A stretch of DNA of 64,000 nt from assembly GCA_030625885.1 (NCBI GenBank), contig DAOUPZ010000022.1, positions 1 through 64,000 on the forward strand. Reading direction: 5' to 3'. The position numbers were made by a program, and so were the translations under genes. A model generated the notes under the pieces. That model ran no database searches. It was not told where the DNA came from and worked only from the letters and a program-made list of their open reading frames with translations. The stretch comes from Clostridia bacterium (GTDB lineage Bacteria; Bacillota; DAOUPZ01). Shown in pieces: positions 1 through 64,000 of this stretch. The number at the start of each line of letters is the position of its first letter. Within the stretch, counting starts at the first letter, position 1.

Positions 1-135
1 TCAGACCGGAGTTTTGCCGCCGACTTCCTTCAGATTCCACCTCACGATGGACACCCTTGTCTTAAGCTAACGGTTGGCACTATCAACCCCCGTATCGGAC
101 TTTCACCGACTAGTTTACGCCCATGCTGGGCACAC
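1..135 (-). mobile_element. Group II intron, 5' end (partial)
   Basis: Read on the minus strand, the first 135 bases begin with GTGTGCCCAGCATGGGCG, the typical 5' boundary of bacterial group II introns, and continue through the conserved domain I text (GTTGATAGTGCCAACC, GGGTGTCC, GAGGTGGAATCTGAAGGAAG, ending near ACTCCGGTCTGA). The rest of the ribozyme and any reverse transcriptase would lie left of the window. The intron starts right after the T-tract of the hairpin repeat at 141-170, which also closes the MATE gene. Insertion behind a terminator-like hairpin resembles group IIC behaviour, but the class was not determined. Confidence 0.75.
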
Positions 136-140
136 TTAAA

Positions 141-170
141 AAGCAAGTCAAGAACCGTCCCGACTTGCTT
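141..170. repeat. REP1 hairpin, copy 1
   Basis: Inverted repeat AAGCAAGTC / GACTTGCTT around the conserved loop AAGAACCGTCCC. On the minus strand it is followed by a T-tract, so it can terminate the MATE transcript. It also encodes the last residues and the stop codon of the MATE protein. Confidence 0.8.
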
Positions 171-1503
171 GAAGTTGCCGCTTGACTTCCAAATGAGCTA
201 AGGGTCCTGTAATAAGAAATGATATAGCCAGCGCTGCAAAAACCCCTTTAATTCCCAAGAATTTTGCGCCTAATATACTTAATGGAATATAAATAATAAA
301 TGTTTGAATAATAATTAACGCTGAAGAATGATACGGCTTATTAAAAACATTCAAAATCGTACAACCTATCTTCAATATCCCTTGAAAAGCATAGGATAAC
401 GGTACAATTCTTAAATACATAGCAATAGTCGCTACGACTTGAGCATCCTTATTGAATACCGAAGCGATTGGCTTAGCAAACAATCCCAGGAAAAAAGCGA
501 TAAAAACCCCTGCCAGTAATGAAAACCGCTCACCTGTTTTAAAGCCTTCGCTAACCCGCTCCAGCTTCTGGGCACCTAAATTCTGCCCAATAAACGGTCC
601 CATAATAACCGCTAAGGCACTGATAAAAACTAAGGCAAAATACTCAATTTTAGAGGCAACCCCAAAACCTGCCACAGCATGAGAACCATAAGAAGCTAAT
701 ATTCTGGTAACCACTCCCGCTCCCACCGGCAAAGCCATTTGAATTAAAGAATTAGGAATACCTATATATATTATCTTTTTCCAGGATTCAATCATTGCAC
801 CAATTTTTCTCTTCTCAAAGATTAGCAATTTTTCTCTTGCAATTAGTACATATATTGCTACTATGAGGGTTATTGCTCTTGAAATAACCGTAGCAATAGC
901 CGCCCCTTTAATACCTAAACTAGGAAAAGGCCCGATCCCAAAAATCAATAAGGGATCTAAAATGATATTTGTACATGCCGCTACTGCCATAATAATTCCC
1001 GGAGTTTTAGTATCCCCTAAGGCACGAATGATGTTATTCCCTATCTGGGGAATAACAACCATAATCATCCCTGAATACCAAACAAGCATATATTCTTTGA
1101 CATCATTTAATATCTTACCTTTAGCTCCCAATAAGGAAAAAAGCGGTTCAATAGTCAATAATCCAAAAACAATCAAAATAGCGTTAATTAATAAACTTAG
1201 AACTAAACTATCTGTAGTTAATCTAGCCACCTTATGTCTATTCCCTTCCCCTACTACTTTGGAAATAATAACCGAGGTGCCCAGAGCAATTCCGGCTGCT
1301 ATACTATGAACAACCATCACGACTGGAAAAGTAAAAGAAATAGCCGCCAATTGTTGTTCTCCCAATTGCCCTACATAATAAGTGTCCGCCAAATTAAAAA
1401 TGATCATCCCCATCATCCCTAATATCATCGGCAAGGCTAACTTTAATAACTGCTGAGGAATATTGCCCTCAATCAATCTAGCATGATTAACATTTCCCAT
1501 CAT
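148..1503 (-). CDS. MATE family multidrug efflux transporter
   Basis: A 451-residue membrane protein with about twelve hydrophobic segments, the normal length and layout of MATE (NorM/DinF-like) Na+ or H+ antiporters that export cationic drugs. The N-terminus (HARLIEGNIPQQLLKLALP) and the motif NLADTYYVGQLG near residue 37 are typical of the family. The SD AGGGG lies just upstream; the second ATG at 1500 has slightly better spacing than the first. The gene is divergent from a MarR regulator, with three copies of an operator-like palindrome between them, so drug-responsive repression is likely. The final residues (QASRDGS) and the stop are supplied by a REP1 hairpin, so the C-terminus was probably remodelled by that insertion. 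Confidence 0.9.
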   Translation of the reverse strand: MMGNVNHARLIEGNIPQQLLKLALPMILGMMGMIIFNLADTYYVGQLGEQQLAAISFTFPVVMVVHSIAAGIALGTSVIISKVVGEGNRHKVARLTTDSLVLSLLINAILIVFGLLTIEPLFSLLGAKGKILNDVKEYMLVWYSGMIMVVIPQIGNNIIRALGDTKTPGIIMAVAACTNIILDPLLIFGIGPFPSLGIKGAAIATVISRAITLIVAIYVLIAREKLLIFEKRKIGAMIESWKKIIYIGIPNSLIQMALPVGAGVVTRILASYGSHAVAGFGVASKIEYFALVFISALAVIMGPFIGQNLGAQKLERVSEGFKTGERFSLLAGVFIAFFLGLFAKPIASVFNKDAQVVATIAMYLRIVPLSYAFQGILKIGCTILNVFNKPYHSSALIIIQTFIIYIPLSILGAKFLGIKGVFAALAISFLITGPLAHLEVKRQLQASRDGS

Positions 1504-1518
1504 ATCATCCCCTAAATA

Positions 1519-1596
1519 TAGTTTCTTTTTGCAACTATATTTAGTATAGCGGAAATAGTTTCTTTTTGCAACTATATTAGTTTCCTAGTGAAACTA
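1519..1596. promoter_or_regulatory. Three MarR-type operators between MATE and marR
   Basis: Three 19-bp sites share the form TAGTTTC-N5-GMAACTA: 1519-1537, 1556-1574 and 1578-1596. The last is a perfect palindrome (TAGTTTC CTAGT GAAACTA). They lie in the divergent intergenic region, directly upstream of the MATE start, where a MarR dimer would be expected to bind. The assignment to this regulator is an inference. Confidence 0.65.
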
Positions 1597-1663
1597 CTTT
1601 ACATTATTTTTCAATATGATTATAATTTATATATTATCAAGAAAAATGAAAGCCGGTGATTGA

Positions 1664-2104
1664 ATGAAAAAGCATGAGCACTCTGATCTTGACATTCCCC
1701 TTATCTTTTTTATTGCTAAGAATATAAATCATTATCTTAATCAAAAATTAGAAAAATATCACTTAGAAAGGACTCAGCTTCACATCTTTCATTATCTATT
1801 GAATAACGAAGGGGTTAGTCAAAATGAATTAGGTGAAGCCCTGATGCTGGACAAAATTACGATAACCAAAAAATTACAGGGCTTGGTAGAGCAAGAATAT
1901 GTTAAGAAAAGAACGGGAGCAGGCGATCAGCGAAAAAAGGAATTATACATTACAGAAAAAGGCTGTCAGATCCACAATGAGCTATATGAGATCGTAAAAA
2001 GGACATCTGATATCCTGCTTCAGGGATTCTCACCAGAGGAACAAAAAACAATAAGGGAATTATTAGGACGAATGGCGCAAAATATTGGCCAGACGGACTT
2101 TTAA
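1664..2104 (+). CDS. MarR family transcriptional regulator
   Basis: A 146-residue protein of normal MarR length. The winged helix-turn-helix spans about residues 45-105: NEGVSQNELGEALMLDKITITKKLQGL is the HTH and KKRTGAGDQRKKELYITEKG is the wing with the family's DxR pair. Flanking helices would form the dimer interface and ligand pocket. It is divergent from the MATE exporter and probably represses it through the operator triplet at 1519-1596, with relief by an exported compound. The inducer is unknown. Confidence 0.88.
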   Translation: MKKHEHSDLDIPLIFFIAKNINHYLNQKLEKYHLERTQLHIFHYLLNNEGVSQNELGEALMLDKITITKKLQGLVEQEYVKKRTGAGDQRKKELYITEKGCQIHNELYEIVKRTSDILLQGFSPEEQKTIRELLGRMAQNIGQTDF

Positions 2105-2204
2105 AAAAGCTGACTCCTATTCAATACAGAAACCAGCTTTTAGTAGCTTAACTCTTTTTTTAATGTCCTTGACACAGGGTCCATTTTACGGTTCTCGGCT
2201 TGCT

Positions 2205-2822
2205 TCAAAAAACTTTTTGACATATTTTCCTGATATAATAATTTGTCACGGCGAGAACTTCCCGTAAAGTATACTTCCTTCTCAAATCATCATTCCGATA
2301 AAGCACGCTGTTTTTAGCGGGCGCCCCATATACCATCATCCCCGCATCTTGGGCAAGCATCATGGCCCTTTTTAAATGAAACGTATCCGTCACGATAATC
2401 GCTGTCTGCCATCCCTGCTGATCCATAATTTCCTTACTGTATTGAATGTTTTCTCGGGTACGGGTTGCTTGATCTTCCAGGTATAAGGCAGAAGGATCTA
2501 CTCCCATCCTCAGCATGACTTCTTGCATCGCTTCAGCTTCTGACGGAGGATGCGCGCCTATCCCGCCGGTTAAAATCAGATGCTCCGCAAAACCCTGGTT
2601 ATAAACTGCCACCGCATGATTAATCCGGGCTGAAAGCGCCGGGCTGGGACCGTTTGGCCAAACAGCAGCACCCAGCACAATCATCACATCCGCCTTTTGT
2701 GGCTTTGCCTGCTCCGCAAAAGAGGTAATACGCCAGTACTGAAAGCTGCACCAAGTGGCTACCAGCAAAAATAATATGAGTAACATTTTGTATATTTTCT
2801 TGAAAACACGCTTATTTCCCAT
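2205..2822 (-). CDS. YdcF family membrane-anchored protein (DUF218)
   Basis: A 205-residue protein with one N-terminal membrane segment (residues 11-28) followed by a DUF218/YdcF Rossmann-like domain. Hallmarks are the start of the fold (DVMIVLGAAVWPNGPSPALSAR), the TGG turn (ILTGGIG), the acidic SEAEAM motif, the RTREN block and TDTFHLKRA. Relatives include SanA and YdcF, linked to envelope integrity and S-adenosylmethionine binding, but substrates are not established. The 3' end carries a partial REP1 sequence (about 2188-2210), so the last residues may be repeat-derived. The upstream VOC gene lies 29 bp away on the same strand and the two may be cotranscribed. Confidence 0.85.
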   Translation of the reverse strand: MGNKRVFKKIYKMLLILFLLVATWCSFQYWRITSFAEQAKPQKADVMIVLGAAVWPNGPSPALSARINHAVAVYNQGFAEHLILTGGIGAHPPSEAEAMQEVMLRMGVDPSALYLEDQATRTRENIQYSKEIMDQQGWQTAIIVTDTFHLKRAMMLAQDAGMMVYGAPAKNSVLYRNDDLRRKYTLREVLAVTNYYIRKICQKVF

Positions 2823-2851
2823 CTGCTTCCCATTCTGGCATTATGACTTTT

Positions 2852-3331
2852 TCACACCGTTTCCTGTGATACAAATTGTTGAACAAATTCAACAGGGTGT
2901 TGAGTCCGCTCTGCAGTTTCCTCAACGGAGAGTCCCTGACTTAAAAAGCGCTTGACCACACTTCCCATACTCTCCCCCACCTCAATAAGATTCCGATCCG
3001 GATCGTAAAACCTGACGACTCTTTGACCCCAGGAATGTTCTAGCAAATCATGAACATACACGATCCCCTCAATACCCTTCGATTTTTCTATGAAGCTATC
3101 CAAATCCTCTTCTTCAAAATATAATTCAAAGTTATTTGAATTTTGTTTGATGTTATCCTTATTAATATTGATCATCCTGGCAAAGTGATGTTTTTTCTGA
3201 ATCGAAAAACCACCCTCAAACACTATATTCTCACCAAAATCAAATTTTACTCTTTGATTTAACACTTTTTCGTAAAACTGTCTTGAAACATGAACATCCT
3301 CAACCACAATCAGCGGACATACAAATTTCAA
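2852..3331 (-). CDS. VOC family (glyoxalase/dioxygenase-like) protein
   Basis: The coding region fits a single vicinal-oxygen-chelate domain (LKFVCPLIVVEDVHVSRQFY at the start, FYDPDRNLIEVGES near the end), the fold of glyoxalase I, fosfomycin-resistance proteins and extradiol dioxygenases. I chose the TTG at 3331 because GGGAGG sits seven bases ahead of it; a longer frame to 3409 would read through a REP1 hairpin. After the VOC fold come about 40 extra residues (FLSQGLSVEETAERTQHPVEFVQQFV) that look like a small helical HTH-like tail. The substrate is unknown. Confidence 0.75.
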   Translation of the reverse strand: MKFVCPLIVVEDVHVSRQFYEKVLNQRVKFDFGENIVFEGGFSIQKKHHFARMININKDNIKQNSNNFELYFEEEDLDSFIEKSKGIEGIVYVHDLLEHSWGQRVVRFYDPDRNLIEVGESMGSVVKRFLSQGLSVEETAERTQHPVEFVQQFVSQETV

Positions 3332-3370
3332 CCCGTCACCTCCCATTAGCTGACGGTTTCTTTCCTTAAA

Positions 3371-3400
3371 AAGCAAGTCAAAAACCGTCCCGATTTGCTT
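3371..3400. repeat. REP1 hairpin, copy 2
   Basis: AAGCAAGTC / GATTTGCTT arms around AAAAACCGTCCC. It lies upstream of the VOC gene and falsely extends its reading frame. Confidence 0.75.
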
Positions 3401-3543
3401 AAATGACACTCGTTACCCAATCTGTCTTTAGTTTCATCAATAAAAGAAAATTTATAATGTGACCTTGTGTAAAACTAGCATTTCTATGTATGAGCATATT
3501 TCCCCTCTATAATAAGAAGAATATTTTTCCTGTAATCATACCC

Positions 3544-3708
3544 CTATGTTTTCCTTTTACTCATATACTCCGCTATCAGCTTGTCCAATAACCGACTTAA
3601 TCTTACAAATTCATAATCACACAGATTATGGTCTTTATTGCTAAATAACAGATTGTTTAACTTAGCTCTATAATCCTCAATTTTATTTAGTAAAGCATCT
3701 TCTTTCAT
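3544..3708 (-). CDS. Spo0E-like aspartyl-phosphate phosphatase
   Basis: A 54-residue frame preceded by GGAGGAT at good spacing. The protein is two helices with the Spo0E family pattern: IEDYRAKLNNLL in the first and LSRLLDKLIAEYM in the second, matching the SQ.LD.LI signature with R in place of Q. Members of this family dephosphorylate Spo0A~P or related response regulators and delay sporulation. It supports a spore-forming host. It is a stand-alone gene between the VOC gene and an XRE regulator; Spo0A as target is an inference from the family. Confidence 0.8.
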   Translation of the reverse strand: MKEDALLNKIEDYRAKLNNLLFSNKDHNLCDYEFVRLSRLLDKLIAEYMSKRKT

Positions 3709-3879
3709 CTTCCTATCCTCCAAAAGTATTACAGCTTCTCTCTTAAACTTTTTATTAAATATCTCCCATTAAAGCTAACTTCCTTTTATATAAAAAATCA
3801 GAATGTTTGAACTTCCGCTAGTATTATATCCAAGTGTGTTGAACTTGTCAACTCTACTAACTCTTAGTGTTTGATTGTC

Positions 3880-3919
3880 TTGAACATATATTCAAATGAT
3901 TTGGACATAGTAATATAAT
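3880..3919 (+). promoter_or_regulatory. Promoter with overlapping operator for the XRE gene
   Basis: TTCAAA (3891-3896), a 17-bp spacer and TATAAT (3914-3919) form a plausible sigma-A promoter. The palindrome TTGAACATATATTCAA (3880-3895) overlaps the -35 box, and a related TTGAACTTGTCAA lies at about 3838-3850. This is a typical layout for autoregulation by the XRE repressor that follows. Confidence 0.5.
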
Positions 3920-3943
3920 GAATGAGTCAAAAGGAGGGATATG

Positions 3944-4333
3944 ATGTCTCTAATTGGAAGTAGAATTCGTGAAGCAAGAAAATTAAAAAAATTGAACCAG
4001 ACAACTTTAGGTGAAAATGTAGGCGTTGGAAAAACTACAATTTCTAACTATGAAACAGGATATAGTTTGCCAGATATAGAAACACTGGCAAAAATCGCCT
4101 CTACTCTTAATGTTTCAACGGATTACCTGCTTGGGATAAATAATAATCAAGAAGTATTTTCTACCAATAAGCATTATGAAATTGAGGAAATTATAGGTAA
4201 AACAGAAAAAACCCTCCTAAATGAGGAAGGTCTAACGTTTAATGGGAAACCTGTTTCTAAAGAAACGAAGCGGAGAATTATTGATGCCATGAGGATTGGA
4301 ATGGAAATGGCTAAAAGAGAGGAAAATGAATAG
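3944..4333 (+). CDS. XRE family transcriptional regulator
   Basis: A Cro/CI-type HTH occupies the N-terminal 60 residues (GSRIREARKLKKLNQTTLGE, VGKTTISNYETG, LPDIETLAKIASTLNVSTDYLL). The C-terminal third is a short helical tail. Two adjacent ATG codons exist; the second (3944) has the better distance from AAGGAGGG. A promoter with a palindromic operator lies upstream. The last third of this gene is duplicated as a fragment at 15408-15520. It precedes the MNT-HEPN fusion gene and may regulate it. Confidence 0.88.
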   Translation: MSLIGSRIREARKLKKLNQTTLGENVGVGKTTISNYETGYSLPDIETLAKIASTLNVSTDYLLGINNNQEVFSTNKHYEIEEIIGKTEKTLLNEEGLTFNGKPVSKETKRRIIDAMRIGMEMAKREENE

Positions 4334-4335
4334 AG

Positions 4336-4365
4336 AGCAAGCCGAGAACCGTCCCGACTTTCTTT
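4336..4365. repeat. REP1 hairpin, copy 3
   Basis: AGCAAGCCGAGAACCGTCCC followed by a partly decayed right arm (GACTTTCTTTT). It follows the XRE stop and can act as a terminator. Confidence 0.7.
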
Positions 4366-4422
4366 TAATCATGCAAAAATATGGTATAATAAACCATAAT
4401 ACTAAGAAAAGGATTGAAATAA

Positions 4423-5148
4423 ATGGTAAATGAATATGGCATTGATAAAAAATCTTTTTATAAAATCATAAATGTTTTTACGCCTTATGCAGCCATGATT
4501 GAAAAAGTCATTCTTTTCGGTTCCCGGGCCAGAGGCGATTATAAAGAAGCTTCCGACATCGACCTGGCCATAAAGTTTCGTAGGAACCCACATAAACTCA
4601 CTGAAATCATGGAAATGATAGAAACAGAAGCAATCATATATACGGTTGACTTCATTGATTACAATAAAATAACCAATGAAAAATTAAAACAATACATTGA
4701 CCAGGAAGGAAAAGTAATTTTTTTGACCAATTTGAAAGGAGAAATTTTAGTGACGACCAACAAACTAAAGGATAAAGCCGCAGACTTAAAAAAAGCTTTC
4801 AATAAATTAAAAAGCAGCGCCTTACGAGATCCTGCAGAGGATGATATCGTTATAGACGCAACAATCCAACGCTTTGAGTTTACTTATGAATTATCCTGGA
4901 AGTTAATGAAAGCCTACTTAGAGTATAATGGTCATTTAGAAGCAACCAGTCCTAGAAAAGCCATCCGGGAATCTTTTAAAGAAGGTTTAATTCAGGATGG
5001 CAACACCTGGCTGGAAATGCTTCAAGACCGAAATAGAACCTCACATACTTATGATGAAGCCTGTGCGCTGGAAATTTTTGAAAATATCAAAAATAGCTAT
5101 CTTGATATATTCCAAGCGTTTATTACAACCATAGAGAAGGAACTTTAA
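4423..5148 (+). CDS. Fused MNT nucleotidyltransferase - HEPN (HepT-like) protein
   Basis: 241 residues combine two modules that are normally separate toxin-antitoxin genes. Residues 1-105 are a minimal nucleotidyltransferase: GSRARGDYKEASDID (33-47) supplies the GS motif and catalytic D45/D47. Residues 112-241 are a HEPN/HI0074-like domain with RNRTSHTY (R203, H208), the R-x4-H RNase motif. In MntA-HepT pairs the MNT partner adenylylates the HEPN toxin. The old gene boundary is still visible: AAAGGAG at 4735-4741 and an in-frame GTG at 4750 would let the HEPN half be made alone. REP1 copies bracket the gene. Confidence 0.85.
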   Translation: MVNEYGIDKKSFYKIINVFTPYAAMIEKVILFGSRARGDYKEASDIDLAIKFRRNPHKLTEIMEMIETEAIIYTVDFIDYNKITNEKLKQYIDQEGKVIFLTNLKGEILVTTNKLKDKAADLKKAFNKLKSSALRDPAEDDIVIDATIQRFEFTYELSWKLMKAYLEYNGHLEATSPRKAIRESFKEGLIQDGNTWLEMLQDRNRTSHTYDEACALEIFENIKNSYLDIFQAFITTIEKEL

Positions 5149-5151
5149 GAA

Positions 5152-5178
5152 CAAGCCGGGACGGTTCTCGGCTTGCTT
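5152..5178. repeat. REP1 hairpin, copy 4
   Basis: CAAGCCGGGACGG TTCT CGGCTTGCTTTT directly after the MNT-HEPN stop codon; works as a terminator on the plus strand. Confidence 0.75.
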
Positions 5179-5206
5179 TTTATGATAAATCCCCGTGCCC
5201 CTTCGC

Positions 5207-5239
5207 AAAAAAGAGAACTCAATGCGAGTTCTCTTTTTT
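5207..5239. terminator. Bidirectional intrinsic terminator
   Basis: AAAAAAGAGAACTC / GAGTTCTCTTTTTT with a five-base loop, placed between the convergent MNT-HEPN and ABC transporter units. Confidence 0.85.
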
Positions 5240-5263
5240 AACCCTCTATAATTAATGACTTTT

Positions 5264-6055
5264 CTATGACAAAAGCACCCGGTCAGCAAAAGCAGTCCCG
5301 CTGGCAGCGGTAAATTGCTCGATCAGCTGCGAAACGGTCAACCGGGCTTTTTCCTCCTGACCAATATCCAGAATAATTCGGCCTCGATGCATCATGATTA
5401 AACGATTGCCGAATTGGATGGCTTGTTCCATATTATGCGTAATCATCAATGCCGTCAGTTTTTTGACAGCCACGATCTTATGGGTCATATCCATGACCTG
5501 TTTGGCCGCTTTGGGGTCTAATGCAGCGGTATGCTCATCCAGCAGCAACAATTTCGGTTCCGCAATCGTTGCCATGACCAGTGCCAATGCCTGCCGCTGC
5601 CCGCCCGATAAGGTACGCACCGGAACCTGCAGACGTTTCTCCAGACCTAACCCCGTATCAGCCAGTGCTTCTTGAAACATTTGTTTCCTTTCAGCGTTAA
5701 TGCCTTGATGCAGGCCGCGCCGCTTACCGCGCATATAGGCCATCGCCAAATTTTCTTCGATGGTCATCTCCGATGCCGTACTGGCCATAGGATCCTGGTC
5801 AATTCTGCCGATATATTTGGCCCGTTTGTATTCGGGGTCACCGGTAACATTCTGACCGGCTACTTCTATCGTACCCTCATCAACGGTTTCAATACCGGAA
5901 ATGACTTTCAAGAACGTTGATTTGCCGGCGCCGTTGCTGCCGATGATCGTCACAAAATCTCCGGGGTTAATCTCAATATTCATATCGTTTAATGCCAGTA
6001 CCTCATTGGCGGTATTGGGAAAAAATATTTTATAAACATGCTTAAGCTTAATCAT
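5264..6055 (-). CDS. ABC transporter ATP-binding protein (TrpZ-like)
   Basis: A 263-residue ABC ATPase with Walker A GSNGAGKST (39-47), signature LSGGQRQALAL, Walker B LLLLDEHTAALD and the switch histidine in MITHNMEQAI. It is the last gene of a substrate-binding protein / permease / ATPase operon and overlaps the permease gene by 8 bp. The three-gene set matches the TrpXYZ-type transporters (YcjX-like PF04392 binding protein family) thought to import tryptophan or related amino acids. Energises uptake at the inner face of the membrane. Confidence 0.88.
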   Translation of the reverse strand: MIKLKHVYKIFFPNTANEVLALNDMNIEINPGDFVTIIGSNGAGKSTFLKVISGIETVDEGTIEVAGQNVTGDPEYKRAKYIGRIDQDPMASTASEMTIEENLAMAYMRGKRRGLHQGINAERKQMFQEALADTGLGLEKRLQVPVRTLSGGQRQALALVMATIAEPKLLLLDEHTAALDPKAAKQVMDMTHKIVAVKKLTALMITHNMEQAIQFGNRLIMMHRGRIILDIGQEEKARLTVSQLIEQFTAASGTAFADRVLLS

Positions 6056-7013
6056 TTTTATCCCCCCCGCAGCCGGATAAACGAATTTTCTCTGACACTT
6101 TCGTTTTCTTTGATTTTATTTTGAGGTTCGGCAGCACGAGAGCTGCCAGCACCAGCAGGGCCGTCACCATTTTAAAATCTTCTGCGGGCAGATTTAACCG
6201 TATTCCTATTGCAAGCAGTGTACGGTAAATGACAGACCCCAGAATAACGCCGGTAAGCAATCTGCTTAATCCCTTATGGCCAAAGAACATCTCACCCACC
6301 ATAACCGAAGCAATGGCTGCCACTAAAACACCGATTCCCATCCCCACATCCGCAAACCCCTGGCTTTGACAGGCCAGTGCACCGGAAAAAGCAACTAGAA
6401 AGTTGGAAATCATCAATGTGAGCAATTTGGTATGATCCGTATTAACGCCTAACGAACGAATCATCCCTTCATTATTTCCGGTCGATCGAATGGTGAGGCC
6501 CAGATCCGTTCCTAAAAACCAGCCCATTCCTGCCCTGACTGCTGTAACCATCACCAATAAAATGAGAATGGTTCCAACCTGGTATTGCAAAAAAGAAAAA
6601 TTTTCACTAGATAAACCGACCATCATAAACACCCAGTCAAAAAAATTAGTATGCGCCAAAAGCGGAATATTGGGCCGTCCCATTGTACGCAGCATCACTG
6701 TATAAATACCGCTGGTCGTCAATATACCGGCAAGTATATTATTGACATTCAGTTTGGTATGCATCAAACCGGTTGATGCGCCGGCCAGAGCGCCGGCCAA
6801 GCCGCCCAATATAACAGCCATGATGGGGTCAACGCCTTCCACAACAGCTTTTGCCGTAACAGCAGCCCCCAGAGGAAACGTACCTTCAACCGTCAAATCC
6901 GGAAAACCCAGTATCCTGAAAGTCAGCAGAACGCCTAACGCCATAAATCCGTATATTAACCCTTGCTGCATACCCGTCGTCATAATACTTTCCAAATCAC
7001 TCACTTCTTTCAT
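6048..7013 (-). CDS. ABC transporter permease (TrpY-like)
   Basis: A 321-residue integral membrane protein with about eight or nine hydrophobic segments, of the branched-chain amino acid type permease superfamily (BPD_transp_2). GFPDLTVEGTFPLGAAVTA and the segment RSTGNNEGMIRSLGVNTD are typical of permeases paired with PF04392 binding proteins. No clear SD precedes the first ATG, so a start a few codons downstream is possible. Forms the membrane channel of the transporter with its neighbours. Confidence 0.87.
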   Translation of the reverse strand: MKEVSDLESIMTTGMQQGLIYGFMALGVLLTFRILGFPDLTVEGTFPLGAAVTAKAVVEGVDPIMAVILGGLAGALAGASTGLMHTKLNVNNILAGILTTSGIYTVMLRTMGRPNIPLLAHTNFFDWVFMMVGLSSENFSFLQYQVGTILILLVMVTAVRAGMGWFLGTDLGLTIRSTGNNEGMIRSLGVNTDHTKLLTLMISNFLVAFSGALACQSQGFADVGMGIGVLVAAIASVMVGEMFFGHKGLSRLLTGVILGSVIYRTLLAIGIRLNLPAEDFKMVTALLVLAALVLPNLKIKSKKTKVSEKIRLSGCGGDKND

Positions 7014-7169
7014 GCTTCGTCATACTTAAGGCACATTCAAAAAATAACAAGTCAGTATGCTCGTCTATTTTGTATCATACTACATCAACAGGTTCTGTTT
7101 CTTTGTCTGATACAAAATATCCGTCGTATCTTTGGCTTATTATTTTCTTTCATATGCCTAATATGGTTA

Positions 7170-8168
7170 TTATTTAATCACTTCATCCGCACGTTTCAGA
7201 ATTTCTTGAGGAATCGTGATGTTGTATTCATTAGCTGCACTTTGATTAATTAATAATGTCCGCTTGCGAATTTTTTCAGACACGATCTCCCCGGCTTTTT
7301 CCCCTCTGAGAATTCTAGCCGCTAAAACCGCACCCTGACGCCCGCAGTCATACTCATCATTACCCAAAGTTGCCAGCGCCCCTTTTTTGACGGATTCCGT
7401 ATCTCCTGTATAAAGCGGCATATCCTGATCCTGACAAATCCCGATTAAAGTTTCCACTGCAGACATTACTGTGTTGTCCTGAGGCATAAACACAGCATCC
7501 ACCCGACCTGCCAGGGATTGCGCCGCGGCCTGTACTTCATTGGTGCCGGCTACCGTTGCTTCTACGATTTCAACATCATCTTTCAGATATTCCCGGATTC
7601 TTTTGACACTACTGACAGAATTGGCTTCTCCCGCATTATAAATAACACCGAGCTTTTTAACGGATGGCTGAATTTCTTTAATCAAGTCCATTTGCTCTTC
7701 TACCGGATCTGCACTGTATACACCCGTAATGTTCGTCCCTGTCGCCCGGTTCACATCGCTAATCAACCCTGACCCCACGGCATCCGATACGGCGATATAG
7801 ACAACCGGCGTACCTGCCTGTTTTGTAGCCATGGCTGCTGCCTGCGAACTGGGTGTTGTAATCGAGAGAATGACATCTACCTTATCCGCAACAAATTTAT
7901 CGGCAATGTTTTTTGCTAAATTGGGGTCCCCCTGAGAATTTTTGATATCGAATACCACATTTTCCCCTTCTATGAACCCTTCTTCTTTCATTTGATCTAG
8001 GAACCCTTGTTGATCAAGGTTAAGGGCAGGATGATCAACAAATTGTGATACACCCACTTTAAACACCTTATTCTCTCCCTGCGTTTGTGATGTCTTACTG
8101 CTGCACCCGCTCATCAATACTAAACCACTTAATAAAACAACCGTCATGATTAAACTAAACTTTTTCAT
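7170..8168 (-). CDS. ABC transporter substrate-binding lipoprotein (TrpX-like)
   Basis: A 332-residue precursor with a lipoprotein signal peptide (lipobox LMSGC, cysteine 22) and an ABC_sub_bind (PF04392) periplasmic-binding fold: VFKVGVSQFVDHPALNLDQQGF, SLAGRVDAVFMPQDNTVMSA, and GAVLAARILRGEKAGEI. AGGAGG precedes the ATG. The family is annotated as tryptophan/tyrosine or uncharacterised transport. The long leader upstream contains regularly spaced GAG/UAG triplets and a terminator, which supports tryptophan as ligand through TRAP control. Ligand specificity remains an inference. Confidence 0.87.
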   Translation of the reverse strand: MKKFSLIMTVVLLSGLVLMSGCSSKTSQTQGENKVFKVGVSQFVDHPALNLDQQGFLDQMKEEGFIEGENVVFDIKNSQGDPNLAKNIADKFVADKVDVILSITTPSSQAAAMATKQAGTPVVYIAVSDAVGSGLISDVNRATGTNITGVYSADPVEEQMDLIKEIQPSVKKLGVIYNAGEANSVSSVKRIREYLKDDVEIVEATVAGTNEVQAAAQSLAGRVDAVFMPQDNTVMSAVETLIGICQDQDMPLYTGDTESVKKGALATLGNDEYDCGRQGAVLAARILRGEKAGEIVSEKIRKRTLLINQSAANEYNITIPQEILKRADEVIK

Positions 8169-8242
8169 ATTTTTCCCTCCTATATTTTTGAGTAGTTGGT
8201 GAATTTAACGTCTGACCTCCTTTAAAATATTTGAGGAGAAAA

Positions 8243-8272
8243 TAAAAAACCGGTACCCAAAAAAGGTACCGG
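8243..8272 (-). terminator. Intrinsic terminator in the ABC transporter leader
   Basis: On the minus strand CCGGTACC / GGTACCGG with a seven-base loop followed by six T. It stands about 75 bases before the binding-protein gene, so it is an attenuator rather than an end-of-operon terminator. Confidence 0.85.
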
Positions 8273-8334
8273 ATATACACTAATATCCTGGCTCATCTCC
8301 TCTGCGCTCATCTAAACTCATCTAAACTCATCTC
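8269..8334 (-). promoter_or_regulatory. Candidate TRAP-binding leader with antiterminator
   Basis: On the minus strand 8334-8292 holds nine GAG or UAG triplets; six consecutive ones are exactly 5 nt apart (GAG-AU-GAG-UU-UAG-AU-GAG-UU-UAG-AU-GAG), then GAG GAG AU GAG. This is the signature of RNA bound by the tryptophan-activated protein TRAP (MtrB). A hairpin GGATAT/ATATCC at 8271-8288, extendable to 8269-8291, overlaps both the last triplet and the 5' arm of the terminator at 8243-8272, as an antiterminator would. Predicted logic: tryptophan-loaded TRAP binds, blocks the antiterminator, and shuts off the transporter. Confidence 0.65.
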
Positions 8335-8378
8335 AACTGATTTTATTATATCATTAGAAAAATTAGGTGTCAACTTGA

Positions 8379-8408
8379 AAGCAAGTCGGGACGGCTCTTG
8401 ACTTGCTT
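8379..8408. repeat. REP1 hairpin, copy 5
   Basis: AAGCAAGTC / GACTTGCTT arms with loop GGGACGGCTCTT, between the ABC leader and the XRE gene end. Confidence 0.75.
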
Positions 8409-8415
8409 CTTCTAA

Positions 8416-8763
8416 TTACCTTTTAATATGAGGTAAAATGACTTTTATTACATCTTCAATAACGGAAATTTCTTTTTGGGAACATCTATTAATAAGAGAG
8501 AAAATCTCTTTTGTATCCCCCTTATGGCAATACTCTGCCCCATTTATTAAATAATCCGTTGAAATATGAAAACATTCAGCCATTCTATAAAGCGTACTCA
8601 AACTCATCTGCCGTTCTCCGCGCTCCAACTGTCCAATATACAAAGGAGAAAATCCAATAATTTGGGCCAGCTTCTGTTGAGTCAACCCATGCTTTTCCCT
8701 CTGCTTCATGACTCGTTCTCCTATTGCCTTATGATCTACACTCAGGTGTCCTTGAACATCCAT
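8416..8763 (-). CDS. XRE family transcriptional regulator
   Basis: From the ATG at 8763 (preceded by GAGGAGG) the product is 115 residues. The HTH spans about residues 12-68 (ERVMKQREKHGLTQQKLAQ, GFSPLYIGQLERGERQMS, LYRMAECFHISTDYLI). The C-terminal tail is helical. A longer frame to 8844 exists but has no SD and overlaps a separate micro-ORF. The target is unknown; a 24-bp perfect palindrome at 8971-8994 is a candidate operator. Confidence 0.85.
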   Translation of the reverse strand: MDVQGHLSVDHKAIGERVMKQREKHGLTQQKLAQIIGFSPLYIGQLERGERQMSLSTLYRMAECFHISTDYLINGAEYCHKGDTKEIFSLINRCSQKEISVIEDVIKVILPHIKR

Positions 8764-8818
8764 TTTTTCAATCCTCCTCTTGTATAATCTAGAAGAATTT
8801 TTCCCTGTCATATAACCA

Positions 8819-8869
8819 CTAGGTCTTCTTTTGAGCATAGACACCTGCTAATAAATAAAATAATTCCAT
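8819..8869 (-). CDS. 16-residue micro-ORF upstream of XRE gene
   Basis: ATG preceded by AAAGGAGG at ideal spacing encodes MELFYLLAGVYAQKKT and stops 55 bases before the XRE start. The peptide is hydrophobic with a basic tail. The SD quality argues for translation; it could be a leader peptide or a small membrane peptide. Nothing is known about it. Confidence 0.4.
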   Translation of the reverse strand: MELFYLLAGVYAQKKT

Positions 8870-8970
8870 TGAAATTCCTCCTTTCGCATATATTGAATTG
8901 GTTTTAATCGTTATTTATATGAATAATAATAAAGTACTTCCAAATATTACATTCGTCTCGATAATGCCCT

Positions 8971-8994
8971 ATTATTTGAAATATTTCAAATAAT
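8971..8994. promoter_or_regulatory. 24-bp perfect palindrome
   Basis: ATTATTTGAAAT followed by its exact reverse complement. It lies upstream of the micro-ORF/XRE unit in a 180-base gap without genes. Probable operator of a dimeric regulator such as the neighbouring XRE protein. Confidence 0.45.
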
Positions 8995-9047
8995 TTCCCC
9001 TCTTTATATATATACCCCAAAAAAGGGCTGATGCACAATAAACTAAA

Positions 9048-9077
9048 AAGCAAGCCGGGACGGTTCTCGGCTTGCTT
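9048..9077. repeat. REP1 hairpin, copy 6
   Basis: AAGCAAGCC / GGCTTGCTT arms. Its edge forms part of the TAA stop codon of the helicase gene, and a T-tract follows on the minus strand, so it also ends the transcript. Confidence 0.8.
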
Positions 9078-12000
9078 ACAATATATTCTTATTCGCTTTG
9101 GGAACAAACAGCGGCGGCATTTCCGCCTTCAGTCTCCAAATGAAACTCATGGGTCTGTTCCCCGAATGACTCACATATTCACAAGTGCCTAAAAATACAA
9201 ATGGGGCTGTATAACCATCTTCCACCCTGTACGCTCTGACAAACAAGGCCATTTGATGGCCTGTTTGCTTATGGTTAATATATCTTTGCGCCGTAGCACT
9301 TCCTTCTGAAACCCTGCTCTGGGTTTGCCAGTGAAACAGTTTCTCGTTGATCGCATAATCTTCAAACATCGTGGATGGTGAAAAGTCTTTTTCAGATTTA
9401 TTCAAGGTGATAAAGAAAATGTCCAGCTTCTTATCTTTAAAATACTTAACGCCCTCTCTAAAAGCAGGACAACTTTCCTCATTATAATATCCTAACGCTG
9501 CTAACACCTGTGATGTTGAATAACGACCATGCACCCCTAACGGGCAAGCAAAACTAAAATCATTCTCAATTTCCATAAAATCTATATTTTCATAATTATG
9601 CTGCAACACATCTAAAATCTCTTGCCGCATTTCATCCTGTTCCAAAATTTTATTGACCCCTTCTTCAATATTCAAAAAACCTTCTGAATCCGGTTTCCCA
9701 TGATAGAATGAATAGAAAAACATCCCCAGCATCAACTTTTCCACTTCGCTATTAGCAGGGGCCCCGTGTATGTAATCCAACAAAAAATTAATCCATTTCC
9801 GGGAGTTAATGTGAAATAAACCAGGCAATCTTTTGGTAATCGCTTTCTCATTGAGGCAACTAAAGTCCTCTTTTAACCCTGCTTCGACCATCATGCGTCT
9901 AAATGTGCGATCTCCATTCTTGCCATAAAAATCATATAATGATAAACGATCATGCTGCAAAAAGTTATGCAGCGTTAATTCCAGTCCCGTATCCTCTTGA
10001 AAATACTTCATCTTGCTTACCAGATTCTTTCTGGAATGAGCACTTTCTTTTATATTCCGCAATATATAGTCTTTAGCCTGTCTTTCTAATTGAATAAAAC
10101 AGCCTTTAGGAAGATTAAAAAAACCTTGTTCTACATAATGCTTTACCGAATGTTTTGTCTTTCCAATCAATGCGCGGAACTTTTCCTCAAAGTTATAGTT
10201 TCGATGCGCTTGTCCCACGAAATCCAATACGGTAAGGCATTCCTTCCCGTCCGATAATCTTAAACCTCTCCCCAGTTGCTGCGTAAATACCGTTAAACTT
10301 TCCGTCGGTCTTAAAAATAACACCGTATTGACTTCTGGTATATCGATCCCTTCATTATATAAGTCCACCACAAAGATAAACTTAATGTCCCCATTGACCA
10401 GCCTGCTCTTAGCCGCTTCTCTTATCTTGCGCTCTACTCCGGCATATAGCGCTATAGACGGTATCTGGGCATTCGTAAAAAAGTCCGCCATATATTTGGC
10501 GTGTTCAATACTCACACAAAATCCCAATCCCTTAACCGCTTCAATATCGGCAACATATTTATGGATACTGCGAACAACTTGCAGACTTCTTATTTTATTA
10601 GAAGTATAGACATTCTCAAGTTCCCGAATAGCATAGCCTTTTCTACTCCATTTCAGCTTGGATAAATCGACCGTATCCGTCACGCAAAAATATTGGAACG
10701 GACACAATAATTTGCGATCGATAGCTTCTGTCAAACGCATCTCACTGGCAATGGTATGATCGAAATACTCCAGTACATTTTTCCCGTCCATTCGTTCCGG
10801 TGTCGCCGTCAAACCCAGTAACACTTTCGGCTGGTAATAATCCAGTAATTTTTGATATGAGTCTGCCGCCGCATGGTGAAATTCATCGACAATCATAAAA
10901 TCATAAAAATCACGGGACGTTTTTTCATACAGCCTGGTGCTGTTAAAACTTTGAATGCTGATAAATAAGTCATCCAAAGCATCAGGAATATTGCCGCCTA
11001 CTAATAAATCACCAAAATTAAAATCCCTCAGTATGGCTCTAAAGGTATGGATGCTTTGTTTAAGAATTTCTTCACGATGGGCAACAAAAAGAAGCCTCGC
11101 CGAATCTTTATGACTCCCTTTAAACCTTTTATAATCGAATGCGGATATTACCGTTTTCCCCACACCGGTAGCCGCTACCAAAAGATTTTTCATCCTCCCA
11201 AAAACTGCTCTTTCTACTTGAAGCTTCTCCAGAATCTCTTTTTGGTAATGATAGGGCTGAATATCAAAAGCAAAATGTATATTAGAGTCATCCACTTTGT
11301 TTTTCTTGCTTAATGCAATCTTCAACCGCTGCTTGTCCTGCTCATTTTCGCCGTTAAAATGCGCAAACTCCCCATCATGCCAATAGCTTTCAAACGTCGC
11401 CTCAAATTTTCGCATAATATCGAATGAATCTTTTTCCGTTACTTTGATGTTCCATTCCAACCCCGATGTCAGGGCCGGATTAGATAAATTGGAGGACCCG
11501 ATATACGCCGTATTAAATCCCGTATCCCGCTTAAACATGTACGCCTTGGCGTGTAATCGCGTCCGGTCTACGTCATAGGATATTTTAACTGAAGTATGCT
11601 TTAATTGGCTTAATTCATAGACAGCCTTATAGTCCGTCGCTTCCATGTATGAGGTCGTAATCACGCGCAGCTTGCCATTTCTATTTTCCGTAAAATCTTT
11701 CAGCTCCTCGAAAATGCATCTTAACCCGCTCCACTTTATAAAAGACACGAGCAAATCAATCCCGTCAGAAGACATGATTTCTTTTTTTAGCTCCCCTAAC
11801 ATATTCGGCTCGTAATGAGACCCGGTAAATAACGAACTCTGCGAAATGGGCGTGACGGGTCTGACCGCTTTCTGCGGCTTAATACTTCTGATATCATTCA
11901 TCCGCGCATAGATAGATGTTAAAATCTCCCCTTCTTCGGCAATCTTTAAACGCTTAAATTCTTTTTCATCTAGCTTTTCACTTAATGTGACAATGATATC

Positions 12001-12231
12001 ATTGCAAGTCCTAATTTGAGAAAGCAGCGCCTCTGTCTGATCCCGCTCATGATCCCGCACATATTTCAGCGCCCGTCTGGTAACCCCCGAAATATACACC
12101 GCTAAAATTTTTCTGGCTTCCTCGACATCCATTTTTTCTTTTTCTATGTCAAAGTCCTCTATATCCAGACTAACCAGCTCGTCTTTTAATTTTTTAGTAA
12201 TGATTTCTTCGTATATACCTTCTTTAAGCAT
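9076..12231 (-). CDS. PLD-like / SF2 helicase / DUF3427 protein
   Basis: A 1051-residue protein. Order: helical N-terminus (1-130); phospholipase D-like nuclease domain with HAKAYMF and IGSSNLSNPAL (about 215-250); DEAD/DEAH helicase with Walker A VAATGVGKT and box II VDEFHH; helicase C domain (STGQLGRGLRLS-type motif VI, here QQLGRGLR); C-terminal DUF3427 (CPLGVHGRYSTSQVLAAL to FLGTCEYVSHSG). Proteins of this architecture are often found in defence islands and resemble stand-alone restriction factors, but activity is not established. A 44-bp piece of its 5' region is duplicated at 15322-15365. REP1 copies flank both neighbours. Confidence 0.9.
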   Translation of the reverse strand: MLKEGIYEEIITKKLKDELVSLDIEDFDIEKEKMDVEEARKILAVYISGVTRRALKYVRDHERDQTEALLSQIRTCNDIIVTLSEKLDEKEFKRLKIAEEGEILTSIYARMNDIRSIKPQKAVRPVTPISQSSLFTGSHYEPNMLGELKKEIMSSDGIDLLVSFIKWSGLRCIFEELKDFTENRNGKLRVITTSYMEATDYKAVYELSQLKHTSVKISYDVDRTRLHAKAYMFKRDTGFNTAYIGSSNLSNPALTSGLEWNIKVTEKDSFDIMRKFEATFESYWHDGEFAHFNGENEQDKQRLKIALSKKNKVDDSNIHFAFDIQPYHYQKEILEKLQVERAVFGRMKNLLVAATGVGKTVISAFDYKRFKGSHKDSARLLFVAHREEILKQSIHTFRAILRDFNFGDLLVGGNIPDALDDLFISIQSFNSTRLYEKTSRDFYDFMIVDEFHHAAADSYQKLLDYYQPKVLLGLTATPERMDGKNVLEYFDHTIASEMRLTEAIDRKLLCPFQYFCVTDTVDLSKLKWSRKGYAIRELENVYTSNKIRSLQVVRSIHKYVADIEAVKGLGFCVSIEHAKYMADFFTNAQIPSIALYAGVERKIREAAKSRLVNGDIKFIFVVDLYNEGIDIPEVNTVLFLRPTESLTVFTQQLGRGLRLSDGKECLTVLDFVGQAHRNYNFEEKFRALIGKTKHSVKHYVEQGFFNLPKGCFIQLERQAKDYILRNIKESAHSRKNLVSKMKYFQEDTGLELTLHNFLQHDRLSLYDFYGKNGDRTFRRMMVEAGLKEDFSCLNEKAITKRLPGLFHINSRKWINFLLDYIHGAPANSEVEKLMLGMFFYSFYHGKPDSEGFLNIEEGVNKILEQDEMRQEILDVLQHNYENIDFMEIENDFSFACPLGVHGRYSTSQVLAALGYYNEESCPAFREGVKYFKDKKLDIFFITLNKSEKDFSPSTMFEDYAINEKLFHWQTQSRVSEGSATAQRYINHKQTGHQMALFVRAYRVEDGYTAPFVFLGTCEYVSHSGNRPMSFIWRLKAEMPPLFVPKANKNIL

Positions 12232-12368
12232 ATTGCCACCTCGGTTTTTATATCATGGGGACGGTATTTGACCTTTTTCAGTTGATTTTATGATACCGCC
12301 TACCACGTCTATTTTATCACTGCATGGATAAAAATGGAATGTATTGATAAAAAAACGCCGGATTTAAA

Positions 12369-12398
12369 AAGCAAGTCAAGAACCGTCCCGACTTGCTT
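12369..12398. repeat. REP1 hairpin, copy 7
   Basis: AAGCAAGTC / GACTTGCTT; overlaps the TAA stop of the GGDEF gene and provides its terminator on the minus strand. Confidence 0.8.
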
Positions 12399-13464
12399 AG
12401 TCTCTTATAATCCTGTTTTTCCCTCTTTTTTTCGCTTCATACATTAATCCATCTGCTTTTGATACGAGCTGCTGCGTATCTTCATTTTGTAATTGAACTA
12501 ACCCACCGCTGACTGTCACCTTACAACCTCTAAAATCATGCTGTTCGATGATTTGTCTTATTCTATCAATAATATGATACCCACGATCCACATCTGTATC
12601 AGGTAATATCATTAGTATTTCTTCTCCCCCATAACGCCCTATTAAATTCTTTTTTTCTAAGTTTTCTCTTAATAATTTGCTTATTTCACAGAGTACAAAA
12701 TCTCCCTGTTGATGTCCAAAGGTGTCATTAACATTTTTAAAATCATCAACATCAATCATTGCAATACAAAGATTTTGAGATGTTTCTCCAGCCTTTGTTA
12801 TTTCTCCCGTTAAGATATCGAAAATCGTTTTATGATTGTATAACCCCGTCATACCATCTGTCATTGTCAGTTGTTTTAATCGTTGGCTATACTCTTTCAA
12901 TACCTGGTGCTCTTGTTCATATTTTTTTGCATACACAACAAATAAGCTCAAGTTTGCAATCGAAGCAACTGTTATACTGATTATAATATCTATATACCTT
13001 ACAGTTTCTGAATTATAGTATAGTATCTTAGTTGGAAAATAGTATTCAAAAACGAACAAAGCTGCATTAATCAGCAAATGTGCTGTCAGAAAAACTATTC
13101 TTTTCCTTCCTTTGGTGACCGCAGAAATCATGATGCCATACAAAATTGTATAATACTGGGCACCACCCCGGCTTCCCGCATTAAGAATCCAACAAAACGG
13201 AGAAAAAATAAATACCAAAAATGATACAATTAAAAAAACGGGTACATCAAATATTTTTTTAACTCGTGAAAGGTATAAAGAAAACACTAATAATAAAAGA
13301 AAAAGCAAATGCAATAGAATAGACTCAAAGCTTTTTGAAGGCAAAGCACTCTGAAGCAAAGAACTTATGGCTAAAATTAAGCCGCAACTCGTAAATATAT
13401 TAAATATCTTTTGTTCTAATTCAAAAGTATCATCACCCATTAAAATCTCAACGATTTTATGCAT
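12397..13464 (-). CDS. Membrane-bound GGDEF diguanylate cyclase
   Basis: 355 residues. About six hydrophobic segments fill residues 20-180, then a short coiled linker (EQEHQVLKEYSQRLKQL) and a GGDEF domain starting TMTDGMTGLYNHKTIF. The active site reads RYGGEEILMI, so catalysis of c-di-GMP from two GTP is expected. The membrane part has no recognised sensory family. It is divergent from the PAS-GGDEF gene at 13810. Confidence 0.9.
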   Translation of the reverse strand: MHKIVEILMGDDTFELEQKIFNIFTSCGLILAISSLLQSALPSKSFESILLHLLFLLLLVFSLYLSRVKKIFDVPVFLIVSFLVFIFSPFCWILNAGSRGGAQYYTILYGIMISAVTKGRKRIVFLTAHLLINAALFVFEYYFPTKILYYNSETVRYIDIIISITVASIANLSLFVVYAKKYEQEHQVLKEYSQRLKQLTMTDGMTGLYNHKTIFDILTGEITKAGETSQNLCIAMIDVDDFKNVNDTFGHQQGDFVLCEISKLLRENLEKKNLIGRYGGEEILMILPDTDVDRGYHIIDRIRQIIEQHDFRGCKVTVSGGLVQLQNEDTQQLVSKADGLMYEAKKRGKNRIIRD

Positions 13465-13809
13465 ATCTTTTCTCCTAAACAGTTCTTGTCTCCCACCATT
13501 CCTGCAACTTACCCCAATACCAGAAGCACCTTATCTTTCTCACATTTTCCCTCACGATTCACCCATACACTTTTTGTTAATTCTATAACCATTCTGGATT
13601 TAACAGCAAAGCTTTCCACTAAAAATACCCGATCATCATCGTTCTTGGATATTTTAATTCGCTTTTCATCCATACTAATCCTGCTGTTTATAAATTCAAA
13701 TTCGTTTATGATACCATCACAGTTTCCGGTATGCTTTTTCTTGATAAAAGAGGGAATCCCTATTTATATGTTGAAAAATTGTAAAATAGTTAATAAAGGA
13801 GGCTCAATC

Positions 13810-14706
13810 ATGAATAATGAATATTTTTATAAAATGCTTTTAGATCATATTGATGATGGGATTTATTTTGTAGACAGCCAGAGGAAGATTTCTTTTTGGA
13901 ATAAAGGGGCAAAAAGAATCACTGGTTTTTCTGCATCAGAAGTATTAGAAAGTTTTTGTTTTAACAACATTTTAAATCATATTAATGAGGACGGGGTTGA
14001 GCTCTGCAAAAATGGCTGTCCACTTCATAAAACCCTCGCTGATGGCAAGACACGGGATGCAGCTGTTTATCTGCATCATAAACAGGGACACCGTGTACCC
14101 GTTACCATTCATGTCGTCCCGATCAAAGAAGGGGAAAAAATAATCGGTGCCGTTGAGATTTTTAACGATAATTTAAAAAAACATGAAATTATAAAAAATA
14201 TGGAACGATTAAAACATTTAGCCATGTACGATCAGTTAACCGCTCTTCCAAACAGACGGTATATTGACACTTTTCTAGCGTCTAAAATGAATGAATATTT
14301 ATCTTTAGGTATTCCCTTTGGCGTCGCGATGATAGATATCGATAAATTCAAAAACTTTAATGATACATACGGACATGACGCAGGGGACGAAGTACTAAAG
14401 ATGATTTCGAATGTATTTAAAGAACTCGTAAGAAGTTCAGATCTGATCGGGCGATGGGGCGGAGAAGAATTCATAGGTGTTTTTGTAGGAATTGATGATA
14501 ATAATCTATATGATATTGTGGAGAAAATAAGAATGCTCGTCGAAATGTCTTCGCTGCGCAATTATAATGAAACGCTGAAAGTTACGATATCTATTGGCGC
14601 CACCCTTGCTCAAAAAGAAGATACCATTGAACAACTTGTTAAACGTGCTGATGAACTTCTTTATAAGAGTAAATCATCTGGAAGAAATTGTATCACGATG
14701 GGATAA
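13810..14706 (+). CDS. PAS-GGDEF diguanylate cyclase
   Basis: 298 residues from the ATG at 13810, which follows AAAGGAGG. A PAS domain (LLDHIDDGIYFVDSQRKISF to AVEIFNDN) covers residues 8-125 and a GGDEF domain the rest (MYDQLTALPNRRYIDTF, active site RWGGEEFIGVF). A cytosolic sensor that makes c-di-GMP; the PAS ligand is unknown. The open frame extends further upstream to 13459, but without SD. Confidence 0.9.
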   Translation: MNNEYFYKMLLDHIDDGIYFVDSQRKISFWNKGAKRITGFSASEVLESFCFNNILNHINEDGVELCKNGCPLHKTLADGKTRDAAVYLHHKQGHRVPVTIHVVPIKEGEKIIGAVEIFNDNLKKHEIIKNMERLKHLAMYDQLTALPNRRYIDTFLASKMNEYLSLGIPFGVAMIDIDKFKNFNDTYGHDAGDEVLKMISNVFKELVRSSDLIGRWGGEEFIGVFVGIDDNNLYDIVEKIRMLVEMSSLRNYNETLKVTISIGATLAQKEDTIEQLVKRADELLYKSKSSGRNCITMG

Positions 14707-14712
14707 CAAAAA

Positions 14713-14742
14713 AACAAGCCGGGAACCGTCATGGCTTGCTTT
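14713..14742. repeat. REP1 hairpin, copy 8
   Basis: ACAAGCCGGGAACCGTCATGGCTTGCT, a slightly decayed copy just after the GGDEF stop. Confidence 0.7.
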
Positions 14743-14754
14743 TGTTCCAATTGA

Positions 14755-15303
14755 TTATTCTTCTTCAATCCATTCAATTTCAAATGCGGTACTAAAAATA
14801 TAATCTCCATAACCCCAACCAATATCGGAAGAGTTATGTACCAAACTGTTAATCCTTGTTTTAAATTTCTGATAAGCCATATCATCCGGCTGTGAATTTA
14901 ATTGATAAACAAACTTTGCAAATACGCTGCAAAGGCTGTCATAAAATTGTTCATCAATATCCCCATATTCATTGGTAAACTCAGTCCCACATTCAACATA
15001 ATATAACATTAAATCCAACGTTGTTATTACATCTCCGACTTTTTTAAAATCTGATATTAATTTTTTGGCATTTTTAATAGAAAATGTAGCTCTAAGACTA
15101 TGGGGAAAAAATACATCATGCATTTTTTGCTTATAATCATCCAATAACTCAACTAAATAATCCTCACCGCCAAACTCAGCGTTGATCATTTATTTTACTT
15201 TTTGGTTGCTTTTGTACAACCTACAAACGACCTCAATGAGTTCATTTTGTTGAAGTTGCCTTAATTCTCTTTTTAATTCCGTAATCTTCATTTGTTTTGG
15301 CAT
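14755..15303 (-). pseudogene. DUF6155-like gene interrupted by an in-frame stop
   Basis: From the ATG at 15303 (SD AAAGGAT) the frame reads MPKQMKITELKRELRQL, QNELIEVVCRLYKSNQKVK, then TAA (15190-15192), then continues in the same frame with MINAEFGGEDYLVELLDDY and KNAKKLISDFKKV to 14755. The two parts together match the start and body of a DUF6155-like protein of about 180 residues, where the stop replaces what is normally a charged residue. Either a nonsense mutation killed the gene or the 144-residue downstream part is translated from the ATG next to the stop, although it has no SD. Confidence 0.6.
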
Positions 15304-15321
15304 GTTGATAAATCCTTTCTG

Positions 15322-15365
15322 CTAAATTGAGACAGCAACGCCTCTGTCTGATCCCGCTCATGATC
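15322..15365 (-). pseudogene. Fragment of the PLD-helicase gene
   Basis: 44 bases nearly identical to 12011-12054 near the 5' end of the helicase gene, in the same orientation. Too short to function; a relic of duplication or recombination. Confidence 0.75.
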
Positions 15366-15375
15366 TTCCACACAA

Positions 15376-15405
15376 AAGCAAGTCAAGAACCGTCCCGGCT
15401 TGCTT
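15376..15405. repeat. REP1 hairpin, copy 9
   Basis: AAGCAAGTC / GGCTTGCTT arms, lying between the two gene fragments of the scar. Confidence 0.75.
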
Positions 15406-15407
15406 CA

Positions 15408-15520
15408 CATAAGGAAGACCAACGTTTAATGGAAAGATTGCTTCAAATTAAATGAAGCGAAGAATTGTTGATGCCATGAGGATCGGAATGGAAATGGCTA
15501 AAAGAGAGGAAAATGAATAG
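15408..15520 (+). pseudogene. Fragment of the XRE repressor gene (3' third)
   Basis: About 113 bases match 4220-4333, the end of the XRE gene, including the final codons and TAG stop, with scattered substitutions. The start, promoter and HTH are missing. It marks the left border of the BREX island. Confidence 0.8.
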
Positions 15521-15551
15521 AGGTACACATGTTTTTCCTTTTATTCATAAA

Positions 15552-15749
15552 CTATATAAACAACTCACAACCATCCCTTTTAAAATCTTCAATTCTCTCT
15601 TCCAGTATCTCTTCTGTTGTTTCAAAATAATCTGCCAAGCACTTTATACAAAAATATTTATCAATATCTCTGGATAACAACTTCTTACTAACAGCAATTT
15701 CATCTTTATTCAATAGTGCTTTGCAGATTCTACATTTATGTTTTTTCAT
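15552..15749 (-). CDS. Small zinc-ribbon-like protein at the end of the BREX operon
   Basis: 65 residues with two CxxC pairs (CRICKALL at the N-terminus, FCIKCLADYF in the middle), then an acidic helix and DGCELFI at the end. Its ATG overlaps the brxL stop (ATGA type), so it is translationally coupled. No family recognised. It may be an accessory zinc-binding factor of the BREX system. Confidence 0.7.
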   Translation of the reverse strand: MKKHKCRICKALLNKDEIAVSKKLLSRDIDKYFCIKCLADYFETTEEILEERIEDFKRDGCELFI

Positions 15750-17188
15750 GCGCCCTCCACCACTTTATAATAAGGAACTCCTTTTCCTCGATATTCAATG
15801 TCAATAATTGCGAGTTGATTTTTTATTATACTACGCATGCCAATAGCAGGATTTAAACAGTACTTTTTAAAATCAATAATATTTACATCTTCTACGCAAC
15901 GAACATGTGGAAATAACATTTTTAAGTATGCTGTGCATATTCTTTTTACAGCTTCAGTATCCCTGGTATCAGATCCAAATGGGACAATTACAAGTTCATC
16001 TACAATGCCTCTATAACTTACATCTTCTCTCAAAATATGCATGATCTCCGAAAAGTACTCCGAGTTTAACGCCCAACCATCCATTTTTAAATCTTCATGC
16101 ATTCGAGGTATATCCCAACCTTTTATAAACCCATGAAATCGATCAATCAAGGCACTTTCATGAAATACTTCAGGCAACTCCCCAAACATATCAATATTAA
16201 TATCCATACTTTCATGTTTAATATTACCAAGCAGAATGACTCCCGCATCACCACTACCTTCTTTATTACCAACAGTAAATTTACCGCTCTCTAAATAGCC
16301 TTTTAGTGCAGCTCTCATTTCAGAAGTATTTGAAAATGTGATAGTTTGTATTTCATCTAGTGCCACAAAATCATTAGTACAAACTAAACCATCTGACCTT
16401 TTTTGCATATCAAAGAACATTTTAGCTCTTGACATTATTCCACCACTAGATAACCAACCATTTTTACTTATCTGACCAAACATGTAAGACTTTGCTGTGC
16501 CTTTAGGAGCAAGCTCTATCAGATTAATTCTCTTCTCAATAAATGGTAATAATCGAGTTAATACTGTCAATTTTTCGTTTTCACTTTCATATCCAGCAGC
16601 ATTATAATCAATGGCTCCCAGCACAACATTGATCCATTCATCTATGGTGAAATAACTTCTTGCATCTTTAAAGTAATCGATATCAATCTGATAAGGGCAA
16701 AACGATTGAAATCCTAAAAGCTTTATTTTACCTGGTTCAGCATTAGAAACAAATGGCCTATAGCCAAGCTCTACAACACCCCATATATCTTTTGATGAAA
16801 GTAAGTGCTCTTTACATCTATCCCACACACGTGGCTCAATAATCGTCTCTTTATTTTTCAAGTTATAATCTGGTAACGAAAATGTGATTTCAGATTTACT
16901 AATATTTATATCAACATTTATTTTGGCCAGGATTTTAACTCTTTCATTTTCCATTACAATTCGGTCTTTTATACTAACCCATTCTTCCTTTTGTGGTAGC
17001 ACTCTTTTTATATACTCACTTACTTCATCAACGTCAATATTTCCGTTGTCGTCAGCAAAACGTTTTAAAATCCAATCACGCAAAAACGAAGGTAAGTTAA
17101 CTGTCTTAAAAAAATTGTTTTTGCGAAGATTCTTATATACGATCATATCTTCAAAATATTCATAAATTTTATTTTTTATTTCACTCAT
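15746..17188 (-). CDS. brxL: BREX AAA+ protein BrxL, short form
   Basis: 480 residues. The AAA+ core carries ELAPKGTAKSYMFGQISKNG (Walker A at 227-234) and FVALDEIQTI (Walker B about 275-280), characteristic of BrxL. Full-length BrxL proteins are near 680 residues and end in a Lon-like protease domain; here the chain stops after the ATPase part. The Walker A has A in place of the usual G before the lysine (TAKS). Fifth gene of the BREX operon, 12 bp after pglZ. BrxL proteins form DNA-binding rings needed for phage exclusion in type 1 systems. Confidence 0.85.
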   Translation of the reverse strand: MSEIKNKIYEYFEDMIVYKNLRKNNFFKTVNLPSFLRDWILKRFADDNGNIDVDEVSEYIKRVLPQKEEWVSIKDRIVMENERVKILAKINVDINISKSEITFSLPDYNLKNKETIIEPRVWDRCKEHLLSSKDIWGVVELGYRPFVSNAEPGKIKLLGFQSFCPYQIDIDYFKDARSYFTIDEWINVVLGAIDYNAAGYESENEKLTVLTRLLPFIEKRINLIELAPKGTAKSYMFGQISKNGWLSSGGIMSRAKMFFDMQKRSDGLVCTNDFVALDEIQTITFSNTSEMRAALKGYLESGKFTVGNKEGSGDAGVILLGNIKHESMDINIDMFGELPEVFHESALIDRFHGFIKGWDIPRMHEDLKMDGWALNSEYFSEIMHILREDVSYRGIVDELVIVPFGSDTRDTEAVKRICTAYLKMLFPHVRCVEDVNIIDFKKYCLNPAIGMRSIIKNQLAIIDIEYRGKGVPYYKVVEGA

Positions 17189-17200
17189 CTTAAAATTCTC

Positions 17201-19465
17201 CTATATGTCCAAAATATTTTCTTTTATGCTTCTAACTAATGTAAAATCCACCTTACCAACTTTATTACCATCAGAATATATCTCGCCAATATATTTTCCA
17301 GCCTTTTTTATATCAAGTATACATGTCCAATGATAACCATCAAATGTACATTCATAGTAATCATCATAGATCCTTAATTGAACATCCTTATAAGGCTTTG
17401 AAATAAAAAACTTAATGATACATTTTTGTCTTAACTTGAATTGTATCTCTTTACCACCTACAATGCCTATGTTTACTTGCTCACCTAATCTTCTAAATTC
17501 AATTACTGGAATAGCTACCTCTTCAAGAGTTGCACCTCCATGAGTTTCTACTGAAGGTGCACCTTTCCCCCCAAATCTATCATAATTTGCTAATACACAA
17601 TATCGCCCTTCATCATCTTTTGTCCAATATGGTATGTTCAACTCTTCTATTCCTTCATAGTATTCACAGCATCTCCCCAACTCACTTACTTTGCTATCAA
17701 CTGGATAGGTATGTTTCTTCTTATTTATAACGGCTAATCTGCTCGCCCCATGATCCGTCACAACAACAACTTTTTCACTACTATCCAATCTATCTAAAAC
17801 TATATTAATGATTTCCTTTATATACTCTATTTCTTTTGTAATATGTATAGGAAGTTTAGTTTTTTCAAAATTATACTTGTTTTTCCCTTTGTGTTTCAAC
17901 GTATCAATCAATCTATAATCAGGTTCTCTTTCAATTCCTTCTAAGAAATATTTATTCATAGCAGTAGTTGAGGGAATATTAGCTCTAACAATTGACATAT
18001 CAAAAACCAAATTATTTTTCTCACTCAAAGAACTAATTATACTCATAAATTCCAATCCTAAAGCATCTACAAACAGAACCGACGCATTATTTTTATCAAG
18101 GTGCTCAAAAACTTGATTTCTTGTCTGTAACGCATTATATGGCCTTTCAATTGCAATATTATTTACTAAAGACAAAAATTCATTTGTTATTTTATTGCCA
18201 ACTTTGTTCAGCTTATATTGATAAAAATAATTATTAAACATTAAATCTTTATAATTATATTTATCTAAATAATTATATAACATAGGGTAAATATTTCTAA
18301 TCAAAGACAGTTCATGGTTGGATAGTACGTTTTGCAAAGAACACCACTTAATAATTGCTTCTCTTTCAACCTCAAATACATCAGTCAAATAATATATAAT
18401 ATTATTACCCTTTGCTTCTGCTTTCTTAACATATACTCTCATTATAGATTCGTTCAAAATTGAACTCAGTCGTATTCGCCTTTGAGCATAATATAAATCA
18501 TTAATTGTGTCAAAATCTAAAATAACATCAGCGTATTGGCTTCCAAATGCTTCATAATTATCGCATTTTTGCATAACACTTTTAATATATGAATCTGGAA
18601 GATTACTAGTTTTAAGTGTTAGCCATAATAACCATCTCTCAAAATCGGTATATGCTTTCCAATCTGCAAGACATCTCTCAAGTCGAGAAACTTCTCCAAA
18701 TTTATTAATAACATATTTATTAAAGGGTTGCCCTTTAATTGCTTTACTTACCCCTCTCCATTGCTCATCCGACCCATAATTTGCATTAATTTCAGCAGGC
18801 AATAATCCTGTAGCAACCAAATAACCATGAGGAGAATCAATTATTATTGATTTGGGATAATTATTACTAATGTAATTTGCCAATTCAGTCTTTACTATTA
18901 AATTCTTATTCTCTTTAATTTCCATATGGTACAAAAGAGATTTATAACCATTACATATATTACAGTTGCTTATATCTATGATTGCATTATCTAAAAACAC
19001 ACATTCAACGTTCTCTTCATATTCATCATTGAGGAATAATATGTTGTTTTTTAATCTTCTATCACATTTAACAAATTCATTAAGACTATTACCTCCATTG
19101 AAAAACAAAAAGATGACTTTAGATGTTTTGTTTAGATTGTACAAAATAGTATTTATTATTGACCTCATAGTTTCATCGCCACTAAATATCAAATGTTCAT
19201 ATAGTCCGAAAACAGCTAAACTTGTATTGCTATTTCTAATTTCTTCTAACATTTCAATCCAGTCAGGAAATTCATCCGTATGCTTGCAAAAACTGCTTGT
19301 ATTTAATATTTTTATCCTGTTCTCAAGATAGACTTTTAATTGCTTATAATTTTGTATGCTATGTACATTTACAATTAAAGCACCAATGCCAGAATTAAGA
19401 TGATTGAAAGACTTTAGATAGTTTTCAATTCTTTTTTTGACTTCGTCAATATTAATACATCGCAT
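17201..19465 (-). CDS. pglZ: BREX phosphatase-like protein PglZ
   Basis: 754 residues. The C-terminal half is an alkaline-phosphatase-superfamily PglZ domain: metal ligands in VDALG (D467), nucleophile region PSTTAMN (498-504), TDHG (570-573) and ETHGG (640-644). The N-terminal half is the variable PglZ extension, consistent with the type 4 BREX form. PglZ is a signature protein of all BREX types; the target of its hydrolase is not known. Very AT-rich codon use, unlike the flanking chromosome. Confidence 0.88.
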   Translation of the reverse strand: MRCINIDEVKKRIENYLKSFNHLNSGIGALIVNVHSIQNYKQLKVYLENRIKILNTSSFCKHTDEFPDWIEMLEEIRNSNTSLAVFGLYEHLIFSGDETMRSIINTILYNLNKTSKVIFLFFNGGNSLNEFVKCDRRLKNNILFLNDEYEENVECVFLDNAIIDISNCNICNGYKSLLYHMEIKENKNLIVKTELANYISNNYPKSIIIDSPHGYLVATGLLPAEINANYGSDEQWRGVSKAIKGQPFNKYVINKFGEVSRLERCLADWKAYTDFERWLLWLTLKTSNLPDSYIKSVMQKCDNYEAFGSQYADVILDFDTINDLYYAQRRIRLSSILNESIMRVYVKKAEAKGNNIIYYLTDVFEVEREAIIKWCSLQNVLSNHELSLIRNIYPMLYNYLDKYNYKDLMFNNYFYQYKLNKVGNKITNEFLSLVNNIAIERPYNALQTRNQVFEHLDKNNASVLFVDALGLEFMSIISSLSEKNNLVFDMSIVRANIPSTTAMNKYFLEGIEREPDYRLIDTLKHKGKNKYNFEKTKLPIHITKEIEYIKEIINIVLDRLDSSEKVVVVTDHGASRLAVINKKKHTYPVDSKVSELGRCCEYYEGIEELNIPYWTKDDEGRYCVLANYDRFGGKGAPSVETHGGATLEEVAIPVIEFRRLGEQVNIGIVGGKEIQFKLRQKCIIKFFISKPYKDVQLRIYDDYYECTFDGYHWTCILDIKKAGKYIGEIYSDGNKVGKVDFTLVRSIKENILDI

Positions 19466-19477
19466 TAATAATGCCTC

Positions 19478-22400
19478 CTATTTATCTTCAAGAATTGCTA
19501 TTCCAACATCCAAATCTTTTCGCACAAGCTCCTTTAGGTATTCCTTTGCAGAAGCCGGTTCCATACTATCAATTTTGTCCACTACCTTGCTAATTTCTCT
19601 TATCTCATACACACCTTCTGCAAGATTTCTAACAATTTTATCAATTTCCCTATTACCATACCAATCATAAACATTACTACCTAATCGACTACGCAACTGA
19701 AATTTGGTTTCTTCTACCGATAGTAATACTGCATATTTCTTTAAAATATTATTTTTAAATGCCTTATTAATAACTGATATATCGTTAATGTTTTTGAATA
19801 CTTCGGAAGTTTTCATAAAATTAATAGCCTGATCGATTTCATAATCATTTAAAATTCGATTATTATTAACTGCATCACATACCATTTTAGCTTTATCGAT
19901 ATTACTATCAAACATATAAAGTATAGGAATATCATATTTAAATGACCAATCGTTAGGATTTATTGTATTCGTTTTTTCTTTCCAAATCTCTAATAATTCC
20001 GTTTTTTTCAAAGTTTTCTTATGCTTGGCAATCTTCTCTAAGAGCTGAGATTTATATTCATCTTTTCTCAGCGAAAATGATGACGGCATTGATTGAAATA
20101 CATCATGTATGTCATCATTATTTAATCCAAATAATTCATTTGAAAACATTTTACTAAATAATTCTCTTTGAGTTTCAAACATCATTGTAACTATTTCGCC
20201 ATTTTCAGAAAGGCTCTCTGCAAATGATTTTATCTGCGCCATCGAAAGGTTGGAATTTTGATGAATCTCTTTAAATAACTTCAACAAATCACTAATACTT
20301 TTATATTCATCTTTAAAAACATAGTAAGGCAACCTTACGAGTGAAAGCTTAGTCCTCCATGCATTAATTGACTCCTGATACGAAGAAACTGGCTGGGTAA
20401 ACTTATTACTTTCATGAATAAATCTATATTCTTGTACCACCTCATCAAGCTTTTTGTCCAAATGATCTTTGTGGAATAGCCATGATATCTCCTCTGTTAT
20501 ACCTGAAAGACATTTTAATAACATATAAGCATATTGACCATTATTGTAGATGTTTTTAGCAAGTGCAATTAATTCTGGTTTTGTATTCTGTATATAAAGC
20601 AACATACCTTTACGAAGATTTTCAGAAGACATAATTTCCCTAATACCATCAATCAATCCATTATGCTTCGAACACAAGAAACCAATCCTTTCAGCGATTT
20701 CTTTTTCTTCTTTTTCACTATTGGTGTTATTTGCTAATCCGCAATATGCAGCAACAATTTCAGCTATTTGGTCTCCAAGTGATAAACCTTCATCTTTTAC
20801 ATATAAACCTAATGTCCACAATGGATAGCTATACTTCCTAATAGCGTTAATAATCTCATTCTTTGTATTTGATGTAGATGTACAACGGTCAATACTTATA
20901 TCAAAAATAGAAGCTGATGCTTCTAAAAATTTCCTTTCATAATCAGTCATGACAAGGATATATTGAGATTGTATTGAACCCCGTACATCCTTTATAACCA
21001 TATCAATCATATCTGCTAGTTTTTCAGAACTCATGAATTCTGTAATAGAACCATTTGACCATGTATATTTATCTTGGCTGTATTCTTTCAACAAATAACC
21101 TAATATAATTGCAGACAGATTGCACTTCATAAATCCATATGGCTTGTCCTCAACAAACTGCCAAATATCATTAATAGATACCCTATCATTTCTGTCAAAC
21201 TCGCTTTTAATGAATTTATCTAATTCTATTTTAATCTTTGATATATTATGACCAGGCAGTGTTTCCCAATATTTGTCTACTCCCCAAATATCATATAGTT
21301 TAATATCTATGCAAGCAGAGCGATAAATACTCTTCAATTCAGATTTATTTCTACTTTTAGGACGTTTGCATGAAATGCCTTGCAAAGCCCCAGCCCTTCT
21401 ACTTGTATCAGCAAACATATTACTGAAAGTAGAAATATTATCAATATTATTAGGAAACATCTTATCGTTATATCGCTGTAATTCACTTTTTAGTTCAACT
21501 AACCCATTAGATATTCGTTGCTTATTACCTTCAATATATACAAATAGATCACCATACTTAAGCGCATCCGTCCATTGAGATGCTTTTTTTTCTGCTTCTC
21601 TACTTAAGTTTTCTACTGCACCATTGTCCTTTCCTAACCAATGTTTTGCCCTTGCCATTAATTTTATAATTTCATCATATCGATCATTTGTCAACGGACA
21701 CAACGAAGTATCGACAAACACTACTTTCTGTTTAATCTCCTGCGCTACTTCATTTATTTTTTCACTAATAACCCCTGCTTCCATATCATTATGAGCAAAT
21801 GTTATTACAAGGGGAATCTTATTAATATAACTGTTTGTATCAATCATATTAATCATCTTCCTAAACCCATTATTATCAATAGTCGCATAATGGACTTCAT
21901 ACCTTAATCCTAATGCATCTTCAAGACATATTTCGTCTTCAACATCGTACTTATCAATAATATCCCGCAGTTTTACCGTTTCTCTCAACTTATTTTCAAT
22001 CTCAATTAAGCTTTCCATATCTCCGATAGTTTTAACTATAACAAATTCTTCTCCATTTCTAAATGGTCTCTTATAAAGGACTTTTTTATCCACAAGCTGT
22101 TCAAGCTTCTGTGATACTCTACCAGTACCCAGATTTGTACCTTCATATGCTAATTCCAGGTTCTTTTTAGTTGACCTGAACTGCTCCACACTTCCCGCCG
22201 TTTTTTCAGAAATTCCCTGCAGTAAAAGTGCTGTTTTTAAGACTTTCTGCTCTTCTATATCTAGATTCTCATAATATTGTTTATATGCATTAAGTAAGTT
22301 TCTTAAATTTTCTTCCAGTTCCCCTCTGCCATCACTATAGAAATAATCCCACAACATATCGCAAGTAAGCAAGCGCCACTCATCATAAGGACCATTATTA

Positions 22401-23659
22401 TTAATATACCAGGTAAAGCTCTTAGCTGAATATTCTGTAGCTTCGCCTTTAATAAATTCAAACATACTTCTCTGATTTGATTGAAAACGCTCTGCTAAAT
22501 GCTTCAGTATGTAGGCTGTATATGGATGTATTGGAAGAACACGTTTCAAGTCATCTACCGTAACATTTGTAGTTGATTCTGCTACTACTACCGCTGAGCT
22601 CTTCACATATCCACTCAAATCATCGCGGATTTTATTCCATTCTCCCTCAATGATACTATCCTTTTTAATAGTAAGTGCTGAACCAATCAGTTTAAAAGCA
22701 GTATTTTCCGGCATTTCTATCTGCACTACTGGTTTAACAAAACGATCCAATACTTTTCTATCATTACTTTTCTCATGAAATAATTCAGATGTTGCATGAG
22801 TTACTATAACAAAATAAAATGGTTTTCTTTCACTTATCTCTGCAATATCCTGAAAACCCGTTAGATTATTTTTGTTATTTAAAAAGAATTCAGTAAATTC
22901 ATCCCAAATAAAAAACAAACGTATATCATTTTTGTCAACCACATTTTCAATCCATTTTTTAAACTCTTCAATACTTAGTGAAAATACCGTTATACCTTCG
23001 TTATCTGAAAGCATGAATAATTTGTTTATAATCAAATCTGCTTCATCAATTGAAAGATTTTTCAATGCATTTACAACTGATTCCACGCTATTATAAGGGC
23101 TAAAATCATGCTTATATTTTCCTGTTATAAGGCTGCTAATATACGCCGCAAAATCACTATCTTCCAGTTTTCTAATAATAGCCTCTTTAAGCGTACTTTC
23201 TCCCATATGCAAAACATTCTCTCGAACAAGCGCTTTTTTTATGCTTTCCTGCATATACATTATAAGCTTATTATCGCTATTTATGCCTGAAGAACCATAT
23301 CTATGAACAACTACAGTTTTTTTATGGTTTTTCTGACCTTCAAGCCTACCATGCCAGTCCATGTCTAAGCAATATCTTTCAAAATATTTTTTAGTTTCTT
23401 GTGTATCTGTTTCCAAAAGGCTCTTTAATGTCAAGACTGCATGGGATTTACCTGTTCCATATGCACCTGTTACCCAAAGCGACTCACAGTATTTAGGTTT
23501 ACGCTCCATGACCTTAATGGTATCTTGAAGCAATTGGAAGAAAGTGTCATGTGGATAAAAATCTTTCCACGATACTTTTCCTTCATCAATAAGCTCCTTA
23601 TTAACCGCTGGAGAATAGTTGGGATCAACATCAAAATACGTTTCATAAGTTTTGTTCAT
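19478..23659 (-). CDS. brxC: BREX P-loop ATPase BrxC
   Basis: 1393 residues, a very large STAND-like ATPase. Walker A GAYGTGKS is at 65-72 and Walker B FFIWDEF near 270. The rest is mostly helical with no recognised catalytic motif. BrxC/PglY ATPases are obligatory BREX members and interact with PglZ. It starts 13 bp after brxP and ends 12 bp before pglZ. Confidence 0.88.
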   Translation of the reverse strand: MNKTYETYFDVDPNYSPAVNKELIDEGKVSWKDFYPHDTFFQLLQDTIKVMERKPKYCESLWVTGAYGTGKSHAVLTLKSLLETDTQETKKYFERYCLDMDWHGRLEGQKNHKKTVVVHRYGSSGINSDNKLIMYMQESIKKALVRENVLHMGESTLKEAIIRKLEDSDFAAYISSLITGKYKHDFSPYNSVESVVNALKNLSIDEADLIINKLFMLSDNEGITVFSLSIEEFKKWIENVVDKNDIRLFFIWDEFTEFFLNNKNNLTGFQDIAEISERKPFYFVIVTHATSELFHEKSNDRKVLDRFVKPVVQIEMPENTAFKLIGSALTIKKDSIIEGEWNKIRDDLSGYVKSSAVVVAESTTNVTVDDLKRVLPIHPYTAYILKHLAERFQSNQRSMFEFIKGEATEYSAKSFTWYINNNGPYDEWRLLTCDMLWDYFYSDGRGELEENLRNLLNAYKQYYENLDIEEQKVLKTALLLQGISEKTAGSVEQFRSTKKNLELAYEGTNLGTGRVSQKLEQLVDKKVLYKRPFRNGEEFVIVKTIGDMESLIEIENKLRETVKLRDIIDKYDVEDEICLEDALGLRYEVHYATIDNNGFRKMINMIDTNSYINKIPLVITFAHNDMEAGVISEKINEVAQEIKQKVVFVDTSLCPLTNDRYDEIIKLMARAKHWLGKDNGAVENLSREAEKKASQWTDALKYGDLFVYIEGNKQRISNGLVELKSELQRYNDKMFPNNIDNISTFSNMFADTSRRAGALQGISCKRPKSRNKSELKSIYRSACIDIKLYDIWGVDKYWETLPGHNISKIKIELDKFIKSEFDRNDRVSINDIWQFVEDKPYGFMKCNLSAIILGYLLKEYSQDKYTWSNGSITEFMSSEKLADMIDMVIKDVRGSIQSQYILVMTDYERKFLEASASIFDISIDRCTSTSNTKNEIINAIRKYSYPLWTLGLYVKDEGLSLGDQIAEIVAAYCGLANNTNSEKEEKEIAERIGFLCSKHNGLIDGIREIMSSENLRKGMLLYIQNTKPELIALAKNIYNNGQYAYMLLKCLSGITEEISWLFHKDHLDKKLDEVVQEYRFIHESNKFTQPVSSYQESINAWRTKLSLVRLPYYVFKDEYKSISDLLKLFKEIHQNSNLSMAQIKSFAESLSENGEIVTMMFETQRELFSKMFSNELFGLNNDDIHDVFQSMPSSFSLRKDEYKSQLLEKIAKHKKTLKKTELLEIWKEKTNTINPNDWSFKYDIPILYMFDSNIDKAKMVCDAVNNNRILNDYEIDQAINFMKTSEVFKNINDISVINKAFKNNILKKYAVLLSVEETKFQLRSRLGSNVYDWYGNREIDKIVRNLAEGVYEIREISKVVDKIDSMEPASAKEYLKELVRKDLDVGIAILEDK

Positions 23660-23672
23660 AACCGGCTCCCCT

Positions 23673-26015
23673 CTAAAACAAATCTACAACATCAGCAGAT
23701 GTTTTTTCTTCATTCAGTACAATACTCTCTAAATCGTGAGTAAAGGTTGACTTTATAAATTCAGGATAATTGATAGATAAACCATTGATAATTTTTTCTA
23801 TCTCATCTCGATTAAGTCCAAATAGCTGTGCCGGAGTAAGACCCTCTCGTTCTACATTCATATCCATTAATGTGGATAATGTAAATCGATAGTAACCATT
23901 ACACGCTTCAGCAAATTTATAAATGCTGTATAATACAACTCTTGAATCGATATTCTTTATCGGCACCCTAGTAGTGGATACTAATGATCTACTCTTTTTA
24001 TTCCCTCTTGTTTTTTCATCAAACTCGCACAAACCAATTTTTAACTTTTCACCCAATGGCTTCGTAAAATAAAATATATTTTTAAATGCATCAACAATAT
24101 TTCTTTTTTGTAGCTGCGTAACATCCTCACCAAGCATATCTTTAATTTCCTCAGGTATATATCTTTTGTTGAACTCTATATTTCTCACATACCATGCAAA
24201 TTGCGGTGTATAGGACAAATTATTAAAAATAATAAGCCATGAATTATTATCATCAACACCTATTCTTTTAATTTCTTTTGCTAAATAACTGAATGAATTC
24301 TTATCCATTAATTCTGCATCTCTCAAGAAGCGTTTAAATGCCTGTATCATTTTTATCCCTAAATCTAATGGATTATCTTGCCAAAATGAATCTTCTGTTT
24401 GTAAATATACCGCCAACCATTTTTTGTGAAATCCAAATGTTAAATATCTATCAATCCCCTTCATATTCCTGTTTTCTCCCTTCGGTTCTCTTTTAGAATA
24501 ATACGCTAAGCAACCATATTCAATTTCATGACATCTACCGCATTTTTTACATTCATCTTTTATAGTTACTCCTTCTCTGTTCAATTCAATATAACCATAA
24601 GGACAATTCATTTCACACACTTTACATCCTATACAATATATAGCTTTTCTTAAAGCACTACGAAATAACGAAAGTGTTTTTATATCAGCTTTTGTATTTT
24701 CAAGATTATAAATCTTAACACATGTATTATTCATAAACACTTTGTAGTATTTACCGTTTCTTTCCAATGCATAACTATCAGTACTTGTAATAATAAATTC
24801 TCCTACTGTTTTAAGCCATTCAGTTAACTTTCTTCTATCTACATCTACTAAAAAAGTTATAACATTTCCATCTTTTTTCTCCATTATTGGATTGCAACTT
24901 ATATTTAATTCTTTCCCACTCTTTCTTTTTTGCCAACCACCATTATCAATAAACTCATTCATTTTTTCTTCAGTAGTAAAATTTTTGCTAGATGTGTTTT
25001 TTATACAGTCTATATATGGCTCCATTTGGCTACTATAACTCATTTTTTTCATATATTCATGTCTTCCTGATGACATTGGACAAACCAAACAACCAACTCT
25101 GCTATTTCCCTTTTTATAAGCTCCATTTAGAAGTAGTCCCTTCATAAAAATATACATATATACCTCAGCTGAACTCCATTCTAATATTGGATGAAAACTA
25201 AATTGCCCAATGTGTTTTTTACTATTAGTTATTTGCTCATATCCAGATCTAGCCAAGCTTTCTTCCCTTCGTATACCCGTAAACGCCATACCTGTAAAAT
25301 CTGGCTTTCCAGTTTTATTTCTAAGATATGCAATTTGAGGTAATGTTTTATGTACACTACAACACCAACGAATTGTACGTGCAGGAGGACCAAATGCATT
25401 CCATGTATCAATTGGGTTGTATTTTGACTCTGCAGTATGAAATTCTAATCCAGGATACTTATTTACTATTTTACCCATTAGATTGTACGTATCCCTTAAC
25501 TCCATTCTCGTATCACCAAATACAACATTAAATTCATTTGACGGTAATGCTCTGGCAACCAAGTCTAGTGTTACAACCGAGTCTTTCCCTCCGCTAAAAG
25601 CCACATAAAATACATCAATACTCATTTTTTTATGCTTTGTATATTGCTCATAAATATTCTTTAATGTATCATTAACAATTGATTCCATAACTATTTTGTT
25701 TTGGATTTTATTTACCATTGCTTGAATATCAACTGGTTTAATGATTAGATCTTCTTCAAGTACTTCCAACTTAGGTTTTGTAAATAAGCTCCCACCAATT
25801 GTTTTAGCCACACATATTCCATGATAATAATATCTATTTGCTTCCGCCCACATCAATGGTGCTGAATCATCTTTAGGATATTGCCAATATTTATCAAATC
25901 CCAAAATATCTAATTCTTTATAATAAACAGGTCGAATATCATTTCCGATTGCATCAGTCGCATTAGTAGTGATAATATATCCACCTGTTTCGTTGTCCCA
26001 TATATGTTTATACAT
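23673..26015 (-). CDS. brxP: BREX-4 PAPS-reductase-like protein BrxP with Fe-S and DUF4007-like domains
   Basis: 780 residues. Residues 130-340 are a PAPS reductase/DndC-like adenine nucleotide alpha hydrolase with SGGKDS (141-146). Residues 461-502 hold eight cysteines in two ferredoxin-like clusters (CIGCKVCEMNCPYG, ECKKCGRCHE). From about 525 a helical domain (FGFHKKWLAVYLQTEDSFW, LGIKMIQAFKRFLRDAEL) looks like DUF4007, which accompanies DndC-type proteins. BrxP marks BREX type 4, which lacks the PglX methylase; sulfur chemistry on DNA has been proposed by analogy with DndC. It overlaps the upstream gene by 8 bp. Confidence 0.87.
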   Translation of the reverse strand: MYKHIWDNETGGYIITTNATDAIGNDIRPVYYKELDILGFDKYWQYPKDDSAPLMWAEANRYYYHGICVAKTIGGSLFTKPKLEVLEEDLIIKPVDIQAMVNKIQNKIVMESIVNDTLKNIYEQYTKHKKMSIDVFYVAFSGGKDSVVTLDLVARALPSNEFNVVFGDTRMELRDTYNLMGKIVNKYPGLEFHTAESKYNPIDTWNAFGPPARTIRWCCSVHKTLPQIAYLRNKTGKPDFTGMAFTGIRREESLARSGYEQITNSKKHIGQFSFHPILEWSSAEVYMYIFMKGLLLNGAYKKGNSRVGCLVCPMSSGRHEYMKKMSYSSQMEPYIDCIKNTSSKNFTTEEKMNEFIDNGGWQKRKSGKELNISCNPIMEKKDGNVITFLVDVDRRKLTEWLKTVGEFIITSTDSYALERNGKYYKVFMNNTCVKIYNLENTKADIKTLSLFRSALRKAIYCIGCKVCEMNCPYGYIELNREGVTIKDECKKCGRCHEIEYGCLAYYSKREPKGENRNMKGIDRYLTFGFHKKWLAVYLQTEDSFWQDNPLDLGIKMIQAFKRFLRDAELMDKNSFSYLAKEIKRIGVDDNNSWLIIFNNLSYTPQFAWYVRNIEFNKRYIPEEIKDMLGEDVTQLQKRNIVDAFKNIFYFTKPLGEKLKIGLCEFDEKTRGNKKSRSLVSTTRVPIKNIDSRVVLYSIYKFAEACNGYYRFTLSTLMDMNVEREGLTPAQLFGLNRDEIEKIINGLSINYPEFIKSTFTHDLESIVLNEEKTSADVVDLF

Positions 26016-28182
26016 CTTCTAGTCCTTTTACCTTTCTATAAATAGTAGATAACTGAGAGTATCTTGCACTGCTTAATAATTTTTCTTCCAACCAAAACTT
26101 TAACATTTCACTCTCGGATGAAAATGGATAGATACTGTTGCTATCTATTGCAGCCGTTAACAATAAACTCTCTCTGTCTTCAATCCCAAATCCCTTTTTA
26201 ACAAAAACCCCCCTGGCTTTTTTAATGCCATGATAGTAATTAATAACTCCTAGTGTTTTGCAAAATAAACGCACTACACTTTCTAACAAAAACTCATTCC
26301 ACCTATATTTTATTGTAGGCAAAAATATAAAGCTATCTATTTTTTGAACAGGTAAATATTTTTTATCCATGTATCCAAACAATGAATTCTCTATTTCTTC
26401 AATATCCTCTAGTGTAATATTAAAACTAGATACAGATACGAATTTTTCTTTATTCACTCTTACATATCTTTCACCAATATGATTTAAAAATATATAATAC
26501 AATTCAGGCAAACCATTACTCTCAACAAACTCTTGCAGCTCAGAAAAAGTAAAGGTATCTTTATCTTCTAAATATCCCAACACAGCTTCCACCCCAGAAA
26601 GCGTTTGATTGGGCCTACCAACAAAATTATATTTAAACTGTAGCTCACCATTGTTTATATACTTCAAATACTTTAAAATTTGCTTATCATTAGCAAAATC
26701 ATTATCTACTATCAATGTTGGAAATTTCTTCTTTAAAACGGGGATTAAATTCTTTATAGTAGTAAAGCCTTTCTGAGTCTCTTTTAGTAGTGTATTGATA
26801 AGCTCTGATATGCAAGATTCATCTAATAATACATTATCAGCATGAAGAAACATATCATACGATAAACCTATGACAGCTAAATTTTTATTCAATACTTTTT
26901 CAATCTCCCTTGGTGCAATACCTGCAAATTTTTGTATTAATTCTGTTTTCTCAACTGCAAATTGTTTGTTCTTTAAATAATCTACAATCAAACTTTCAGT
27001 ATTCAGCTCCATTTTTCCCACTTGGGTAATTATTCCATTTAAAATCATAACACCATTGCCCATATAGAACTTAATAACATTATTAAGCATAGCAGTAGAA
27101 TAAATATTTGTATATAACAGCTTCGATTTAAATTCCTCATACAATACTTCGGAAGAAAGAAAGCCATTCTGTACTGATACTATCCTAATAACAAAATCAA
27201 TTATATTTTCTAATAACACTCTTTCAATTTTTAAATTTCCAGGAGACATCCTTAAATCATCATCAATTAAAACAGTACATAATTTTATAGCTGTCCTTAT
27301 TGACTCATCATTATATAAACTGACATGAACTTCTTCTGATTTAAGTCTTTCTTTAAATTTATTAATATCAATAAAACTATCAAGATGAATCCCGTGAGAA
27401 AAGTATCGGTCAAGTATATTTTGGCAAATACTTTGTTCATTATTGAATTTTTTGCGCTCAATATATTCTTTAGCTCTATTTAGCAAAGGCTCGTATGATT
27501 CGCTAGTTTTGAAAACAAACTCCTGCTGCTCATCCTTTGTATTAATTTCAGTAGATTCATCGATATTTACTGGTATGTTACTATTCTTCTCCTCTAACAC
27601 AGATTTAGTAATAACTGTCTTTGTTTTCACAATAGGCTGAGCATATGGTAATATGATCATGCTTTGTAAACGTTTTTCTATTTTAGCAGCATATTCCGAT
27701 ATTTTACAAAATTTGCATATATTGTTTTTAAATATGAACTCATCTAAATTCATCTCTTTTAAATGTTCCGCTGTAAATATACCATTTTCCATAAGTGCAA
27801 TATTAAATGGTATAAACTCTGGTTCCGGTAAAAGATGAATTATACTTTTCGTAGACATATGGTTAGCCAAAAGGGGATTAATAGCTTCAGAATATTTACC
27901 AGAAGCTCTATCTGTTAAATAATCCTTGTATTGAGATAATGCAGCACTATACATATAATGTCCTCGTTTATTAATCGTTTTAAACTCATCATTTTTTTTG
28001 AGCAATGTTTCAATGATGATAAACAATTCAATATTGTGAATTTCTTCAAATGATCTAGGAAAGACATTCATTTTTAGAAGAAGTTTTTCAATAGTCTTTA
28101 AAGCCCTAGTGTAGTTTTTCACTGTTTTTTCTGATTTGTTTTTCTTATTACTCATATATAATTTAAATCCATTTACACTCAA
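26008..28182 (-). CDS. Uncharacterised first gene of the BREX-4 operon
   Basis: 724 residues, no family recognised. The N-terminal 110 residues (KSEKTVKNYTRALKTIEKLL, RGHYMYSAALSQYKDYLTDR) resemble the small helical domain found at the start of some restriction and integrase-type proteins. A CKFCK motif follows near 178. The body looks like a chain of winged-helix-like units (for example TFTFSELQEFVESNGLPELY). TTG at 28182 is preceded by GGGAGTG; ATG at 28155 is the alternative. It overlaps brxP, so it is part of the system. Possible role: DNA recognition or targeting. Confidence 0.75.
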   Translation of the reverse strand: MSVNGFKLYMSNKKNKSEKTVKNYTRALKTIEKLLLKMNVFPRSFEEIHNIELFIIIETLLKKNDEFKTINKRGHYMYSAALSQYKDYLTDRASGKYSEAINPLLANHMSTKSIIHLLPEPEFIPFNIALMENGIFTAEHLKEMNLDEFIFKNNICKFCKISEYAAKIEKRLQSMIILPYAQPIVKTKTVITKSVLEEKNSNIPVNIDESTEINTKDEQQEFVFKTSESYEPLLNRAKEYIERKKFNNEQSICQNILDRYFSHGIHLDSFIDINKFKERLKSEEVHVSLYNDESIRTAIKLCTVLIDDDLRMSPGNLKIERVLLENIIDFVIRIVSVQNGFLSSEVLYEEFKSKLLYTNIYSTAMLNNVIKFYMGNGVMILNGIITQVGKMELNTESLIVDYLKNKQFAVEKTELIQKFAGIAPREIEKVLNKNLAVIGLSYDMFLHADNVLLDESCISELINTLLKETQKGFTTIKNLIPVLKKKFPTLIVDNDFANDKQILKYLKYINNGELQFKYNFVGRPNQTLSGVEAVLGYLEDKDTFTFSELQEFVESNGLPELYYIFLNHIGERYVRVNKEKFVSVSSFNITLEDIEEIENSLFGYMDKKYLPVQKIDSFIFLPTIKYRWNEFLLESVVRLFCKTLGVINYYHGIKKARGVFVKKGFGIEDRESLLLTAAIDSNSIYPFSSESEMLKFWLEEKLLSSARYSQLSTIYRKVKGLEDV

Positions 28183-28268
28183 ACAACTACACTCCCAACC
28201 TTAACCATAATATGATTATCATTTTGTTAATAAAATCCTTTTATCATTACATTTGTTTTCATTATTTT

Positions 28269-28548
28269 CACACCATAATCATATTCATCTTAATTAAAGC
28301 TTCTTGACAGGTTAACAAAAATTCAAATGACCCTAAATAGGATAATACATAAAAGAATCTATGTTTTCCTTTATATAGACGTATTTTACATCCGCTTGCC
28401 ATAGCTGGATAAAGCTGATTTTCTTTTTTTACCAATCTTACATAGATGTTTCGTTTTTGCTTTTAATTTAAAGCATAGGACACCCAGTTCTTTGTATAAG
28501 CAATATACTTTTTTCTTATTAATGATCAGTCGGTATTTTGTCTTTAGA
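28269..28548 (-). pseudogene. Decayed IS3-family transposase (OrfB) remnant
   Basis: On the minus strand three frames in succession give KTKYRLIINKKKVYCLYKELGV, then LWQADVKYVYIK, then GKHRFFYVLSYLGSFEFLL. Together these follow the order of the HTH_21 and integrase core start (LWxxDxxYxYI...RFFYLL) of IS3 transposases. At least two frameshifts separate them, and no start or terminal inverted repeat was found. It borders the BREX operon promoter side. Confidence 0.65.
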
Positions 28549-29021
28549 ATATGTATTCTCTTTTATATAGACTAACGTCCTGTTAAATATATAATATCAT
28601 TTGATATAGACTTATCCAAGAGTATATAGGAACAAAAGACAGTTAACTCTTGGCATGAAATAAATTCAATTTCAATTAGTAATTATCAAGTAATTATCTT
28701 ATGCAACAGTTGATATTTTAAAAAACTTGTAGTAGTTGATTACTATCTTCATGATAATAACTTGGCTTAATAAACTTGTGTAAAATTTTCTTAAAACATC
28801 ATAAATTTCTACATATTTACTTAATTTCCTTCAAAAACCATACATATTTTACTTGAACGAATCATCTTTAACAGCAAGACACAATAAATTGAACAACTCT
28901 ATAAAATCTCTAAGTGGAAATAACAGTACTTATGCTATCCAAAATTTCTCCTATGGTTAAATTCAAATAATCCTATCATTGCTTCAAAAGGTTTTAAACC
29001 AAATATCTTCACCATCCACAA
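28549..29021. other. AT-rich gap without an identifiable gene
   Basis: About 470 bases upstream of the IS3 remnant. Only short, broken frames are visible, such as HLRDFIELFNLLCLAVKDD on the minus strand, possibly more of a decayed element. No RNA gene or clear promoter seen. Confidence 0.4.
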
Positions 29022-29029
29022 CAAAAAAA

Positions 29030-29098
29030 TGCGCTGAATAAGAATATTCTCATTCAACGCATCAAAATATATCGCAAGAACCGTCCCCTTGATATGTC
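29030..29098. repeat. REP2 element, copy 1
   Basis: Stem ATGCGCTGAATAAG / CTCATTCAACGCAT (29030-29062) followed by a tail containing AAGAACCGTCCCCTTGATAT. It abuts the HIT gene stop and can terminate it. Confidence 0.75.
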
Positions 29099-29479
29099 CT
29101 ACCCATCATACGGCACCAATTCCTTCTTAAGATGCCGAATCCCGCCGCGCGGATTTTCCACATCCCCTTTATAGCGCGGGATTAAGTGGATATGCAAATG
29201 CATGATCGTTTGGCCCGCATCATAGCCCACGTTAATTCCTACATTGTACCCATCCGGGCTGTACTTCTGGTCCACGATCTGCTTGACCTCATGCAGCAAG
29301 CGGTATAAAGCCGCGATCTCTTCTTCGGTCGCCTCGAAAAAATCTGCAAAATGTCGTTTGGGGATAATCAGGGCATGTCCCTCATTAACCGGAAAGTTAT
29401 CAAAAATGGCAAAAGCCAAGTTATTTTCGGCGATGTACGCCTGTTTATCATAATTACAAAATAGACAATCCATATTCAT
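29099..29479 (-). CDS. HIT family hydrolase
   Basis: 126 residues, a complete histidine-triad protein: N-terminal CxxC (MDCLFC), IPKRHFADFFE, and the catalytic MHLHIHLIPR. HIT enzymes cleave dinucleoside polyphosphates or nucleotide phosphoramidates. The SD GGGAGG lies just ahead of the ATG; a second ATG at 29473 is also possible. Stand-alone gene with REP2 as its terminator. Confidence 0.92.
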   Translation of the reverse strand: MNMDCLFCNYDKQAYIAENNLAFAIFDNFPVNEGHALIIPKRHFADFFEATEEEIAALYRLLHEVKQIVDQKYSPDGYNVGINVGYDAGQTIMHLHIHLIPRYKGDVENPRGGIRHLKKELVPYDG

Positions 29480-29547
29480 CCTGCCTCCCTGAAGTCAACC
29501 ATCTCTACTGATGCTTGAACTTCGTCAACCGTTGGCCAATATTTAAT

Positions 29548-29571
29548 GGATAAACTAATACCAGTTTATCC
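29548..29571. repeat. Inverted repeat upstream of HIT gene
   Basis: GGATAAACT / AGTTTATCC with a six-base loop, extended by TATTTAA/TTAAATA on the outside. No T-tract; could be a terminator for the PIN gene or an operator. Confidence 0.45.
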
Positions 29572-29614
29572 TGTTAAATATAAAAAATGACACATCTTAA
29601 TCAAATATATTAAA

Positions 29615-30019
29615 TCATTCTGCAACATATTTGGTTATAAACTCTGTAGGCGTTATTATCTCCGGCTTCTCTACGTCTACTTCTGCAAAATCTTTATCTC
29701 CTGTCACCAGTATATCTACATCTTCAATAATAGCAGTATACAAAACAGGGTAATCCATCTCATCTCTTATCTCAAACAATTTTGTATTCATCGTATCGGG
29801 TGTATAAACAAATTCATAGGGCAAAGCAGTCAAAAAATCATCCAAAGCCAATAATTTTCCTTTAAATTTTCTTGAAACAACTTGTTTTAATTCCTCTATG
29901 ACATATGAAGATAATACAATTTTATGTTCGTCTGAAATTGCAGCTATTATTTCATTCATTTTCTTACTTTTGAATACAATAGCAGAAATTAATACGTTGG
30001 TATCAAGCATAATCCTCAT
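29615..30019 (-). CDS. PIN domain toxin (VapC-like ribonuclease)
   Basis: 134 residues of the COG1569-type PIN family: MLDTNVLISAI at the start gives the first acidic residue, IVLSSYVIEEL the second, and DVDILVTGDKDF the C-terminal acidic pair. The start overlaps the antitoxin stop (TAATG). With the AbrB-type partner this makes a type II toxin-antitoxin pair; RNA cleavage is the family activity. Confidence 0.88.
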   Translation of the reverse strand: MRIMLDTNVLISAIVFKSKKMNEIIAAISDEHKIVLSSYVIEELKQVVSRKFKGKLLALDDFLTALPYEFVYTPDTMNTKLFEIRDEMDYPVLYTAIIEDVDILVTGDKDFAEVDVEKPEIITPTEFITKYVAE

Positions 30020-30291
30020 TATTTATCACCTTGCTTTTCTGCATGTATTTCGCGTCTAACTTCTTTAACTAGATTTACAACGTCTTGTTCTGTCTCAAGA
30101 CCTAATCTTTCAGCTTCCCCCTCAAATTCATCTTGAATTTTTTGAAGAGCAACCATAGCAGAATTTGCAATTATCATATTCCCGTCTTTTTCAATAAAAA
30201 CAACCTTATCTCCCTCTTTAAGATTAAGTTTTTTTCTGATATTGATAGGTATTGTGACCTGCCCCTTTGACATTACCTTTGCAAGTTCCAT
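30019..30291 (-). CDS. AbrB/MazE-type antitoxin
   Basis: 90 residues. The swapped-hairpin AbrB DNA-binding domain fills residues 1-48 (AKVMSKGQVTIPINIRKKLNLKEGDKV) and an acidic helical tail (DEFEGEAERLGLETEQDVV) likely wraps the PIN toxin. First gene of the pair; expected to autorepress. SD GAGGTGAGA precedes the ATG. Confidence 0.88.
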   Translation of the reverse strand: MELAKVMSKGQVTIPINIRKKLNLKEGDKVVFIEKDGNMIIANSAMVALQKIQDEFEGEAERLGLETEQDVVNLVKEVRREIHAEKQGDK

Positions 30292-30654
30292 TATCTCACC
30301 TCCTATTTTCCTTACTTTCCCTACTTTTAGTGTATGCTATTTTAAAAAAAATATCAACTCAAATCAGAATTCAAAATATGACCGACACATGCATCCCTGC
30401 TGTCTTTTACATTTTAAAAGCCAGCAGGGATGCTGACTTAATTTGTGTACATTATTCCTTTATTTCCCTCATATTATCTTCCATTATTTTGAAAATCTCT
30501 TTATTGCATAACATCATTTCACCTTCTTTTTAGTTTATGATTCTAAAAAGTTGTTCTATATTTATTTTAACCATCTTCTTAATAAAAATCTATAAAAAAC
30601 ATTTAATACTTTTTACGCATTTTTATTCCTCTTCACCTCAACCCCATCCCATTT
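30292..30654. other. Gap with a large hairpin
   Basis: At 30390-30432 GCATCCCTGCTG / CAGCAGGGATGC encloses a second stem CTTTTA/TAAAAG. There is no T-tract on either strand, so it is not a standard terminator. The rest of the gap shows no gene. Confidence 0.5.
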
Positions 30655-30779
30655 CCCTCCATTACCCTACCACTTCACCCAAAAACCCGTCCACTTGCCC
30701 CCAAGTCTGCATTTCTCATCCCTGCCGCAAACCTGTAAACTAAGCTTGTAAGATCAATTCAACACAAAAGGGGGTGAAT
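30655..30779 (+). repeat. Duplicated DUF1659 leader, copy 1
   Basis: About 125 bases ending in the SD GGGGGTG of the DUF1659 gene; closely similar to 36510-36636. Probably contains the promoter of the unit. Confidence 0.75.
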
Positions 30780-30782
30780 TTG

Positions 30783-31007
30783 ATGGCAATTACCGCAACT
30801 GCCGTACCGGGCAAAATGCAATTGGTACTGGAAAAAACCAATGACGAAGGCAAGCTGGTACAACGCTCTAAAACCTTCTCCGGTATCGAAAACGCCGCAT
30901 CCGACGAAGATGTCCATGCAGTCGCCAGCGCCCTAGGCGCTATGCAAAAAAACACAGTCAATAGCATTATGCGTGTGGACATTAAGGCGCTGGAAGAAAC
31001 TGTTTAA
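30783..31007 (+). CDS. DUF1659 family small protein
   Basis: 74 residues (AITATAVPGKMQLVLEK, SKTFSGIENAASDEDVHAVASAL). DUF1659 proteins are common in spore-forming Firmicutes, usually next to DUF2922 and YvrJ genes, and have no known function. The ATG at 30783 has GGGGGTG six bases upstream. Followed by a hairpin, REP3 and the DUF2922 gene. Confidence 0.85.
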   Translation: MAITATAVPGKMQLVLEKTNDEGKLVQRSKTFSGIENAASDEDVHAVASALGAMQKNTVNSIMRVDIKALEETV

Positions 31008-31032
31008 GCAAAATAGCCTGAAGCTATTTTGC
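31008..31032. terminator. Hairpin after DUF1659 gene
   Basis: GCAAAATAGC / GCTATTTTGC with a five-base loop right behind the stop; lacks a strong T-tract, so it may only attenuate or protect the RNA. Confidence 0.5.
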
Positions 31033-31063
31033 GGCAGGTAGCAAACAACAGGTAGCAGGTAGG
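31033..31063. repeat. CAGGTAG-type repeat, copy 1
   Basis: GGCAGGTAGCAAACAACAGG and a further TAGCAGGTAG. The same text recurs at 31580-31607 and 47285-47316 and, inverted, at 31166-31216 and 36702-36752. Confidence 0.65.
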
Positions 31064-31105
31064 TCTTAATTTGATGTATTCTACATTGTCCCGTCCATGC
31101 AACAA

Positions 31106-31142
31106 CGGGGACACACCTCTCGTACCTCACGGAATGTCCCCA
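31106..31142. repeat. REP3 element, copy 1
   Basis: Imperfect palindrome GGGGACAC...CTCGTACCTCAC...GAATGTCCCC in the DUF1659-DUF2922 spacer. Confidence 0.7.
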
Positions 31143-31165
31143 TTCTTGCATTAGGGTTTTATGTT

Positions 31166-31216
31166 TTCCTACCTGCTACCTGCTACAAGTAACCGAAGGG
31201 AACGTCCTACCTGCTA
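31166..31216. repeat. CAGGTAG-type repeat, copy 2 (inverted)
   Basis: CCTACCTGCTACCTGCTACA then GAAGGGAACG and CCTACCTGCTA. Nearly identical to 36702-36752, also just upstream of a ribosome binding site. Confidence 0.7.
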
Positions 31217-31242
31217 ATCCTCAACGAAAGGAGGTGTAATTA

Positions 31243-31458
31243 ATGGGTGATAAACGTTTGGAAATGATTTTCGCAACAGCCGGAGGCAGCCGCTCAACTA
31301 TTTCTTTGGATGAACCGCTTGATGATCTGGATCAAGCAACGGTACAGGCCGCCATGCAAACCATTATTGACAAAAACATTTTCGCTACTAAAACCGGTGC
31401 GCTTACCGGCATCAATGCAGCAAGAATCGTAACACGAGAAGTTACGGAATTGATCTAA
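31243..31458 (+). CDS. DUF2922 family small protein
   Basis: 71 residues (KRLEMIFATAGGSRSTISLDEP, GINAARIVTREVTELI), matching DUF2922, the usual partner of DUF1659. AAAGGAGGTG precedes the ATG. Function unknown. A strong terminator follows. Confidence 0.87.
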   Translation: MGDKRLEMIFATAGGSRSTISLDEPLDDLDQATVQAAMQTIIDKNIFATKTGALTGINAARIVTREVTELI

Positions 31459-31486
31459 AGAAAGCAGCCTCCGGGCTGCTTTCTTT
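31457..31486 (+). terminator. Intrinsic terminator
   Basis: AAAGAAAGCAGC / GCTGCTTTCTTT with six-base loop, overlapping the DUF2922 stop. Confidence 0.85.
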
Positions 31487-31579
31487 AGTTGACAGTTGAG
31501 AGTTAAAAGATTAAGTAAATTAGCATCTGTTAGAAAGTAAATCGCTCATCGCTTATTGAGCGCTAATTAGTAAGGCTTA

Positions 31580-31607
31580 GCAGGTAGCGAACAGCAGGTA
31601 GCAGGTA
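31580..31607. repeat. CAGGTAG-type repeat, copy 3
   Basis: AGCAGGTAGCGAACAGCAGG then TAGCAGGTAC in a gene-free stretch (31487-31807) that otherwise shows only AT-rich sequence and a GATCGTTCCTCG motif shared with 39410 and 45650. Confidence 0.6.
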
Positions 31608-31807
31608 CATTAAATAATTGAAAATTGACAATGCACGATTGACAATTAAGGTTAAACACTTAGAGGGACGATCGTTCCTCGTTTTTCGTTCCTCGTGCTT
31701 CCACAAATGATAAAAATATTCCATATATAGCATAAAGTTACACAATCCGGGAATTCCGCGCTATAATATAAACGTTGTTGTTACTATTTGGAAAAGGAGG
31801 CGATAAC

Positions 31808-32026
31808 ATGGAATATCATCCACCTTATAACACGTTAAAAGCATCTCGTGTACAACGGGGCCTGAACCAGGACAATATTGCAAAAGCAATTGGCATAGCT
31901 CCCAGTACCTATTGCCGCAAAGAAAATGGTGATAGCGATTTTACCGTAACCGAGACAAAAAAAGTCGCTGCCATTTTAAACGAAAACCCATTAAACCTAT
32001 TTTATTGTGACCAACAACACATCTGA
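31808..32026 (+). CDS. Small XRE family regulator
   Basis: 72 residues, essentially one HTH (LKASRVQRGLNQDNIAKAIG, APSTYCRKENGDSDF, KVAAILNENPLNLF). The ATG at 31808 follows AAAAGGAGG; a longer frame upstream has no support. This form is common in phage-like regions. It precedes the replication cluster at 32210-34129. Confidence 0.85.
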   Translation: MEYHPPYNTLKASRVQRGLNQDNIAKAIGIAPSTYCRKENGDSDFTVTETKKVAAILNENPLNLFYCDQQHI

Positions 32027-32080
32027 CGCAATCATGCGGCAGGTAATATCAAATAATTATAATTATTTGATTTGTAACAT

Positions 32081-32115
32081 GGGGACATATCACTCGTATC
32101 TCGGTGAATGTCCCC
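32081..32115. repeat. REP3 element, copy 2
   Basis: GGGGACATATCACTCGTATC followed by TCGGTGAATGTCCCC, between the XRE and DnaD-like genes. Confidence 0.7.
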
Positions 32116-32209
32116 AATTCTACCTTCGTTTTTCCTGTAAGCCCACAATGCAAATTCTTTATTACATTATAATTATCATAAAGTAATAAATAAAAAGGAT
32201 GTGTCATGT

Positions 32210-33088
32210 ATGAGTCGGTATGTCAAATTTTTTCCCAAACTGTGGAACAACCGTTCCATCCGTTCTCTCCCGGAGGATGGACGAAATCTTTACCTGTACC
32301 TCTGCACCTGCCCGCATGGCAACATGGCGGGACTATATCATCTGCCCCTCGGCTATGGTGCTCTGGATCTGCAGTGGACGGTAGAGCGCGTGGAAAAAGC
32401 ACTCCAGACCTGTGAAGAAGCACATTTGGTGAAATATGACCCGCTGGAAAATCTTCTTCTAGTGCTGCATTACCTCCAGTACAACGCCCTGGAAAACGTC
32501 AATCAGGCTAAAGGTGCCGCCAAATGTTTGGAAGAGCTGCCCCCTACACCCTTGCTCGCTGATTTTAAGGCATGTGTCAAGCAATATGCACCATCTTTTT
32601 TATACCCTTTCGAAACCCTTTGGAAAGGGTTTACGGAACCAGAAACAGTAACAGAAACAATAACAAAAAAAGAAGAAATAACAATAAAAGAAACAGAAAA
32701 AGAAAAAATAAATCTTCCTGTACCACCTGATAATGACAGTGAACAGAAAGACAATGATTTTGACCAATTCTGGGCTTATTATCCGCGTCCGATTGGGCGT
32801 AAAAAAACCGCTGCTGCCTGGCAGAAACGGTTACAGGAAAACGTGAGTCCCCAGGATCTGATTAATGCGGCAAAGCATTACGCCCTTTACTGCCGGAAAA
32901 TGCAAACACAACCCTGTTTCATCAAACACCCGGCCAATTTTCTCGGATCGGACAGGGGATTTGAGGATTATATCAACGGACCGCCGGAAAATATCTGCAG
33001 CGGACCCCCAGGCTGGCATCATCTTCAGGAAATGTATGCACGCTATCGAGAGGAGGAATTGAGAGATGAAACGATCGGAAATGGTTAA
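32210..33088 (+). CDS. DnaD-like phage replication initiator/organizer
   Basis: 292 residues from the ATG at 32210, placed about nine bases after AAGGAT. The N-terminal winged-helix region (RYVKFFPKLWNNRSIRSLPEDGRNLYLYL) is like phage replisome organizers, a low-complexity T/E/K linker follows (residues 145-185), and the C-terminal part (FDQFWAYYPRPIGRKKTAAAW, FIKHPANFLGSDRGFEDY) is the motif common at the C-terminus of phage replication proteins. The next gene overlaps its end. Confidence 0.75.
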   Translation: MSRYVKFFPKLWNNRSIRSLPEDGRNLYLYLCTCPHGNMAGLYHLPLGYGALDLQWTVERVEKALQTCEEAHLVKYDPLENLLLVLHYLQYNALENVNQAKGAAKCLEELPPTPLLADFKACVKQYAPSFLYPFETLWKGFTEPETVTETITKKEEITIKETEKEKINLPVPPDNDSEQKDNDFDQFWAYYPRPIGRKKTAAAWQKRLQENVSPQDLINAAKHYALYCRKMQTQPCFIKHPANFLGSDRGFEDYINGPPENICSGPPGWHHLQEMYARYREEELRDETIGNG

Positions 33089-33584
33089 ACTTTTTTCAGT
33101 TCTCGCCGTTGCCTATCCCAGTTTTGACCGCTGCAGCACCGCTGAACCCACGCTTTCGCTGTGGTACGAGATGCTGGAGGATATTGAATTTGATGCAGCG
33201 GTCATTGCGGCTAAAAGCTGGATTGCCCGCCAGCCTTTTCCGCCTAGCATTGCCGATTTGCGGCGGGAAAGCACACAAATGCTGCATTCCGGGCAAAACA
33301 TGCCCGATGCTGCTGCAGCCTGGGGTGAAGTCATGCAGGCCATCAAACGCTATGGACTGTACCAGTCGGAACGGGCATTCCAAAGCATGTCGCCTCTCAC
33401 AGTAAAGGTGGTGCGGTGTATGGGCTGGCGCAGCATGAATGTAGCAGACGAAAATTCGCTGGGCGTATTACGCGGCCAGTTTATGAAACTTTACCAGCAG
33501 GCTGCAACAAGAGAGCATGAACAATCCCTGTTGCCGGAAAGTTTAAAAGCATCCATGAAGTTAATCACAGGAAAGGAGCGCTGA
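33066..33584 (+). CDS. G39P-like helicase loader/inhibitor
   Basis: 172 residues. The first half resembles SPP1 G39P-type loaders (MVKLFSVLAVAYPSFDR, LWYEMLEDIEFDAAVIAAKSW, PFPPSIADLRRE). Such proteins deliver replicative helicase to an origin-bound initiator. It overlaps the DnaD-like gene by 23 bp and the next gene by one base, so the three form an operon. No other phage genes are present, so this looks like a domesticated or remnant module. Confidence 0.7.
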   Translation: MKRSEMVKLFSVLAVAYPSFDRCSTAEPTLSLWYEMLEDIEFDAAVIAAKSWIARQPFPPSIADLRRESTQMLHSGQNMPDAAAAWGEVMQAIKRYGLYQSERAFQSMSPLTVKVVRCMGWRSMNVADENSLGVLRGQFMKLYQQAATREHEQSLLPESLKASMKLITGKER

Positions 33585-34129
33585 TGATGAGCTTTGACCT
33601 GGCCAAACATAAACGTCAAATTCAAGCATTCTATCCCGCCTATCTTCAAAGCACGGGCAATGTGACACAGGTGGATACGATCAGCGGAGAAAGTTATGTG
33701 GTGCAAACCAGTCTACGAACCTTTTTAAACCGATTTTGCAGCTGCTTTGCTGTGGATCGGTCTGCACTGCAGCAGCGGTACGGACAGCTCACCGGTCAAA
33801 AGAACATCATACCGCTTCCCCTGGGGCTGAGTTACATCTTTATTCCCTTGCAAATTCGCCAGCCGCTCCTGCCGGGGGACGGTGCTACGGGTTATGTCCA
33901 GCTTCACCGAATTAAGGACATTACGGATGAGGGCGAAAATGGCTGTAAAAGCACGATCCATCTGGCGGATGGCCGGCAGCTATCCTGCTTCAACACCGCT
34001 GAAACCGTCCGTAAACATGTGCAGGCCGCACGTTATATCTACGAAATCTACCTGCAGGATTTCTGCGGCAGTTTGCAGTACAGAGAGATGCTATCCGTTT
34101 TGGGCCTCTTGCGGCGGATGATAAAATAA
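33584..34129 (+). CDS. ComK-like protein
   Basis: 181 residues. The stretch from SYIFIPLQIRQPLLPGDGAT through GYVQLHRIKDI to LADGRQLSCFNTAETVRKHV has the order seen in ComK, the competence transcription factor (a FIP/FPT segment, then strand HVHVKE-like, then F.NG..L..P). Similarity is weak and by eye. Its place behind phage-type replication genes is unusual for a competence regulator; a DNA-binding control role for the module is possible. Confidence 0.45.
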   Translation: MMSFDLAKHKRQIQAFYPAYLQSTGNVTQVDTISGESYVVQTSLRTFLNRFCSCFAVDRSALQQRYGQLTGQKNIIPLPLGLSYIFIPLQIRQPLLPGDGATGYVQLHRIKDITDEGENGCKSTIHLADGRQLSCFNTAETVRKHVQAARYIYEIYLQDFCGSLQYREMLSVLGLLRRMIK

Positions 34130-34137
34130 TGAAAAAA

Positions 34138-34166
34138 CAACGGGGACACGCCACTCCCCTTCACCA
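34138..34166. repeat. REP3 half element
   Basis: AACAACGGGGACACGCCACT with no matching right arm; a truncated REP3 fused to REP2 copy 2. Confidence 0.5.
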
Positions 34167-34181
34167 TTTACAAACAAAAAA

Positions 34182-34252
34182 GTGCGTTGAATGACCGCTT
34201 CCCATTCAACGCACCAAATACATATCACGCTAACCGTCCCCGTGATATATGA
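34182..34252. repeat. REP2 element, copy 2
   Basis: GTGCGTTGAATG / CATTCAACGCAC stem (34182-34214) with a tail ending TAACCGTCCCCGTGATAT, abutting the OYE gene stop. Confidence 0.75.
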
Positions 34253-34253
34253 G

Positions 34254-35315
34254 TTATATTTCTCGTCTAAAAACACATACATTTCCCTCTTGTGAATAAC
34301 ATTTAGCACAAGATACGCATTTCGATTTCGTATTGTCACCCTTTTCCCATCTATTGATCAGATTGGGTTCTCTTAAAAAAGGTCTCGACATCGAGAAAAA
34401 GTTAATTTTTGTTGAATTTAATATGCTATCCATAACATCCAAACTTCTATTAATACCTACTAATACTACAGGAATATGAGTCATTTCCGCAATTTCTGAT
34501 GCATAATCTTTATAGATACATTCCTCTTTACAATTAGTGGTCCAAATTCTTCCTCCGCCACTTATTTCTAGTGCATCTATCCCTTTGTCTGCCAAAGATT
34601 TACATACGTATTTGCATTCTTCAAATGTACCTTCTCCATCAACAAAATCAGAAGAATTTATTTTTAGCATGACCGGATAATCATTTCCTACTTCTGCTCT
34701 TACCCGATCATAAACTTCAAGTGTTAATCTTCCCCTATTTTCTACACTTCCCCCATACTCATCATTTCTTCTATTATAATATGGACTTAGAGTTTGAGAT
34801 AAAAAATATCCATGTGCCGCATGAATTTGTACGCCATCAAAACCAGCTTTTTTAGCCCTTAATGCCGCATCAGCAAAAGCTTTTTTTAACACTGCTATTT
34901 CTTCTTTTGACATTTCTTTAGGCATAACCCCAGTCATTTTATGTTTAACGGCTGACATCCCCCAAATTACTCTTTCCCCTACATTATATTTAGCTTGAGA
35001 ACCACCGTAAACGATTTGAAGTATCATTTTGGCACCATATTCATGAACTTTTTCTGTAAGCGCTTTATATTCATCTATAAATGAATCATTATATATACCG
35101 ATCATTCCGGCATTTGGTTTTTCTTCTTCTAATACATAACAAAAACTACTTATTATAAGTCCTACGCCGCCTTTTGCTAAATCTTCATAAACTTTGAAAA
35201 GCTTATGGGTAATATGCCCATTTTCATCAGCCATGTTTTCCCATGTAGCTGAACGGATAAATCTGTTCTTCACTTCCATGTTTCCTATTTTCGCTTTTTC
35301 AAATAAATTTTTCAC
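34254..35315 (-). CDS. NADH:flavin oxidoreductase (Old Yellow Enzyme family)
   Basis: 353 residues from GTG 35315 (SD AAGGGAGA seven bases away). The TIM barrel shows KNRFIRSATWE, the HAAHGY catalytic motif, SPYYNRRNDEYGGSVENRGR and the FMN-binding end (SMSRPFLREPNLI). The C-terminus has CVSCAKCYSQEGNVC, the Fe-S cysteine pattern of 2,4-dienoyl-CoA reductase-like enzymes, but the extra FAD/NADH domains of those are absent. Likely reduces an activated C=C bond; substrate unknown. A TTG at 35348 would add 11 residues. Confidence 0.88.
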   Translation of the reverse strand: MKNLFEKAKIGNMEVKNRFIRSATWENMADENGHITHKLFKVYEDLAKGGVGLIISSFCYVLEEEKPNAGMIGIYNDSFIDEYKALTEKVHEYGAKMILQIVYGGSQAKYNVGERVIWGMSAVKHKMTGVMPKEMSKEEIAVLKKAFADAALRAKKAGFDGVQIHAAHGYFLSQTLSPYYNRRNDEYGGSVENRGRLTLEVYDRVRAEVGNDYPVMLKINSSDFVDGEGTFEECKYVCKSLADKGIDALEISGGGRIWTTNCKEECIYKDYASEIAEMTHIPVVLVGINRSLDVMDSILNSTKINFFSMSRPFLREPNLINRWEKGDNTKSKCVSCAKCYSQEGNVCVFRREI

Positions 35316-35593
35316 CAGATCATCTCCCTTGTCATATTTGTTCTGCAAAATATTTTATTAAACAGCCATTATTCCCACCAGTATTTACACAAAATTTGCA
35401 ATCCATATCTCTCTGAAATAAATCAATTGCTTACATTACTAATTCTTTTAATCTGGCGCCTTTCCTTCATTGGTTACAGGAATCTCCCGAAAACAACTTT
35501 TCCAGTTCACCAAGAGAAAATTTTCCTTTTTTCAATGTTTTGCTAAAAATAATTATAACATGATTATGTGTCATGTGCCTGTAAAACAAAAAT

Positions 35594-35668
35594 GCGTTGA
35601 ATAAGCATGAACCATGCTCATTCAACGCAGCAAAAATATAATTACACCAACCGTCCCCGTGATATTCC
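35594..35668. repeat. REP2 element, copy 3
   Basis: GCGTTGAATAAGCATG / CATGCTCATTCAACGC stem (35594-35629), tail with CCAACCGTCCCCGTGATAT. The tail encodes the end of the DUF1361 protein. Confidence 0.75.
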
Positions 35669-36349
35669 ATACAACGCCAGATAAACAAGGAGTAAAAACC
35701 CGCCGAACAGTGCGGAAAAAGCCAGCGATTGCAGATGTATATTCCCCAGAACACTCCGCAGCAAAGACAATGGATTAAAGAGAATATCCCAGCTGTTCCA
35801 CCTTATAAACCGCCCCAAATAGATACCAAAGCCGCTTAAAAACGAAACGCCGGTCACCAACCCCCAGCTCCATAATCGGTTATACTGCATTGCTATGAGC
35901 TGCTGCATCGTATAAAGAGAAACAAACCCCAGCAAAAAACCTAACCAGGAAAACAAGGCAATCATGATAAAATCATACCAGATTATGAAATTTTCATTCA
36001 TCACAGCGCCCTGATAAAGTTCAACCGCAAAATACGGTTTTACGCTCAAATGGATAAAATCCGTGATAATATACGGGGCATTGGGATAGAAAAACAGCCA
36101 AATCCCCCCCAGCAGCCAGAGGCTGACTTTACGAGAGCCGCCCTGCCGGTGGCACATACGCTGGGCAGTAACTGCGATACCATAAGGCACCCAAGCCAAA
36201 AACAAATTCCAGATTAAAAAAGCATAACGGATATGACCGCTGTAAAGCACCCGGATGGCTACCATCATACCGCCAAACAGCGAAATGAGAAAGAATATGG
36301 CGGTCAGGAGCACATCGGGTTTGTGAATGAGCATTTTTTTATTCAGCAC
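35642..36349 (-). CDS. DUF1361 membrane protein
   Basis: 235 residues with about seven hydrophobic segments and the DUF1361 signature (FLAWVPYGIAV, GGIWLFFYPNAPYIITDFIHL, WYDFIMIALFSWLGFLLG, RFIRWNSWDIL). Function unknown. The last residues (GISRGRLV) come from a REP2 tail, so the native C-terminus has probably been replaced. Confidence 0.87.
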   Translation of the reverse strand: MLNKKMLIHKPDVLLTAIFFLISLFGGMMVAIRVLYSGHIRYAFLIWNLFLAWVPYGIAVTAQRMCHRQGGSRKVSLWLLGGIWLFFYPNAPYIITDFIHLSVKPYFAVELYQGAVMNENFIIWYDFIMIALFSWLGFLLGFVSLYTMQQLIAMQYNRLWSWGLVTGVSFLSGFGIYLGRFIRWNSWDILFNPLSLLRSVLGNIHLQSLAFSALFGGFLLLVYLALYGISRGRLV

Positions 36350-36509
36350 CTTTTAACCTCCTATCAACATTTCTTCAATATATATAACCCTGCAAACGCC
36401 ATTTTTATTACATTATTCCTTACGCATATTAGTATTATACTGCCTGCTCTCCGATCTAACTAACGTTTTGACTCATTTTTAGTTCTTTTCACCTTAAAGT
36501 CACCCAGCT
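36350..36509. other. Gap without gene before the second DUF1659 leader
   Basis: Upstream region of the DUF1361 gene on the minus strand and of the M15 unit on the plus strand; AT-rich, nothing else recognised. Confidence 0.4.
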
Positions 36510-36636
36510 TCCTTCCATTGCCATACCACTTCACCCTAAACCCCGCCCACTTGCCCTAAGGTCTGCATTTCTCATACCCGCAGCAAACCTGTAAACTAAG
36601 CTTGTAAGATCAATTCAACACAAAAGGGGGGTGAAC
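36510..36636 (+). repeat. Duplicated DUF1659 leader, copy 2 (gene lost)
   Basis: Nearly the same sequence as 30655-30779 up to GGGGGGTGAA. Exactly there the DUF1659 start codon is replaced by CTCGTACCTC, which occurs inside REP3 copy 1. A deletion between leader and REP3 explains the junction. Confidence 0.8.
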
Positions 36637-36701
36637 TCGTACCTCTTATTAATTCATAATTCACAATTCATAATTAAATGACTAAAGATCTTTTATCTTT
36701 T

Positions 36702-36752
36702 CCTACCTGCTACCTGCTACAAGTGACCGAAGGGAACGTCCTACCTGCTATC
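36702..36752. repeat. CAGGTAG-type repeat, copy 4 (inverted)
   Basis: Nearly identical to 31166-31216, again just before an SD (GAAAGGAG). Confidence 0.7.
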
Positions 36753-36777
36753 CCTTCTACGAAAGGAGATGTATGTT

Positions 36778-37140
36778 GTGCTTAACAATTTCCAACTCAG
36801 TGAAAACTTCAACTTGCGTGAATTTGAATGCCATTGCTGCGGGATGGTGAAAGTAGAACCCCTGCTGGTCGAGAGGCTGCAGAAGCTGCGGGATGCCATC
36901 GGCCGACCGCTCCATATCACCAGCGGTTTTCGCTGTCCAGCCCATAATGATGCGGTAGGCGGTGCATCACTCAGCCAACACCTTTACGGTAAAGCAGCGG
37001 ATATTTCCATATCCAACCTTCCGCTCACACCCGTGCAGCTGGCTCAAATTGCGGAAGCTGTCGGTTTTGACGGAATCGGCATTTACCCCAACTTTGTCCA
37101 TATCGATATTAGAGGACGGAAAGCGAGGTGGTCAAAATAG
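36778..37140 (+). CDS. Peptidase M15-type (zinc D-Ala-D-Ala carboxypeptidase-like)
   Basis: 120 residues from GTG 36778, nine bases after GAAAGGAG. Motifs: SENFNLREFECHCCG at the N-terminus, TSGFRCPAHNDAVGG, SQHLYGKAADIS (zinc ligands H and D) and HIDIRG. This is the single-domain M15_3 type found in endolysins and spore-former genomes; it would cleave peptidoglycan stem peptides. No signal peptide seen. It occupies the position that DUF2922 has in the parallel module at 31243. Overlaps the yvrJ-like gene. Confidence 0.85.
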   Translation: MLNNFQLSENFNLREFECHCCGMVKVEPLLVERLQKLRDAIGRPLHITSGFRCPAHNDAVGGASLSQHLYGKAADISISNLPLTPVQLAQIAEAVGFDGIGIYPNFVHIDIRGRKARWSK

Positions 37141-37283
37141 AAGACATGCTCAGTCAAATTGCTAACTTTGGTTTTCCCATTGTCGTGTGCGTTTACCTTT
37201 TGGTACGCATTGAAGGCAAACTGGATCAACTCACAGGCAGCATTCACGAACTGGCCAATGTGATTACAAGGTTAGAAAACTAA
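37128..37283 (+). CDS. YvrJ family small membrane protein
   Basis: 51 residues from GTG 37128, or 45 from ATG 37146. The sequence MLSQIANFGFPIVVCVYLLV then RIEGKLDQLTGSIHELA matches the YvrJ family: one membrane helix plus a short coiled segment. YvrJ genes usually stand near DUF1659/DUF2922 genes, supporting the view that this is the second copy of that module. It resembles holins in size; function unknown. An REP3 copy follows at once. Confidence 0.78.
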   Translation: MVKIEDMLSQIANFGFPIVVCVYLLVRIEGKLDQLTGSIHELANVITRLEN

Positions 37284-37332
37284 AACAACGGGGACACGTC
37301 ACTGATATCTTGTGAAATGTCCCCGTTGTTTT
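37282..37332. repeat. REP3 element, copy 3
   Basis: Near perfect outer stem AAAACAACGGGGACA / TGTCCCCGTTGTTTT. It follows the yvrJ-like stop and can terminate in both directions. Confidence 0.8.
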
Positions 37333-37369
37333 AGTTATTTCTCTCCCTCACTTCACCATCCACAAAAAA

Positions 37370-37402
37370 TGCGTTGAATAAGAATACGCTCATTCAACGC
37401 AC
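37370..37402. repeat. REP2 element, copy 4
   Basis: ATGCGTTGAATAAG / CTCATTCAACGCA stem; the usual ACCGTCCCC tail has decayed. Confidence 0.7.
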
Positions 37403-37423
37403 GTTATTTATATCACTAAGCTG

Positions 37424-39385
37424 TTAATTATCTCCTTTATTCACTTCAATCTCCAAACCTTCCACATACTTCCGGTTCATGAGTTTTCGCTTCTTCCGAT
37501 TCTCTTTGCTTTCAAACAGGATATCGAAATCGTAATCTTCCGGGTACAATTCTTCTGCTGGGATATGCAGCGATAACCGCTTTTTGTTGATCTTAAACTT
37601 CTTCTTCATCACCATGACGCCGACTTCCCCTTTGCCATTTTCAACTTCATACACAATCCCGTTGCGTTCCATGGTGCTGATATAGACACTGTCCCCGATT
37701 TTAAATGAGGGTTTATGATCCTGACTGGCCGATTTTTGCTGCGCCTTTTGTTTGCTTTGCAATGTCCGTACCTGTGCCTCATGTACTGCAACTTCCGGTT
37801 GATCGTCTGGAGATGGACTCGCTTGCTGGATTTCCAATTCATCATACGATTTCTTCTCCCCATACGTCATTTCATGCGCCCTTTCAATCACATCCCGCCG
37901 CATACCCAATTTCAGGGCAATAAACAATGCGTTGCTCTGCCCAGCACGGCCGATGATGAGCTGATACAACGGCTTGAGCGTTTCCAAATCAAACGCCATA
38001 CAGCCATTCTCAAAGCCTGCCTGCGCTGAGGCAAAATCTTTTATCTCACTGTAGTGGGTACTGGCAAGCAGTGTTGCCCCTTTACGGTAGAGTTCTTCCA
38101 AAACCGCCAGTGCAATCCCTTTTCCTTCCGCTGGATCGGTCCCGGCACCCAATTCATCCAGAATAACCAGCGTGTAAGGATCGGCACACTCAATGATTCG
38201 GATAATATTTTTGATGTGGGCTGAAAAGGTGCTCAACGACTGCTCAATGCTCTGCCCATCACCGATATCCACTAAAATATCGGCGAATATGGCAAACCCG
38301 CTGCCGGATGCAACCGGAACGTGTAAGCCGGATTGCACCATCATCGTCAGCAGTCCTACCGTCTTTAAGGCCACCGTTTTCCCTCCCGTATTCGGCCCTG
38401 TGATCACCAAGCTTCTGTAATCCCTGCCGATCACAAAGTCCAGGGGCACAGCAACCGACCCCAAAAGCGGATGCCTGCCCTGTTTGATGTTAATCACGTT
38501 CTCTTCGTTTATCTTGACGCTGCACCCACCGATCATCCTGCTGTATTTTGCTTTCGCAAATAGGAAATCGTACTGCACCGTCACCTCCACGTTAATCTTA
38601 ATTTCGCGTTCATGATCTTCAACCAACACCGTCAGGGTGGATAATATTTTGTATACCTCTTTTTCTTCCTCAATCCTTAATAAATTGAGTTCATCATGAA
38701 TCTTTTTGACTTCCACCGGTTCAATAAATACGGTCGAGCCGCTGCCAGATGCGTCCAGAATATTACCGGTAAACTGCTTTTTATATTCGCTTTTAATGGG
38801 CAATACATACCTGCCGCCGCGCACGCTGATGACACTATCCTGCAAACAGCGGCGATAGCGCTCACTTTTTAAAATACTTTGGAGCTTATCTTTAATCCTG
38901 GTTTCCAATATGCGGATTCTTTTACGGGTTTTAGCCAGGGCGGGTGTGGCCTGATCATGAATGACCCCATTGTATATACAAGCCTCTATCTCATCCGCTG
39001 CTAAGCAAAGTTCATCAATGGACAGCGCATAGCTGCTGACCATTGGGGCAGCAATTCCTTTATCTGCCATAAACCGTTTCAGTTTTTGCCCTTCCCGTAA
39101 AAACCCGGCCAAACTCATCAGTTCTCGGGGCTGCAAAACAATGTCCTTGCCCAGTTTATCCAGCAGTTCTTCGATTCCTTTTAAACTGTGGATCGGCACA
39201 CTGGAATTGATATCGAGAATACGGACTGCCTCGGTCGTTTCTAAAAGCCAGTGTTCGATTTGTTTACGATCCACTACAGGCATCAACCGGCTGATTTGCC
39301 CTTTTCCCTGCTCAGAAAGTGCATACTGGCTGAGCATTTCTTTGATCTTATCATATTCTAATAATTTGACAGCATTTTCATTCAT
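37424..39385 (-). CDS. MutS2-like ATPase lacking Smr domain
   Basis: 653 residues. MutS core and clamp region, then the ATPase: Walker A TGPNTGGKT, DIGDGQSIEQSLSTFSAH, Walker B LVILDELGAGTD, and STHYSEIK. After a charged linker (about 540-575) comes a KOW-like part (KIGDSVYISTMERNGIVYEV) but the chain ends where MutS2 proteins of about 780 residues carry the Smr nuclease domain. MutS2 acts on collided ribosomes or recombination intermediates; a form without Smr would bind but not cleave. AGGAGG precedes the start. Confidence 0.87.
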   Translation of the reverse strand: MNENAVKLLEYDKIKEMLSQYALSEQGKGQISRLMPVVDRKQIEHWLLETTEAVRILDINSSVPIHSLKGIEELLDKLGKDIVLQPRELMSLAGFLREGQKLKRFMADKGIAAPMVSSYALSIDELCLAADEIEACIYNGVIHDQATPALAKTRKRIRILETRIKDKLQSILKSERYRRCLQDSVISVRGGRYVLPIKSEYKKQFTGNILDASGSGSTVFIEPVEVKKIHDELNLLRIEEEKEVYKILSTLTVLVEDHEREIKINVEVTVQYDFLFAKAKYSRMIGGCSVKINEENVINIKQGRHPLLGSVAVPLDFVIGRDYRSLVITGPNTGGKTVALKTVGLLTMMVQSGLHVPVASGSGFAIFADILVDIGDGQSIEQSLSTFSAHIKNIIRIIECADPYTLVILDELGAGTDPAEGKGIALAVLEELYRKGATLLASTHYSEIKDFASAQAGFENGCMAFDLETLKPLYQLIIGRAGQSNALFIALKLGMRRDVIERAHEMTYGEKKSYDELEIQQASPSPDDQPEVAVHEAQVRTLQSKQKAQQKSASQDHKPSFKIGDSVYISTMERNGIVYEVENGKGEVGVMVMKKKFKINKKRLSLHIPAEELYPEDYDFDILFESKENRKKRKLMNRKYVEGLEIEVNKGDN

Positions 39386-39480
39386 CGTACATCCTCCTTA
39401 GTTTATGAGGAACGATCGTTCTCTTCGTTCACTGAAAGAGGAAAGACCGCTCCCTTTGGTCGCTGAAAGAAAAAGAAACT

Positions 39481-39517
39481 AAAAAAAGCGGATTGTGAAC
39501 ACAAATTCACAACCCGC
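39481..39517 (-). terminator. Intrinsic terminator upstream of mutS2-like gene
   Basis: GCGGGTTGTGAA / TTCACAATCCGC then T7 on the minus strand. It lies between the 6S-like RNA and the mutS2-like gene as a second barrier to readthrough. Confidence 0.8.
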
Positions 39518-39578
39518 CTGTTAAGCACAAAAAAATATAGAATGATCCCCTTAAAAACCCAAACGGCAAAAAGGGTAT

Positions 39579-39773
39579 AAAAAAACCGTGCAAAGCACGG
39601 CCTGACATTCAAACGATTCAAAGGCTGCGATCCGTGTTCTTATCCATTAGAGTCCAAATAGCATAACAAAACAAACCTGTGAAAACACAAGTTCAAAAAA
39701 CATTTAGGCTCCTTATGCAGTTCCTTAGATTTGAACACTCGCAGACATCAACATTCCCCTTTAACCTTCTTTT
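39579..39773 (-). ncRNA. ssrS: Probable 6S RNA
   Basis: A 195-nt transcript is delimited by a good promoter (TTGATT at 39803-39808, 17-bp spacer, TATACT at 39780-39785) and a terminator CCGTGC-TTT-GCACGG-T7 (39579-39600). It folds as a long rod: CTGCGA-GTGTTC (39733-39744) pairs with GAACAC-GGA-TCGCAG (39625-39639), a second stem GAGCCTAAAT / ATTTGGACTC lies inside, and AACTTGTG-TTTT-CACAGGTT caps it. Large central bubble, length and the GTTC/GAACA closing stem fit 6S RNA, which mimics an open promoter and binds sigma-A RNA polymerase. Another structured RNA cannot be excluded. Confidence 0.68.
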
Positions 39774-39779
39774 GCTATT

Positions 39780-39808
39780 AGTATAACGCACCTCATTTAA
39801 GAAATCAA
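39780..39808 (-). promoter_or_regulatory. Sigma-A promoter of the 6S-like RNA
   Basis: TTGATT, 17 bases, TATACT on the minus strand; start of transcription expected near 39773. Confidence 0.75.
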
Positions 39809-39812
39809 GTGT

Positions 39813-39843
39813 AAGCAAGTCGAGAACCATCCCTCACTTGCTT
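39813..39843. repeat. REP1 hairpin, copy 10
   Basis: AAGCAAGTCGAGAACCATCC then CTCACTTGCTT; again touches a TAA stop codon (39843-39845). The only REP1 copy right of the BREX island. Confidence 0.75.
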
Positions 39844-40181
39844 TATTCAGAAGACAATCGCAACGCAGCGGTAATCTTCAAAAAGGAAATCAGTATGTCT
39901 TTTTCTGCATCATCCACATTCGGGAAGTTCTGCAGAAACACACCGTAATTGCCACTCAATCCTATTTGCTCCGATTCGCAAAATGATTCCTGACCTGCTC
40001 CTGTGATATACGACAAGCGCTTACCAAACTGCTGGAAAAACCATATTTTCGTGCCGGGATAATAGGCGACAACAGATTGCGCGGCCATGTTCAACGCTTC
40101 AACACCGTCTTTAGCACACAAAACAACTTGCAGGCTGTTTTCAAGCCATGCGTTGAACGCCTGTTGCTTACATGTATACAT
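39843..40181 (-). CDS. Hypothetical protein translationally coupled to HydG-like gene
   Basis: 112 residues from the ATG at 40181, which overlaps the end of the HydG-like gene by 14 bases. Mixed alpha/beta, mostly soluble (QVVLCAKDGVEALNMAAQSV, GTKIWFFQQFGKRLSYITGAG). No family recognised. The coupling suggests a partner or regulator of the radical SAM enzyme, possibly ligand-sensing by its GAF-like composition, but this is a guess. Confidence 0.65.
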   Translation of the reverse strand: MYTCKQQAFNAWLENSLQVVLCAKDGVEALNMAAQSVVAYYPGTKIWFFQQFGKRLSYITGAGQESFCESEQIGLSGNYGVFLQNFPNVDDAEKDILISFLKITAALRLSSE

Positions 40182-41586
40182 CTCGCTGCCCGTCCTCAAT
40201 GAGTTGCAGTTTTTGTTCCAACAATAATCCCTTATCTGGATATTTGGCCTTATAACCGTTCAGCTCCTTCGAAAGCACTTTTTCCCCAGCTTCCCTTGTC
40301 GCATCAGATGCATAATCCAGCAGATATTCCTTAAACGTCAGCATGGCATTGGGCATACAGAATCGGTGCACATGCCCCGGTTTTGCCAAGGACATAAAAT
40401 GATCGCCAGTCCGACCTGCCCTGTATCCTGCCGTACAAAAAGACGTGACATAGCCAAAATCACATACCTTGCGAATCACTTCATCCAATGAGCGCATATC
40501 ACCCAATTGAAACTGTTCTTTCTCGGGAATGTAACCCTTTTCCGCTTCTTTATAACCGCCGATTCCAATTCTAGACCCGGCATCAATCTGGGAAATACCG
40601 ATGGGAATGATTTCATCCCGTATCTCCGGCCTTTCCCGGGCGGTCAGAATCATACCCGTGTAAGGAACAGACAAACGGATAATGGCAATCAGCTTTTTAA
40701 AATCCGCATCGGAAACAAAATGATCGGAATTATGGGTAAACGGTGTATTCAAAGCCGGCTCCAAACGCGGGAATGAAATCGTATGCGGTCCAATACCGCC
40801 AAATGTCTCTTCAAAGTGGATGGTGTGATATAAAAGGCCCATCACTTCAAAACGCCAGTCATACAAGCCAAAAAGAACGCCGATGCCCACATCATCAATA
40901 CCCGCTTGAAGTGCCCGATCCAATCCGTAGAGGCGGTATTGGTAATCACTTTTCAGATCTCCTTTAGGATGAAGGTTAGCATAGGTCTCATGATGATACG
41001 TTTCCTGAAATATTTGATAGGTACCAATCCCCACGTCATGCAGCTTTTTATAATCTTCAACTTCCATGGGCGCATAATTGATATTGGCTCTTCTTATTTC
41101 GCCCCGGCCGGTTTTGGTTTCATAGACTGTACGCAATACATCAGAGATATAGTCGGCATTGTAATCGGGATGTTCACCAAACACGAGAATGGTCCGTTTA
41201 TGACCTGCCCGTTCCATGGCCTCCACTTCACCGATTAATTCTTCTTTTGTTAACGTTTGACGTACAATTTCCTTATTGTCTCTTCTAAAACCACAGTATT
41301 TACAATTGTTAACACATTTGTTTCCGGCATAAAGCGGCGCAAAAAATACGATACGGTTTCCGTAAACATCTTGCTTGATCTTTGCGGCAGCCTCATACAT
41401 CTCTTCCAGCAAATCCGGATCGCTTACATTCAACAGCTTTGCCGTTTCCTCGGGCTCCAAGCGATTCTTTGCCTTGGACTTTGCGATAATTTCCCGTATT
41501 TCCCGAGGGTCTGGATTGTGCCCTTTTTCAATCAAATCCCATATTTTTGCATCATCAATAAAATCCTTTTTAATCCGCTCACTCAT
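40168..41586 (-). CDS. hydG: HydG-like radical SAM tyrosine lyase
   Basis: 472 residues with the radical SAM motif CVNNCKYC (C91, C95, C98), ThiH/HydG core (GEHPDYN, NINYAPM, YQIFQETYHHETY, SFPRLEPALNTP) and the HydG C-terminal extension. HydG cleaves tyrosine to CO and cyanide for the [FeFe]-hydrogenase H-cluster. The C-terminal cluster motif CX2CX22C is incomplete: C384 and C410 are present but position 387 is Gly (CTAGYR). No hydE, hydF or hydrogenase gene is in the window. ATG 41586 has AAAGGAGG eight bases upstream, buried in a hairpin; see the leader entries. Confidence 0.83.
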   Translation of the reverse strand: MSERIKKDFIDDAKIWDLIEKGHNPDPREIREIIAKSKAKNRLEPEETAKLLNVSDPDLLEEMYEAAAKIKQDVYGNRIVFFAPLYAGNKCVNNCKYCGFRRDNKEIVRQTLTKEELIGEVEAMERAGHKRTILVFGEHPDYNADYISDVLRTVYETKTGRGEIRRANINYAPMEVEDYKKLHDVGIGTYQIFQETYHHETYANLHPKGDLKSDYQYRLYGLDRALQAGIDDVGIGVLFGLYDWRFEVMGLLYHTIHFEETFGGIGPHTISFPRLEPALNTPFTHNSDHFVSDADFKKLIAIIRLSVPYTGMILTARERPEIRDEIIPIGISQIDAGSRIGIGGYKEAEKGYIPEKEQFQLGDMRSLDEVIRKVCDFGYVTSFCTAGYRAGRTGDHFMSLAKPGHVHRFCMPNAMLTFKEYLLDYASDATREAGEKVLSKELNGYKAKYPDKGLLLEQKLQLIEDGQRDVYM

Positions 41587-41593
41587 CAAAAAA

Positions 41594-41645
41594 ACCTCCT
41601 TTGAAAGTATGAATTATTGTCATTAGATCCATACTTCAAGGAGGT
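41594..41645 (-). promoter_or_regulatory. SD-sequestering hairpin in hydG leader
   Basis: Arms 41645-41630 (ACCTCCTTGAAGTATG) and 41611-41594 (CATACTTTCAAAGGAGGT) pair over 16 bp with two single-base bulges around an 18-nt loop. The 3' arm contains the whole SD of hydG. Translation is therefore blocked unless the stem is opened. Confidence 0.75.
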
Positions 41646-41668
41646 AAATCATCAACGTATAATGTCAT
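41636..41668 (-). CDS. Candidate leader peptide MTLYVDDLPP
   Basis: A 10-codon ORF with SD GAGGGGGTGG ahead of the ATG. Its last two codons (CCT CCT) and stop TGA form the 5' arm of the hairpin that hides the hydG SD. A ribosome reading or stalling at Pro-Pro-stop would open the stem, the same geometry as erm/cat translational attenuators. Confidence 0.55.
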   Translation of the reverse strand: MTLYVDDLPP

Positions 41669-41832
41669 TTTCGTCCACCCCCTCAACCTCAGTCAAAACC
41701 TCGGTCTTAGTTAAGTCATAACCTCAAAGTCAGCCTTCGCCTTCTCCTCGGTTTAATATGGTATTAATATAGTATTCAATGACAATTGTAATATTCCTTC
41801 AAACATTTTATTGAAATATAAACTTTGACAGC

Positions 41833-43242
41833 CTATTTTACGATCCGATTCCTGCCCTGGTGCTTTGCCTTATATAAGTTATTATCAGCCGTAATAATCA
41901 TCTGATCAATGGTCGTCCCTTTATATTCTGAAACACCCCCGCTGATGGTAATCCGAATATCCTCAAAATGATACGTTTCTACTTTCTTTCTAATCCGTTC
42001 ACAAACTTCATAAGCTTGTTGTAAATCCGTATTTGTAAATATGACCAGAAACTCTTCGCCGCCATATCTTCCGGCGATATCTATACTTCTTATCTCACCG
42101 AGAATCACATGAGCTAATTCTTTTAAAATATAATCTCCTTTTTTATGTCCGTAAGTATCATTGACCCTTTTGAAAAAATCGATATCGAACATACCTATAC
42201 TGACCTGCGCTTGATGCTGTCTTTCAACCTTTTTAATTTCATTATCTAAGAAATCATGAATGGTAATATGATTATATAATCCAGTTAAACCATCTTTCAT
42301 AGATAAATCTTTTAAATGCTGGTTCTTATTTTTTAAGTCATTTTCAAGTACTTTTAAATAAGTAATATCGTTAAAACTCATGATGGTGTTTTTGTGCCGG
42401 TTTTCTCCATCTTTTACACAGGAAATATTCATTAAAATGGTTTTGGTATTTTTTTCGTTTGTATTAATATCTAATTCAATACTTTTTAATGATCCATTGC
42501 CTTGACAGGCCACTAATACATCACAGATTTTTTTATAATTATGAGAAAAAATATCATAAATATTTTTTCCTATTACCGCTTCCTTGTTTAGTCCATGGAT
42601 ATCCTGTGCGGATTGATTATATTCAATGACGTTTTCTTCATGATCCAGAATGATTAACCCTGATGGAATCGCCTCAAAAAGTGTTTCAGTAAAATGATAT
42701 GTTTCTTTCATTTCATTGTTATGAATTAAATTTTCAAAATCGTTCTGAATGGTTTGTCTACATGTTTCAAGGATTTTAATATGTTTATCATTATATTTTC
42801 TTGCTTTAGAATCTAATACACAAATGGTTCCAAACACTTCATGATCCGGCCAGTAAATGGGCATCCCCAGGTAAGAAATCATATCCAACTTAATATCCGG
42901 GTTGTGATCCCAAACTGGGGAATCAAGTGCATTTTCAACTAATAAAGTTTGGTTTTTGCCAACTACGGTTTCACAATATAATCCCAATCCCAACTTTTCT
43001 CCTGCCCCCGTCTGATAGGGGTTCCCCTCTGTCTCACTGGCTAAGAATACTTTAATTTCATCTTTTCCAAGTTCCATAATCAAGGCAGAAGGTACACTTA
43101 AAACATCTGCTAATACATCTAAAATGTTTTGCCATTTTTTTATCAACTGTTCAGTCAACCTGGGCTTAAAATCTGATGTCACATTAATAGTTACCGTTCT
43201 ATTTTCTTCGGCAATTTTTACATTTGCAACGCTCGCTCCCAT
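41833..43242 (-). CDS. GAF-PAS-GGDEF diguanylate cyclase
   Basis: 469 residues from ATG 43242 (SD AAAGGAG at eight bases; the longer frame to 43275 is unsupported). A GAF domain covers about 25-185 (SYLGMPIYWPDHEVFGTICVL), PAS about 190-310 (LFEAIPSGLIILDHEENVIE), and GGDEF the rest (MKDGLTGLYNHITIHDFL, RYGGEEFLVIF). A soluble sensor that makes c-di-GMP. The N-terminal GAF is of the type seen in ligand-sensing phytochrome-like proteins; its ligand is unknown. Confidence 0.9.
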   Translation of the reverse strand: MGASVANVKIAEENRTVTINVTSDFKPRLTEQLIKKWQNILDVLADVLSVPSALIMELGKDEIKVFLASETEGNPYQTGAGEKLGLGLYCETVVGKNQTLLVENALDSPVWDHNPDIKLDMISYLGMPIYWPDHEVFGTICVLDSKARKYNDKHIKILETCRQTIQNDFENLIHNNEMKETYHFTETLFEAIPSGLIILDHEENVIEYNQSAQDIHGLNKEAVIGKNIYDIFSHNYKKICDVLVACQGNGSLKSIELDINTNEKNTKTILMNISCVKDGENRHKNTIMSFNDITYLKVLENDLKNKNQHLKDLSMKDGLTGLYNHITIHDFLDNEIKKVERQHQAQVSIGMFDIDFFKRVNDTYGHKKGDYILKELAHVILGEIRSIDIAGRYGGEEFLVIFTNTDLQQAYEVCERIRKKVETYHFEDIRITISGGVSEYKGTTIDQMIITADNNLYKAKHQGRNRIVK

Positions 43243-43506
43243 AGAATCAGCTCCTTTACCTATGTTCTTCGGCAAAAAATATTATTATCTTAATAAGTTA
43301 AGTAAATATATTTTACTACCTCTAAGTATTATGCCCATACCTTATTTATACCCCATTACAACCATCCTTAAGTACAATTCTCATACTTTATTATATCCCA
43401 TTGGAACCACCCCCGTGATATACTTTGAAAACAAGCAGGAACTTATAGATAATACTCGAAATAATAAATACTTTACAAAAATTTTGTTGAACTAGGAGGC
43501 AATATA

Positions 43507-45537
43507 ATGAAAAAATATCAAGGACGATCTTTTGCCCTGAAAACAATCTTACTCGGTACCATTTTTATTTGTCTTTCCTTTTTGGCTTTACCAACATGGG
43601 CAGCACCTGTTGAGGCACAAGAAGAGCCACTGTTACCGGAATGGACTTTCATGCTCTATTTGGATGCCGATAACAATTTGAATGGCGCGGCATGGAATGA
43701 TCTGGACGAGTTAGAAATGGCCGGAGACAATGAACAGTTGAATGTCGTTGTACTGGTAGATAATTACCGGAGCAATAATAGTGCGTACTTCATTCTAGAC
43801 GGACACGAGATGAAAGAAGTGCTTCCGTTAGGGGAAGTGAATATGGGTGACCCGGCGACGTTGCATAATTTTGTAACCTGGGCTAAGGAAAATTATCCGG
43901 CACAGCATTACGCCCTAGATCTGTGGGATCATGGCGGCGGTTTTTTAAATTGGGGCGAAGAGGTTGAAGGCACCTACGAATCTCAGGATATCTGTTGGGA
44001 TGATACGGATGGTGAAGCTGCCTTAAACATGGGAGAAATCCACACGGCTTTAGCGGGACAGTATTTTGACCTGCTGACCTTTGACGCGTGCTTAATGAAT
44101 CAACTGGAAGTCGCTTATGAGTTCCGGGAGCTTGGCAATGTTTTGCTGGCTGCTCAGGAAACAGTTCCAGGTGAAGGTTTCCCTTACAGGGCTATTTTGA
44201 ATCTCCTCAATGAAAATCCCTCCCTTTCCGCTGAAGATTGGGCAGCCGGTATCATCGATGCCTATATGGATTACTATGGTGATTTAGAAATAGAGAATAT
44301 AACACTTTCCGCTGTAAAACTGGAAAAAATACCGGACATCATGACGCCTTTGAATCAGCTGGCACAACTTTTAAGTGATGCTTTGCCGGACTATTATCAC
44401 GAAATTGGACAGGCAGATCTGGATGTACAGCGATTTGCAGAAGATTCTTATATGGATTTGTATGATTTCACCCTTCAATTGGATGAATATTTAAGCAATG
44501 TGGATATTCCGGGGATTGAAGCAGCCAACCAGGCATTAAGAAATGCGATTGACCAGGCCGTGATTGTCAATGACTATCTGGGTGCCCGGGTAGAAAATGC
44601 CCATGGACTATCCATCTGGAATCTGTACCCCACTTATGATAAAGAGGATTATCAATTTGGAAAGCGGCAGTATGACCGGTTGGCATTTGCGCCGAACAGC
44701 CAGTGGGATGAATACTTGGATACCTTTATGCAACAAGAAGATGAGATCATTTCCGTTCCGGATGCTGCATTGGCTCAAGCAATTCGGGAAGCCTCGAGTT
44801 TAGAAAATGATGCAGGGATCACGCGTTCTCATTTATTTGATATCGATCTTTTTCAATGTAATGGAAAAGCTATTGCGGATTTGCAAGGGTTAGAGGAAGC
44901 CATTTCATTAAATGAGCTGAACCTTTGTGACAATCAGATTCAGGATTTGACACCCCTTGCCAATTTACCGCTATGGAGTTTATACTTATCCGATAATCAG
45001 ATTGAAGATATCTCACCTCTGGCTGATTTAAAATATTTAAGTTGTTTGTATCTGCGTAATAATCATATTACCGATCTTTCAGCACTAAAGGATATGAAAG
45101 TACCTTATCTGCAAATCGTGGATCTGAGAGGCAATCCGCTGGATCTTTCACCGGGATCTCCCACTGTTGAAATTATCCAATTTTTAGAATCACAAGATAT
45201 TGAAGTTCGGTATGATGGCGTTCTACCGCCATCTGGTAATTTTAGCAAGTGGGATACAGAGATGCAAGTTGCAAGGGATCATGCGTTTCATATTGGATTT
45301 AACGAACCCGTAGATACAGCTACCATTAATACTGAAACTATCTTTGTTATGGATGACACCCATAACCCCATCCAGCAAACTGTTTGTCTTGATCCAAAGC
45401 ATGCTGATACCGTAATGATAGCATCACCTGAAGGCGGGTATGTACCGGGACAATATACACTTTATATTAAAGGGATGATGAGTGAGAAGGGTAAGGCGCT
45501 GACCAAAGGGATTTATATGGCGTTCGAGGTCAACTAA
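43507..45537 (+). CDS. Secreted clostripain-family protease with LRR and Ig-like domains
   Basis: 676 residues. Signal peptide (residues 1-32, cut near TWAAP). Residues 45-410 are a peptidase C11 domain: WTFMLYLDADNNLN, DLWDHGGGF (catalytic H) and LTFDACLMNQLEVAYE (catalytic C). Residues 425-560 hold four internalin-type leucine-rich repeats (DNQIQDLTPLANL, DNQIEDISPLADL, NNHITDLSALKDM). A SbsA-type Ig-like domain ends the chain (HAFHIGFNEPVDTATI). Extracellular Arg-type protease with a protein-binding module; no anchor is seen, so release or non-covalent wall binding is likely. Confidence 0.88.
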   Translation: MKKYQGRSFALKTILLGTIFICLSFLALPTWAAPVEAQEEPLLPEWTFMLYLDADNNLNGAAWNDLDELEMAGDNEQLNVVVLVDNYRSNNSAYFILDGHEMKEVLPLGEVNMGDPATLHNFVTWAKENYPAQHYALDLWDHGGGFLNWGEEVEGTYESQDICWDDTDGEAALNMGEIHTALAGQYFDLLTFDACLMNQLEVAYEFRELGNVLLAAQETVPGEGFPYRAILNLLNENPSLSAEDWAAGIIDAYMDYYGDLEIENITLSAVKLEKIPDIMTPLNQLAQLLSDALPDYYHEIGQADLDVQRFAEDSYMDLYDFTLQLDEYLSNVDIPGIEAANQALRNAIDQAVIVNDYLGARVENAHGLSIWNLYPTYDKEDYQFGKRQYDRLAFAPNSQWDEYLDTFMQQEDEIISVPDAALAQAIREASSLENDAGITRSHLFDIDLFQCNGKAIADLQGLEEAISLNELNLCDNQIQDLTPLANLPLWSLYLSDNQIEDISPLADLKYLSCLYLRNNHITDLSALKDMKVPYLQIVDLRGNPLDLSPGSPTVEIIQFLESQDIEVRYDGVLPPSGNFSKWDTEMQVARDHAFHIGFNEPVDTATINTETIFVMDDTHNPIQQTVCLDPKHADTVMIASPEGGYVPGQYTLYIKGMMSEKGKALTKGIYMAFEVN

Positions 45538-45570
45538 CAGTTAACAGTTAAAATATCAAGTGATTAAATA

Positions 45571-45624
45571 ATTAAAAAATAAGATGAGGCTTTTGTTAAC
45601 AAAAGCCTCATCTTATTTTTTAAT
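45571..45624. terminator. 54-bp perfect palindrome, bidirectional terminator
   Basis: Centre GTTAAC at 45595-45600; 27-base arms (GATGAGGCTTTTGTT / AACAAAAGCCTCATC with A/T flanks) match without error. Serves the convergent clostripain and REC-GGDEF genes. Confidence 0.9.
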
Positions 45625-45665
45625 CGTTCCTCGTTCAGCAGCCATAGGCTGCGATCGTTCCTCTT

Positions 45666-46673
45666 TTAGCCTTCTTCACTCACTACAATGGTATTTCTCC
45701 CATTGCTTTTCGCTTGATAAAGCGCTTGATCGGCAAGTTCCAGCAACATTTGCGGGCTCATATTTTTCTGCGGCCGTATTGTTGCAATCCCCATACTAAC
45801 GGTTACATACTCCGCAACGGGGGAACCTTCATGATAAATACCGAGGTGTTTAATATGATCTTGTAATGATTCAGCGGCTTCTAAAGCCTCTGCTTTCTCT
45901 GTTTCCGGTAAAACCATGATAAATTCTTTGCCGCCATAACGGGCCACAAATTTCATCGTATTTCTGACGGACTCCGCAAAGATTTTTGCAATCCTTACTA
46001 GACAATGATCGCCGACTAGATGACCATATTGATCATTATAGTTCTTGAACAAATCAACATCCATCATAATAGCAGAAATGGGTGCTCGTTTACTCCCGCA
46101 AAGCTGCCATTTCAAATGATATAATTTATCAAAACCACGGCGGTTATAGATGTCCGTTAATCCGTCTATAAACGAAAGCTGCTCTAATTTGCGATTTGAT
46201 TCTTCTAATTCCTGCTTCACTTCTTCCAATTCTTTCACTTTTTCTTCTAAAATAAACGCCTGCTGTTTTAGAAGTGCTTTCTGCCTGTAGATATCAAGAA
46301 AAATCCTTACTTTACTGACTAATACAATGGTTTGTTTAATGGGCTTAAAGATATAGTCAATGGCACCCGTTTCATAACCTTTAAACACATATTCCCTTTC
46401 ATTATTGATTGCCGTGATAAAAATGATAGGAATATCTCGCGTTTTTTCGCTTCCTTTCATCAGCTCTACCACTTCAAAACCGTTGATTTCCGGCATTTGA
46501 ACATCCATGAGAACCAGGGCAAAATCATGCTCCAGCATTAAACCCAATGCCTCGTTCCCCGATAAAGCATGATAAATGTTGAGCTCCAACACCTCTAAAA
46601 CATGTTTAAAGGCAATGATATTTTCCATTTTGTCATCTACAATCAGTATGTTAAATCGCTCATTTTCTTCCAT
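45666..46673 (-). CDS. Response regulator with degenerate GGDEF domain
   Basis: 335 residues: receiver domain 1-125 (ILIVDD, LVLMDVQMPEINGFEV with phosphoacceptor D, FITA, KPI), a coiled linker (EEKVKELEEVKQELEESNRK) and a GGDEF domain (FIDGLTDIYNRRGFDKLY). The signature loop reads RYGGKEFIMVL, with Lys in place of Asp/Glu at position three, so cyclase activity may be weak or lost. Last gene of the HK-CheR-CheB-REC operon, two bases after cheB. Confidence 0.9.
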   Translation of the reverse strand: MEENERFNILIVDDKMENIIAFKHVLEVLELNIYHALSGNEALGLMLEHDFALVLMDVQMPEINGFEVVELMKGSEKTRDIPIIFITAINNEREYVFKGYETGAIDYIFKPIKQTIVLVSKVRIFLDIYRQKALLKQQAFILEEKVKELEEVKQELEESNRKLEQLSFIDGLTDIYNRRGFDKLYHLKWQLCGSKRAPISAIMMDVDLFKNYNDQYGHLVGDHCLVRIAKIFAESVRNTMKFVARYGGKEFIMVLPETEKAEALEAAESLQDHIKHLGIYHEGSPVAEYVTVSMGIATIRPQKNMSPQMLLELADQALYQAKSNGRNTIVVSEEG

Positions 46674-46674
46674 A

Positions 46675-47247
46675 TTAACGCACTCCCTCGATTAACTGCT
46701 TTAAAAACGATCCTATTTCCTCCAAAGGTAACCGATAATCAACATCCACTGCCTGAAGTGCTGTTGTGGGCATTTCGGTAAATTCCGCAGTTTGCGGGTC
46801 CTGAACAATCGTCAACCCGCCATATGCCTTTATTTTTTTTAAACCTTGGCTCCCATCATGATTGGCACCCGTTAAAATCACCCCGATCAGCTGATGGGTA
46901 TAGACTTCACTGGCCGTTTCAAATAAAGTATCAATAGAAGGCCGGGCATAATTGTAAGGCTCATCGATTGTCAGGGAAAATGTTTCATCATCCTCTATCA
47001 AAAGATGATAATTGGGCGGCGCAAAGTATACGTTCCCGCAAACGATTTTTTCTTTCTCATCTGCCTCTTTGACGTTTATGGCACAATTGTCGTTCAAATA
47101 CTGTACCATATAATGTTCAGACCGGGGCGAGACATGTTGTACCACAATGACTGCAACGTTAAAATCGACCGGCAATACCGACAAAAGCATACGTAATGCC
47201 GTCATGCCCCCTGCAGAAGCACCGATTACAATCACCTTATAGCCCAT
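46675..47247 (-). CDS. CheB-type methylesterase domain protein
   Basis: 190 residues from ATG 47247 (SD GGAGGGG). It is a bare CheB catalytic domain: IGASAGGMTALRMLL (nucleophile S), VVQHVSPRSEHYMVQYL (H) and GVILTGANHDGSQGLKKI (D). The usual receiver domain is absent. With CheR and a hybrid kinase next door it is likely part of a non-chemotaxis module in which methyl-type signalling components serve a stress or development pathway. Confidence 0.88.
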   Translation of the reverse strand: MGYKVIVIGASAGGMTALRMLLSVLPVDFNVAVIVVQHVSPRSEHYMVQYLNDNCAINVKEADEKEKIVCGNVYFAPPNYHLLIEDDETFSLTIDEPYNYARPSIDTLFETASEVYTHQLIGVILTGANHDGSQGLKKIKAYGGLTIVQDPQTAEFTEMPTTALQAVDVDYRLPLEEIGSFLKQLIEGVR

Positions 47248-47284
47248 AGAATCCCCTCCGTGAGAAAAACGGCTTTGCCGCCTT

Positions 47285-47316
47285 TCAGCAGGTAGCAAAC
47301 AGCAGGTAGCAGGTAG
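47285..47316. repeat. CAGGTAG-type repeat, copy 5
   Basis: CAGCAGGTAGCAAACAGCAG then GTAGCAGGTAG in the spacer between cheR and cheB. Confidence 0.65.
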
Positions 47317-47351
47317 GGAAAAATTAAAACCATGCCTCAGCTCAACCGTTT

Positions 47352-48194
47352 CTAATAATATTTCTTTCTAAATACTTTTTCCTTGTCTCCCACCGTTTCA
47401 AAATCTGCACCACATTCGCAGAAAGTCAGGTTCTCTTTAGAGCCTAGGGCCAAAATCCCTCCCGGGCAAAGACTATCCGAAAATAATTTGATGACCTGAT
47501 CCTGCAGGGGGTTGGTAAAATAAATGAGCACATTACGGCAAACAATCATGTTGATTTCGCCAAATACACTATCCGTGACCAGATTGTGATTGGCAAAAAC
47601 GATCTTTTCTTTAAGGGATGCATCCATAATGACCGATTCATATTTTGCCGTATAATAATCCGCTAAGGAATAGTGCCCCCCGCTTTCCTGGTAATTGCTC
47701 ATGTAGTCCCTAATATATTTGAGGGGGTAAATGCCGTCTATTGCTTTTTGTAGTACCCTGTCATTAAAATCAGTGGCAAAAATCTGACATCTTTCATAGA
47801 GTCCTTCTTCTTTGAGCATAATGGCCATGGAATAAACTTCCTCACCCGTTGAGCAGCCGGCATGCCAAATTTTTATGAAAGGATACGTCTTGAGGACAGG
47901 AATAATTTCCTGGCGAATAAATTTGTAAAAGTATGGGTCACGAAACATTTCTGTGACATTAATCGATAAATCACTTAGTAATACTTGAAAAAATGATTGC
48001 TCATAAATCATTCGATGCTGCATTTCCGCAAGACTTTTGAACCCTTCCTGCTTATAGCGATTCATAATCCGGCGTTTGATATGCGCTTGAGAATAGTCTC
48101 TAAAATCATAGCCGTATTTCAAGAAAATAGCTTCAAGCAAAAGCTGGATCTCAATGTTTTCATTTTCTATGCAGGATAATAACCCAGGGTTCAT
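47352..48194 (-). CDS. CheR-type methyltransferase
   Basis: 280 residues from ATG 48194, whose ATGA overlaps the kinase stop. N-terminal helical CheR_N (KYGYDFRDYSQAHIKRRI) and SAM-binding domain (IKIWHAGCSTGEEVYSMAI, ATDFNDRVLQKA, IVCRNVLIYF). No TPR tail or receptor-tethering motif seen. Works with the CheB-like and hybrid kinase neighbours. Confidence 0.9.
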   Translation of the reverse strand: MNPGLLSCIENENIEIQLLLEAIFLKYGYDFRDYSQAHIKRRIMNRYKQEGFKSLAEMQHRMIYEQSFFQVLLSDLSINVTEMFRDPYFYKFIRQEIIPVLKTYPFIKIWHAGCSTGEEVYSMAIMLKEEGLYERCQIFATDFNDRVLQKAIDGIYPLKYIRDYMSNYQESGGHYSLADYYTAKYESVIMDASLKEKIVFANHNLVTDSVFGEINMIVCRNVLIYFTNPLQDQVIKLFSDSLCPGGILALGSKENLTFCECGADFETVGDKEKVFRKKYY

Positions 48195-51100
48195 TGATAT
48201 AACCACACCCTTAACTGAGAGAGTAATTTGTTCACATCAATCGGTTTCGGCAGATAATCACTGGCTCCCGCTTCCATACACTTCATTTTATCATCTTTCA
48301 TCGCCTTGGCGGTTAAAGCAATAATTGGCAGTTTGCGCCACTTTTCCTGTTTGCGAATCTGCCGCATGGTTTCATAACCATCCATCTCCGGCATCATAAT
48401 ATCCATAATCACTAAACCCACATCATGATGATTGGCAAGCTGCTCTAATCCTTGCTTCCCATTCCGGCCGGCAATAACGTTCATCCCTTTTTCCTCCAAA
48501 ATGCTGGATAAGGAAAAAACGTTGCGCATATCGTCATCTACAATCAAAATCTTCTTATCTTTGAGAATGGCTTCCTCATCGCACCTCACTCTAATCTGCT
48601 GCGCCGGCGTGTTATTCATACTGATATGATGTAAAAACAGTGTGGTTTCCGCCTTCAGCCTTTCATGAGAACGTTCTCCTTTGATAATAATGCTATTGAC
48701 TTGCTGTTTCAATTCAGCCTCTTCCTCCACTGAAAGTGCTTTACCCGTGTAAACAATAATGGGAAGATCAGCAATGCTTTGATCCTTTTTAATCTTATCC
48801 AGCAATTCAAATCCCGAAATATCCTGCAGCCCCAAATCAAGAATCAGACCATCAAAAGATTGGCTTTTTAATAATTGATAGCCTTCTTCTGCTGTTGCTG
48901 CTGCAGTCGTTTCTACTCCGTCATGATTCAACCATGATATCATACTTTTTCTCTGGATATCATCATCTTCAATAATCAATAGTTTTTTAACTTTTTGAGT
49001 CATACGATCTTCAAGGTTTTCCAAAGCCTCACTTAACTTTTCCATATTGACCGGTTTGGTCAAATAGCCAACGGCCCCCATTTTCTGCGCCTGATCCGTC
49101 TTCTCAAATGCAGAGATAAAATGCACTGGTATATCACGGGTTACCGCGTTGTCTTTTAACCGTTTCATGACTTCCCACCCGTCGATCCCTGGCAAGCCAA
49201 TGTCTAAGATAATCCCGTTGGGATGATATTCTTCTGCTAATGTCAATCCTTTCTCCCCATTTTCTGCATGTATGGCCTTAAACCCTTTTTCTTGTGCCAG
49301 TTCCAATACGACACGGGAAAAATGGGGGTCATCGTCAATAATCAGCAGTGTTTTATCGTCTTCTCCACTTTCATTCATCGCATCATCTATCACTTTTTCA
49401 ACAACCGTTGCTGCCGTCTCGCTCATGGTATGTGTTTGCTCTGGTAATGCAGGTGTTATGTCATTTTCCTGTACCGGCAAATAAAGGGTAAATGTCGTCC
49501 CTTTGCCCGGGCAGCTTTCCATTTTTATTTCACCTTGAAGCATTTTAGCCAACTCCCGGCAAATGGAAAGTCCCAGGCCGGTACCGCCGTATTTTCTGCT
49601 GGTTGTCCCATCGGCTTGCTGGAAGGCTTCGAATATCACTTGATGTTTATCCTGATCAATCCCAATACCTGTATCGGTGACGCTGATGGCTACCGTTTCA
49701 GTCCCATGACGTGCGCCATGGGATTCACCGGGATGAATACGAACTGTTACGCCGCCATCATGTGTAAACTTGATGGCATTGGAAAGCAAGTTTCTCAGAA
49801 TTTGCTGCAATTTCTGCGGATCAGAGCGAAGCGGCGGCAATGCATCCGCTGCTTGAATATCAAAACTTAAGTTTTTATCCTCTGCCTGCTGCCGGAACAT
49901 ATGTTCCAGATTAGCCGTCAGTTCGCCAAAATCAATTGTTTCCATTTGTACGGCCATTTTCCCCGATTCAATTTTAGAAAGATCGAGGATATCATTGATC
50001 AGCAGCAACAGATCTGTGCCTGACGAATGAATGGTCTTCGCAAATTCCTGCTGCTTGTCCGTCAAGTTATCTTCCTTATTGTCTTCAAGCAATTGGGATA
50101 AGATTAAAATACTATTCAGCGGCGTACGCAGTTCGTGAGACATATTGGCCAGAAATTCAGATTTGTACCGGCTGGCTACTTCCAGGTCACTGGCTTTCTG
50201 TTGAAGTGCCTGTTGTCCCTTAATAATGGCCGTATTTTTCTGCTCGATGTCATTCTTCTGTATTTCCAGGTCATGCGTCCGTTCCTCTAGTTCTTCATTC
50301 ATGACCCTTAATTCTTCCTGCTGTGTCTGCAGCTGTACTTCAGATGTGCGCAATGCCTGCGTCTGCGCTTCCAGTTCCTCGTTGGTCTGACGTAATTCCT
50401 CTTGCTGTACTTGCAATTCTTCCGCTTGCGCCTGCGTTTCCGCAAGCAATTTCTCCATATTGGAACGGGCCTTAGCAGAATGAATCGTAATCCCAATCAC
50501 TTCCGCGATATCAGAAAGAAATTCCAGTTGCAGATCGGTTAAGGTATTAAACATGCCCAATTCCACAACGGCTTCAACCTTTTCATGATAAACACACGGC
50601 ATCACGACAATATGGCCCGGTTTTGCTTCTCCCAAACCGGATTGAATCACCATGTAATCATCAGGAACCCGGGCAATCTGGATGATCTGTTTCTCTAAAG
50701 CCGCCTGACCGACAAGCCCTTCACCGATCCGAAATTCATTGGAAAGGCTTTTTCGTCGGGTATAAGCATAACTGGCTGCCATTTTTAAGGTTGTTTCATC
50801 TTCCATCATATAAACGGCACCAATTTGTGCCTCTAAATATTCCGCAACAAATGTGATGACCTGCCCGCATATTGTGACCAGCTCTGTTTCCCCTCGAAGC
50901 GCTTCGCTGAATTGTACTTTCCCATTTTTGAGCCAATTTTGCTGTTCATGGATTAAAGCCGCATGGGATAGTTCTTCAATCATCCGATTGACCGAGCGTG
51001 CTAGAAGATCCTTGTCACTTTTTACGTTCATTTTTTGGGTTAAATCACCATCAGCAACTGCGCCTGCCACTGCGGCAGCACGTTTTAAAGTCAGAATCAT

Positions 51101-51640
51101 ATCATTAAGGGCGTGACCTACCCGATCATTGTCACCCTGTACGTCTACTTCAATATTATAATCGCCTCTAGCAATCAAATGGGTACATTCAATTTTTCGG
51201 CTTAAACTCATAATCATCCTGTCTATTTCAGTTGCGAGGATGTTCTCGGAGGTCAATACGGTCAGCGGTTTTTTAAAATCCCCATCACCTATAGCAGAAA
51301 TGATTTCTTTCGATTCCTGCAAGGTACAAGCCACTTTCGCCAAATCAGCCTCGATCCCCCCGCTTTCCGTCATATGGGTTAATGTGCTTGCATTATATTT
51401 AGAATTGCCGCTGGATACCTCATGCAGCCTTTCTTCAAGCGTTTTCACCGGTTCGGTTATATATCGTACCATTGCAACCGAACTTACAAAGATAATACCT
51501 GCCAATCCCCAAAACAGAGGATGGGTCAAAAACGATTTTTCCATTAAAAATGCCAGTATAAACATGGGTAAGAGCGTTAACAATGTAACCCCTGTCAAAA
51601 CCCGCCTGCTAAAATCGCTGTATCGATTATACCTGCTCAT
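48191..51640 (-). CDS. Hybrid histidine kinase with three receiver domains
   Basis: 1149 residues. Two N-terminal membrane segments (about 14-32 and 37-56), HAMP-like repeats to about 225, GAF (about 255-395), a long coiled coil (LLAETQAQAEELQVQQEELR and following), HisKA (FLANMSHELRTPLNS), HATPase (NLLSNAIKF, DTGIGI, GGTGLGLSI), then three receivers (LLIIDDDPHF, LLIIEDDDIQ, ILIVDDDMRN). This architecture is common in stress and developmental phosphorelays. First gene of a four-gene operon with CheR, CheB and REC-GGDEF proteins. Confidence 0.92.
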   Translation of the reverse strand: MSRYNRYSDFSRRVLTGVTLLTLLPMFILAFLMEKSFLTHPLFWGLAGIIFVSSVAMVRYITEPVKTLEERLHEVSSGNSKYNASTLTHMTESGGIEADLAKVACTLQESKEIISAIGDGDFKKPLTVLTSENILATEIDRMIMSLSRKIECTHLIARGDYNIEVDVQGDNDRVGHALNDMILTLKRAAAVAGAVADGDLTQKMNVKSDKDLLARSVNRMIEELSHAALIHEQQNWLKNGKVQFSEALRGETELVTICGQVITFVAEYLEAQIGAVYMMEDETTLKMAASYAYTRRKSLSNEFRIGEGLVGQAALEKQIIQIARVPDDYMVIQSGLGEAKPGHIVVMPCVYHEKVEAVVELGMFNTLTDLQLEFLSDIAEVIGITIHSAKARSNMEKLLAETQAQAEELQVQQEELRQTNEELEAQTQALRTSEVQLQTQQEELRVMNEELEERTHDLEIQKNDIEQKNTAIIKGQQALQQKASDLEVASRYKSEFLANMSHELRTPLNSILILSQLLEDNKEDNLTDKQQEFAKTIHSSGTDLLLLINDILDLSKIESGKMAVQMETIDFGELTANLEHMFRQQAEDKNLSFDIQAADALPPLRSDPQKLQQILRNLLSNAIKFTHDGGVTVRIHPGESHGARHGTETVAISVTDTGIGIDQDKHQVIFEAFQQADGTTSRKYGGTGLGLSICRELAKMLQGEIKMESCPGKGTTFTLYLPVQENDITPALPEQTHTMSETAATVVEKVIDDAMNESGEDDKTLLIIDDDPHFSRVVLELAQEKGFKAIHAENGEKGLTLAEEYHPNGIILDIGLPGIDGWEVMKRLKDNAVTRDIPVHFISAFEKTDQAQKMGAVGYLTKPVNMEKLSEALENLEDRMTQKVKKLLIIEDDDIQRKSMISWLNHDGVETTAAATAEEGYQLLKSQSFDGLILDLGLQDISGFELLDKIKKDQSIADLPIIVYTGKALSVEEEAELKQQVNSIIIKGERSHERLKAETTLFLHHISMNNTPAQQIRVRCDEEAILKDKKILIVDDDMRNVFSLSSILEEKGMNVIAGRNGKQGLEQLANHHDVGLVIMDIMMPEMDGYETMRQIRKQEKWRKLPIIALTAKAMKDDKMKCMEAGASDYLPKPIDVNKLLSQLRVWLYQ

Positions 51641-51841
51641 CTTTCATTCACTCCTCATTCTTTAGACATCATGTGAGAAAACCCCCTTTGGGGTCTTTCG
51701 GCTAAAAGCTAAAAGCGGAAAGCTCAAAGCTATAAAAAACATTCATTAATATACATTCTTTAAAAAATAGAAAAATCCTGTATGAAAAAATCCTTAAGCA
51801 TGAAAACATGGACAATTATTAACACCTTCAAAATCCTTTAC

Positions 51842-51893
51842 AAATAAAAAATGAGTCAACGGGAATCGATTCCCGCTGGCTCATTTTTTATTT
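51842..51893. terminator. Bidirectional terminator
   Basis: AAATGAGTCAACGGGAATC / GATTCCCGCTGGCTCATTT with A and T flanks. It overlaps the stop of the first small peptide gene and isolates the peptide genes from the kinase operon downstream. Confidence 0.85.
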
Positions 51894-52025
51894 GTCTTGG
51901 GGTATGAAACCATACAACATCCCATCTTCTGGAGAATTTTCATCAACCCCTCCAGAAACCTGATCCAGTTGTTCTTCCTTTAATTCTTGATCTTTCTCTA
52001 CAACCTTTTTAATCTCTCCCGACAT
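51888..52025 (-). CDS. Double-glycine leader peptide precursor 1
   Basis: 45 residues, SD AGAGGAGG. Leader of 26 residues ends in ELKEEQLDQVSGG, the double-glycine site cleaved by C39 peptidase transporters; predicted product VDENSPEDGMLYGFIPQDK. No maturation enzyme or exporter gene is in the window. Could be a bacteriocin-like, RiPP or signalling peptide. Confidence 0.7.
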   Translation of the reverse strand: MSGEIKKVVEKDQELKEEQLDQVSGGVDENSPEDGMLYGFIPQDK

Positions 52026-52097
52026 TTTCAAACCTCCTCTTTACCCGATATCATGCTTAAAAAGCCACAGCTCTTATCCACTTTGTCCTGCTACAAC

Positions 52098-52241
52098 CTA
52101 AGGCCGAAGATATTTTCTCCCTGGAGGATCAATTCTTCCTCCTGCTACCGCTTCCAGTTCTCCCTCATTCAACTCTTCCCCTGTATCCTGGCTCTGTTCC
52201 TCTGCAATTTCTAAATCTTGAGTTAATTTGTCTTCTTTCAT
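52098..52241 (-). CDS. Double-glycine leader peptide precursor 2
   Basis: 47 residues, SD AAAGG. Leader ends in GEELNEGELEAVAGG; predicted product RIDPPGRKYLRP (12 residues). The 35-residue leader is nearly identical to that of precursor 3 while the product part differs, the typical pattern of a precursor family that shares one processing system. Confidence 0.72.
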   Translation of the reverse strand: MKEDKLTQDLEIAEEQSQDTGEELNEGELEAVAGGRIDPPGRKYLRP

Positions 52242-52278
52242 TTTTATCAAACCTTTCTTATAATGGATGCTTATGATC

Positions 52279-52425
52279 TTATATGATAATTGTTCTGTTT
52301 AGATCTTCTCTAGTGAGTCTTCCTCCTGCTACCGCTTCCAGTTCTTCCTCATTTAATTCGTCCCCTGTATCTTGCGCGTTCTCCTCTGCTGTTTCTAAAT
52401 CTTGAGTTAATTTCTCTTCTTTCAC
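52279..52425 (-). CDS. Double-glycine leader peptide precursor 3
   Basis: 48 residues from GTG 52425, SD AAAGAGGCG. Leader ends in GDELNEEELEAVAGG; predicted product RLTREDLNRTIII (13 residues). First gene of the three-peptide unit, with a promoter-like site just upstream. Confidence 0.72.
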   Translation of the reverse strand: MKEEKLTQDLETAEENAQDTGDELNEEELEAVAGGRLTREDLNRTIII

Positions 52426-52470
52426 TTTTATCGCCTCTTTCTTATAAGTTATATGTAACGCAATAAATAT

Positions 52471-52545
52471 ATTTTAATTTCTTAATCTTTTACTTCCAAC
52501 TAACCAACTTTCTCCTAATAATAAAATCAATGTAAAATATTGATT
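52471..52545 (-). promoter_or_regulatory. Promoter and inverted repeat of the peptide genes
   Basis: On the minus strand TTGGAA (52494-52499), 17 bases, TAAAAT (52471-52476). Upstream, AATCAAT-N7-ATTGATT (52525-52545) is placed where an activator such as a response regulator could bind. Confidence 0.5.
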
Positions 52546-52698
52546 GCGAATCATATAGTTATTATTATTTTTATACCCTGCTCATGCAAGGCATAACATC
52601 ACCTTATGATAAAAAATCTTCCCCTATTAACCTTCATAATATATGTCATGCAATAAAGAAATGACATTGCAAATTTGCAGGAAAAGCGAAGGAAAGAT
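52546..52698. other. Gap without gene
   Basis: AT-rich spacer between the peptide promoter and REP3 copy 4; no ORF with SD, no RNA structure recognised. The stretch 52734-52876 beyond the repeat is also empty apart from the staygreen SD. Confidence 0.4.
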
Positions 52699-52733
52699 GG
52701 GGACATTCCGCGTGGTACGAGTGGTGTGTCCCC
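52699..52733. repeat. REP3 element, copy 4 (inverted)
   Basis: GGGGACATTCCGCGTGGTAC then GAGTGGTGTGTCCCC; reverse complement closely matches copy 1. Confidence 0.75.
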
Positions 52734-52876
52734 ATGTTGCCAGAGCCATTCTAGATGTAAAACCTTTAATACAATTTATATATTAGCCGTTTATGAGTAT
52801 TTCCCTCTTTTTTCTGCACACATCGTTCTCCCCCACATAAAATAATCATATTCAAGAAGTCATATGGAGGAGGGGT

Positions 52877-53326
52877 ATGATGAAACGGTTAAACCCAAAG
52901 AAGCTGACGGTGACCTACCGACCGCCAGTCACTAAGACTGAACCCATTATTCCAAGGCGCTATACACTGACGCATTCCGATATAACAGCAGAATTATTTT
53001 TAACCATCGGCTCACGCTATGCGTATGATCAGGTCAATCCCATGCGGGATGAAGTACTGGCAGAGTGGCATCGTAAAAAGAACGGCTATGCGCTCTATGC
53101 TTATGTTTATGTCGATGGTGAATTCGGCTCTAAAGTTTCAGCGGTACGCAACAAGATTTTTGTCCGGGAACTGCCGCTGGCACTCGAAGCCATTCGCTAT
53201 GGAGACCGGGCGTTTTTCGAGGCTCACCCCGAGCTGGATCAAGCACCCATCTGGATCTATTTTGATTCCACAATTCCCCGCTATAATCGGGTGGAATACT
53301 GGGGAACGCCTGCTGACTACAAGTAA
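52877..53326 (+). CDS. Staygreen family protein
   Basis: 149 residues matching the bacterial StayGreen family: LNPKKLTVTYRPPVTKTEPI, PRRYTLTHSDITAELFLTIG and the C-terminal IWIYFDSTIPRYNRVEYWG. Plant relatives are magnesium dechelatases of chlorophyll; the role in non-photosynthetic Firmicutes is unknown. SD GGAGGAGGGG precedes the tandem ATG codons. Convergent with DUF2642 across a strong terminator. Confidence 0.88.
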   Translation: MMKRLNPKKLTVTYRPPVTKTEPIIPRRYTLTHSDITAELFLTIGSRYAYDQVNPMRDEVLAEWHRKKNGYALYAYVYVDGEFGSKVSAVRNKIFVRELPLALEAIRYGDRAFFEAHPELDQAPIWIYFDSTIPRYNRVEYWGTPADYK

Positions 53327-53373
53327 TAGAACGTCATGGCTGGGTTAATTCATCAACTGGCAAACAGATCACA

Positions 53374-53409
53374 AGAAAGAGGAAACGCTCATAAACGTTT
53401 CCTCTTTCT
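53374..53409. terminator. Bidirectional terminator
   Basis: AGAAAGAGGAAACG / CGTTTCCTCTTTCT with an eight-base loop between convergent genes. Confidence 0.88.
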
Positions 53410-53429
53410 TATGATCTCCGCTATTTTTC

Positions 53430-53672
53430 TTAGTCTTCTACCATCATCCAGATAATTTGCGGAATACGTACATAAAAGGTTGCATCGCCATTTGACTCTA
53501 ATACAACATGATCCGGTTTGACATCTACGAGTTTTCCTTGAACATTCCCGCGCGGCGTTTCAATAAGCAGTCTCTTTCCTACGACCGTTTTTAAGGTTTT
53601 TACCACATAAGGATCCACTAAAGATACCATTTCCACAGTACGAGAGTTTCCGTTTTCTTCCATATGCCTCAT
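53430..53672 (-). CDS. DUF2642 (YuzF-like) protein
   Basis: 80 residues: VDPYVVKTLKTVVGKRLLIETPRG, GKLVDVKPDHVVLES, FYVRIPQIIWMMVED. This is a small SH3-like beta barrel of the YuzF type, frequent in spore formers and sometimes linked to the spore coat (GerQ-like fold). AGGAG lies eight bases before the ATG. Confidence 0.85.
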   Translation of the reverse strand: MRHMEENGNSRTVEMVSLVDPYVVKTLKTVVGKRLLIETPRGNVQGKLVDVKPDHVVLESNGDATFYVRIPQIIWMMVED

Positions 53673-53877
53673 ATCTTCAACTCCTTTAATTTTTTCACTC
53701 TCATACTATGTATCCTGATATCCTAAAGTGCAAAAAAAATTTTAATGTATAAAATTAATCATGCTCCCTGCTTGCGTCAAATGAGCCAAAAAGAACCATT
53801 GTGAATCACACGGTCTTTGAATAAATCATTTCTACTAAACGAATACTAGCTTTGAATTAAAAAAAGGAGGTGTAATC

Positions 53878-54033
53878 ATGGCAAATTCCAGCATTGGATG
53901 TAATGTAACCGAATGTAAACATCATGCAAAATCAATTAATCAATGTACCCTGACTCATATTGAAGTAACTAAACACAAAAATCCTGCGACCTGTTCAGAA
54001 TGCACCGACTGCGGCAGCTTTGAAAAACAATAA
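53878..54033 (+). CDS. DUF1540 cysteine-rich small protein
   Basis: 51 residues with cysteines in the DUF1540 pattern (IGCNVTECKHH, INQCTLTHIEV, CSECTDCGSF). Short metal-binding or disulfide-linked protein typical of Clostridia; often sporulation-linked. AAAGGAGGTG precedes the ATG. Too short to appear in usual ORF calls. Confidence 0.85.
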   Translation: MANSSIGCNVTECKHHAKSINQCTLTHIEVTKHKNPATCSECTDCGSFEKQ

Positions 54034-54048
54034 GATGCCAAAAATATT

Positions 54049-54086
54049 AAAAGCCTATACCTTTTAATTCCGGTATAGGCTTTTTT
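54049..54086. terminator. Bidirectional terminator
   Basis: AAAAGCCTATACC / GGTATAGGCTTTTTT with ten-base loop, between convergent DUF1540 and DUF1846 genes. Confidence 0.9.
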
Positions 54087-54113
54087 ACTTCCAACTTTCC
54101 TCTAACCATTAAG

Positions 54114-55622
54114 TTAATTATTGTAATATAAGCTGTGTGAAGAATAATCAGAATCGCTGGTAACATCAATGCTAAGCTTTCTAAATGTCTGTTCATCATT
54201 GGTGTTTAAGATGGTTGTAGAATGAGCCTGACAGCCCTTAAGCATGGATAGCTTGTCCATCGCCACTTGAGCCATCGGATTTGTTGCGGCACTGATACTC
54301 AGTGCAATTAAAATTTCCTCACAATTCAAAGCCGTAATCTTGCTGCCAAATGTTTTCGATTTAAGATTAATGATGGGCTCGAGGATGACGGGAGATATTA
54401 AATGAATCTCATCCGAGATATGGGCCAGATATTTAATGGCATTTAAAATCACAGCCGCTGCTGCATCCATGGTGTTTGAGCTTTTACCTGTCAAAATGGT
54501 TCCATCATCCAGCTCAAGCGCTACGGCAGAACAAGTCTCATTTTTACTCGATTCCACCTTCAACCTAGCGCCTTTTTCTCGTGCCGGTATCACGACCTTA
54601 CGATCCTCCGCTTTAAGGTTAAGCTCTTCCATAATCAACTTTGCTCTATGGAAAGTCTCTAAATCAACATAGCCTTTTTTATACTCACAGCCTGTTTTGA
54701 AATATCTTCTAATGATCTCTTGTCTAGAAGCCTCTTTAACCACTTCATCATCAATAATACCAAATCCAACACGATTAACACCCATATCTGTCGGTGACTT
54801 ATAAACAGATTCTTCCCCTGTTATTTTTTCAATAATCCGTCTCAGCACAGGGAATGTTTCAATATCACGGTTATAGTTCACAACAATCTCATTGTAGGCA
54901 TCAAAGTGGAAAGAATCAATCATATTAACATCCTTTAAATCAACGGTTGCTGCCTCATAAGCAATATTCAGAGGATGCTTAAGGGGGACGTTCCATACAG
55001 GGAACGTTTCAAACTTAGAATACCCAACGACTCTGCCAAGCATATGCTCATGGTATAGCTGGCTTAAGCAAGTCGCGAGTTTGCCGCTGCCGGGACCGGG
55101 CGCCGTTACCACTACGATCGGCTTTGTGGTTTCAATGTAAGGATTTTTTCCATAACCCTCGTCACTAACAATGGTATCAACATCGGTAGGGTATCCCTTT
55201 GTCGCACTATGGGTGTAGACCTTAATCCCTCTCCGCTCCAATTTGTTCATAAATACGGTTGCTGCAGGCTGATTGTCATATCGGGTAATGACAACACTAT
55301 TGACGTCTAATTCATTGGAACGAAGATCATCAATCAACCTTAAAACGTCCATGTCGTAAGTGATTCCAAAATCGCCGCGAATTTTGTTTCTTTCAATATC
55401 TCCCGCATAAACACAAATGATAACCTCTACCTTCTCCTTCAGCTTACGAAGTAGTTTAATCTTCGCATTTTCATCGAACCCCGGGAGTACTCTTTGCGCA
55501 TGTAAGTCAAAAAAAAGTTTGCCGCCAAACTCCAAATAAAGTTTATCGTAATCATTAACCCTTTGGAGTATAAATTTTGATTGTTCTTCCAAGTATTTCT
55601 TTGCATCAAATCCTATTTTCAT
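54114..55622 (-). CDS. DUF1846 (UPF0371) family protein
   Basis: 502 residues from ATG 55622 (SD GTGAGG). Matches the full-length family: [40 protein letters not shown], the nucleotide-binding-like [22 protein letters not shown], and [19 protein letters not shown]. The family has a known fold but no established reaction; it is widespread in Firmicutes. Stand-alone gene. Confidence 0.9.
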
Positions 55623-55952
55623 AATTAACCTCACCATTCCTAATTATTTCTTTGACTATTTTACCACCAAATCCATTGAATTGTAATGGTCACTGTTGAT
55701 TTTTTTAATATTTTTTACAGATTCATATAAAAAAACACGCAATAGTATCCGATATAAAATATATGCCTTAATTACTATTTTTTGTATTATAAATTATATT
55801 TTAATACTATTAAAAAAAATTACATAAGTTAAGAAATATCAAGTCAAGATAAAAGGGTTTAATGCTCTAAATATAGAACATTTCAAATAATCTGACATTT
55901 AATAAATAAGAAGTTAAAACAATTAATCTACATACCGGAAAGGAGCATTTGA
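55623..55952. other. AT-rich divergent gap
   Basis: 330 bases between divergent DUF1846 and MEDS genes. Very AT-rich; no RNA structure or repeat recognised, only the SD AAAGGAG of the MEDS gene. Confidence 0.4.
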
Positions 55953-56684
55953 TTGAATTATTTATGTACTAAATGCCATCTTCGAAACATGATTGAACAA
56001 AAAAGACACATTTTAAATCAATATATGTTCATAGAAAATGTCCATCTATTTGATGAAAAAGTAGTCACTCAAAGCCAAATTCTAGATGAACTTATTTTAG
56101 AGTGTACCAAATGTAAAGAAAGAACCGCAATGATTCGTTCAATAAAGTTAGATTGTATTTGGGGCACACATCCATCAATGTACTATTATGGTTTAGAACA
56201 TCTTATTGCGAATCTATATCCATATATCAAAAAAGGGATAGATAAACGTGAACTGATTCATATTTCCATGGAACATCACACCTATATTAAGTTGTTAGAG
56301 ACTTTAAAAGCTAATAACCTTCCCACTGAACAAATTGAGTTTATTTCTGTAAAGAAATTAATATTAAGTTATAAAAATGGCGGTGTTAATCAATTAAAAG
56401 AAACGCTTGAGAATTTTATAAACAATGCACTTAAAAGAGGATTTACGGGAATAAGATGGATCGGTCAGCCTACCTTTGCAGTCCAGGAAACATCAAAGGA
56501 AGATTTTTTAAATTGGGAAAAAGGGCTTACCGAAGCGTTAAAAAATACCAAATCCTCTCTATTATGCATCTACGACGCATATGATTATACGCATAAACAA
56601 AAATTTATTGATGACCAAATGCTCAAAGAATCATTTGATACCCATTCTCACATTCTAAAAAAATCTATTTTAGAGAATATATGA
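55953..56684 (+). CDS. MEDS (DcmR-like sensory) domain protein
   Basis: 243 residues from TTG 55953, well spaced from AAAGGAG. Two CxxC pairs (C5/C8 and C51/C54) in the first 55 residues may bind a metal; then a MEDS domain (GTHPSMYYYGLEHLIANLYPYI, TGIRWIGQPTFA, LLCIYDAYDY), a RecA-like sensory fold found in DcmR and in phosphorelay regulators of spore formers. No DNA-binding domain, so it probably signals by protein contact. Confidence 0.82.
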   Translation: MNYLCTKCHLRNMIEQKRHILNQYMFIENVHLFDEKVVTQSQILDELILECTKCKERTAMIRSIKLDCIWGTHPSMYYYGLEHLIANLYPYIKKGIDKRELIHISMEHHTYIKLLETLKANNLPTEQIEFISVKKLILSYKNGGVNQLKETLENFINNALKRGFTGIRWIGQPTFAVQETSKEDFLNWEKGLTEALKNTKSSLLCIYDAYDYTHKQKFIDDQMLKESFDTHSHILKKSILENI

Positions 56685-56709
56685 AGCCTATTCAGGCTTC
56701 TTTCTTTTT
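56683..56709 (+). terminator. Intrinsic terminator
   Basis: GAAGCCT / AGGCTTC then TTTCTTTTT directly at the MEDS stop. Confidence 0.85.
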
Positions 56710-56725
56710 ATAAGAGGGTGTTTAT

Positions 56726-56761
56726 GAAAAATCCTGGGTAACCCATTCCCGGGATTTTTTT
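56726..56761. terminator. Terminator hairpin
   Basis: AAAAATCCTGGG / CCCGGGATTTTTT; ends the flavodoxin unit on the minus strand and backs up the MEDS terminator. Confidence 0.8.
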
Positions 56762-56782
56762 GGAACACAGCCACACATCATT

Positions 56783-57268
56783 TTACAACTTTGCCATGAC
56801 CTCTTTTGCCCATATTCTTGCCTGACCCGCATGATTTTCTTTATCTTTCTTAAGTGGATCTCTAAAACCCATCTCCCCCATGATTTCATTACCTGTCAGC
56901 CTTTCTTTCATCTTTTCAAATATTTTTCCCTTTCCACCTCTATGACAACAAAACAAAGCAATTTTCTTATCTCTAAAATTGGTGTTGGAAAACAACGTAT
57001 TAAGCGCTGGAGCATAACTCCCGGCCCAAACAGGGGTTCCGATAAATAGCACATCATAATCATTGAGCTGCTCATCAAAGGAAGATAATTCTGGTTCTTC
57101 TTTAGTCATGACTTGTCTTCCACCCCAAAAATACTTGGTAAGACCATGGCGTTTAATCTCACCTTTAGGCTTCAATTCTAAGGTTTCAGCCCCAATGGTT
57201 TCTGCAATTAATTGAGCAATAAATTTGGTATTACCTTCCAATGAATAGTAGATAACCAGTTTCTTCAT
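56783..57268 (-). CDS. Flavodoxin-like protein
   Basis: 161 residues from ATG 57268, eight bases after AAAGAGG. FMN-binding flavodoxin fold: YYSLEGNTKFIAQLIAETI (phosphate loop), LFIGTPVWAGSYAPAL, and ALFCCHRGGKGKIFEKM. Likely an electron carrier or small NAD(P)H quinone-type reductase. Second gene of a two-gene unit with an AbrB-like regulator. Confidence 0.88.
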   Translation of the reverse strand: MKKLVIYYSLEGNTKFIAQLIAETIGAETLELKPKGEIKRHGLTKYFWGGRQVMTKEEPELSSFDEQLNDYDVLFIGTPVWAGSYAPALNTLFSNTNFRDKKIALFCCHRGGKGKIFEKMKERLTGNEIMGEMGFRDPLKKDKENHAGQARIWAKEVMAKL

Positions 57269-57273
57269 ACGCA

Positions 57274-57531
57274 TTACCTCTTTTCTTCATGAGTCTGTAT
57301 CATTCTATTAATGCAATCCTGGCAGATACCTTTGCCCTGATAATGTACTATATGATGCTCGCTGCCACAAAAAACACACGTCTCTAAACTTTTCTCAAAA
57401 ATAATGTTATTTCCCTCAACGTATACCTCCATATAATCAGCTTTGTTTATATCCATTGTCTTCCTCAGTTCAGCAGGTAGCACGATTCTTCCCATTGAAT
57501 CAATTTTTCTTATGATCCCTGTCTCCTTCAT
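57274..57531 (-). CDS. AbrB-family regulator with zinc-finger tail
   Basis: 85 residues. AbrB domain in 1-50 (GIIRKIDSMGRIVLPAELRKTM, AbrB/SpoVT type) followed by a CxxC...CxxC zinc ribbon (CVFCGSEHH, GICQDCINRM). This is the usual AbrB-like transition-state regulator form of Clostridia. It is likely to bind its own promoter and that of the flavodoxin. GAGGGGATG precedes the ATG. Confidence 0.88.
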   Translation of the reverse strand: MKETGIIRKIDSMGRIVLPAELRKTMDINKADYMEVYVEGNNIIFEKSLETCVFCGSEHHIVHYQGKGICQDCINRMIQTHEEKR

Positions 57532-57621
57532 AACATCCCCTCCTGGTTATATTTTACAACTTTCTCGTAATATTTGTAAATATCTAGAATAAATATGTTG
57601 CAGTGTTACTGTAAAGAGTAA

Positions 57622-57649
57622 AATCCCAGGACCTAACGATCCTAGGATT
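57622..57649 (-). terminator. Terminator after the 33-residue gene
   Basis: AATCCTAGGA / TCCTGGGATT then TTTAC on the minus strand. Confidence 0.7.
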
Positions 57650-57663
57650 CTTCAAACAATATA

Positions 57664-57765
57664 CTAGCTTATTTTAGATACAACATAGAGAATAATTCCC
57701 CATAATGGAATGCTGAATAAAATACCGTTTATAATTCCACGTGCTGCACCAAAATCTTCTTCCAT
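57664..57765 (-). CDS. 33-residue membrane protein
   Basis: MEEDFGAARGIINGILFSIP then LWGIILYVVSKIS: an acidic start and one membrane helix. The SD GAGGTG is well placed and a terminator follows, so expression is likely. No function known. Confidence 0.65.
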   Translation of the reverse strand: MEEDFGAARGIINGILFSIPLWGIILYVVSKIS

Positions 57766-57771
57766 ATTTCA

Positions 57772-57909
57772 TCACCTCTTATCATTAGCATGCCTTCCAT
57801 CATTGTTTTCTATGTACTCATAATGCCGCGCAATGCATGTTTTGCCACATAAATCAAAGAGGCGTATGGGGTTTTGTATAAATGTAAATCCTTTATTACA
57901 AACGATACA
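57772..57909 (-). pseudogene. Zinc-finger-like fragment without start codon
   Basis: A 45-codon frame (SCIVCNKGFTFIQNPIRLF, LCGKTCIARHYEYIENN) with CxxC and CxxxC pairs runs into the SD of the 33-residue gene, but no start lies in frame. A TTG start in the neighbouring frame followed by a one-base shift would restore about 50 residues, so this is probably a frameshifted small gene. Confidence 0.4.
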
Positions 57910-58195
57910 GCTCTAACTCAAACAATTTTTAATATTTGTCGGAATATAACGTAAAAACTACAAAAGCGTGTTTAAATAGTCAATATTGGAAAATAATAAA
58001 TACTTTAATGAAATATGCTGCTTTAGTATATTGTATACATAGTATATAATTTTATATGTTTAGGAATATCATACGAGTTAAATGACTTATTCTCTGTATT
58101 ATTATTGAAACATGGTAAATTAATTTGAACACAACCTATCTGTTGTTAAAAAGGACAGATATCCCTATAAGATAAAGATTTATCAATTGAAATAA

Positions 58196-58288
58196 TTTCA
58201 TAAATAGGAAAACTTATCGAAAGGTAAGGGCGCAAAACTACGAACCTAAAGCAATACGCTATGGTAGTCAGGTTGCAAGTTACTGAAA
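58196..58288 (+). ncRNA. Cyclic di-GMP-I (GEMM) riboswitch
   Basis: Conserved blocks in order: GGAAAAC, tetraloop hairpin TTATCGAAAGGTAA, GGGCGCAAAACTACG, CCTAAAGC, and GGTAGTCAGGTTGC. P1 is TTTCATAA / TTACTGAAA. Together these are the aptamer of the class I c-di-GMP riboswitch. A terminator follows at 58290-58324 and the regulated gene is an HD-GYP phosphodiesterase. Confidence 0.88.
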
Positions 58289-58289
58289 C

Positions 58290-58324
58290 AAATCTGCTTG
58301 TTAACCTTGTAGATTTATTTTTTT
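58290..58324 (+). terminator. Riboswitch expression platform terminator
   Basis: AAATCTGC / GTAGATTT stem with 11-base loop and then ATTTTTTT. It sits 1-2 bases after the aptamer, so ligand binding can decide between termination and readthrough. Confidence 0.75.
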
Positions 58325-58399
58325 GCATATTATCCTAAATATTGAACAAAAGAGACAAAAAAAGAAGGGGTAGTCACATTCACAACAATTAGATGCGAG

Positions 58400-60079
58400 G
58401 TGTTTAAAATAAAAGATCAGAAGCTGTTGACTTTAAAACATATGGAAAAAGGATTGATATTCTCAGCTTTTTCCATAATCATCCTATTTATCTGCTTGCA
58501 ATCTAGTCCACAAATCCTATTTATTTATTCTAATATTGCTCAAATGATCGGACCTTTGATATGTGGAGTAATTTATTATTATACAAGTAAATACGTTCAA
58601 AAACCCCTGCAAAAATCTTTTAAGTTAATGGCATTAGCCGCGGTTTTTTGGACTTTAAGTCAGATGATTTGGATGTATAACGAAGTATTTTTAAATAAAA
58701 TAGAACCTTTTGGGGATTTAGGACATGTAGGATACTTACTGAGTTACTGGTTAATGAGTATTAGTATTTTTAGGTGCATTTCCCTTAAGAGAATAAAAAA
58801 GCAACATTACAAAATCGTATTTGATGTTGCTATTCTCATTATAACGATCGTTTCGATTTTATGGTATTTTCATGGGAGTTTCCTAATCTCATACTCAAAA
58901 ACAACCAATTTCATGTTTTTGGTTGTTATGATTGAACCCGTATTAATTCTGGATATTATAACTTGCATCCTTCTTTTAGTCTATAATTACATCGAAAACG
59001 ATGAAAATAAAATAAACCTAGATACCTTTATTTATATTATATTGGGATTAATGTGTATATCGATTGCATCACTTAAATTTGTTTTCAGTATAACAAAGAC
59101 TAGTTATCAAACAGGGGTTATTCTTGATATGCTTTGGCCAATCGGTTTTATAATTTTAAGTATGGCAGCTCTTGCTGCTTTAAGCAATCCCTCTCCACGG
59201 GATAAACCACGACAAATAAATTTCAATACGCAAGCCTTATTAAATATTATTCCTTATGTAATCATGTTGTCTGTGCCAAGCTTAATCATTATAAATGTTT
59301 TTTGGCCGCGAGATTCTGCTTCTATGCTGGGAATCGGTATTTGTAGTATTATTCTCTTAGTTTTGGTGGCAATTCGGCAATTTTTAATGCTTAATGAACG
59401 AGACCAAATGATTAATCAGTTGGAGAATCATTCACAGGAACTTGTCATTTCTCTTGCCAAAGCTTTGGAAGCAAAATCACCTTATACAGAGGGTCATTCC
59501 GAGCGGGTTGCAAATTTATCACGAAAAATAGCCATCCGTTTAAACCTTGAACAAGAACAAATTGAAAATCTTTATCAGGCTGCGCTGTTACACGATATTG
59601 GAAAGATCGGCATTAATGACGACATATTGAATAAAGAGGGGCCTTTAACACTAGAGGAATATAATCATATAAAACAACATCCCTTATTAGGTGTGGATAT
59701 CCTTAAACCCATCAGTCAATTTAAACATATTATTCCGATCATTTGTGCCCATCATGAACGCAATGACGGCAGCGGCTATCCATTTGGATTAAAAGAGAAG
59801 GAAATTCCCCTAGAAGCCAAGATTATTAGTGTTGCGGATACATTTGATGCGATCACTTCCAACCGCCCTTATCGTGATGCGCAATCTAACGAATATGCGC
59901 TACAAGAGATTATGCGAAATACACCGGATAAATTGGACAGTATTATCGTTAAAATTCTAGAGTATATCTTGAAAAAAGAGACAATTAACAGCGCAAATAA
60001 AATCTTGGTAGATCATATTCACGAAAGTGTTGGCATTAATGAAAGTCAAGAAGTATTTATTTCTTTAATGCAACGCTAA
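58400..60079 (+). CDS. Membrane HD-GYP domain protein (c-di-GMP phosphodiesterase)
   Basis: 559 residues. Eight or nine hydrophobic segments fill 1-330 (a MASE-like membrane sensor not otherwise recognised), followed by an HD-GYP domain: AKSPYTEGHSERVANLS, ALLHDIGKIG (HD), CAHHERNDGSGYP (HH...GYP) and SVADTFDAITSNRPYR. HD-GYP enzymes hydrolyse c-di-GMP to pGpG and GMP. GTG 58400 is the annotated start with a weak GCGAG SD; ATG 58442 is an alternative. The c-di-GMP riboswitch upstream makes a feedback loop. Confidence 0.9.
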   Translation: MFKIKDQKLLTLKHMEKGLIFSAFSIIILFICLQSSPQILFIYSNIAQMIGPLICGVIYYYTSKYVQKPLQKSFKLMALAAVFWTLSQMIWMYNEVFLNKIEPFGDLGHVGYLLSYWLMSISIFRCISLKRIKKQHYKIVFDVAILIITIVSILWYFHGSFLISYSKTTNFMFLVVMIEPVLILDIITCILLLVYNYIENDENKINLDTFIYIILGLMCISIASLKFVFSITKTSYQTGVILDMLWPIGFIILSMAALAALSNPSPRDKPRQINFNTQALLNIIPYVIMLSVPSLIIINVFWPRDSASMLGIGICSIILLVLVAIRQFLMLNERDQMINQLENHSQELVISLAKALEAKSPYTEGHSERVANLSRKIAIRLNLEQEQIENLYQAALLHDIGKIGINDDILNKEGPLTLEEYNHIKQHPLLGVDILKPISQFKHIIPIICAHHERNDGSGYPFGLKEKEIPLEAKIISVADTFDAITSNRPYRDAQSNEYALQEIMRNTPDKLDSIIVKILEYILKKETINSANKILVDHIHESVGINESQEVFISLMQR

Positions 60080-60106
60080 TATATGATTGATCCTTTTTTT
60101 CAAAAC

Positions 60107-61309
60107 TTACTTACGCTGAACCTGATAATTAGGTTTAGCCTTTAGCTGCTCTTGCTCTTGTTTTTTCAAGGCTTCTGCTTCCCGTTTAACTTGTTGATAA
60201 GGCACACCTATTTTCCTTTTTCTAGTCATTAAAAATTGTACTGGAATGATTGTAAACACGAGCGCTATATAAATCATGTTAACGTACTCCCACATGACCA
60301 TATCCTGAATCATATTATCTGGTATTAAAGCGATAAGGAAAACCCAGGGGATGATTGGGGCAAACCATAATTTATATTCCCTTAATTCAAAGAATTCACT
60401 TATTCCCACCTGAAGCGTAAAAAAAACAATAATAAACGTCGTAAAAATGGTAGCTATCCATAAAGCAACAAAAAATATCTCTGGACGCTCTATTACTTTT
60501 GTCAATCCCGGATCAATACTTCTGACAAGTGCAACCAAAGGATACATCAAATGAAGCGTCTCTCCAAAACCAAAATAACCCAAACAAGCTATAATGCTGC
60601 CTGCGTAAACTAAAGCGATGATCCCCGCCCCCATGATCGTATATTTTAATAGATCGCCTCGATCTTTTTTACGTACATAGGGCACTAATATGATCAGAAA
60701 AACACTCCATCCATAACTGGGTGCACTAATTTCTACCATTCCCTTTAAAAAATAATGCCAGCTGCTTTGTGGTAGGGTTACCGGTAAAATATTTGAAAGA
60801 TCCCCTTGTTTTGTTCCTAATAATACGACTATAAACCAAATCATAAACGAAATTGGAAATGTAAGAAAACAAAAACGGGCTAAAGATTCGCATCCCCCTC
60901 GCAAAACGGGTATAGTGGCAAAAATAAACACTAACATTAATAAAAAAGGGGGTGTTCTTTTCACTAAATAGATATTGGAAAGTTCAACGAGCATATCAAG
61001 CTCGTATGTAAGAAAAAATATTAGAAAACCCAACAACAATATTGACAGCAGCACACTAATCGGTCTCCCTAACGTCTTTTTCATATATTGTATATAGGTC
61101 TCATCGAGAAACCGTAGTCTTATAAGCGTTGTCATAACCCAAATACCCAGAAATAGAATGACACTTAGCAGGACTAACCACCACCCGTTTTTTCCCATAT
61201 AATGAGTCGCGACACGGGGTAATGACAAAAATTCTGCTCCAATCGTAACAGAAACCATCAGGAACATATAGCCAAACTTGGAGATGGAATGATTATCATT
61301 AACTTTCAT
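60107..61309 (-). CDS. GerAB-like spore germination permease
   Basis: 400 residues with about ten membrane helices of the GerAB/ArcD/ProY amino acid permease family (GYMFLMVSVTIGAEFLSLPR, WWLVLLSVILFLGIWVMTTLI, APSYGWSVFLIILVPYV). GerAB is the ligand-sensing subunit of germinant receptors. GerAA and GerAC partners are not nearby, so it is an orphan. The C-terminus has a charged coiled tail (KREAEALKKQEQEQLKAKP). Confidence 0.85.
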   Translation of the reverse strand: MKVNDNHSISKFGYMFLMVSVTIGAEFLSLPRVATHYMGKNGWWLVLLSVILFLGIWVMTTLIRLRFLDETYIQYMKKTLGRPISVLLSILLLGFLIFFLTYELDMLVELSNIYLVKRTPPFLLMLVFIFATIPVLRGGCESLARFCFLTFPISFMIWFIVVLLGTKQGDLSNILPVTLPQSSWHYFLKGMVEISAPSYGWSVFLIILVPYVRKKDRGDLLKYTIMGAGIIALVYAGSIIACLGYFGFGETLHLMYPLVALVRSIDPGLTKVIERPEIFFVALWIATIFTTFIIVFFTLQVGISEFFELREYKLWFAPIIPWVFLIALIPDNMIQDMVMWEYVNMIYIALVFTIIPVQFLMTRKRKIGVPYQQVKREAEALKKQEQEQLKAKPNYQVQRK

Positions 61310-61400
61310 AAGCGCTCCCTCTGCTTTTGACTTACTTTATATCTTTTACCAATCTTTCATATCTTATACTGTGAGTCCAAGAGGACGAAAAACTTCATAA

Positions 61401-61440
61401 GAAAAGAGCCAGAAGGAACCATCCCCTCTGACTCATTTTT
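61401..61440 (-). terminator. Terminator hairpin overlapping a stop codon
   Basis: GAGTCAGAGGGGA / TCCTTCTGGCTC then TTTTC on the minus strand. Confidence 0.75.
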
Positions 61441-61825
61441 TAGCCATTGTCGTATATTTATTGATGCCATACTTAGGCATTTTACCGTCATACCCCTGTA
61501 TATCATAATCCTTAGCTTTTTCTGCCACATGTTTATACAGCGTAAGCTCTCCATCTAATATAACGACTTTATGCTGAAGGATCTCTTTCAGCTCCTCAGC
61601 TTTATTTTTAATCGACTTCTTTTCAAACTTTACTAACGTTCTGTCCAACCCTTGACGTTTCAAGTATTCTTCAACAACTGTTCGACATGAATCCATATCA
61701 TACAACGCACATATGATATTGCTGTCTTGATCAAAGACCAATAAATATTCTTTTATACCTAAAATTTCCTTAAACCCTTTTGCTATTAGATCATGATTAA
61801 TTAAAAGCATATCAATTGCACCCAT
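61433..61825 (-). CDS. Hypothetical protein
   Basis: 130 residues from ATG 61825, eight bases after AAAGGAG. Soluble alpha/beta (LLINHDLIAKGFKEILGIKEYL, SCRTVVEEYLKRQGLDRTLVKF, KVVILDGELTLYKHVAEKA). The beginning has a faint restriction-like beta-alpha pattern but no family recognised. Last gene after the PadR/DUF unit, 23 bases downstream, so probably cotranscribed. Confidence 0.7.
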   Translation of the reverse strand: MGAIDMLLINHDLIAKGFKEILGIKEYLLVFDQDSNIICALYDMDSCRTVVEEYLKRQGLDRTLVKFEKKSIKNKAEELKEILQHKVVILDGELTLYKHVAEKAKDYDIQGYDGKMPKYGINKYTTMAKK

Positions 61826-61848
61826 ATCAACCACTCCTTTTCACTTTC

Positions 61849-62535
61849 TTAAATCTTCTTAGATTCTAATCTATTCGTCAGTAATTGTATTATAATGAAA
61901 ACCATAATAATAAGACTCAATGGGAAAAAATAATTAATGGTCCCAATCATTGCATGCCTCAATAAATGCTTTGTAATAACTATTATCCAAACCATTATTA
62001 CAAACGACATACAAAATAGAAAGCTGATCCGCTTAGAATGCTTGCCAGACCATTCAAATGAATGATACGTTATAAATCGATATATGCCATAACTCATTAG
62101 CAGCGCAATCACTGTCGCTACCACAAATCCCCAGGTTATTGGCAAATCAAAGGTTAATAACGTTTTTCCTGCACCATTTAACGTGACATAGTGACTTATG
62201 ATCTCTAAAACAAACATACATCCGATCCCCATATTCGTAACAAATAAAACTTCTAATGCTTTCTCATAAAGAGATTTCCTATCGCCTATTACCATTAATT
62301 GATCGCAAAACCCTTTATAATCTTCCCCAATAACATCACTGAATTTTTCACCCCTTAATTGAGCTTCCAATGCCATGCCAATCAAATCTTTCCTGATCAT
62401 TTCAATATCATACTCGCATAAATCCGAGGAATGTAAATAAACGACCATATCGGTCAGGATACTACCGTTATCTTTGAATAATGATTTTTCTTGCTCGCTA
62501 TTTTCTTTCCTGATTGTTTTTATATCTTCCCTCAT
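61849..62535 (-). CDS. PadR-associated membrane protein (DUF1048/DUF1129-like)
   Basis: 228 residues. The N-terminal half is soluble and helical (IRKDLIGMALEAQLRGEKFSDVIGEDYKGFCDQL), like proteins encoded next to PadR regulators; the C-terminal half has four membrane helices. Its start overlaps the PadR stop (ATGA). Probably the target or effector of that regulator. Function unknown. Confidence 0.75.
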   Translation of the reverse strand: MREDIKTIRKENSEQEKSLFKDNGSILTDMVVYLHSSDLCEYDIEMIRKDLIGMALEAQLRGEKFSDVIGEDYKGFCDQLMVIGDRKSLYEKALEVLFVTNMGIGCMFVLEIISHYVTLNGAGKTLLTFDLPITWGFVVATVIALLMSYGIYRFITYHSFEWSGKHSKRISFLFCMSFVIMVWIIVITKHLLRHAMIGTINYFFPLSLIIMVFIIIQLLTNRLESKKI

Positions 62536-62864
62536 GCTTCTTCCTCCAAGGACAAAACTTTATTTACTGATTTTGAAATACTGTTCCAATGCTCCTCAAA
62601 TAAATGCAGCGTGTTCAACCCGCTTTCCGTTATCGTGAAATATTTCCTACTAGGGCCTAATGGAGATTTTTTATAAGTTGAAGTAATTAATTTCTTTTTT
62701 TCTAGTCTTATTAATAAGGGGTAAATCGTACCTTCGCTCAGATCCTCAAATCCAAAATGAGACAATTTGCTCATAATTTCATACCCATACGTTTCCTTTA
62801 ATAGAATGATCTTTAAAATGCACCCTTCCAACGTGCCTCGTTTTAACTGTGATTTATCGTACAC
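62532..62864 (-). CDS. PadR family transcriptional regulator
   Basis: 110 residues: LKRGTLEGCILKIILLKETYGYEIMSKLS and EGTIYPLLIRLEKKKLITSTYKKSPLGPSRKYFTITESG are the PadR winged helix, with a short C-terminal dimer helix. Autorepression through the repeats at 62885-62916 is likely. Confidence 0.9.
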   Translation of the reverse strand: MYDKSQLKRGTLEGCILKIILLKETYGYEIMSKLSHFGFEDLSEGTIYPLLIRLEKKKLITSTYKKSPLGPSRKYFTITESGLNTLHLFEEHWNSISKSVNKVLSLEEEA

Positions 62865-62884
62865 TTTACCACCTACCTTGTGCT

Positions 62885-62916
62885 ACATAGTACTTCTACA
62901 TTGTACCACATAGTAC
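62885..62916. promoter_or_regulatory. Candidate PadR operator
   Basis: Two copies of ACATAGTAC 23 bp apart (62885-62893 and 62908-62916), about 20 bases upstream of the padR ATG. Confidence 0.5.
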
Positions 62917-62934
62917 CTCGCGTTGCAATGATGA

Positions 62935-62962
62935 AAAAGAAAAAGAGCCGGGTCATCGGCTC
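62935..62962 (-). terminator. Intrinsic terminator
   Basis: GAGCCG / CGGCTC then TTTTCTTTTT on the minus strand, ending the gene at 62992. Confidence 0.85.
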
Positions 62963-62991
62963 TCACATAATAGCTCATCGTAATTCGCTTT

Positions 62992-63348
62992 TTATTTCAT
63001 AAACTTAATCGTAATATCCGGCATATACTTACGTATTGTAGACATCGGATCATTAATGATGCTGTCCTCTTCTGCCACCATTCTTTCCAGCACACTTTTT
63101 TCAACAATACCATAGGGTTTAATGACCCCAAAAGGATGATGAATTTCCGGCGCTAATACACCGCTTTGAATCTCTTTAATATTCATGCCGTTAAAAACAA
63201 TGGTATATTCTCCGATGACTTTACCGTTTTCAGTAATTTGAATCCCGCTTTTATTGTCACGCTTTGCAAAAAACGTATTGATTGCAGAAAAAATATGCGG
63301 ATGCTTTTCTGATATGACATCATAGGATTTCTTTTTGATCGATATCAT
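62992..63348 (-). CDS. Hypothetical protein
   Basis: 118 residues from ATG 63348. Mixed beta/alpha (GIQITENGKVIGEYTIVFNG, VIKPYGIVEKSVLERMVAEED). It looks like a lipid-carrier or SCP2-like small domain but this is not certain. The ATG has only GAAAAG ahead; codons upstream (DLDQLVEKMISIKKKSYDVI) read well and AAGGGGGG lies before an ATT, so a rare ATT start 36 bases upstream is possible. Confidence 0.6.
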   Translation of the reverse strand: MISIKKKSYDVISEKHPHIFSAINTFFAKRDNKSGIQITENGKVIGEYTIVFNGMNIKEIQSGVLAPEIHHPFGVIKPYGIVEKSVLERMVAEEDSIINDPMSTIRKYMPDITIKFMK

Positions 63349-63513
63349 CTTTTCAACTAATTGATCTAAATCGTTAATGACAATAACCCCCCTTATTATA
63401 ATTTGAGTTTATTATCCCCGTTTTTAAAAATCGTTATGCCTGTATTTATTAGTTACCACTGCTTCCTTTATTTAAACCAAATTAATGGTTGATTTCATGA
63501 AAAACGATAAATA

Positions 63514-63536
63514 ATGAACCAGAAGGAATGGTTCAT
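63514..63536. repeat. Small hairpin
   Basis: ATGAACC / GGTTCAT with a nine-base loop between the hypothetical gene and the tRNA scar; no function assigned. Confidence 0.4.
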
Positions 63537-63554
63537 TTGCTTCCTTTTTCCTTG

Positions 63555-63589
63555 CAAAAAAATAGCAAGAGTCCGAAAACCCTTGCTAT
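63555..63589 (-). terminator. Terminator of the original tRNA gene
   Basis: ATAGCAAG / CTTGCTAT then seven T on the minus strand, 14 bases beyond the CCA end of the tRNA fragment. Confidence 0.85.
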
Positions 63590-63602
63590 CACTGTATTCT
63601 TC

Positions 63603-63644
63603 TGGAGCCAACGACAGGAATTGAACCCGCAACCTGCTGATTAC
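63603..63644 (-). other. tRNA-Thr(TGT) 3' fragment, attachment-site scar
   Basis: On the minus strand GTAATCAGCAGG, the T arm GCGGGTTCAATTCCTGT and acceptor CGTTGGCTCCA form the 3' half of a tRNA. The anticodon-stem half ATCAGC and loop letters GTAA fit tRNA-Thr with anticodon TGT. The D arm and 5' acceptor strand are missing; identity stops inside the anticodon loop, a usual crossover site of tyrosine integrases. The native terminator follows it, so the chromosome side is to the left and an integrated element lies to the right. Confidence 0.78.
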
Positions 63645-63788
63645 GATAAAAACTTACACGAACAATGCGTTATTTGACCGACTCCAAATATATTCTAATA
63701 TTCCATTAAACCACAATCTCTTATACTATGAGATTGATATTCTTCAATTAATGTCTATATACCTTGATATTCATTTGATATGTTTTGC

Positions 63789-63995
63789 TTAGCTGGCAGG
63801 AATTTCACCAAAATCAGTATTCAAACATCCCTCTAGTTCTTCTTGAGATACACTCAGTTCAATAAACTCACTAGCGGAATCATCTAAAGGCATGTAATAA
63901 AACACTACATTTTCGCCTTTGAAGTATACGCTTATACCTTCTGCTTCTAATCCTGCCAATCCACTTTCTTTAGCTTTGCTATCTAATATGTTCAT
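63789..63995 (-). CDS. Hypothetical protein inside the putative integrated element
   Basis: 68 residues (SKAKESGLAGLEAEGISVYF, FYYMPLDDSASEFIELSVSQ), acidic, no family recognised. ATG 63995 lies four bases from the window end, so the SD and any longer start are not visible. It lies beyond the tRNA fragment and so belongs to the element rather than the core chromosome. Confidence 0.55.
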   Translation of the reverse strand: MNILDSKAKESGLAGLEAEGISVYFKGENVVFYYMPLDDSASEFIELSVSQEELEGCLNTDFGEIPAS

Positions 63996-64000
63996 TACTT

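What the first reader, a model, noticed from the sequence alone, without database searches (positions are those of the whole stretch)
15552..28182. Complete BREX type 4 operon on an AT-rich island
Six genes in one direction with 4-13 bp gaps or overlaps: unknown 724-aa protein, BrxP (PAPS reductase), BrxC, PglZ, BrxL, small zinc protein. BrxP plus absence of PglX is the known definition of BREX type 4 (Goldfarb classification). The region is visibly more AT-rich than both flanks, contains no REP1-REP3 repeat although these are frequent on both sides, and is bordered by an IS3 remnant and a scar of gene fragments.
Basis: partly seen in the sequence, partly recalled or inferred. Interest (0 to 1): 0.8.

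Follow-up and report, generated by a model that had tools for sequence, protein, structure and literature searches.

The report
BREX-4 operon with overlooked modular subunit
This is a complete copy of a known bacterial anti-phage system (BREX type 4, which marks DNA with sulfur), and its first gene, called unknown, turns out to be a modular, apparently DNA-reading protein present in nearly every related system but missing from the defence catalogues we could search.

Summary
In detail: six genes on the minus strand at 15552-28182, with 12-13 bp gaps or 4-8 bp overlaps, 31% GC against 39% in the rest of the window. BrxP, BrxC, PglZ (NCBIfam BREX-4 PglZ, 394 bits, cut-off 140) and BrxL match BREX type 4 profiles with active-site motifs present (one Gly-to-Ala in the BrxL P-loop); there is no methyltransferase. 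As a system it is a known kind: BREX-4 is published as phosphorothioate (PT) based.

What is not ordinary is the first gene, the 724-aa 'unknown'. Its C-terminal ~470 aa belong to a family found directly upstream of BrxP in 77 of 78 related loci with room to see it (bacteria of many phyla, one archaeon), median gap 4 bp. It has no Pfam, NCBIfam or PADLOC family. AlphaFold models it as six tandem winged-helix domains. In front lies a variable N-terminus built from three recurring modules in 18 arrangements. In 399 genomes of the phylum all seven strong matches sit directly upstream of BrxP. Weaker relatives sit beside PbeA/PbeC, another PT-linked defence module.

Best reading: a core DNA-reading subunit of the main BREX-4 branch, with swappable recognition modules. 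The role is inferred. Two key publications' data (Yuan 2024; supplements of Rakesh 2026) could not be read.

The parts
26008..28182 (-). First gene, 724 aa (TTG start): N-terminal SAM-like module (res. ~4-94), disordered linker (~100-226), C-terminal array of six winged-helix domains (~248-662) plus a helical tail
   Evidence: Pfam Phage_int_SAM_1 E 7e-5 (1.9e-6 for the module alone); AF2 model mean pLDDT 82.5, array mostly above 90; family profile hit 1.7e-103; family directly upstream of BrxP in 77/78 related loci
27916..28167 (-). M2 module (tyrosine-recombinase core-binding-like helical domain, residues ~6-89) of the first gene
   Evidence: module profile; Pfam; model
26197..27441 (-). Six tandem winged-helix domains (residues ~248-662); the last, with FPxxGxxWNxFLLES, is the most conserved
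23673..26015 (-). BrxP, 780 aa: PAPS-reductase domain (SGGKDS loop 141-146; C218, C219, C309, C312), ferredoxin-like eight-cysteine region (C461-C502), C-terminal SspB/DUF4007-like region
   Evidence: PADLOC BrxP 781 bits, SspD 42 bits, SspB weak; PF01507 2.6e-29; conserved columns
19478..23659 (-). BrxC ATPase, 1393 aa, Walker A GxYGTGK 65-71, Walker B WDEF 252-255
   Evidence: PADLOC BrxC 686 bits, SspC 70 bits; conserved columns
17201..19465 (-). PglZ type 4, 754 aa, metal-site residues D467, D571-H572-G573, H642 intact
   Evidence: NF033445 BREX_PglZ_4 393.6 bits, cut-off 140
15746..17188 (-). BrxL, 480 aa, AAA+ without Lon domain; Walker A reads GTAKS where all 70 relatives have GTGKS
   Evidence: PF13337 5e-108, PF20442 4e-30; TIGR02688 408 bits
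15552..15749 (-). 65-aa four-cysteine (C6, C9, C34, C37) putative zinc protein, last gene of the operon
   Evidence: homologue in 61/62 loci with BrxL and downstream sequence; conserved cysteines
15190..15551 (.). Scar downstream of the operon: 44 bp copied from the helicase gene, one 32-bp repeat, 115 bp alike to 4221-4335
28183..29098 (.). AT-rich upstream region with a possible IS3-type remnant and a terminator-like stem-loop at 29028-29063
   Evidence: HTH_21 E 0.026 (weak)

Best explanation
The region is one BREX type 4 operon. Shown by sequence: BrxP, BrxC, PglZ and BrxL of the type-4 kind, no methyltransferase, a small zinc protein, and a conserved six-winged-helix protein encoded first. 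Inferred from published work on BREX-4, Dnd and Ssp systems: BrxP, fed with sulfur by a housekeeping cysteine desulfurase and working with the BrxC ATPase, puts phosphorothioate marks on host DNA, and PglZ and BrxL act against unmarked invading DNA. Inferred here: the first gene makes a DNA-reading adaptor; its constant winged-helix array docks onto the BrxP/BrxC/PglZ machinery and DNA, while its exchangeable N-terminal modules (here one recombinase-like SAM domain) contact DNA or an invader and set what is recognised.
For: Profiles. Active-site residues conserved against 70-89 relatives. Family directly upstream of BrxP in 77/78 loci, median gap 4 bp, in Bacillota, Bacteroidota, Spirochaetota, Synergistota, Planctomycetota, Nitrospirota, Verrucomicrobiota and one archaeon. 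In 399 genomes of the phylum (33 with any BrxP match), all 7 strong matches to the array lie directly upstream of BrxP; for G265 the contig ends inside BrxP's N-terminus. Pairwise identities of the array track BrxC (rho 0.86) and PglZ (0.84) as closely as BrxC tracks PglZ (0.84). Six winged helices with high confidence; nearest solved folds are the winged-helix arrays of SelB and UFL1. Variable N-terminus of three module types in 18 arrangements; L055 and L106 share 95% BrxP identity but differ by an M3 module. Weaker homologues stand next to PbeA/PbeC-type genes in five genomes.
Against: No functional evidence at all. Correlated identities could reflect joint inheritance rather than contact. 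The family is missing from one divergent BREX-4 branch (L032, L033, L038, L039, L040) and from L087, so the core reaction does not need it everywhere. Winged helices also mediate protein-protein contacts, and UFL1, a top fold match, is not a DNA reader. The 80 loci were chosen as nearest to the window's BrxP, so 77/78 describes that branch. Modules M1 and M3 have no recognised family.
Confidence: 0.6

Rival explanations
1. The first gene is a transcriptional regulator of the operon (comparable to DndB control in Dnd systems), not part of the defence machinery.
For: First in the operon; all winged-helix; some relatives carry a Sigma70 region 4 or an RNA polymerase alpha-CTD-like domain.
Against: Far larger than a usual repressor; evolves in step with BrxC and PglZ as the core genes do; N-terminus varies in content and length (0 to ~950 aa) while the rest stays; relatives sit inside Pbe defence modules.
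Confidence: 0.17
2. The first gene is an invader sensor or scaffold that works by protein contacts; its variable modules detect phage proteins or DNA structures and trigger PglZ/BrxL.
For: Rapid change and module turnover as expected of sensors; tandem winged-helix arrays can be protein scaffolds, as in UFL1.
Against: The recognisable modules (recombinase core-binding SAM, Sigma70 r4, alpha-CTD, HARE-HTH) are DNA-associated folds.
Confidence: 0.2
3. The operon is decayed or inactive in this genome.
For: No cysteine desulfurase in the operon; P-loop glycine of BrxL replaced by alanine, unlike all 70 relatives; scar and possible IS remnant at the edges.
Against: All six frames open and residues kept at nearly all sites that are at least 93% conserved; the genome encodes several desulfurase-like proteins elsewhere; a P-loop ending in AKS is normal in MCM helicases (established knowledge, not tested here).
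Confidence: 0.1
4. The region is an Ssp-type or Dnd-type phosphorothioation system rather than BREX-4.
For: BrxC and BrxP also match SspC, SspD and DndC profiles.
Against: BREX profiles score far higher, and PglZ and BrxL are present.
Confidence: 0.02

Closest known systems
BREX type 4 (brxPCZL; Goldfarb classification; PMC12839542; Yuan et al. 2024 preprint cited there)
   Same: All catalogued components, order BrxP-BrxC-PglZ-BrxL, zinc protein, no methyltransferase.
   Different: Encodes first a six-winged-helix modular protein that the main text of PMC12839542 does not describe and no searched profile library holds; lacks the operon-encoded cysteine desulfurase present in about half of BREX-4 taxa.
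SspABCD phosphorothioation system
   Same: BrxC, BrxP and the BrxP C-terminus resemble SspC, SspD and SspB (PMC12839542).
   Different: PglZ and BrxL present; no SspE/SspFGH in the operon; six-winged-helix protein besides the triple winged-helix SspB-like part.
Pbe module (PbeABCD) of Dnd-Pbe systems (PMC6459918, PMC10853773)
   Same: A large relative of the array, in some cases with a Sigma70 region 4, stands next to PbeA/PbeC-type genes in five genomes.
   Different: Similarity partial and weak (E 1e-7 to 1e-17); different partner enzymes; the papers describe PbeB as a small protein.
BrxA, DndG, SspB, FokI winged-helix modules (PMC10853773, PMC12839542)
   Same: Tandem (winged) HTH DNA-binding architecture in restriction and modification systems.
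   Different: Six winged helices instead of two or three; separate gene; variable N-terminal modules; no detectable sequence match.

Membership tests
BREX type 4 | BrxP (PAPS-reductase) replaces the methyltransferase | tested here: met
   PADLOC BrxP 3.7e-235 over 779 of 780 residues; no methyltransferase among the operon genes
BREX type 4 | PglZ of the type-4 kind | tested here: met
   NF033445 393.6 bits against cut-off 140
BREX type 4 | BrxC/PglY ATPase | tested here: met
   PADLOC BrxC 3.4e-206; Walker motifs intact
BREX type 4 | BrxL | tested here: met
   TIGR02688 408 bits (cut-off 329); PADLOC 723 bits
BREX type 4 | DUF4007 (SspB-like) region, often fused to BrxP | tested here: inconclusive
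   BrxP aligns end to end with the full-length BrxP profile, and residues 522-778 match a C-terminal-only BrxP profile and SspB weakly; Pfam gave no DUF4007 hit at E 0.01
BREX type 4 | Cysteine desulfurase in the locus (about half of taxa; optional) | tested here: not met
   None in the operon or scar; several Aminotran_5 genes elsewhere in the genome. Not a required feature: published as frequently replaced by housekeeping enzymes
BREX type 4 | Phosphorothioate modification of host DNA | not testable with these tools
   Needs mass spectrometry or PT-seq
BREX type 4 | Phage exclusion activity | not testable with these tools
   Needs infection assays
BrxP-linked winged-helix array family (defined here) | ~470-aa C-terminal array and position directly upstream of BrxP | tested here: met
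   1.7e-103 to the family profile; 8-bp overlap with BrxP. The window sequence was one of those used to build the profile
SspABCD | SspB/SspC/SspD with SspE or SspFGH and no PglZ/BrxL | tested here: not met
   PglZ and BrxL present; BREX profiles score far above Ssp ones

The most novel reading that the evidence does not exclude
BREX-4 has an unrecognised core subunit that gives it exchangeable recognition: a fixed six-winged-helix dock carrying interchangeable N-terminal modules (helical M1, recombinase-like M2, alpha/beta M3) that determine which DNA sites are sulfur-marked or which invaders are detected, with a sister version serving Pbe phosphorothioate modules.
Probability: 0.35. Interest if true: 0.75.

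Novelty: new variant of a known kind. Interest (0 to 1): 0.5.

Why it matters
How BREX-4 chooses the DNA sites it marks is open: it lacks the methyltransferase that supplies specificity in other BREX types. A subunit that is nearly universal in the main BREX-4 branch, evolves with BrxC and PglZ, and carries exchangeable putative DNA-binding modules is a direct candidate, and could matter to anyone who clones brxPCZL without it. It also means that BREX-4 definitions in defence-finding tools may be incomplete.

Tried and rejected
Pattern scans with single proteins found no relatives; only the BrxP alignment worked. No array homologue on PLSDB plasmids (tblastn) or in IMG/VR viral contigs (single-protein pattern query, which finds close relatives only). 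No solved protein is alike in sequence (best E 0.5). The nearby PLD-helicase-DUF3427 gene (9076-12231) was considered as a BREX-4 partner and rejected: besides the window it lies near only one BREX-4 locus, seen twice as L037/L112. Remnants of a cysteine desulfurase beside the operon were sought and not found. Flanking repeats marking an insertion were sought and not found. A second taxonomic sample (98 genomes) was too poor in BREX-4 to add much. Foldseek on the three-module member L055 gave only weak matches, mostly winged-helix arrays, and did not identify M1 or M3.
Full report
OBSERVATION. The stretch has 31.0% GC against 39.0% for the rest of the window. The claim about repeats holds: a 32-bp repeat with about ten copies in the left flank reaches the edge of the operon (15374-15405), another family lies at 29-37 kb, and none lies inside. 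AT-richness is not unique to the operon, since some flanking genes are as low in GC3. The downstream scar is made of copied pieces, including 44 bp of the window's own helicase gene. The IS3 remnant has only a weak HTH_21 match.

IDENTITY. BrxP, BrxC and BrxL match PADLOC profiles at 781, 686 and 723 bits, and PglZ passes the NCBIfam BREX-4 PglZ model (394 bits, cut-off 140). Sites at least 93% conserved across relatives are almost all kept: the SGGKDS loop and the cysteines of BrxP, Walker motifs of BrxC, metal-site residues of PglZ. One exception stands out: the BrxL P-loop reads GTAKS where all 70 relatives read GTGKS. MCM helicases naturally carry AKS there (established knowledge, not tested), so this need not be inactivating. 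No methyltransferase is present. By published work (PMC12839542 section 34; PMC11931770) BREX-4 makes phosphorothioate DNA. So the operon as such is a new member of a known kind.

THE FIRST GENE. It has no family except a recombinase-like SAM domain at its N-terminus and no PADLOC or NCBIfam family. BLAST against BREX-4 loci from an even sample of the phylum showed homologues directly upstream of BrxP in four loci. A BrxP alignment then drew in the 80 nearest BREX-4 loci from 84,980 species genomes. An iterated profile of the C-terminal part found the family in 77 of 78 loci with at least 900 bp upstream of BrxP (window included), median gap 4 bp; three further loci are cut at that point, and L087 is the one absence. 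Hosts cover many bacterial phyla and one Methanomassiliicoccales archaeon (L129).

SPECIFICITY OF THE ASSOCIATION. The 80 loci are biased to the window's branch, so the test was turned round: the array alignment was searched in 399 genomes of the phylum, of which 33 have any BrxP match. Seven genomes have strong matches (E below 1e-80). Six lie directly upstream of BrxP. The seventh (G265) lies at a contig end, and the last ~59 codons there encode the N-terminus of a BrxP. The family is absent from a divergent BREX-4 branch (L032, L033, L038, L039, L040). On the BrxP tree the array label needs three changes, fewer than in any of 500 shuffles, though the sampling bias weakens that statistic. 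Pairwise identities of the array track BrxC (rho 0.86) and PglZ (0.84), as BrxC tracks PglZ (0.84). This fits an obligate partner but would also follow from joint inheritance.

ANATOMY. AlphaFold2 with 59 sequences gives six tandem winged-helix domains at residues 248-662 with pLDDT mostly above 90, a helical N-terminal domain at 3-94, and a disordered linker (the domain count is my reading of the helix-strand order). Foldseek's nearest solved structures are the winged-helix arrays of SelB and UFL1, with low overall TM-scores as expected of flexible arrays. The sixth domain, with the motif FPxxGxxWNxFLLES, is the most conserved. In front of the array, family members carry from nothing to about 950 residues built largely of three recurring modules: M1 (30 copies, five helices in the model), M2 (75 copies, SAM-like, up to five per protein) and M3 (33 copies, alpha/beta), in 18 arrangements counted; the model of L055 shows all three types. 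A smaller group has Sigma70 region 4 in the N-terminus. L055 and L106 share 95% of BrxP yet differ by an M3 module. The window's protein has one M2.

RELATIVES ELSEWHERE. Weaker matches to part of the array are proteins of about 960-1320 aa that stand beside two ~700-aa genes in five genomes. In the two loci scanned (L149, L151) these are a helicase and an ABC ATPase that match PbeA and PbeC at 800-807 and 750-923 bits; in L148, L150 and L152 the call rests on the same gene order and sizes. Pbe is a defence module linked to Dnd phosphorothioation in archaea and bacteria (PMC6459918). The large array protein differs from the small PbeB described there.

OTHER COMPONENTS. The 65-aa four-cysteine protein occurs in 61 of 62 loci where it could be seen, so it too is core; PMC12839542 mentions such a protein as a companion of the desulfurase. 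A cysteine desulfurase lies near the end of the operon in about 49 loci but not here; the genome has several other desulfurase-like genes.

MECHANISM. Shown: gene content, conservation, predicted fold, modularity. Inferred from the literature: phosphorothioate marking by BrxP with BrxC, action against unmarked DNA by PglZ/BrxL. Inferred here: the first gene product is a DNA-reading adaptor whose constant array docks to the machinery and whose modules set recognition. BREX-4 lacks the methyltransferase that gives other BREX types their target, which is why a separate specificity subunit is plausible. Rivals are an operon regulator and a protein-contact sensor.

LIMITS. No experiment. Novelty was checked against Pfam, NCBIfam, PADLOC and open full texts only; the Yuan et al. 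2024 text is not held and supplementary files could not be opened, so the gene may have been noted there.

Noticed in passing
window 16487-16501 (BrxL residues 230-234): P-loop GTAKS instead of the GTGKS found in all 70 BrxL relatives; MCM-like, possibly tolerated.
   Followed up: partly
window 9076-12231: PLD-ResIII helicase-DUF3427 protein (1051 aa), a possible second defence gene; a 48%-identical homologue lies directly upstream of the array gene in L037/L112.
   Followed up: partly
window 15190-15551: Mosaic scar containing 44 bp of the helicase gene and 115 bp alike to 4221-4335, suggesting repeat-driven rearrangement near the operon end.
   Followed up: partly
window 29615-30291: MazE/AbrB-like antitoxin plus PIN-domain pair, a likely toxin-antitoxin module next to the BREX operon.
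   Followed up: no
L149:6491-10453, L151:7532-11002, L150:8041-10917, L148:9638-13045, L152:9259-12624: Large winged-helix proteins, some with Sigma70 region 4, beside PbeA/PbeC-type genes in bacteria; a possible undescribed Pbe component.
   Followed up: partly
L061:4173-9968: Two tandem array-family genes (1364 and 564 aa) in front of one BrxP.
   Followed up: no
L034:6162-6878: A 238-aa unknown protein between the array gene and BrxP.
   Followed up: no
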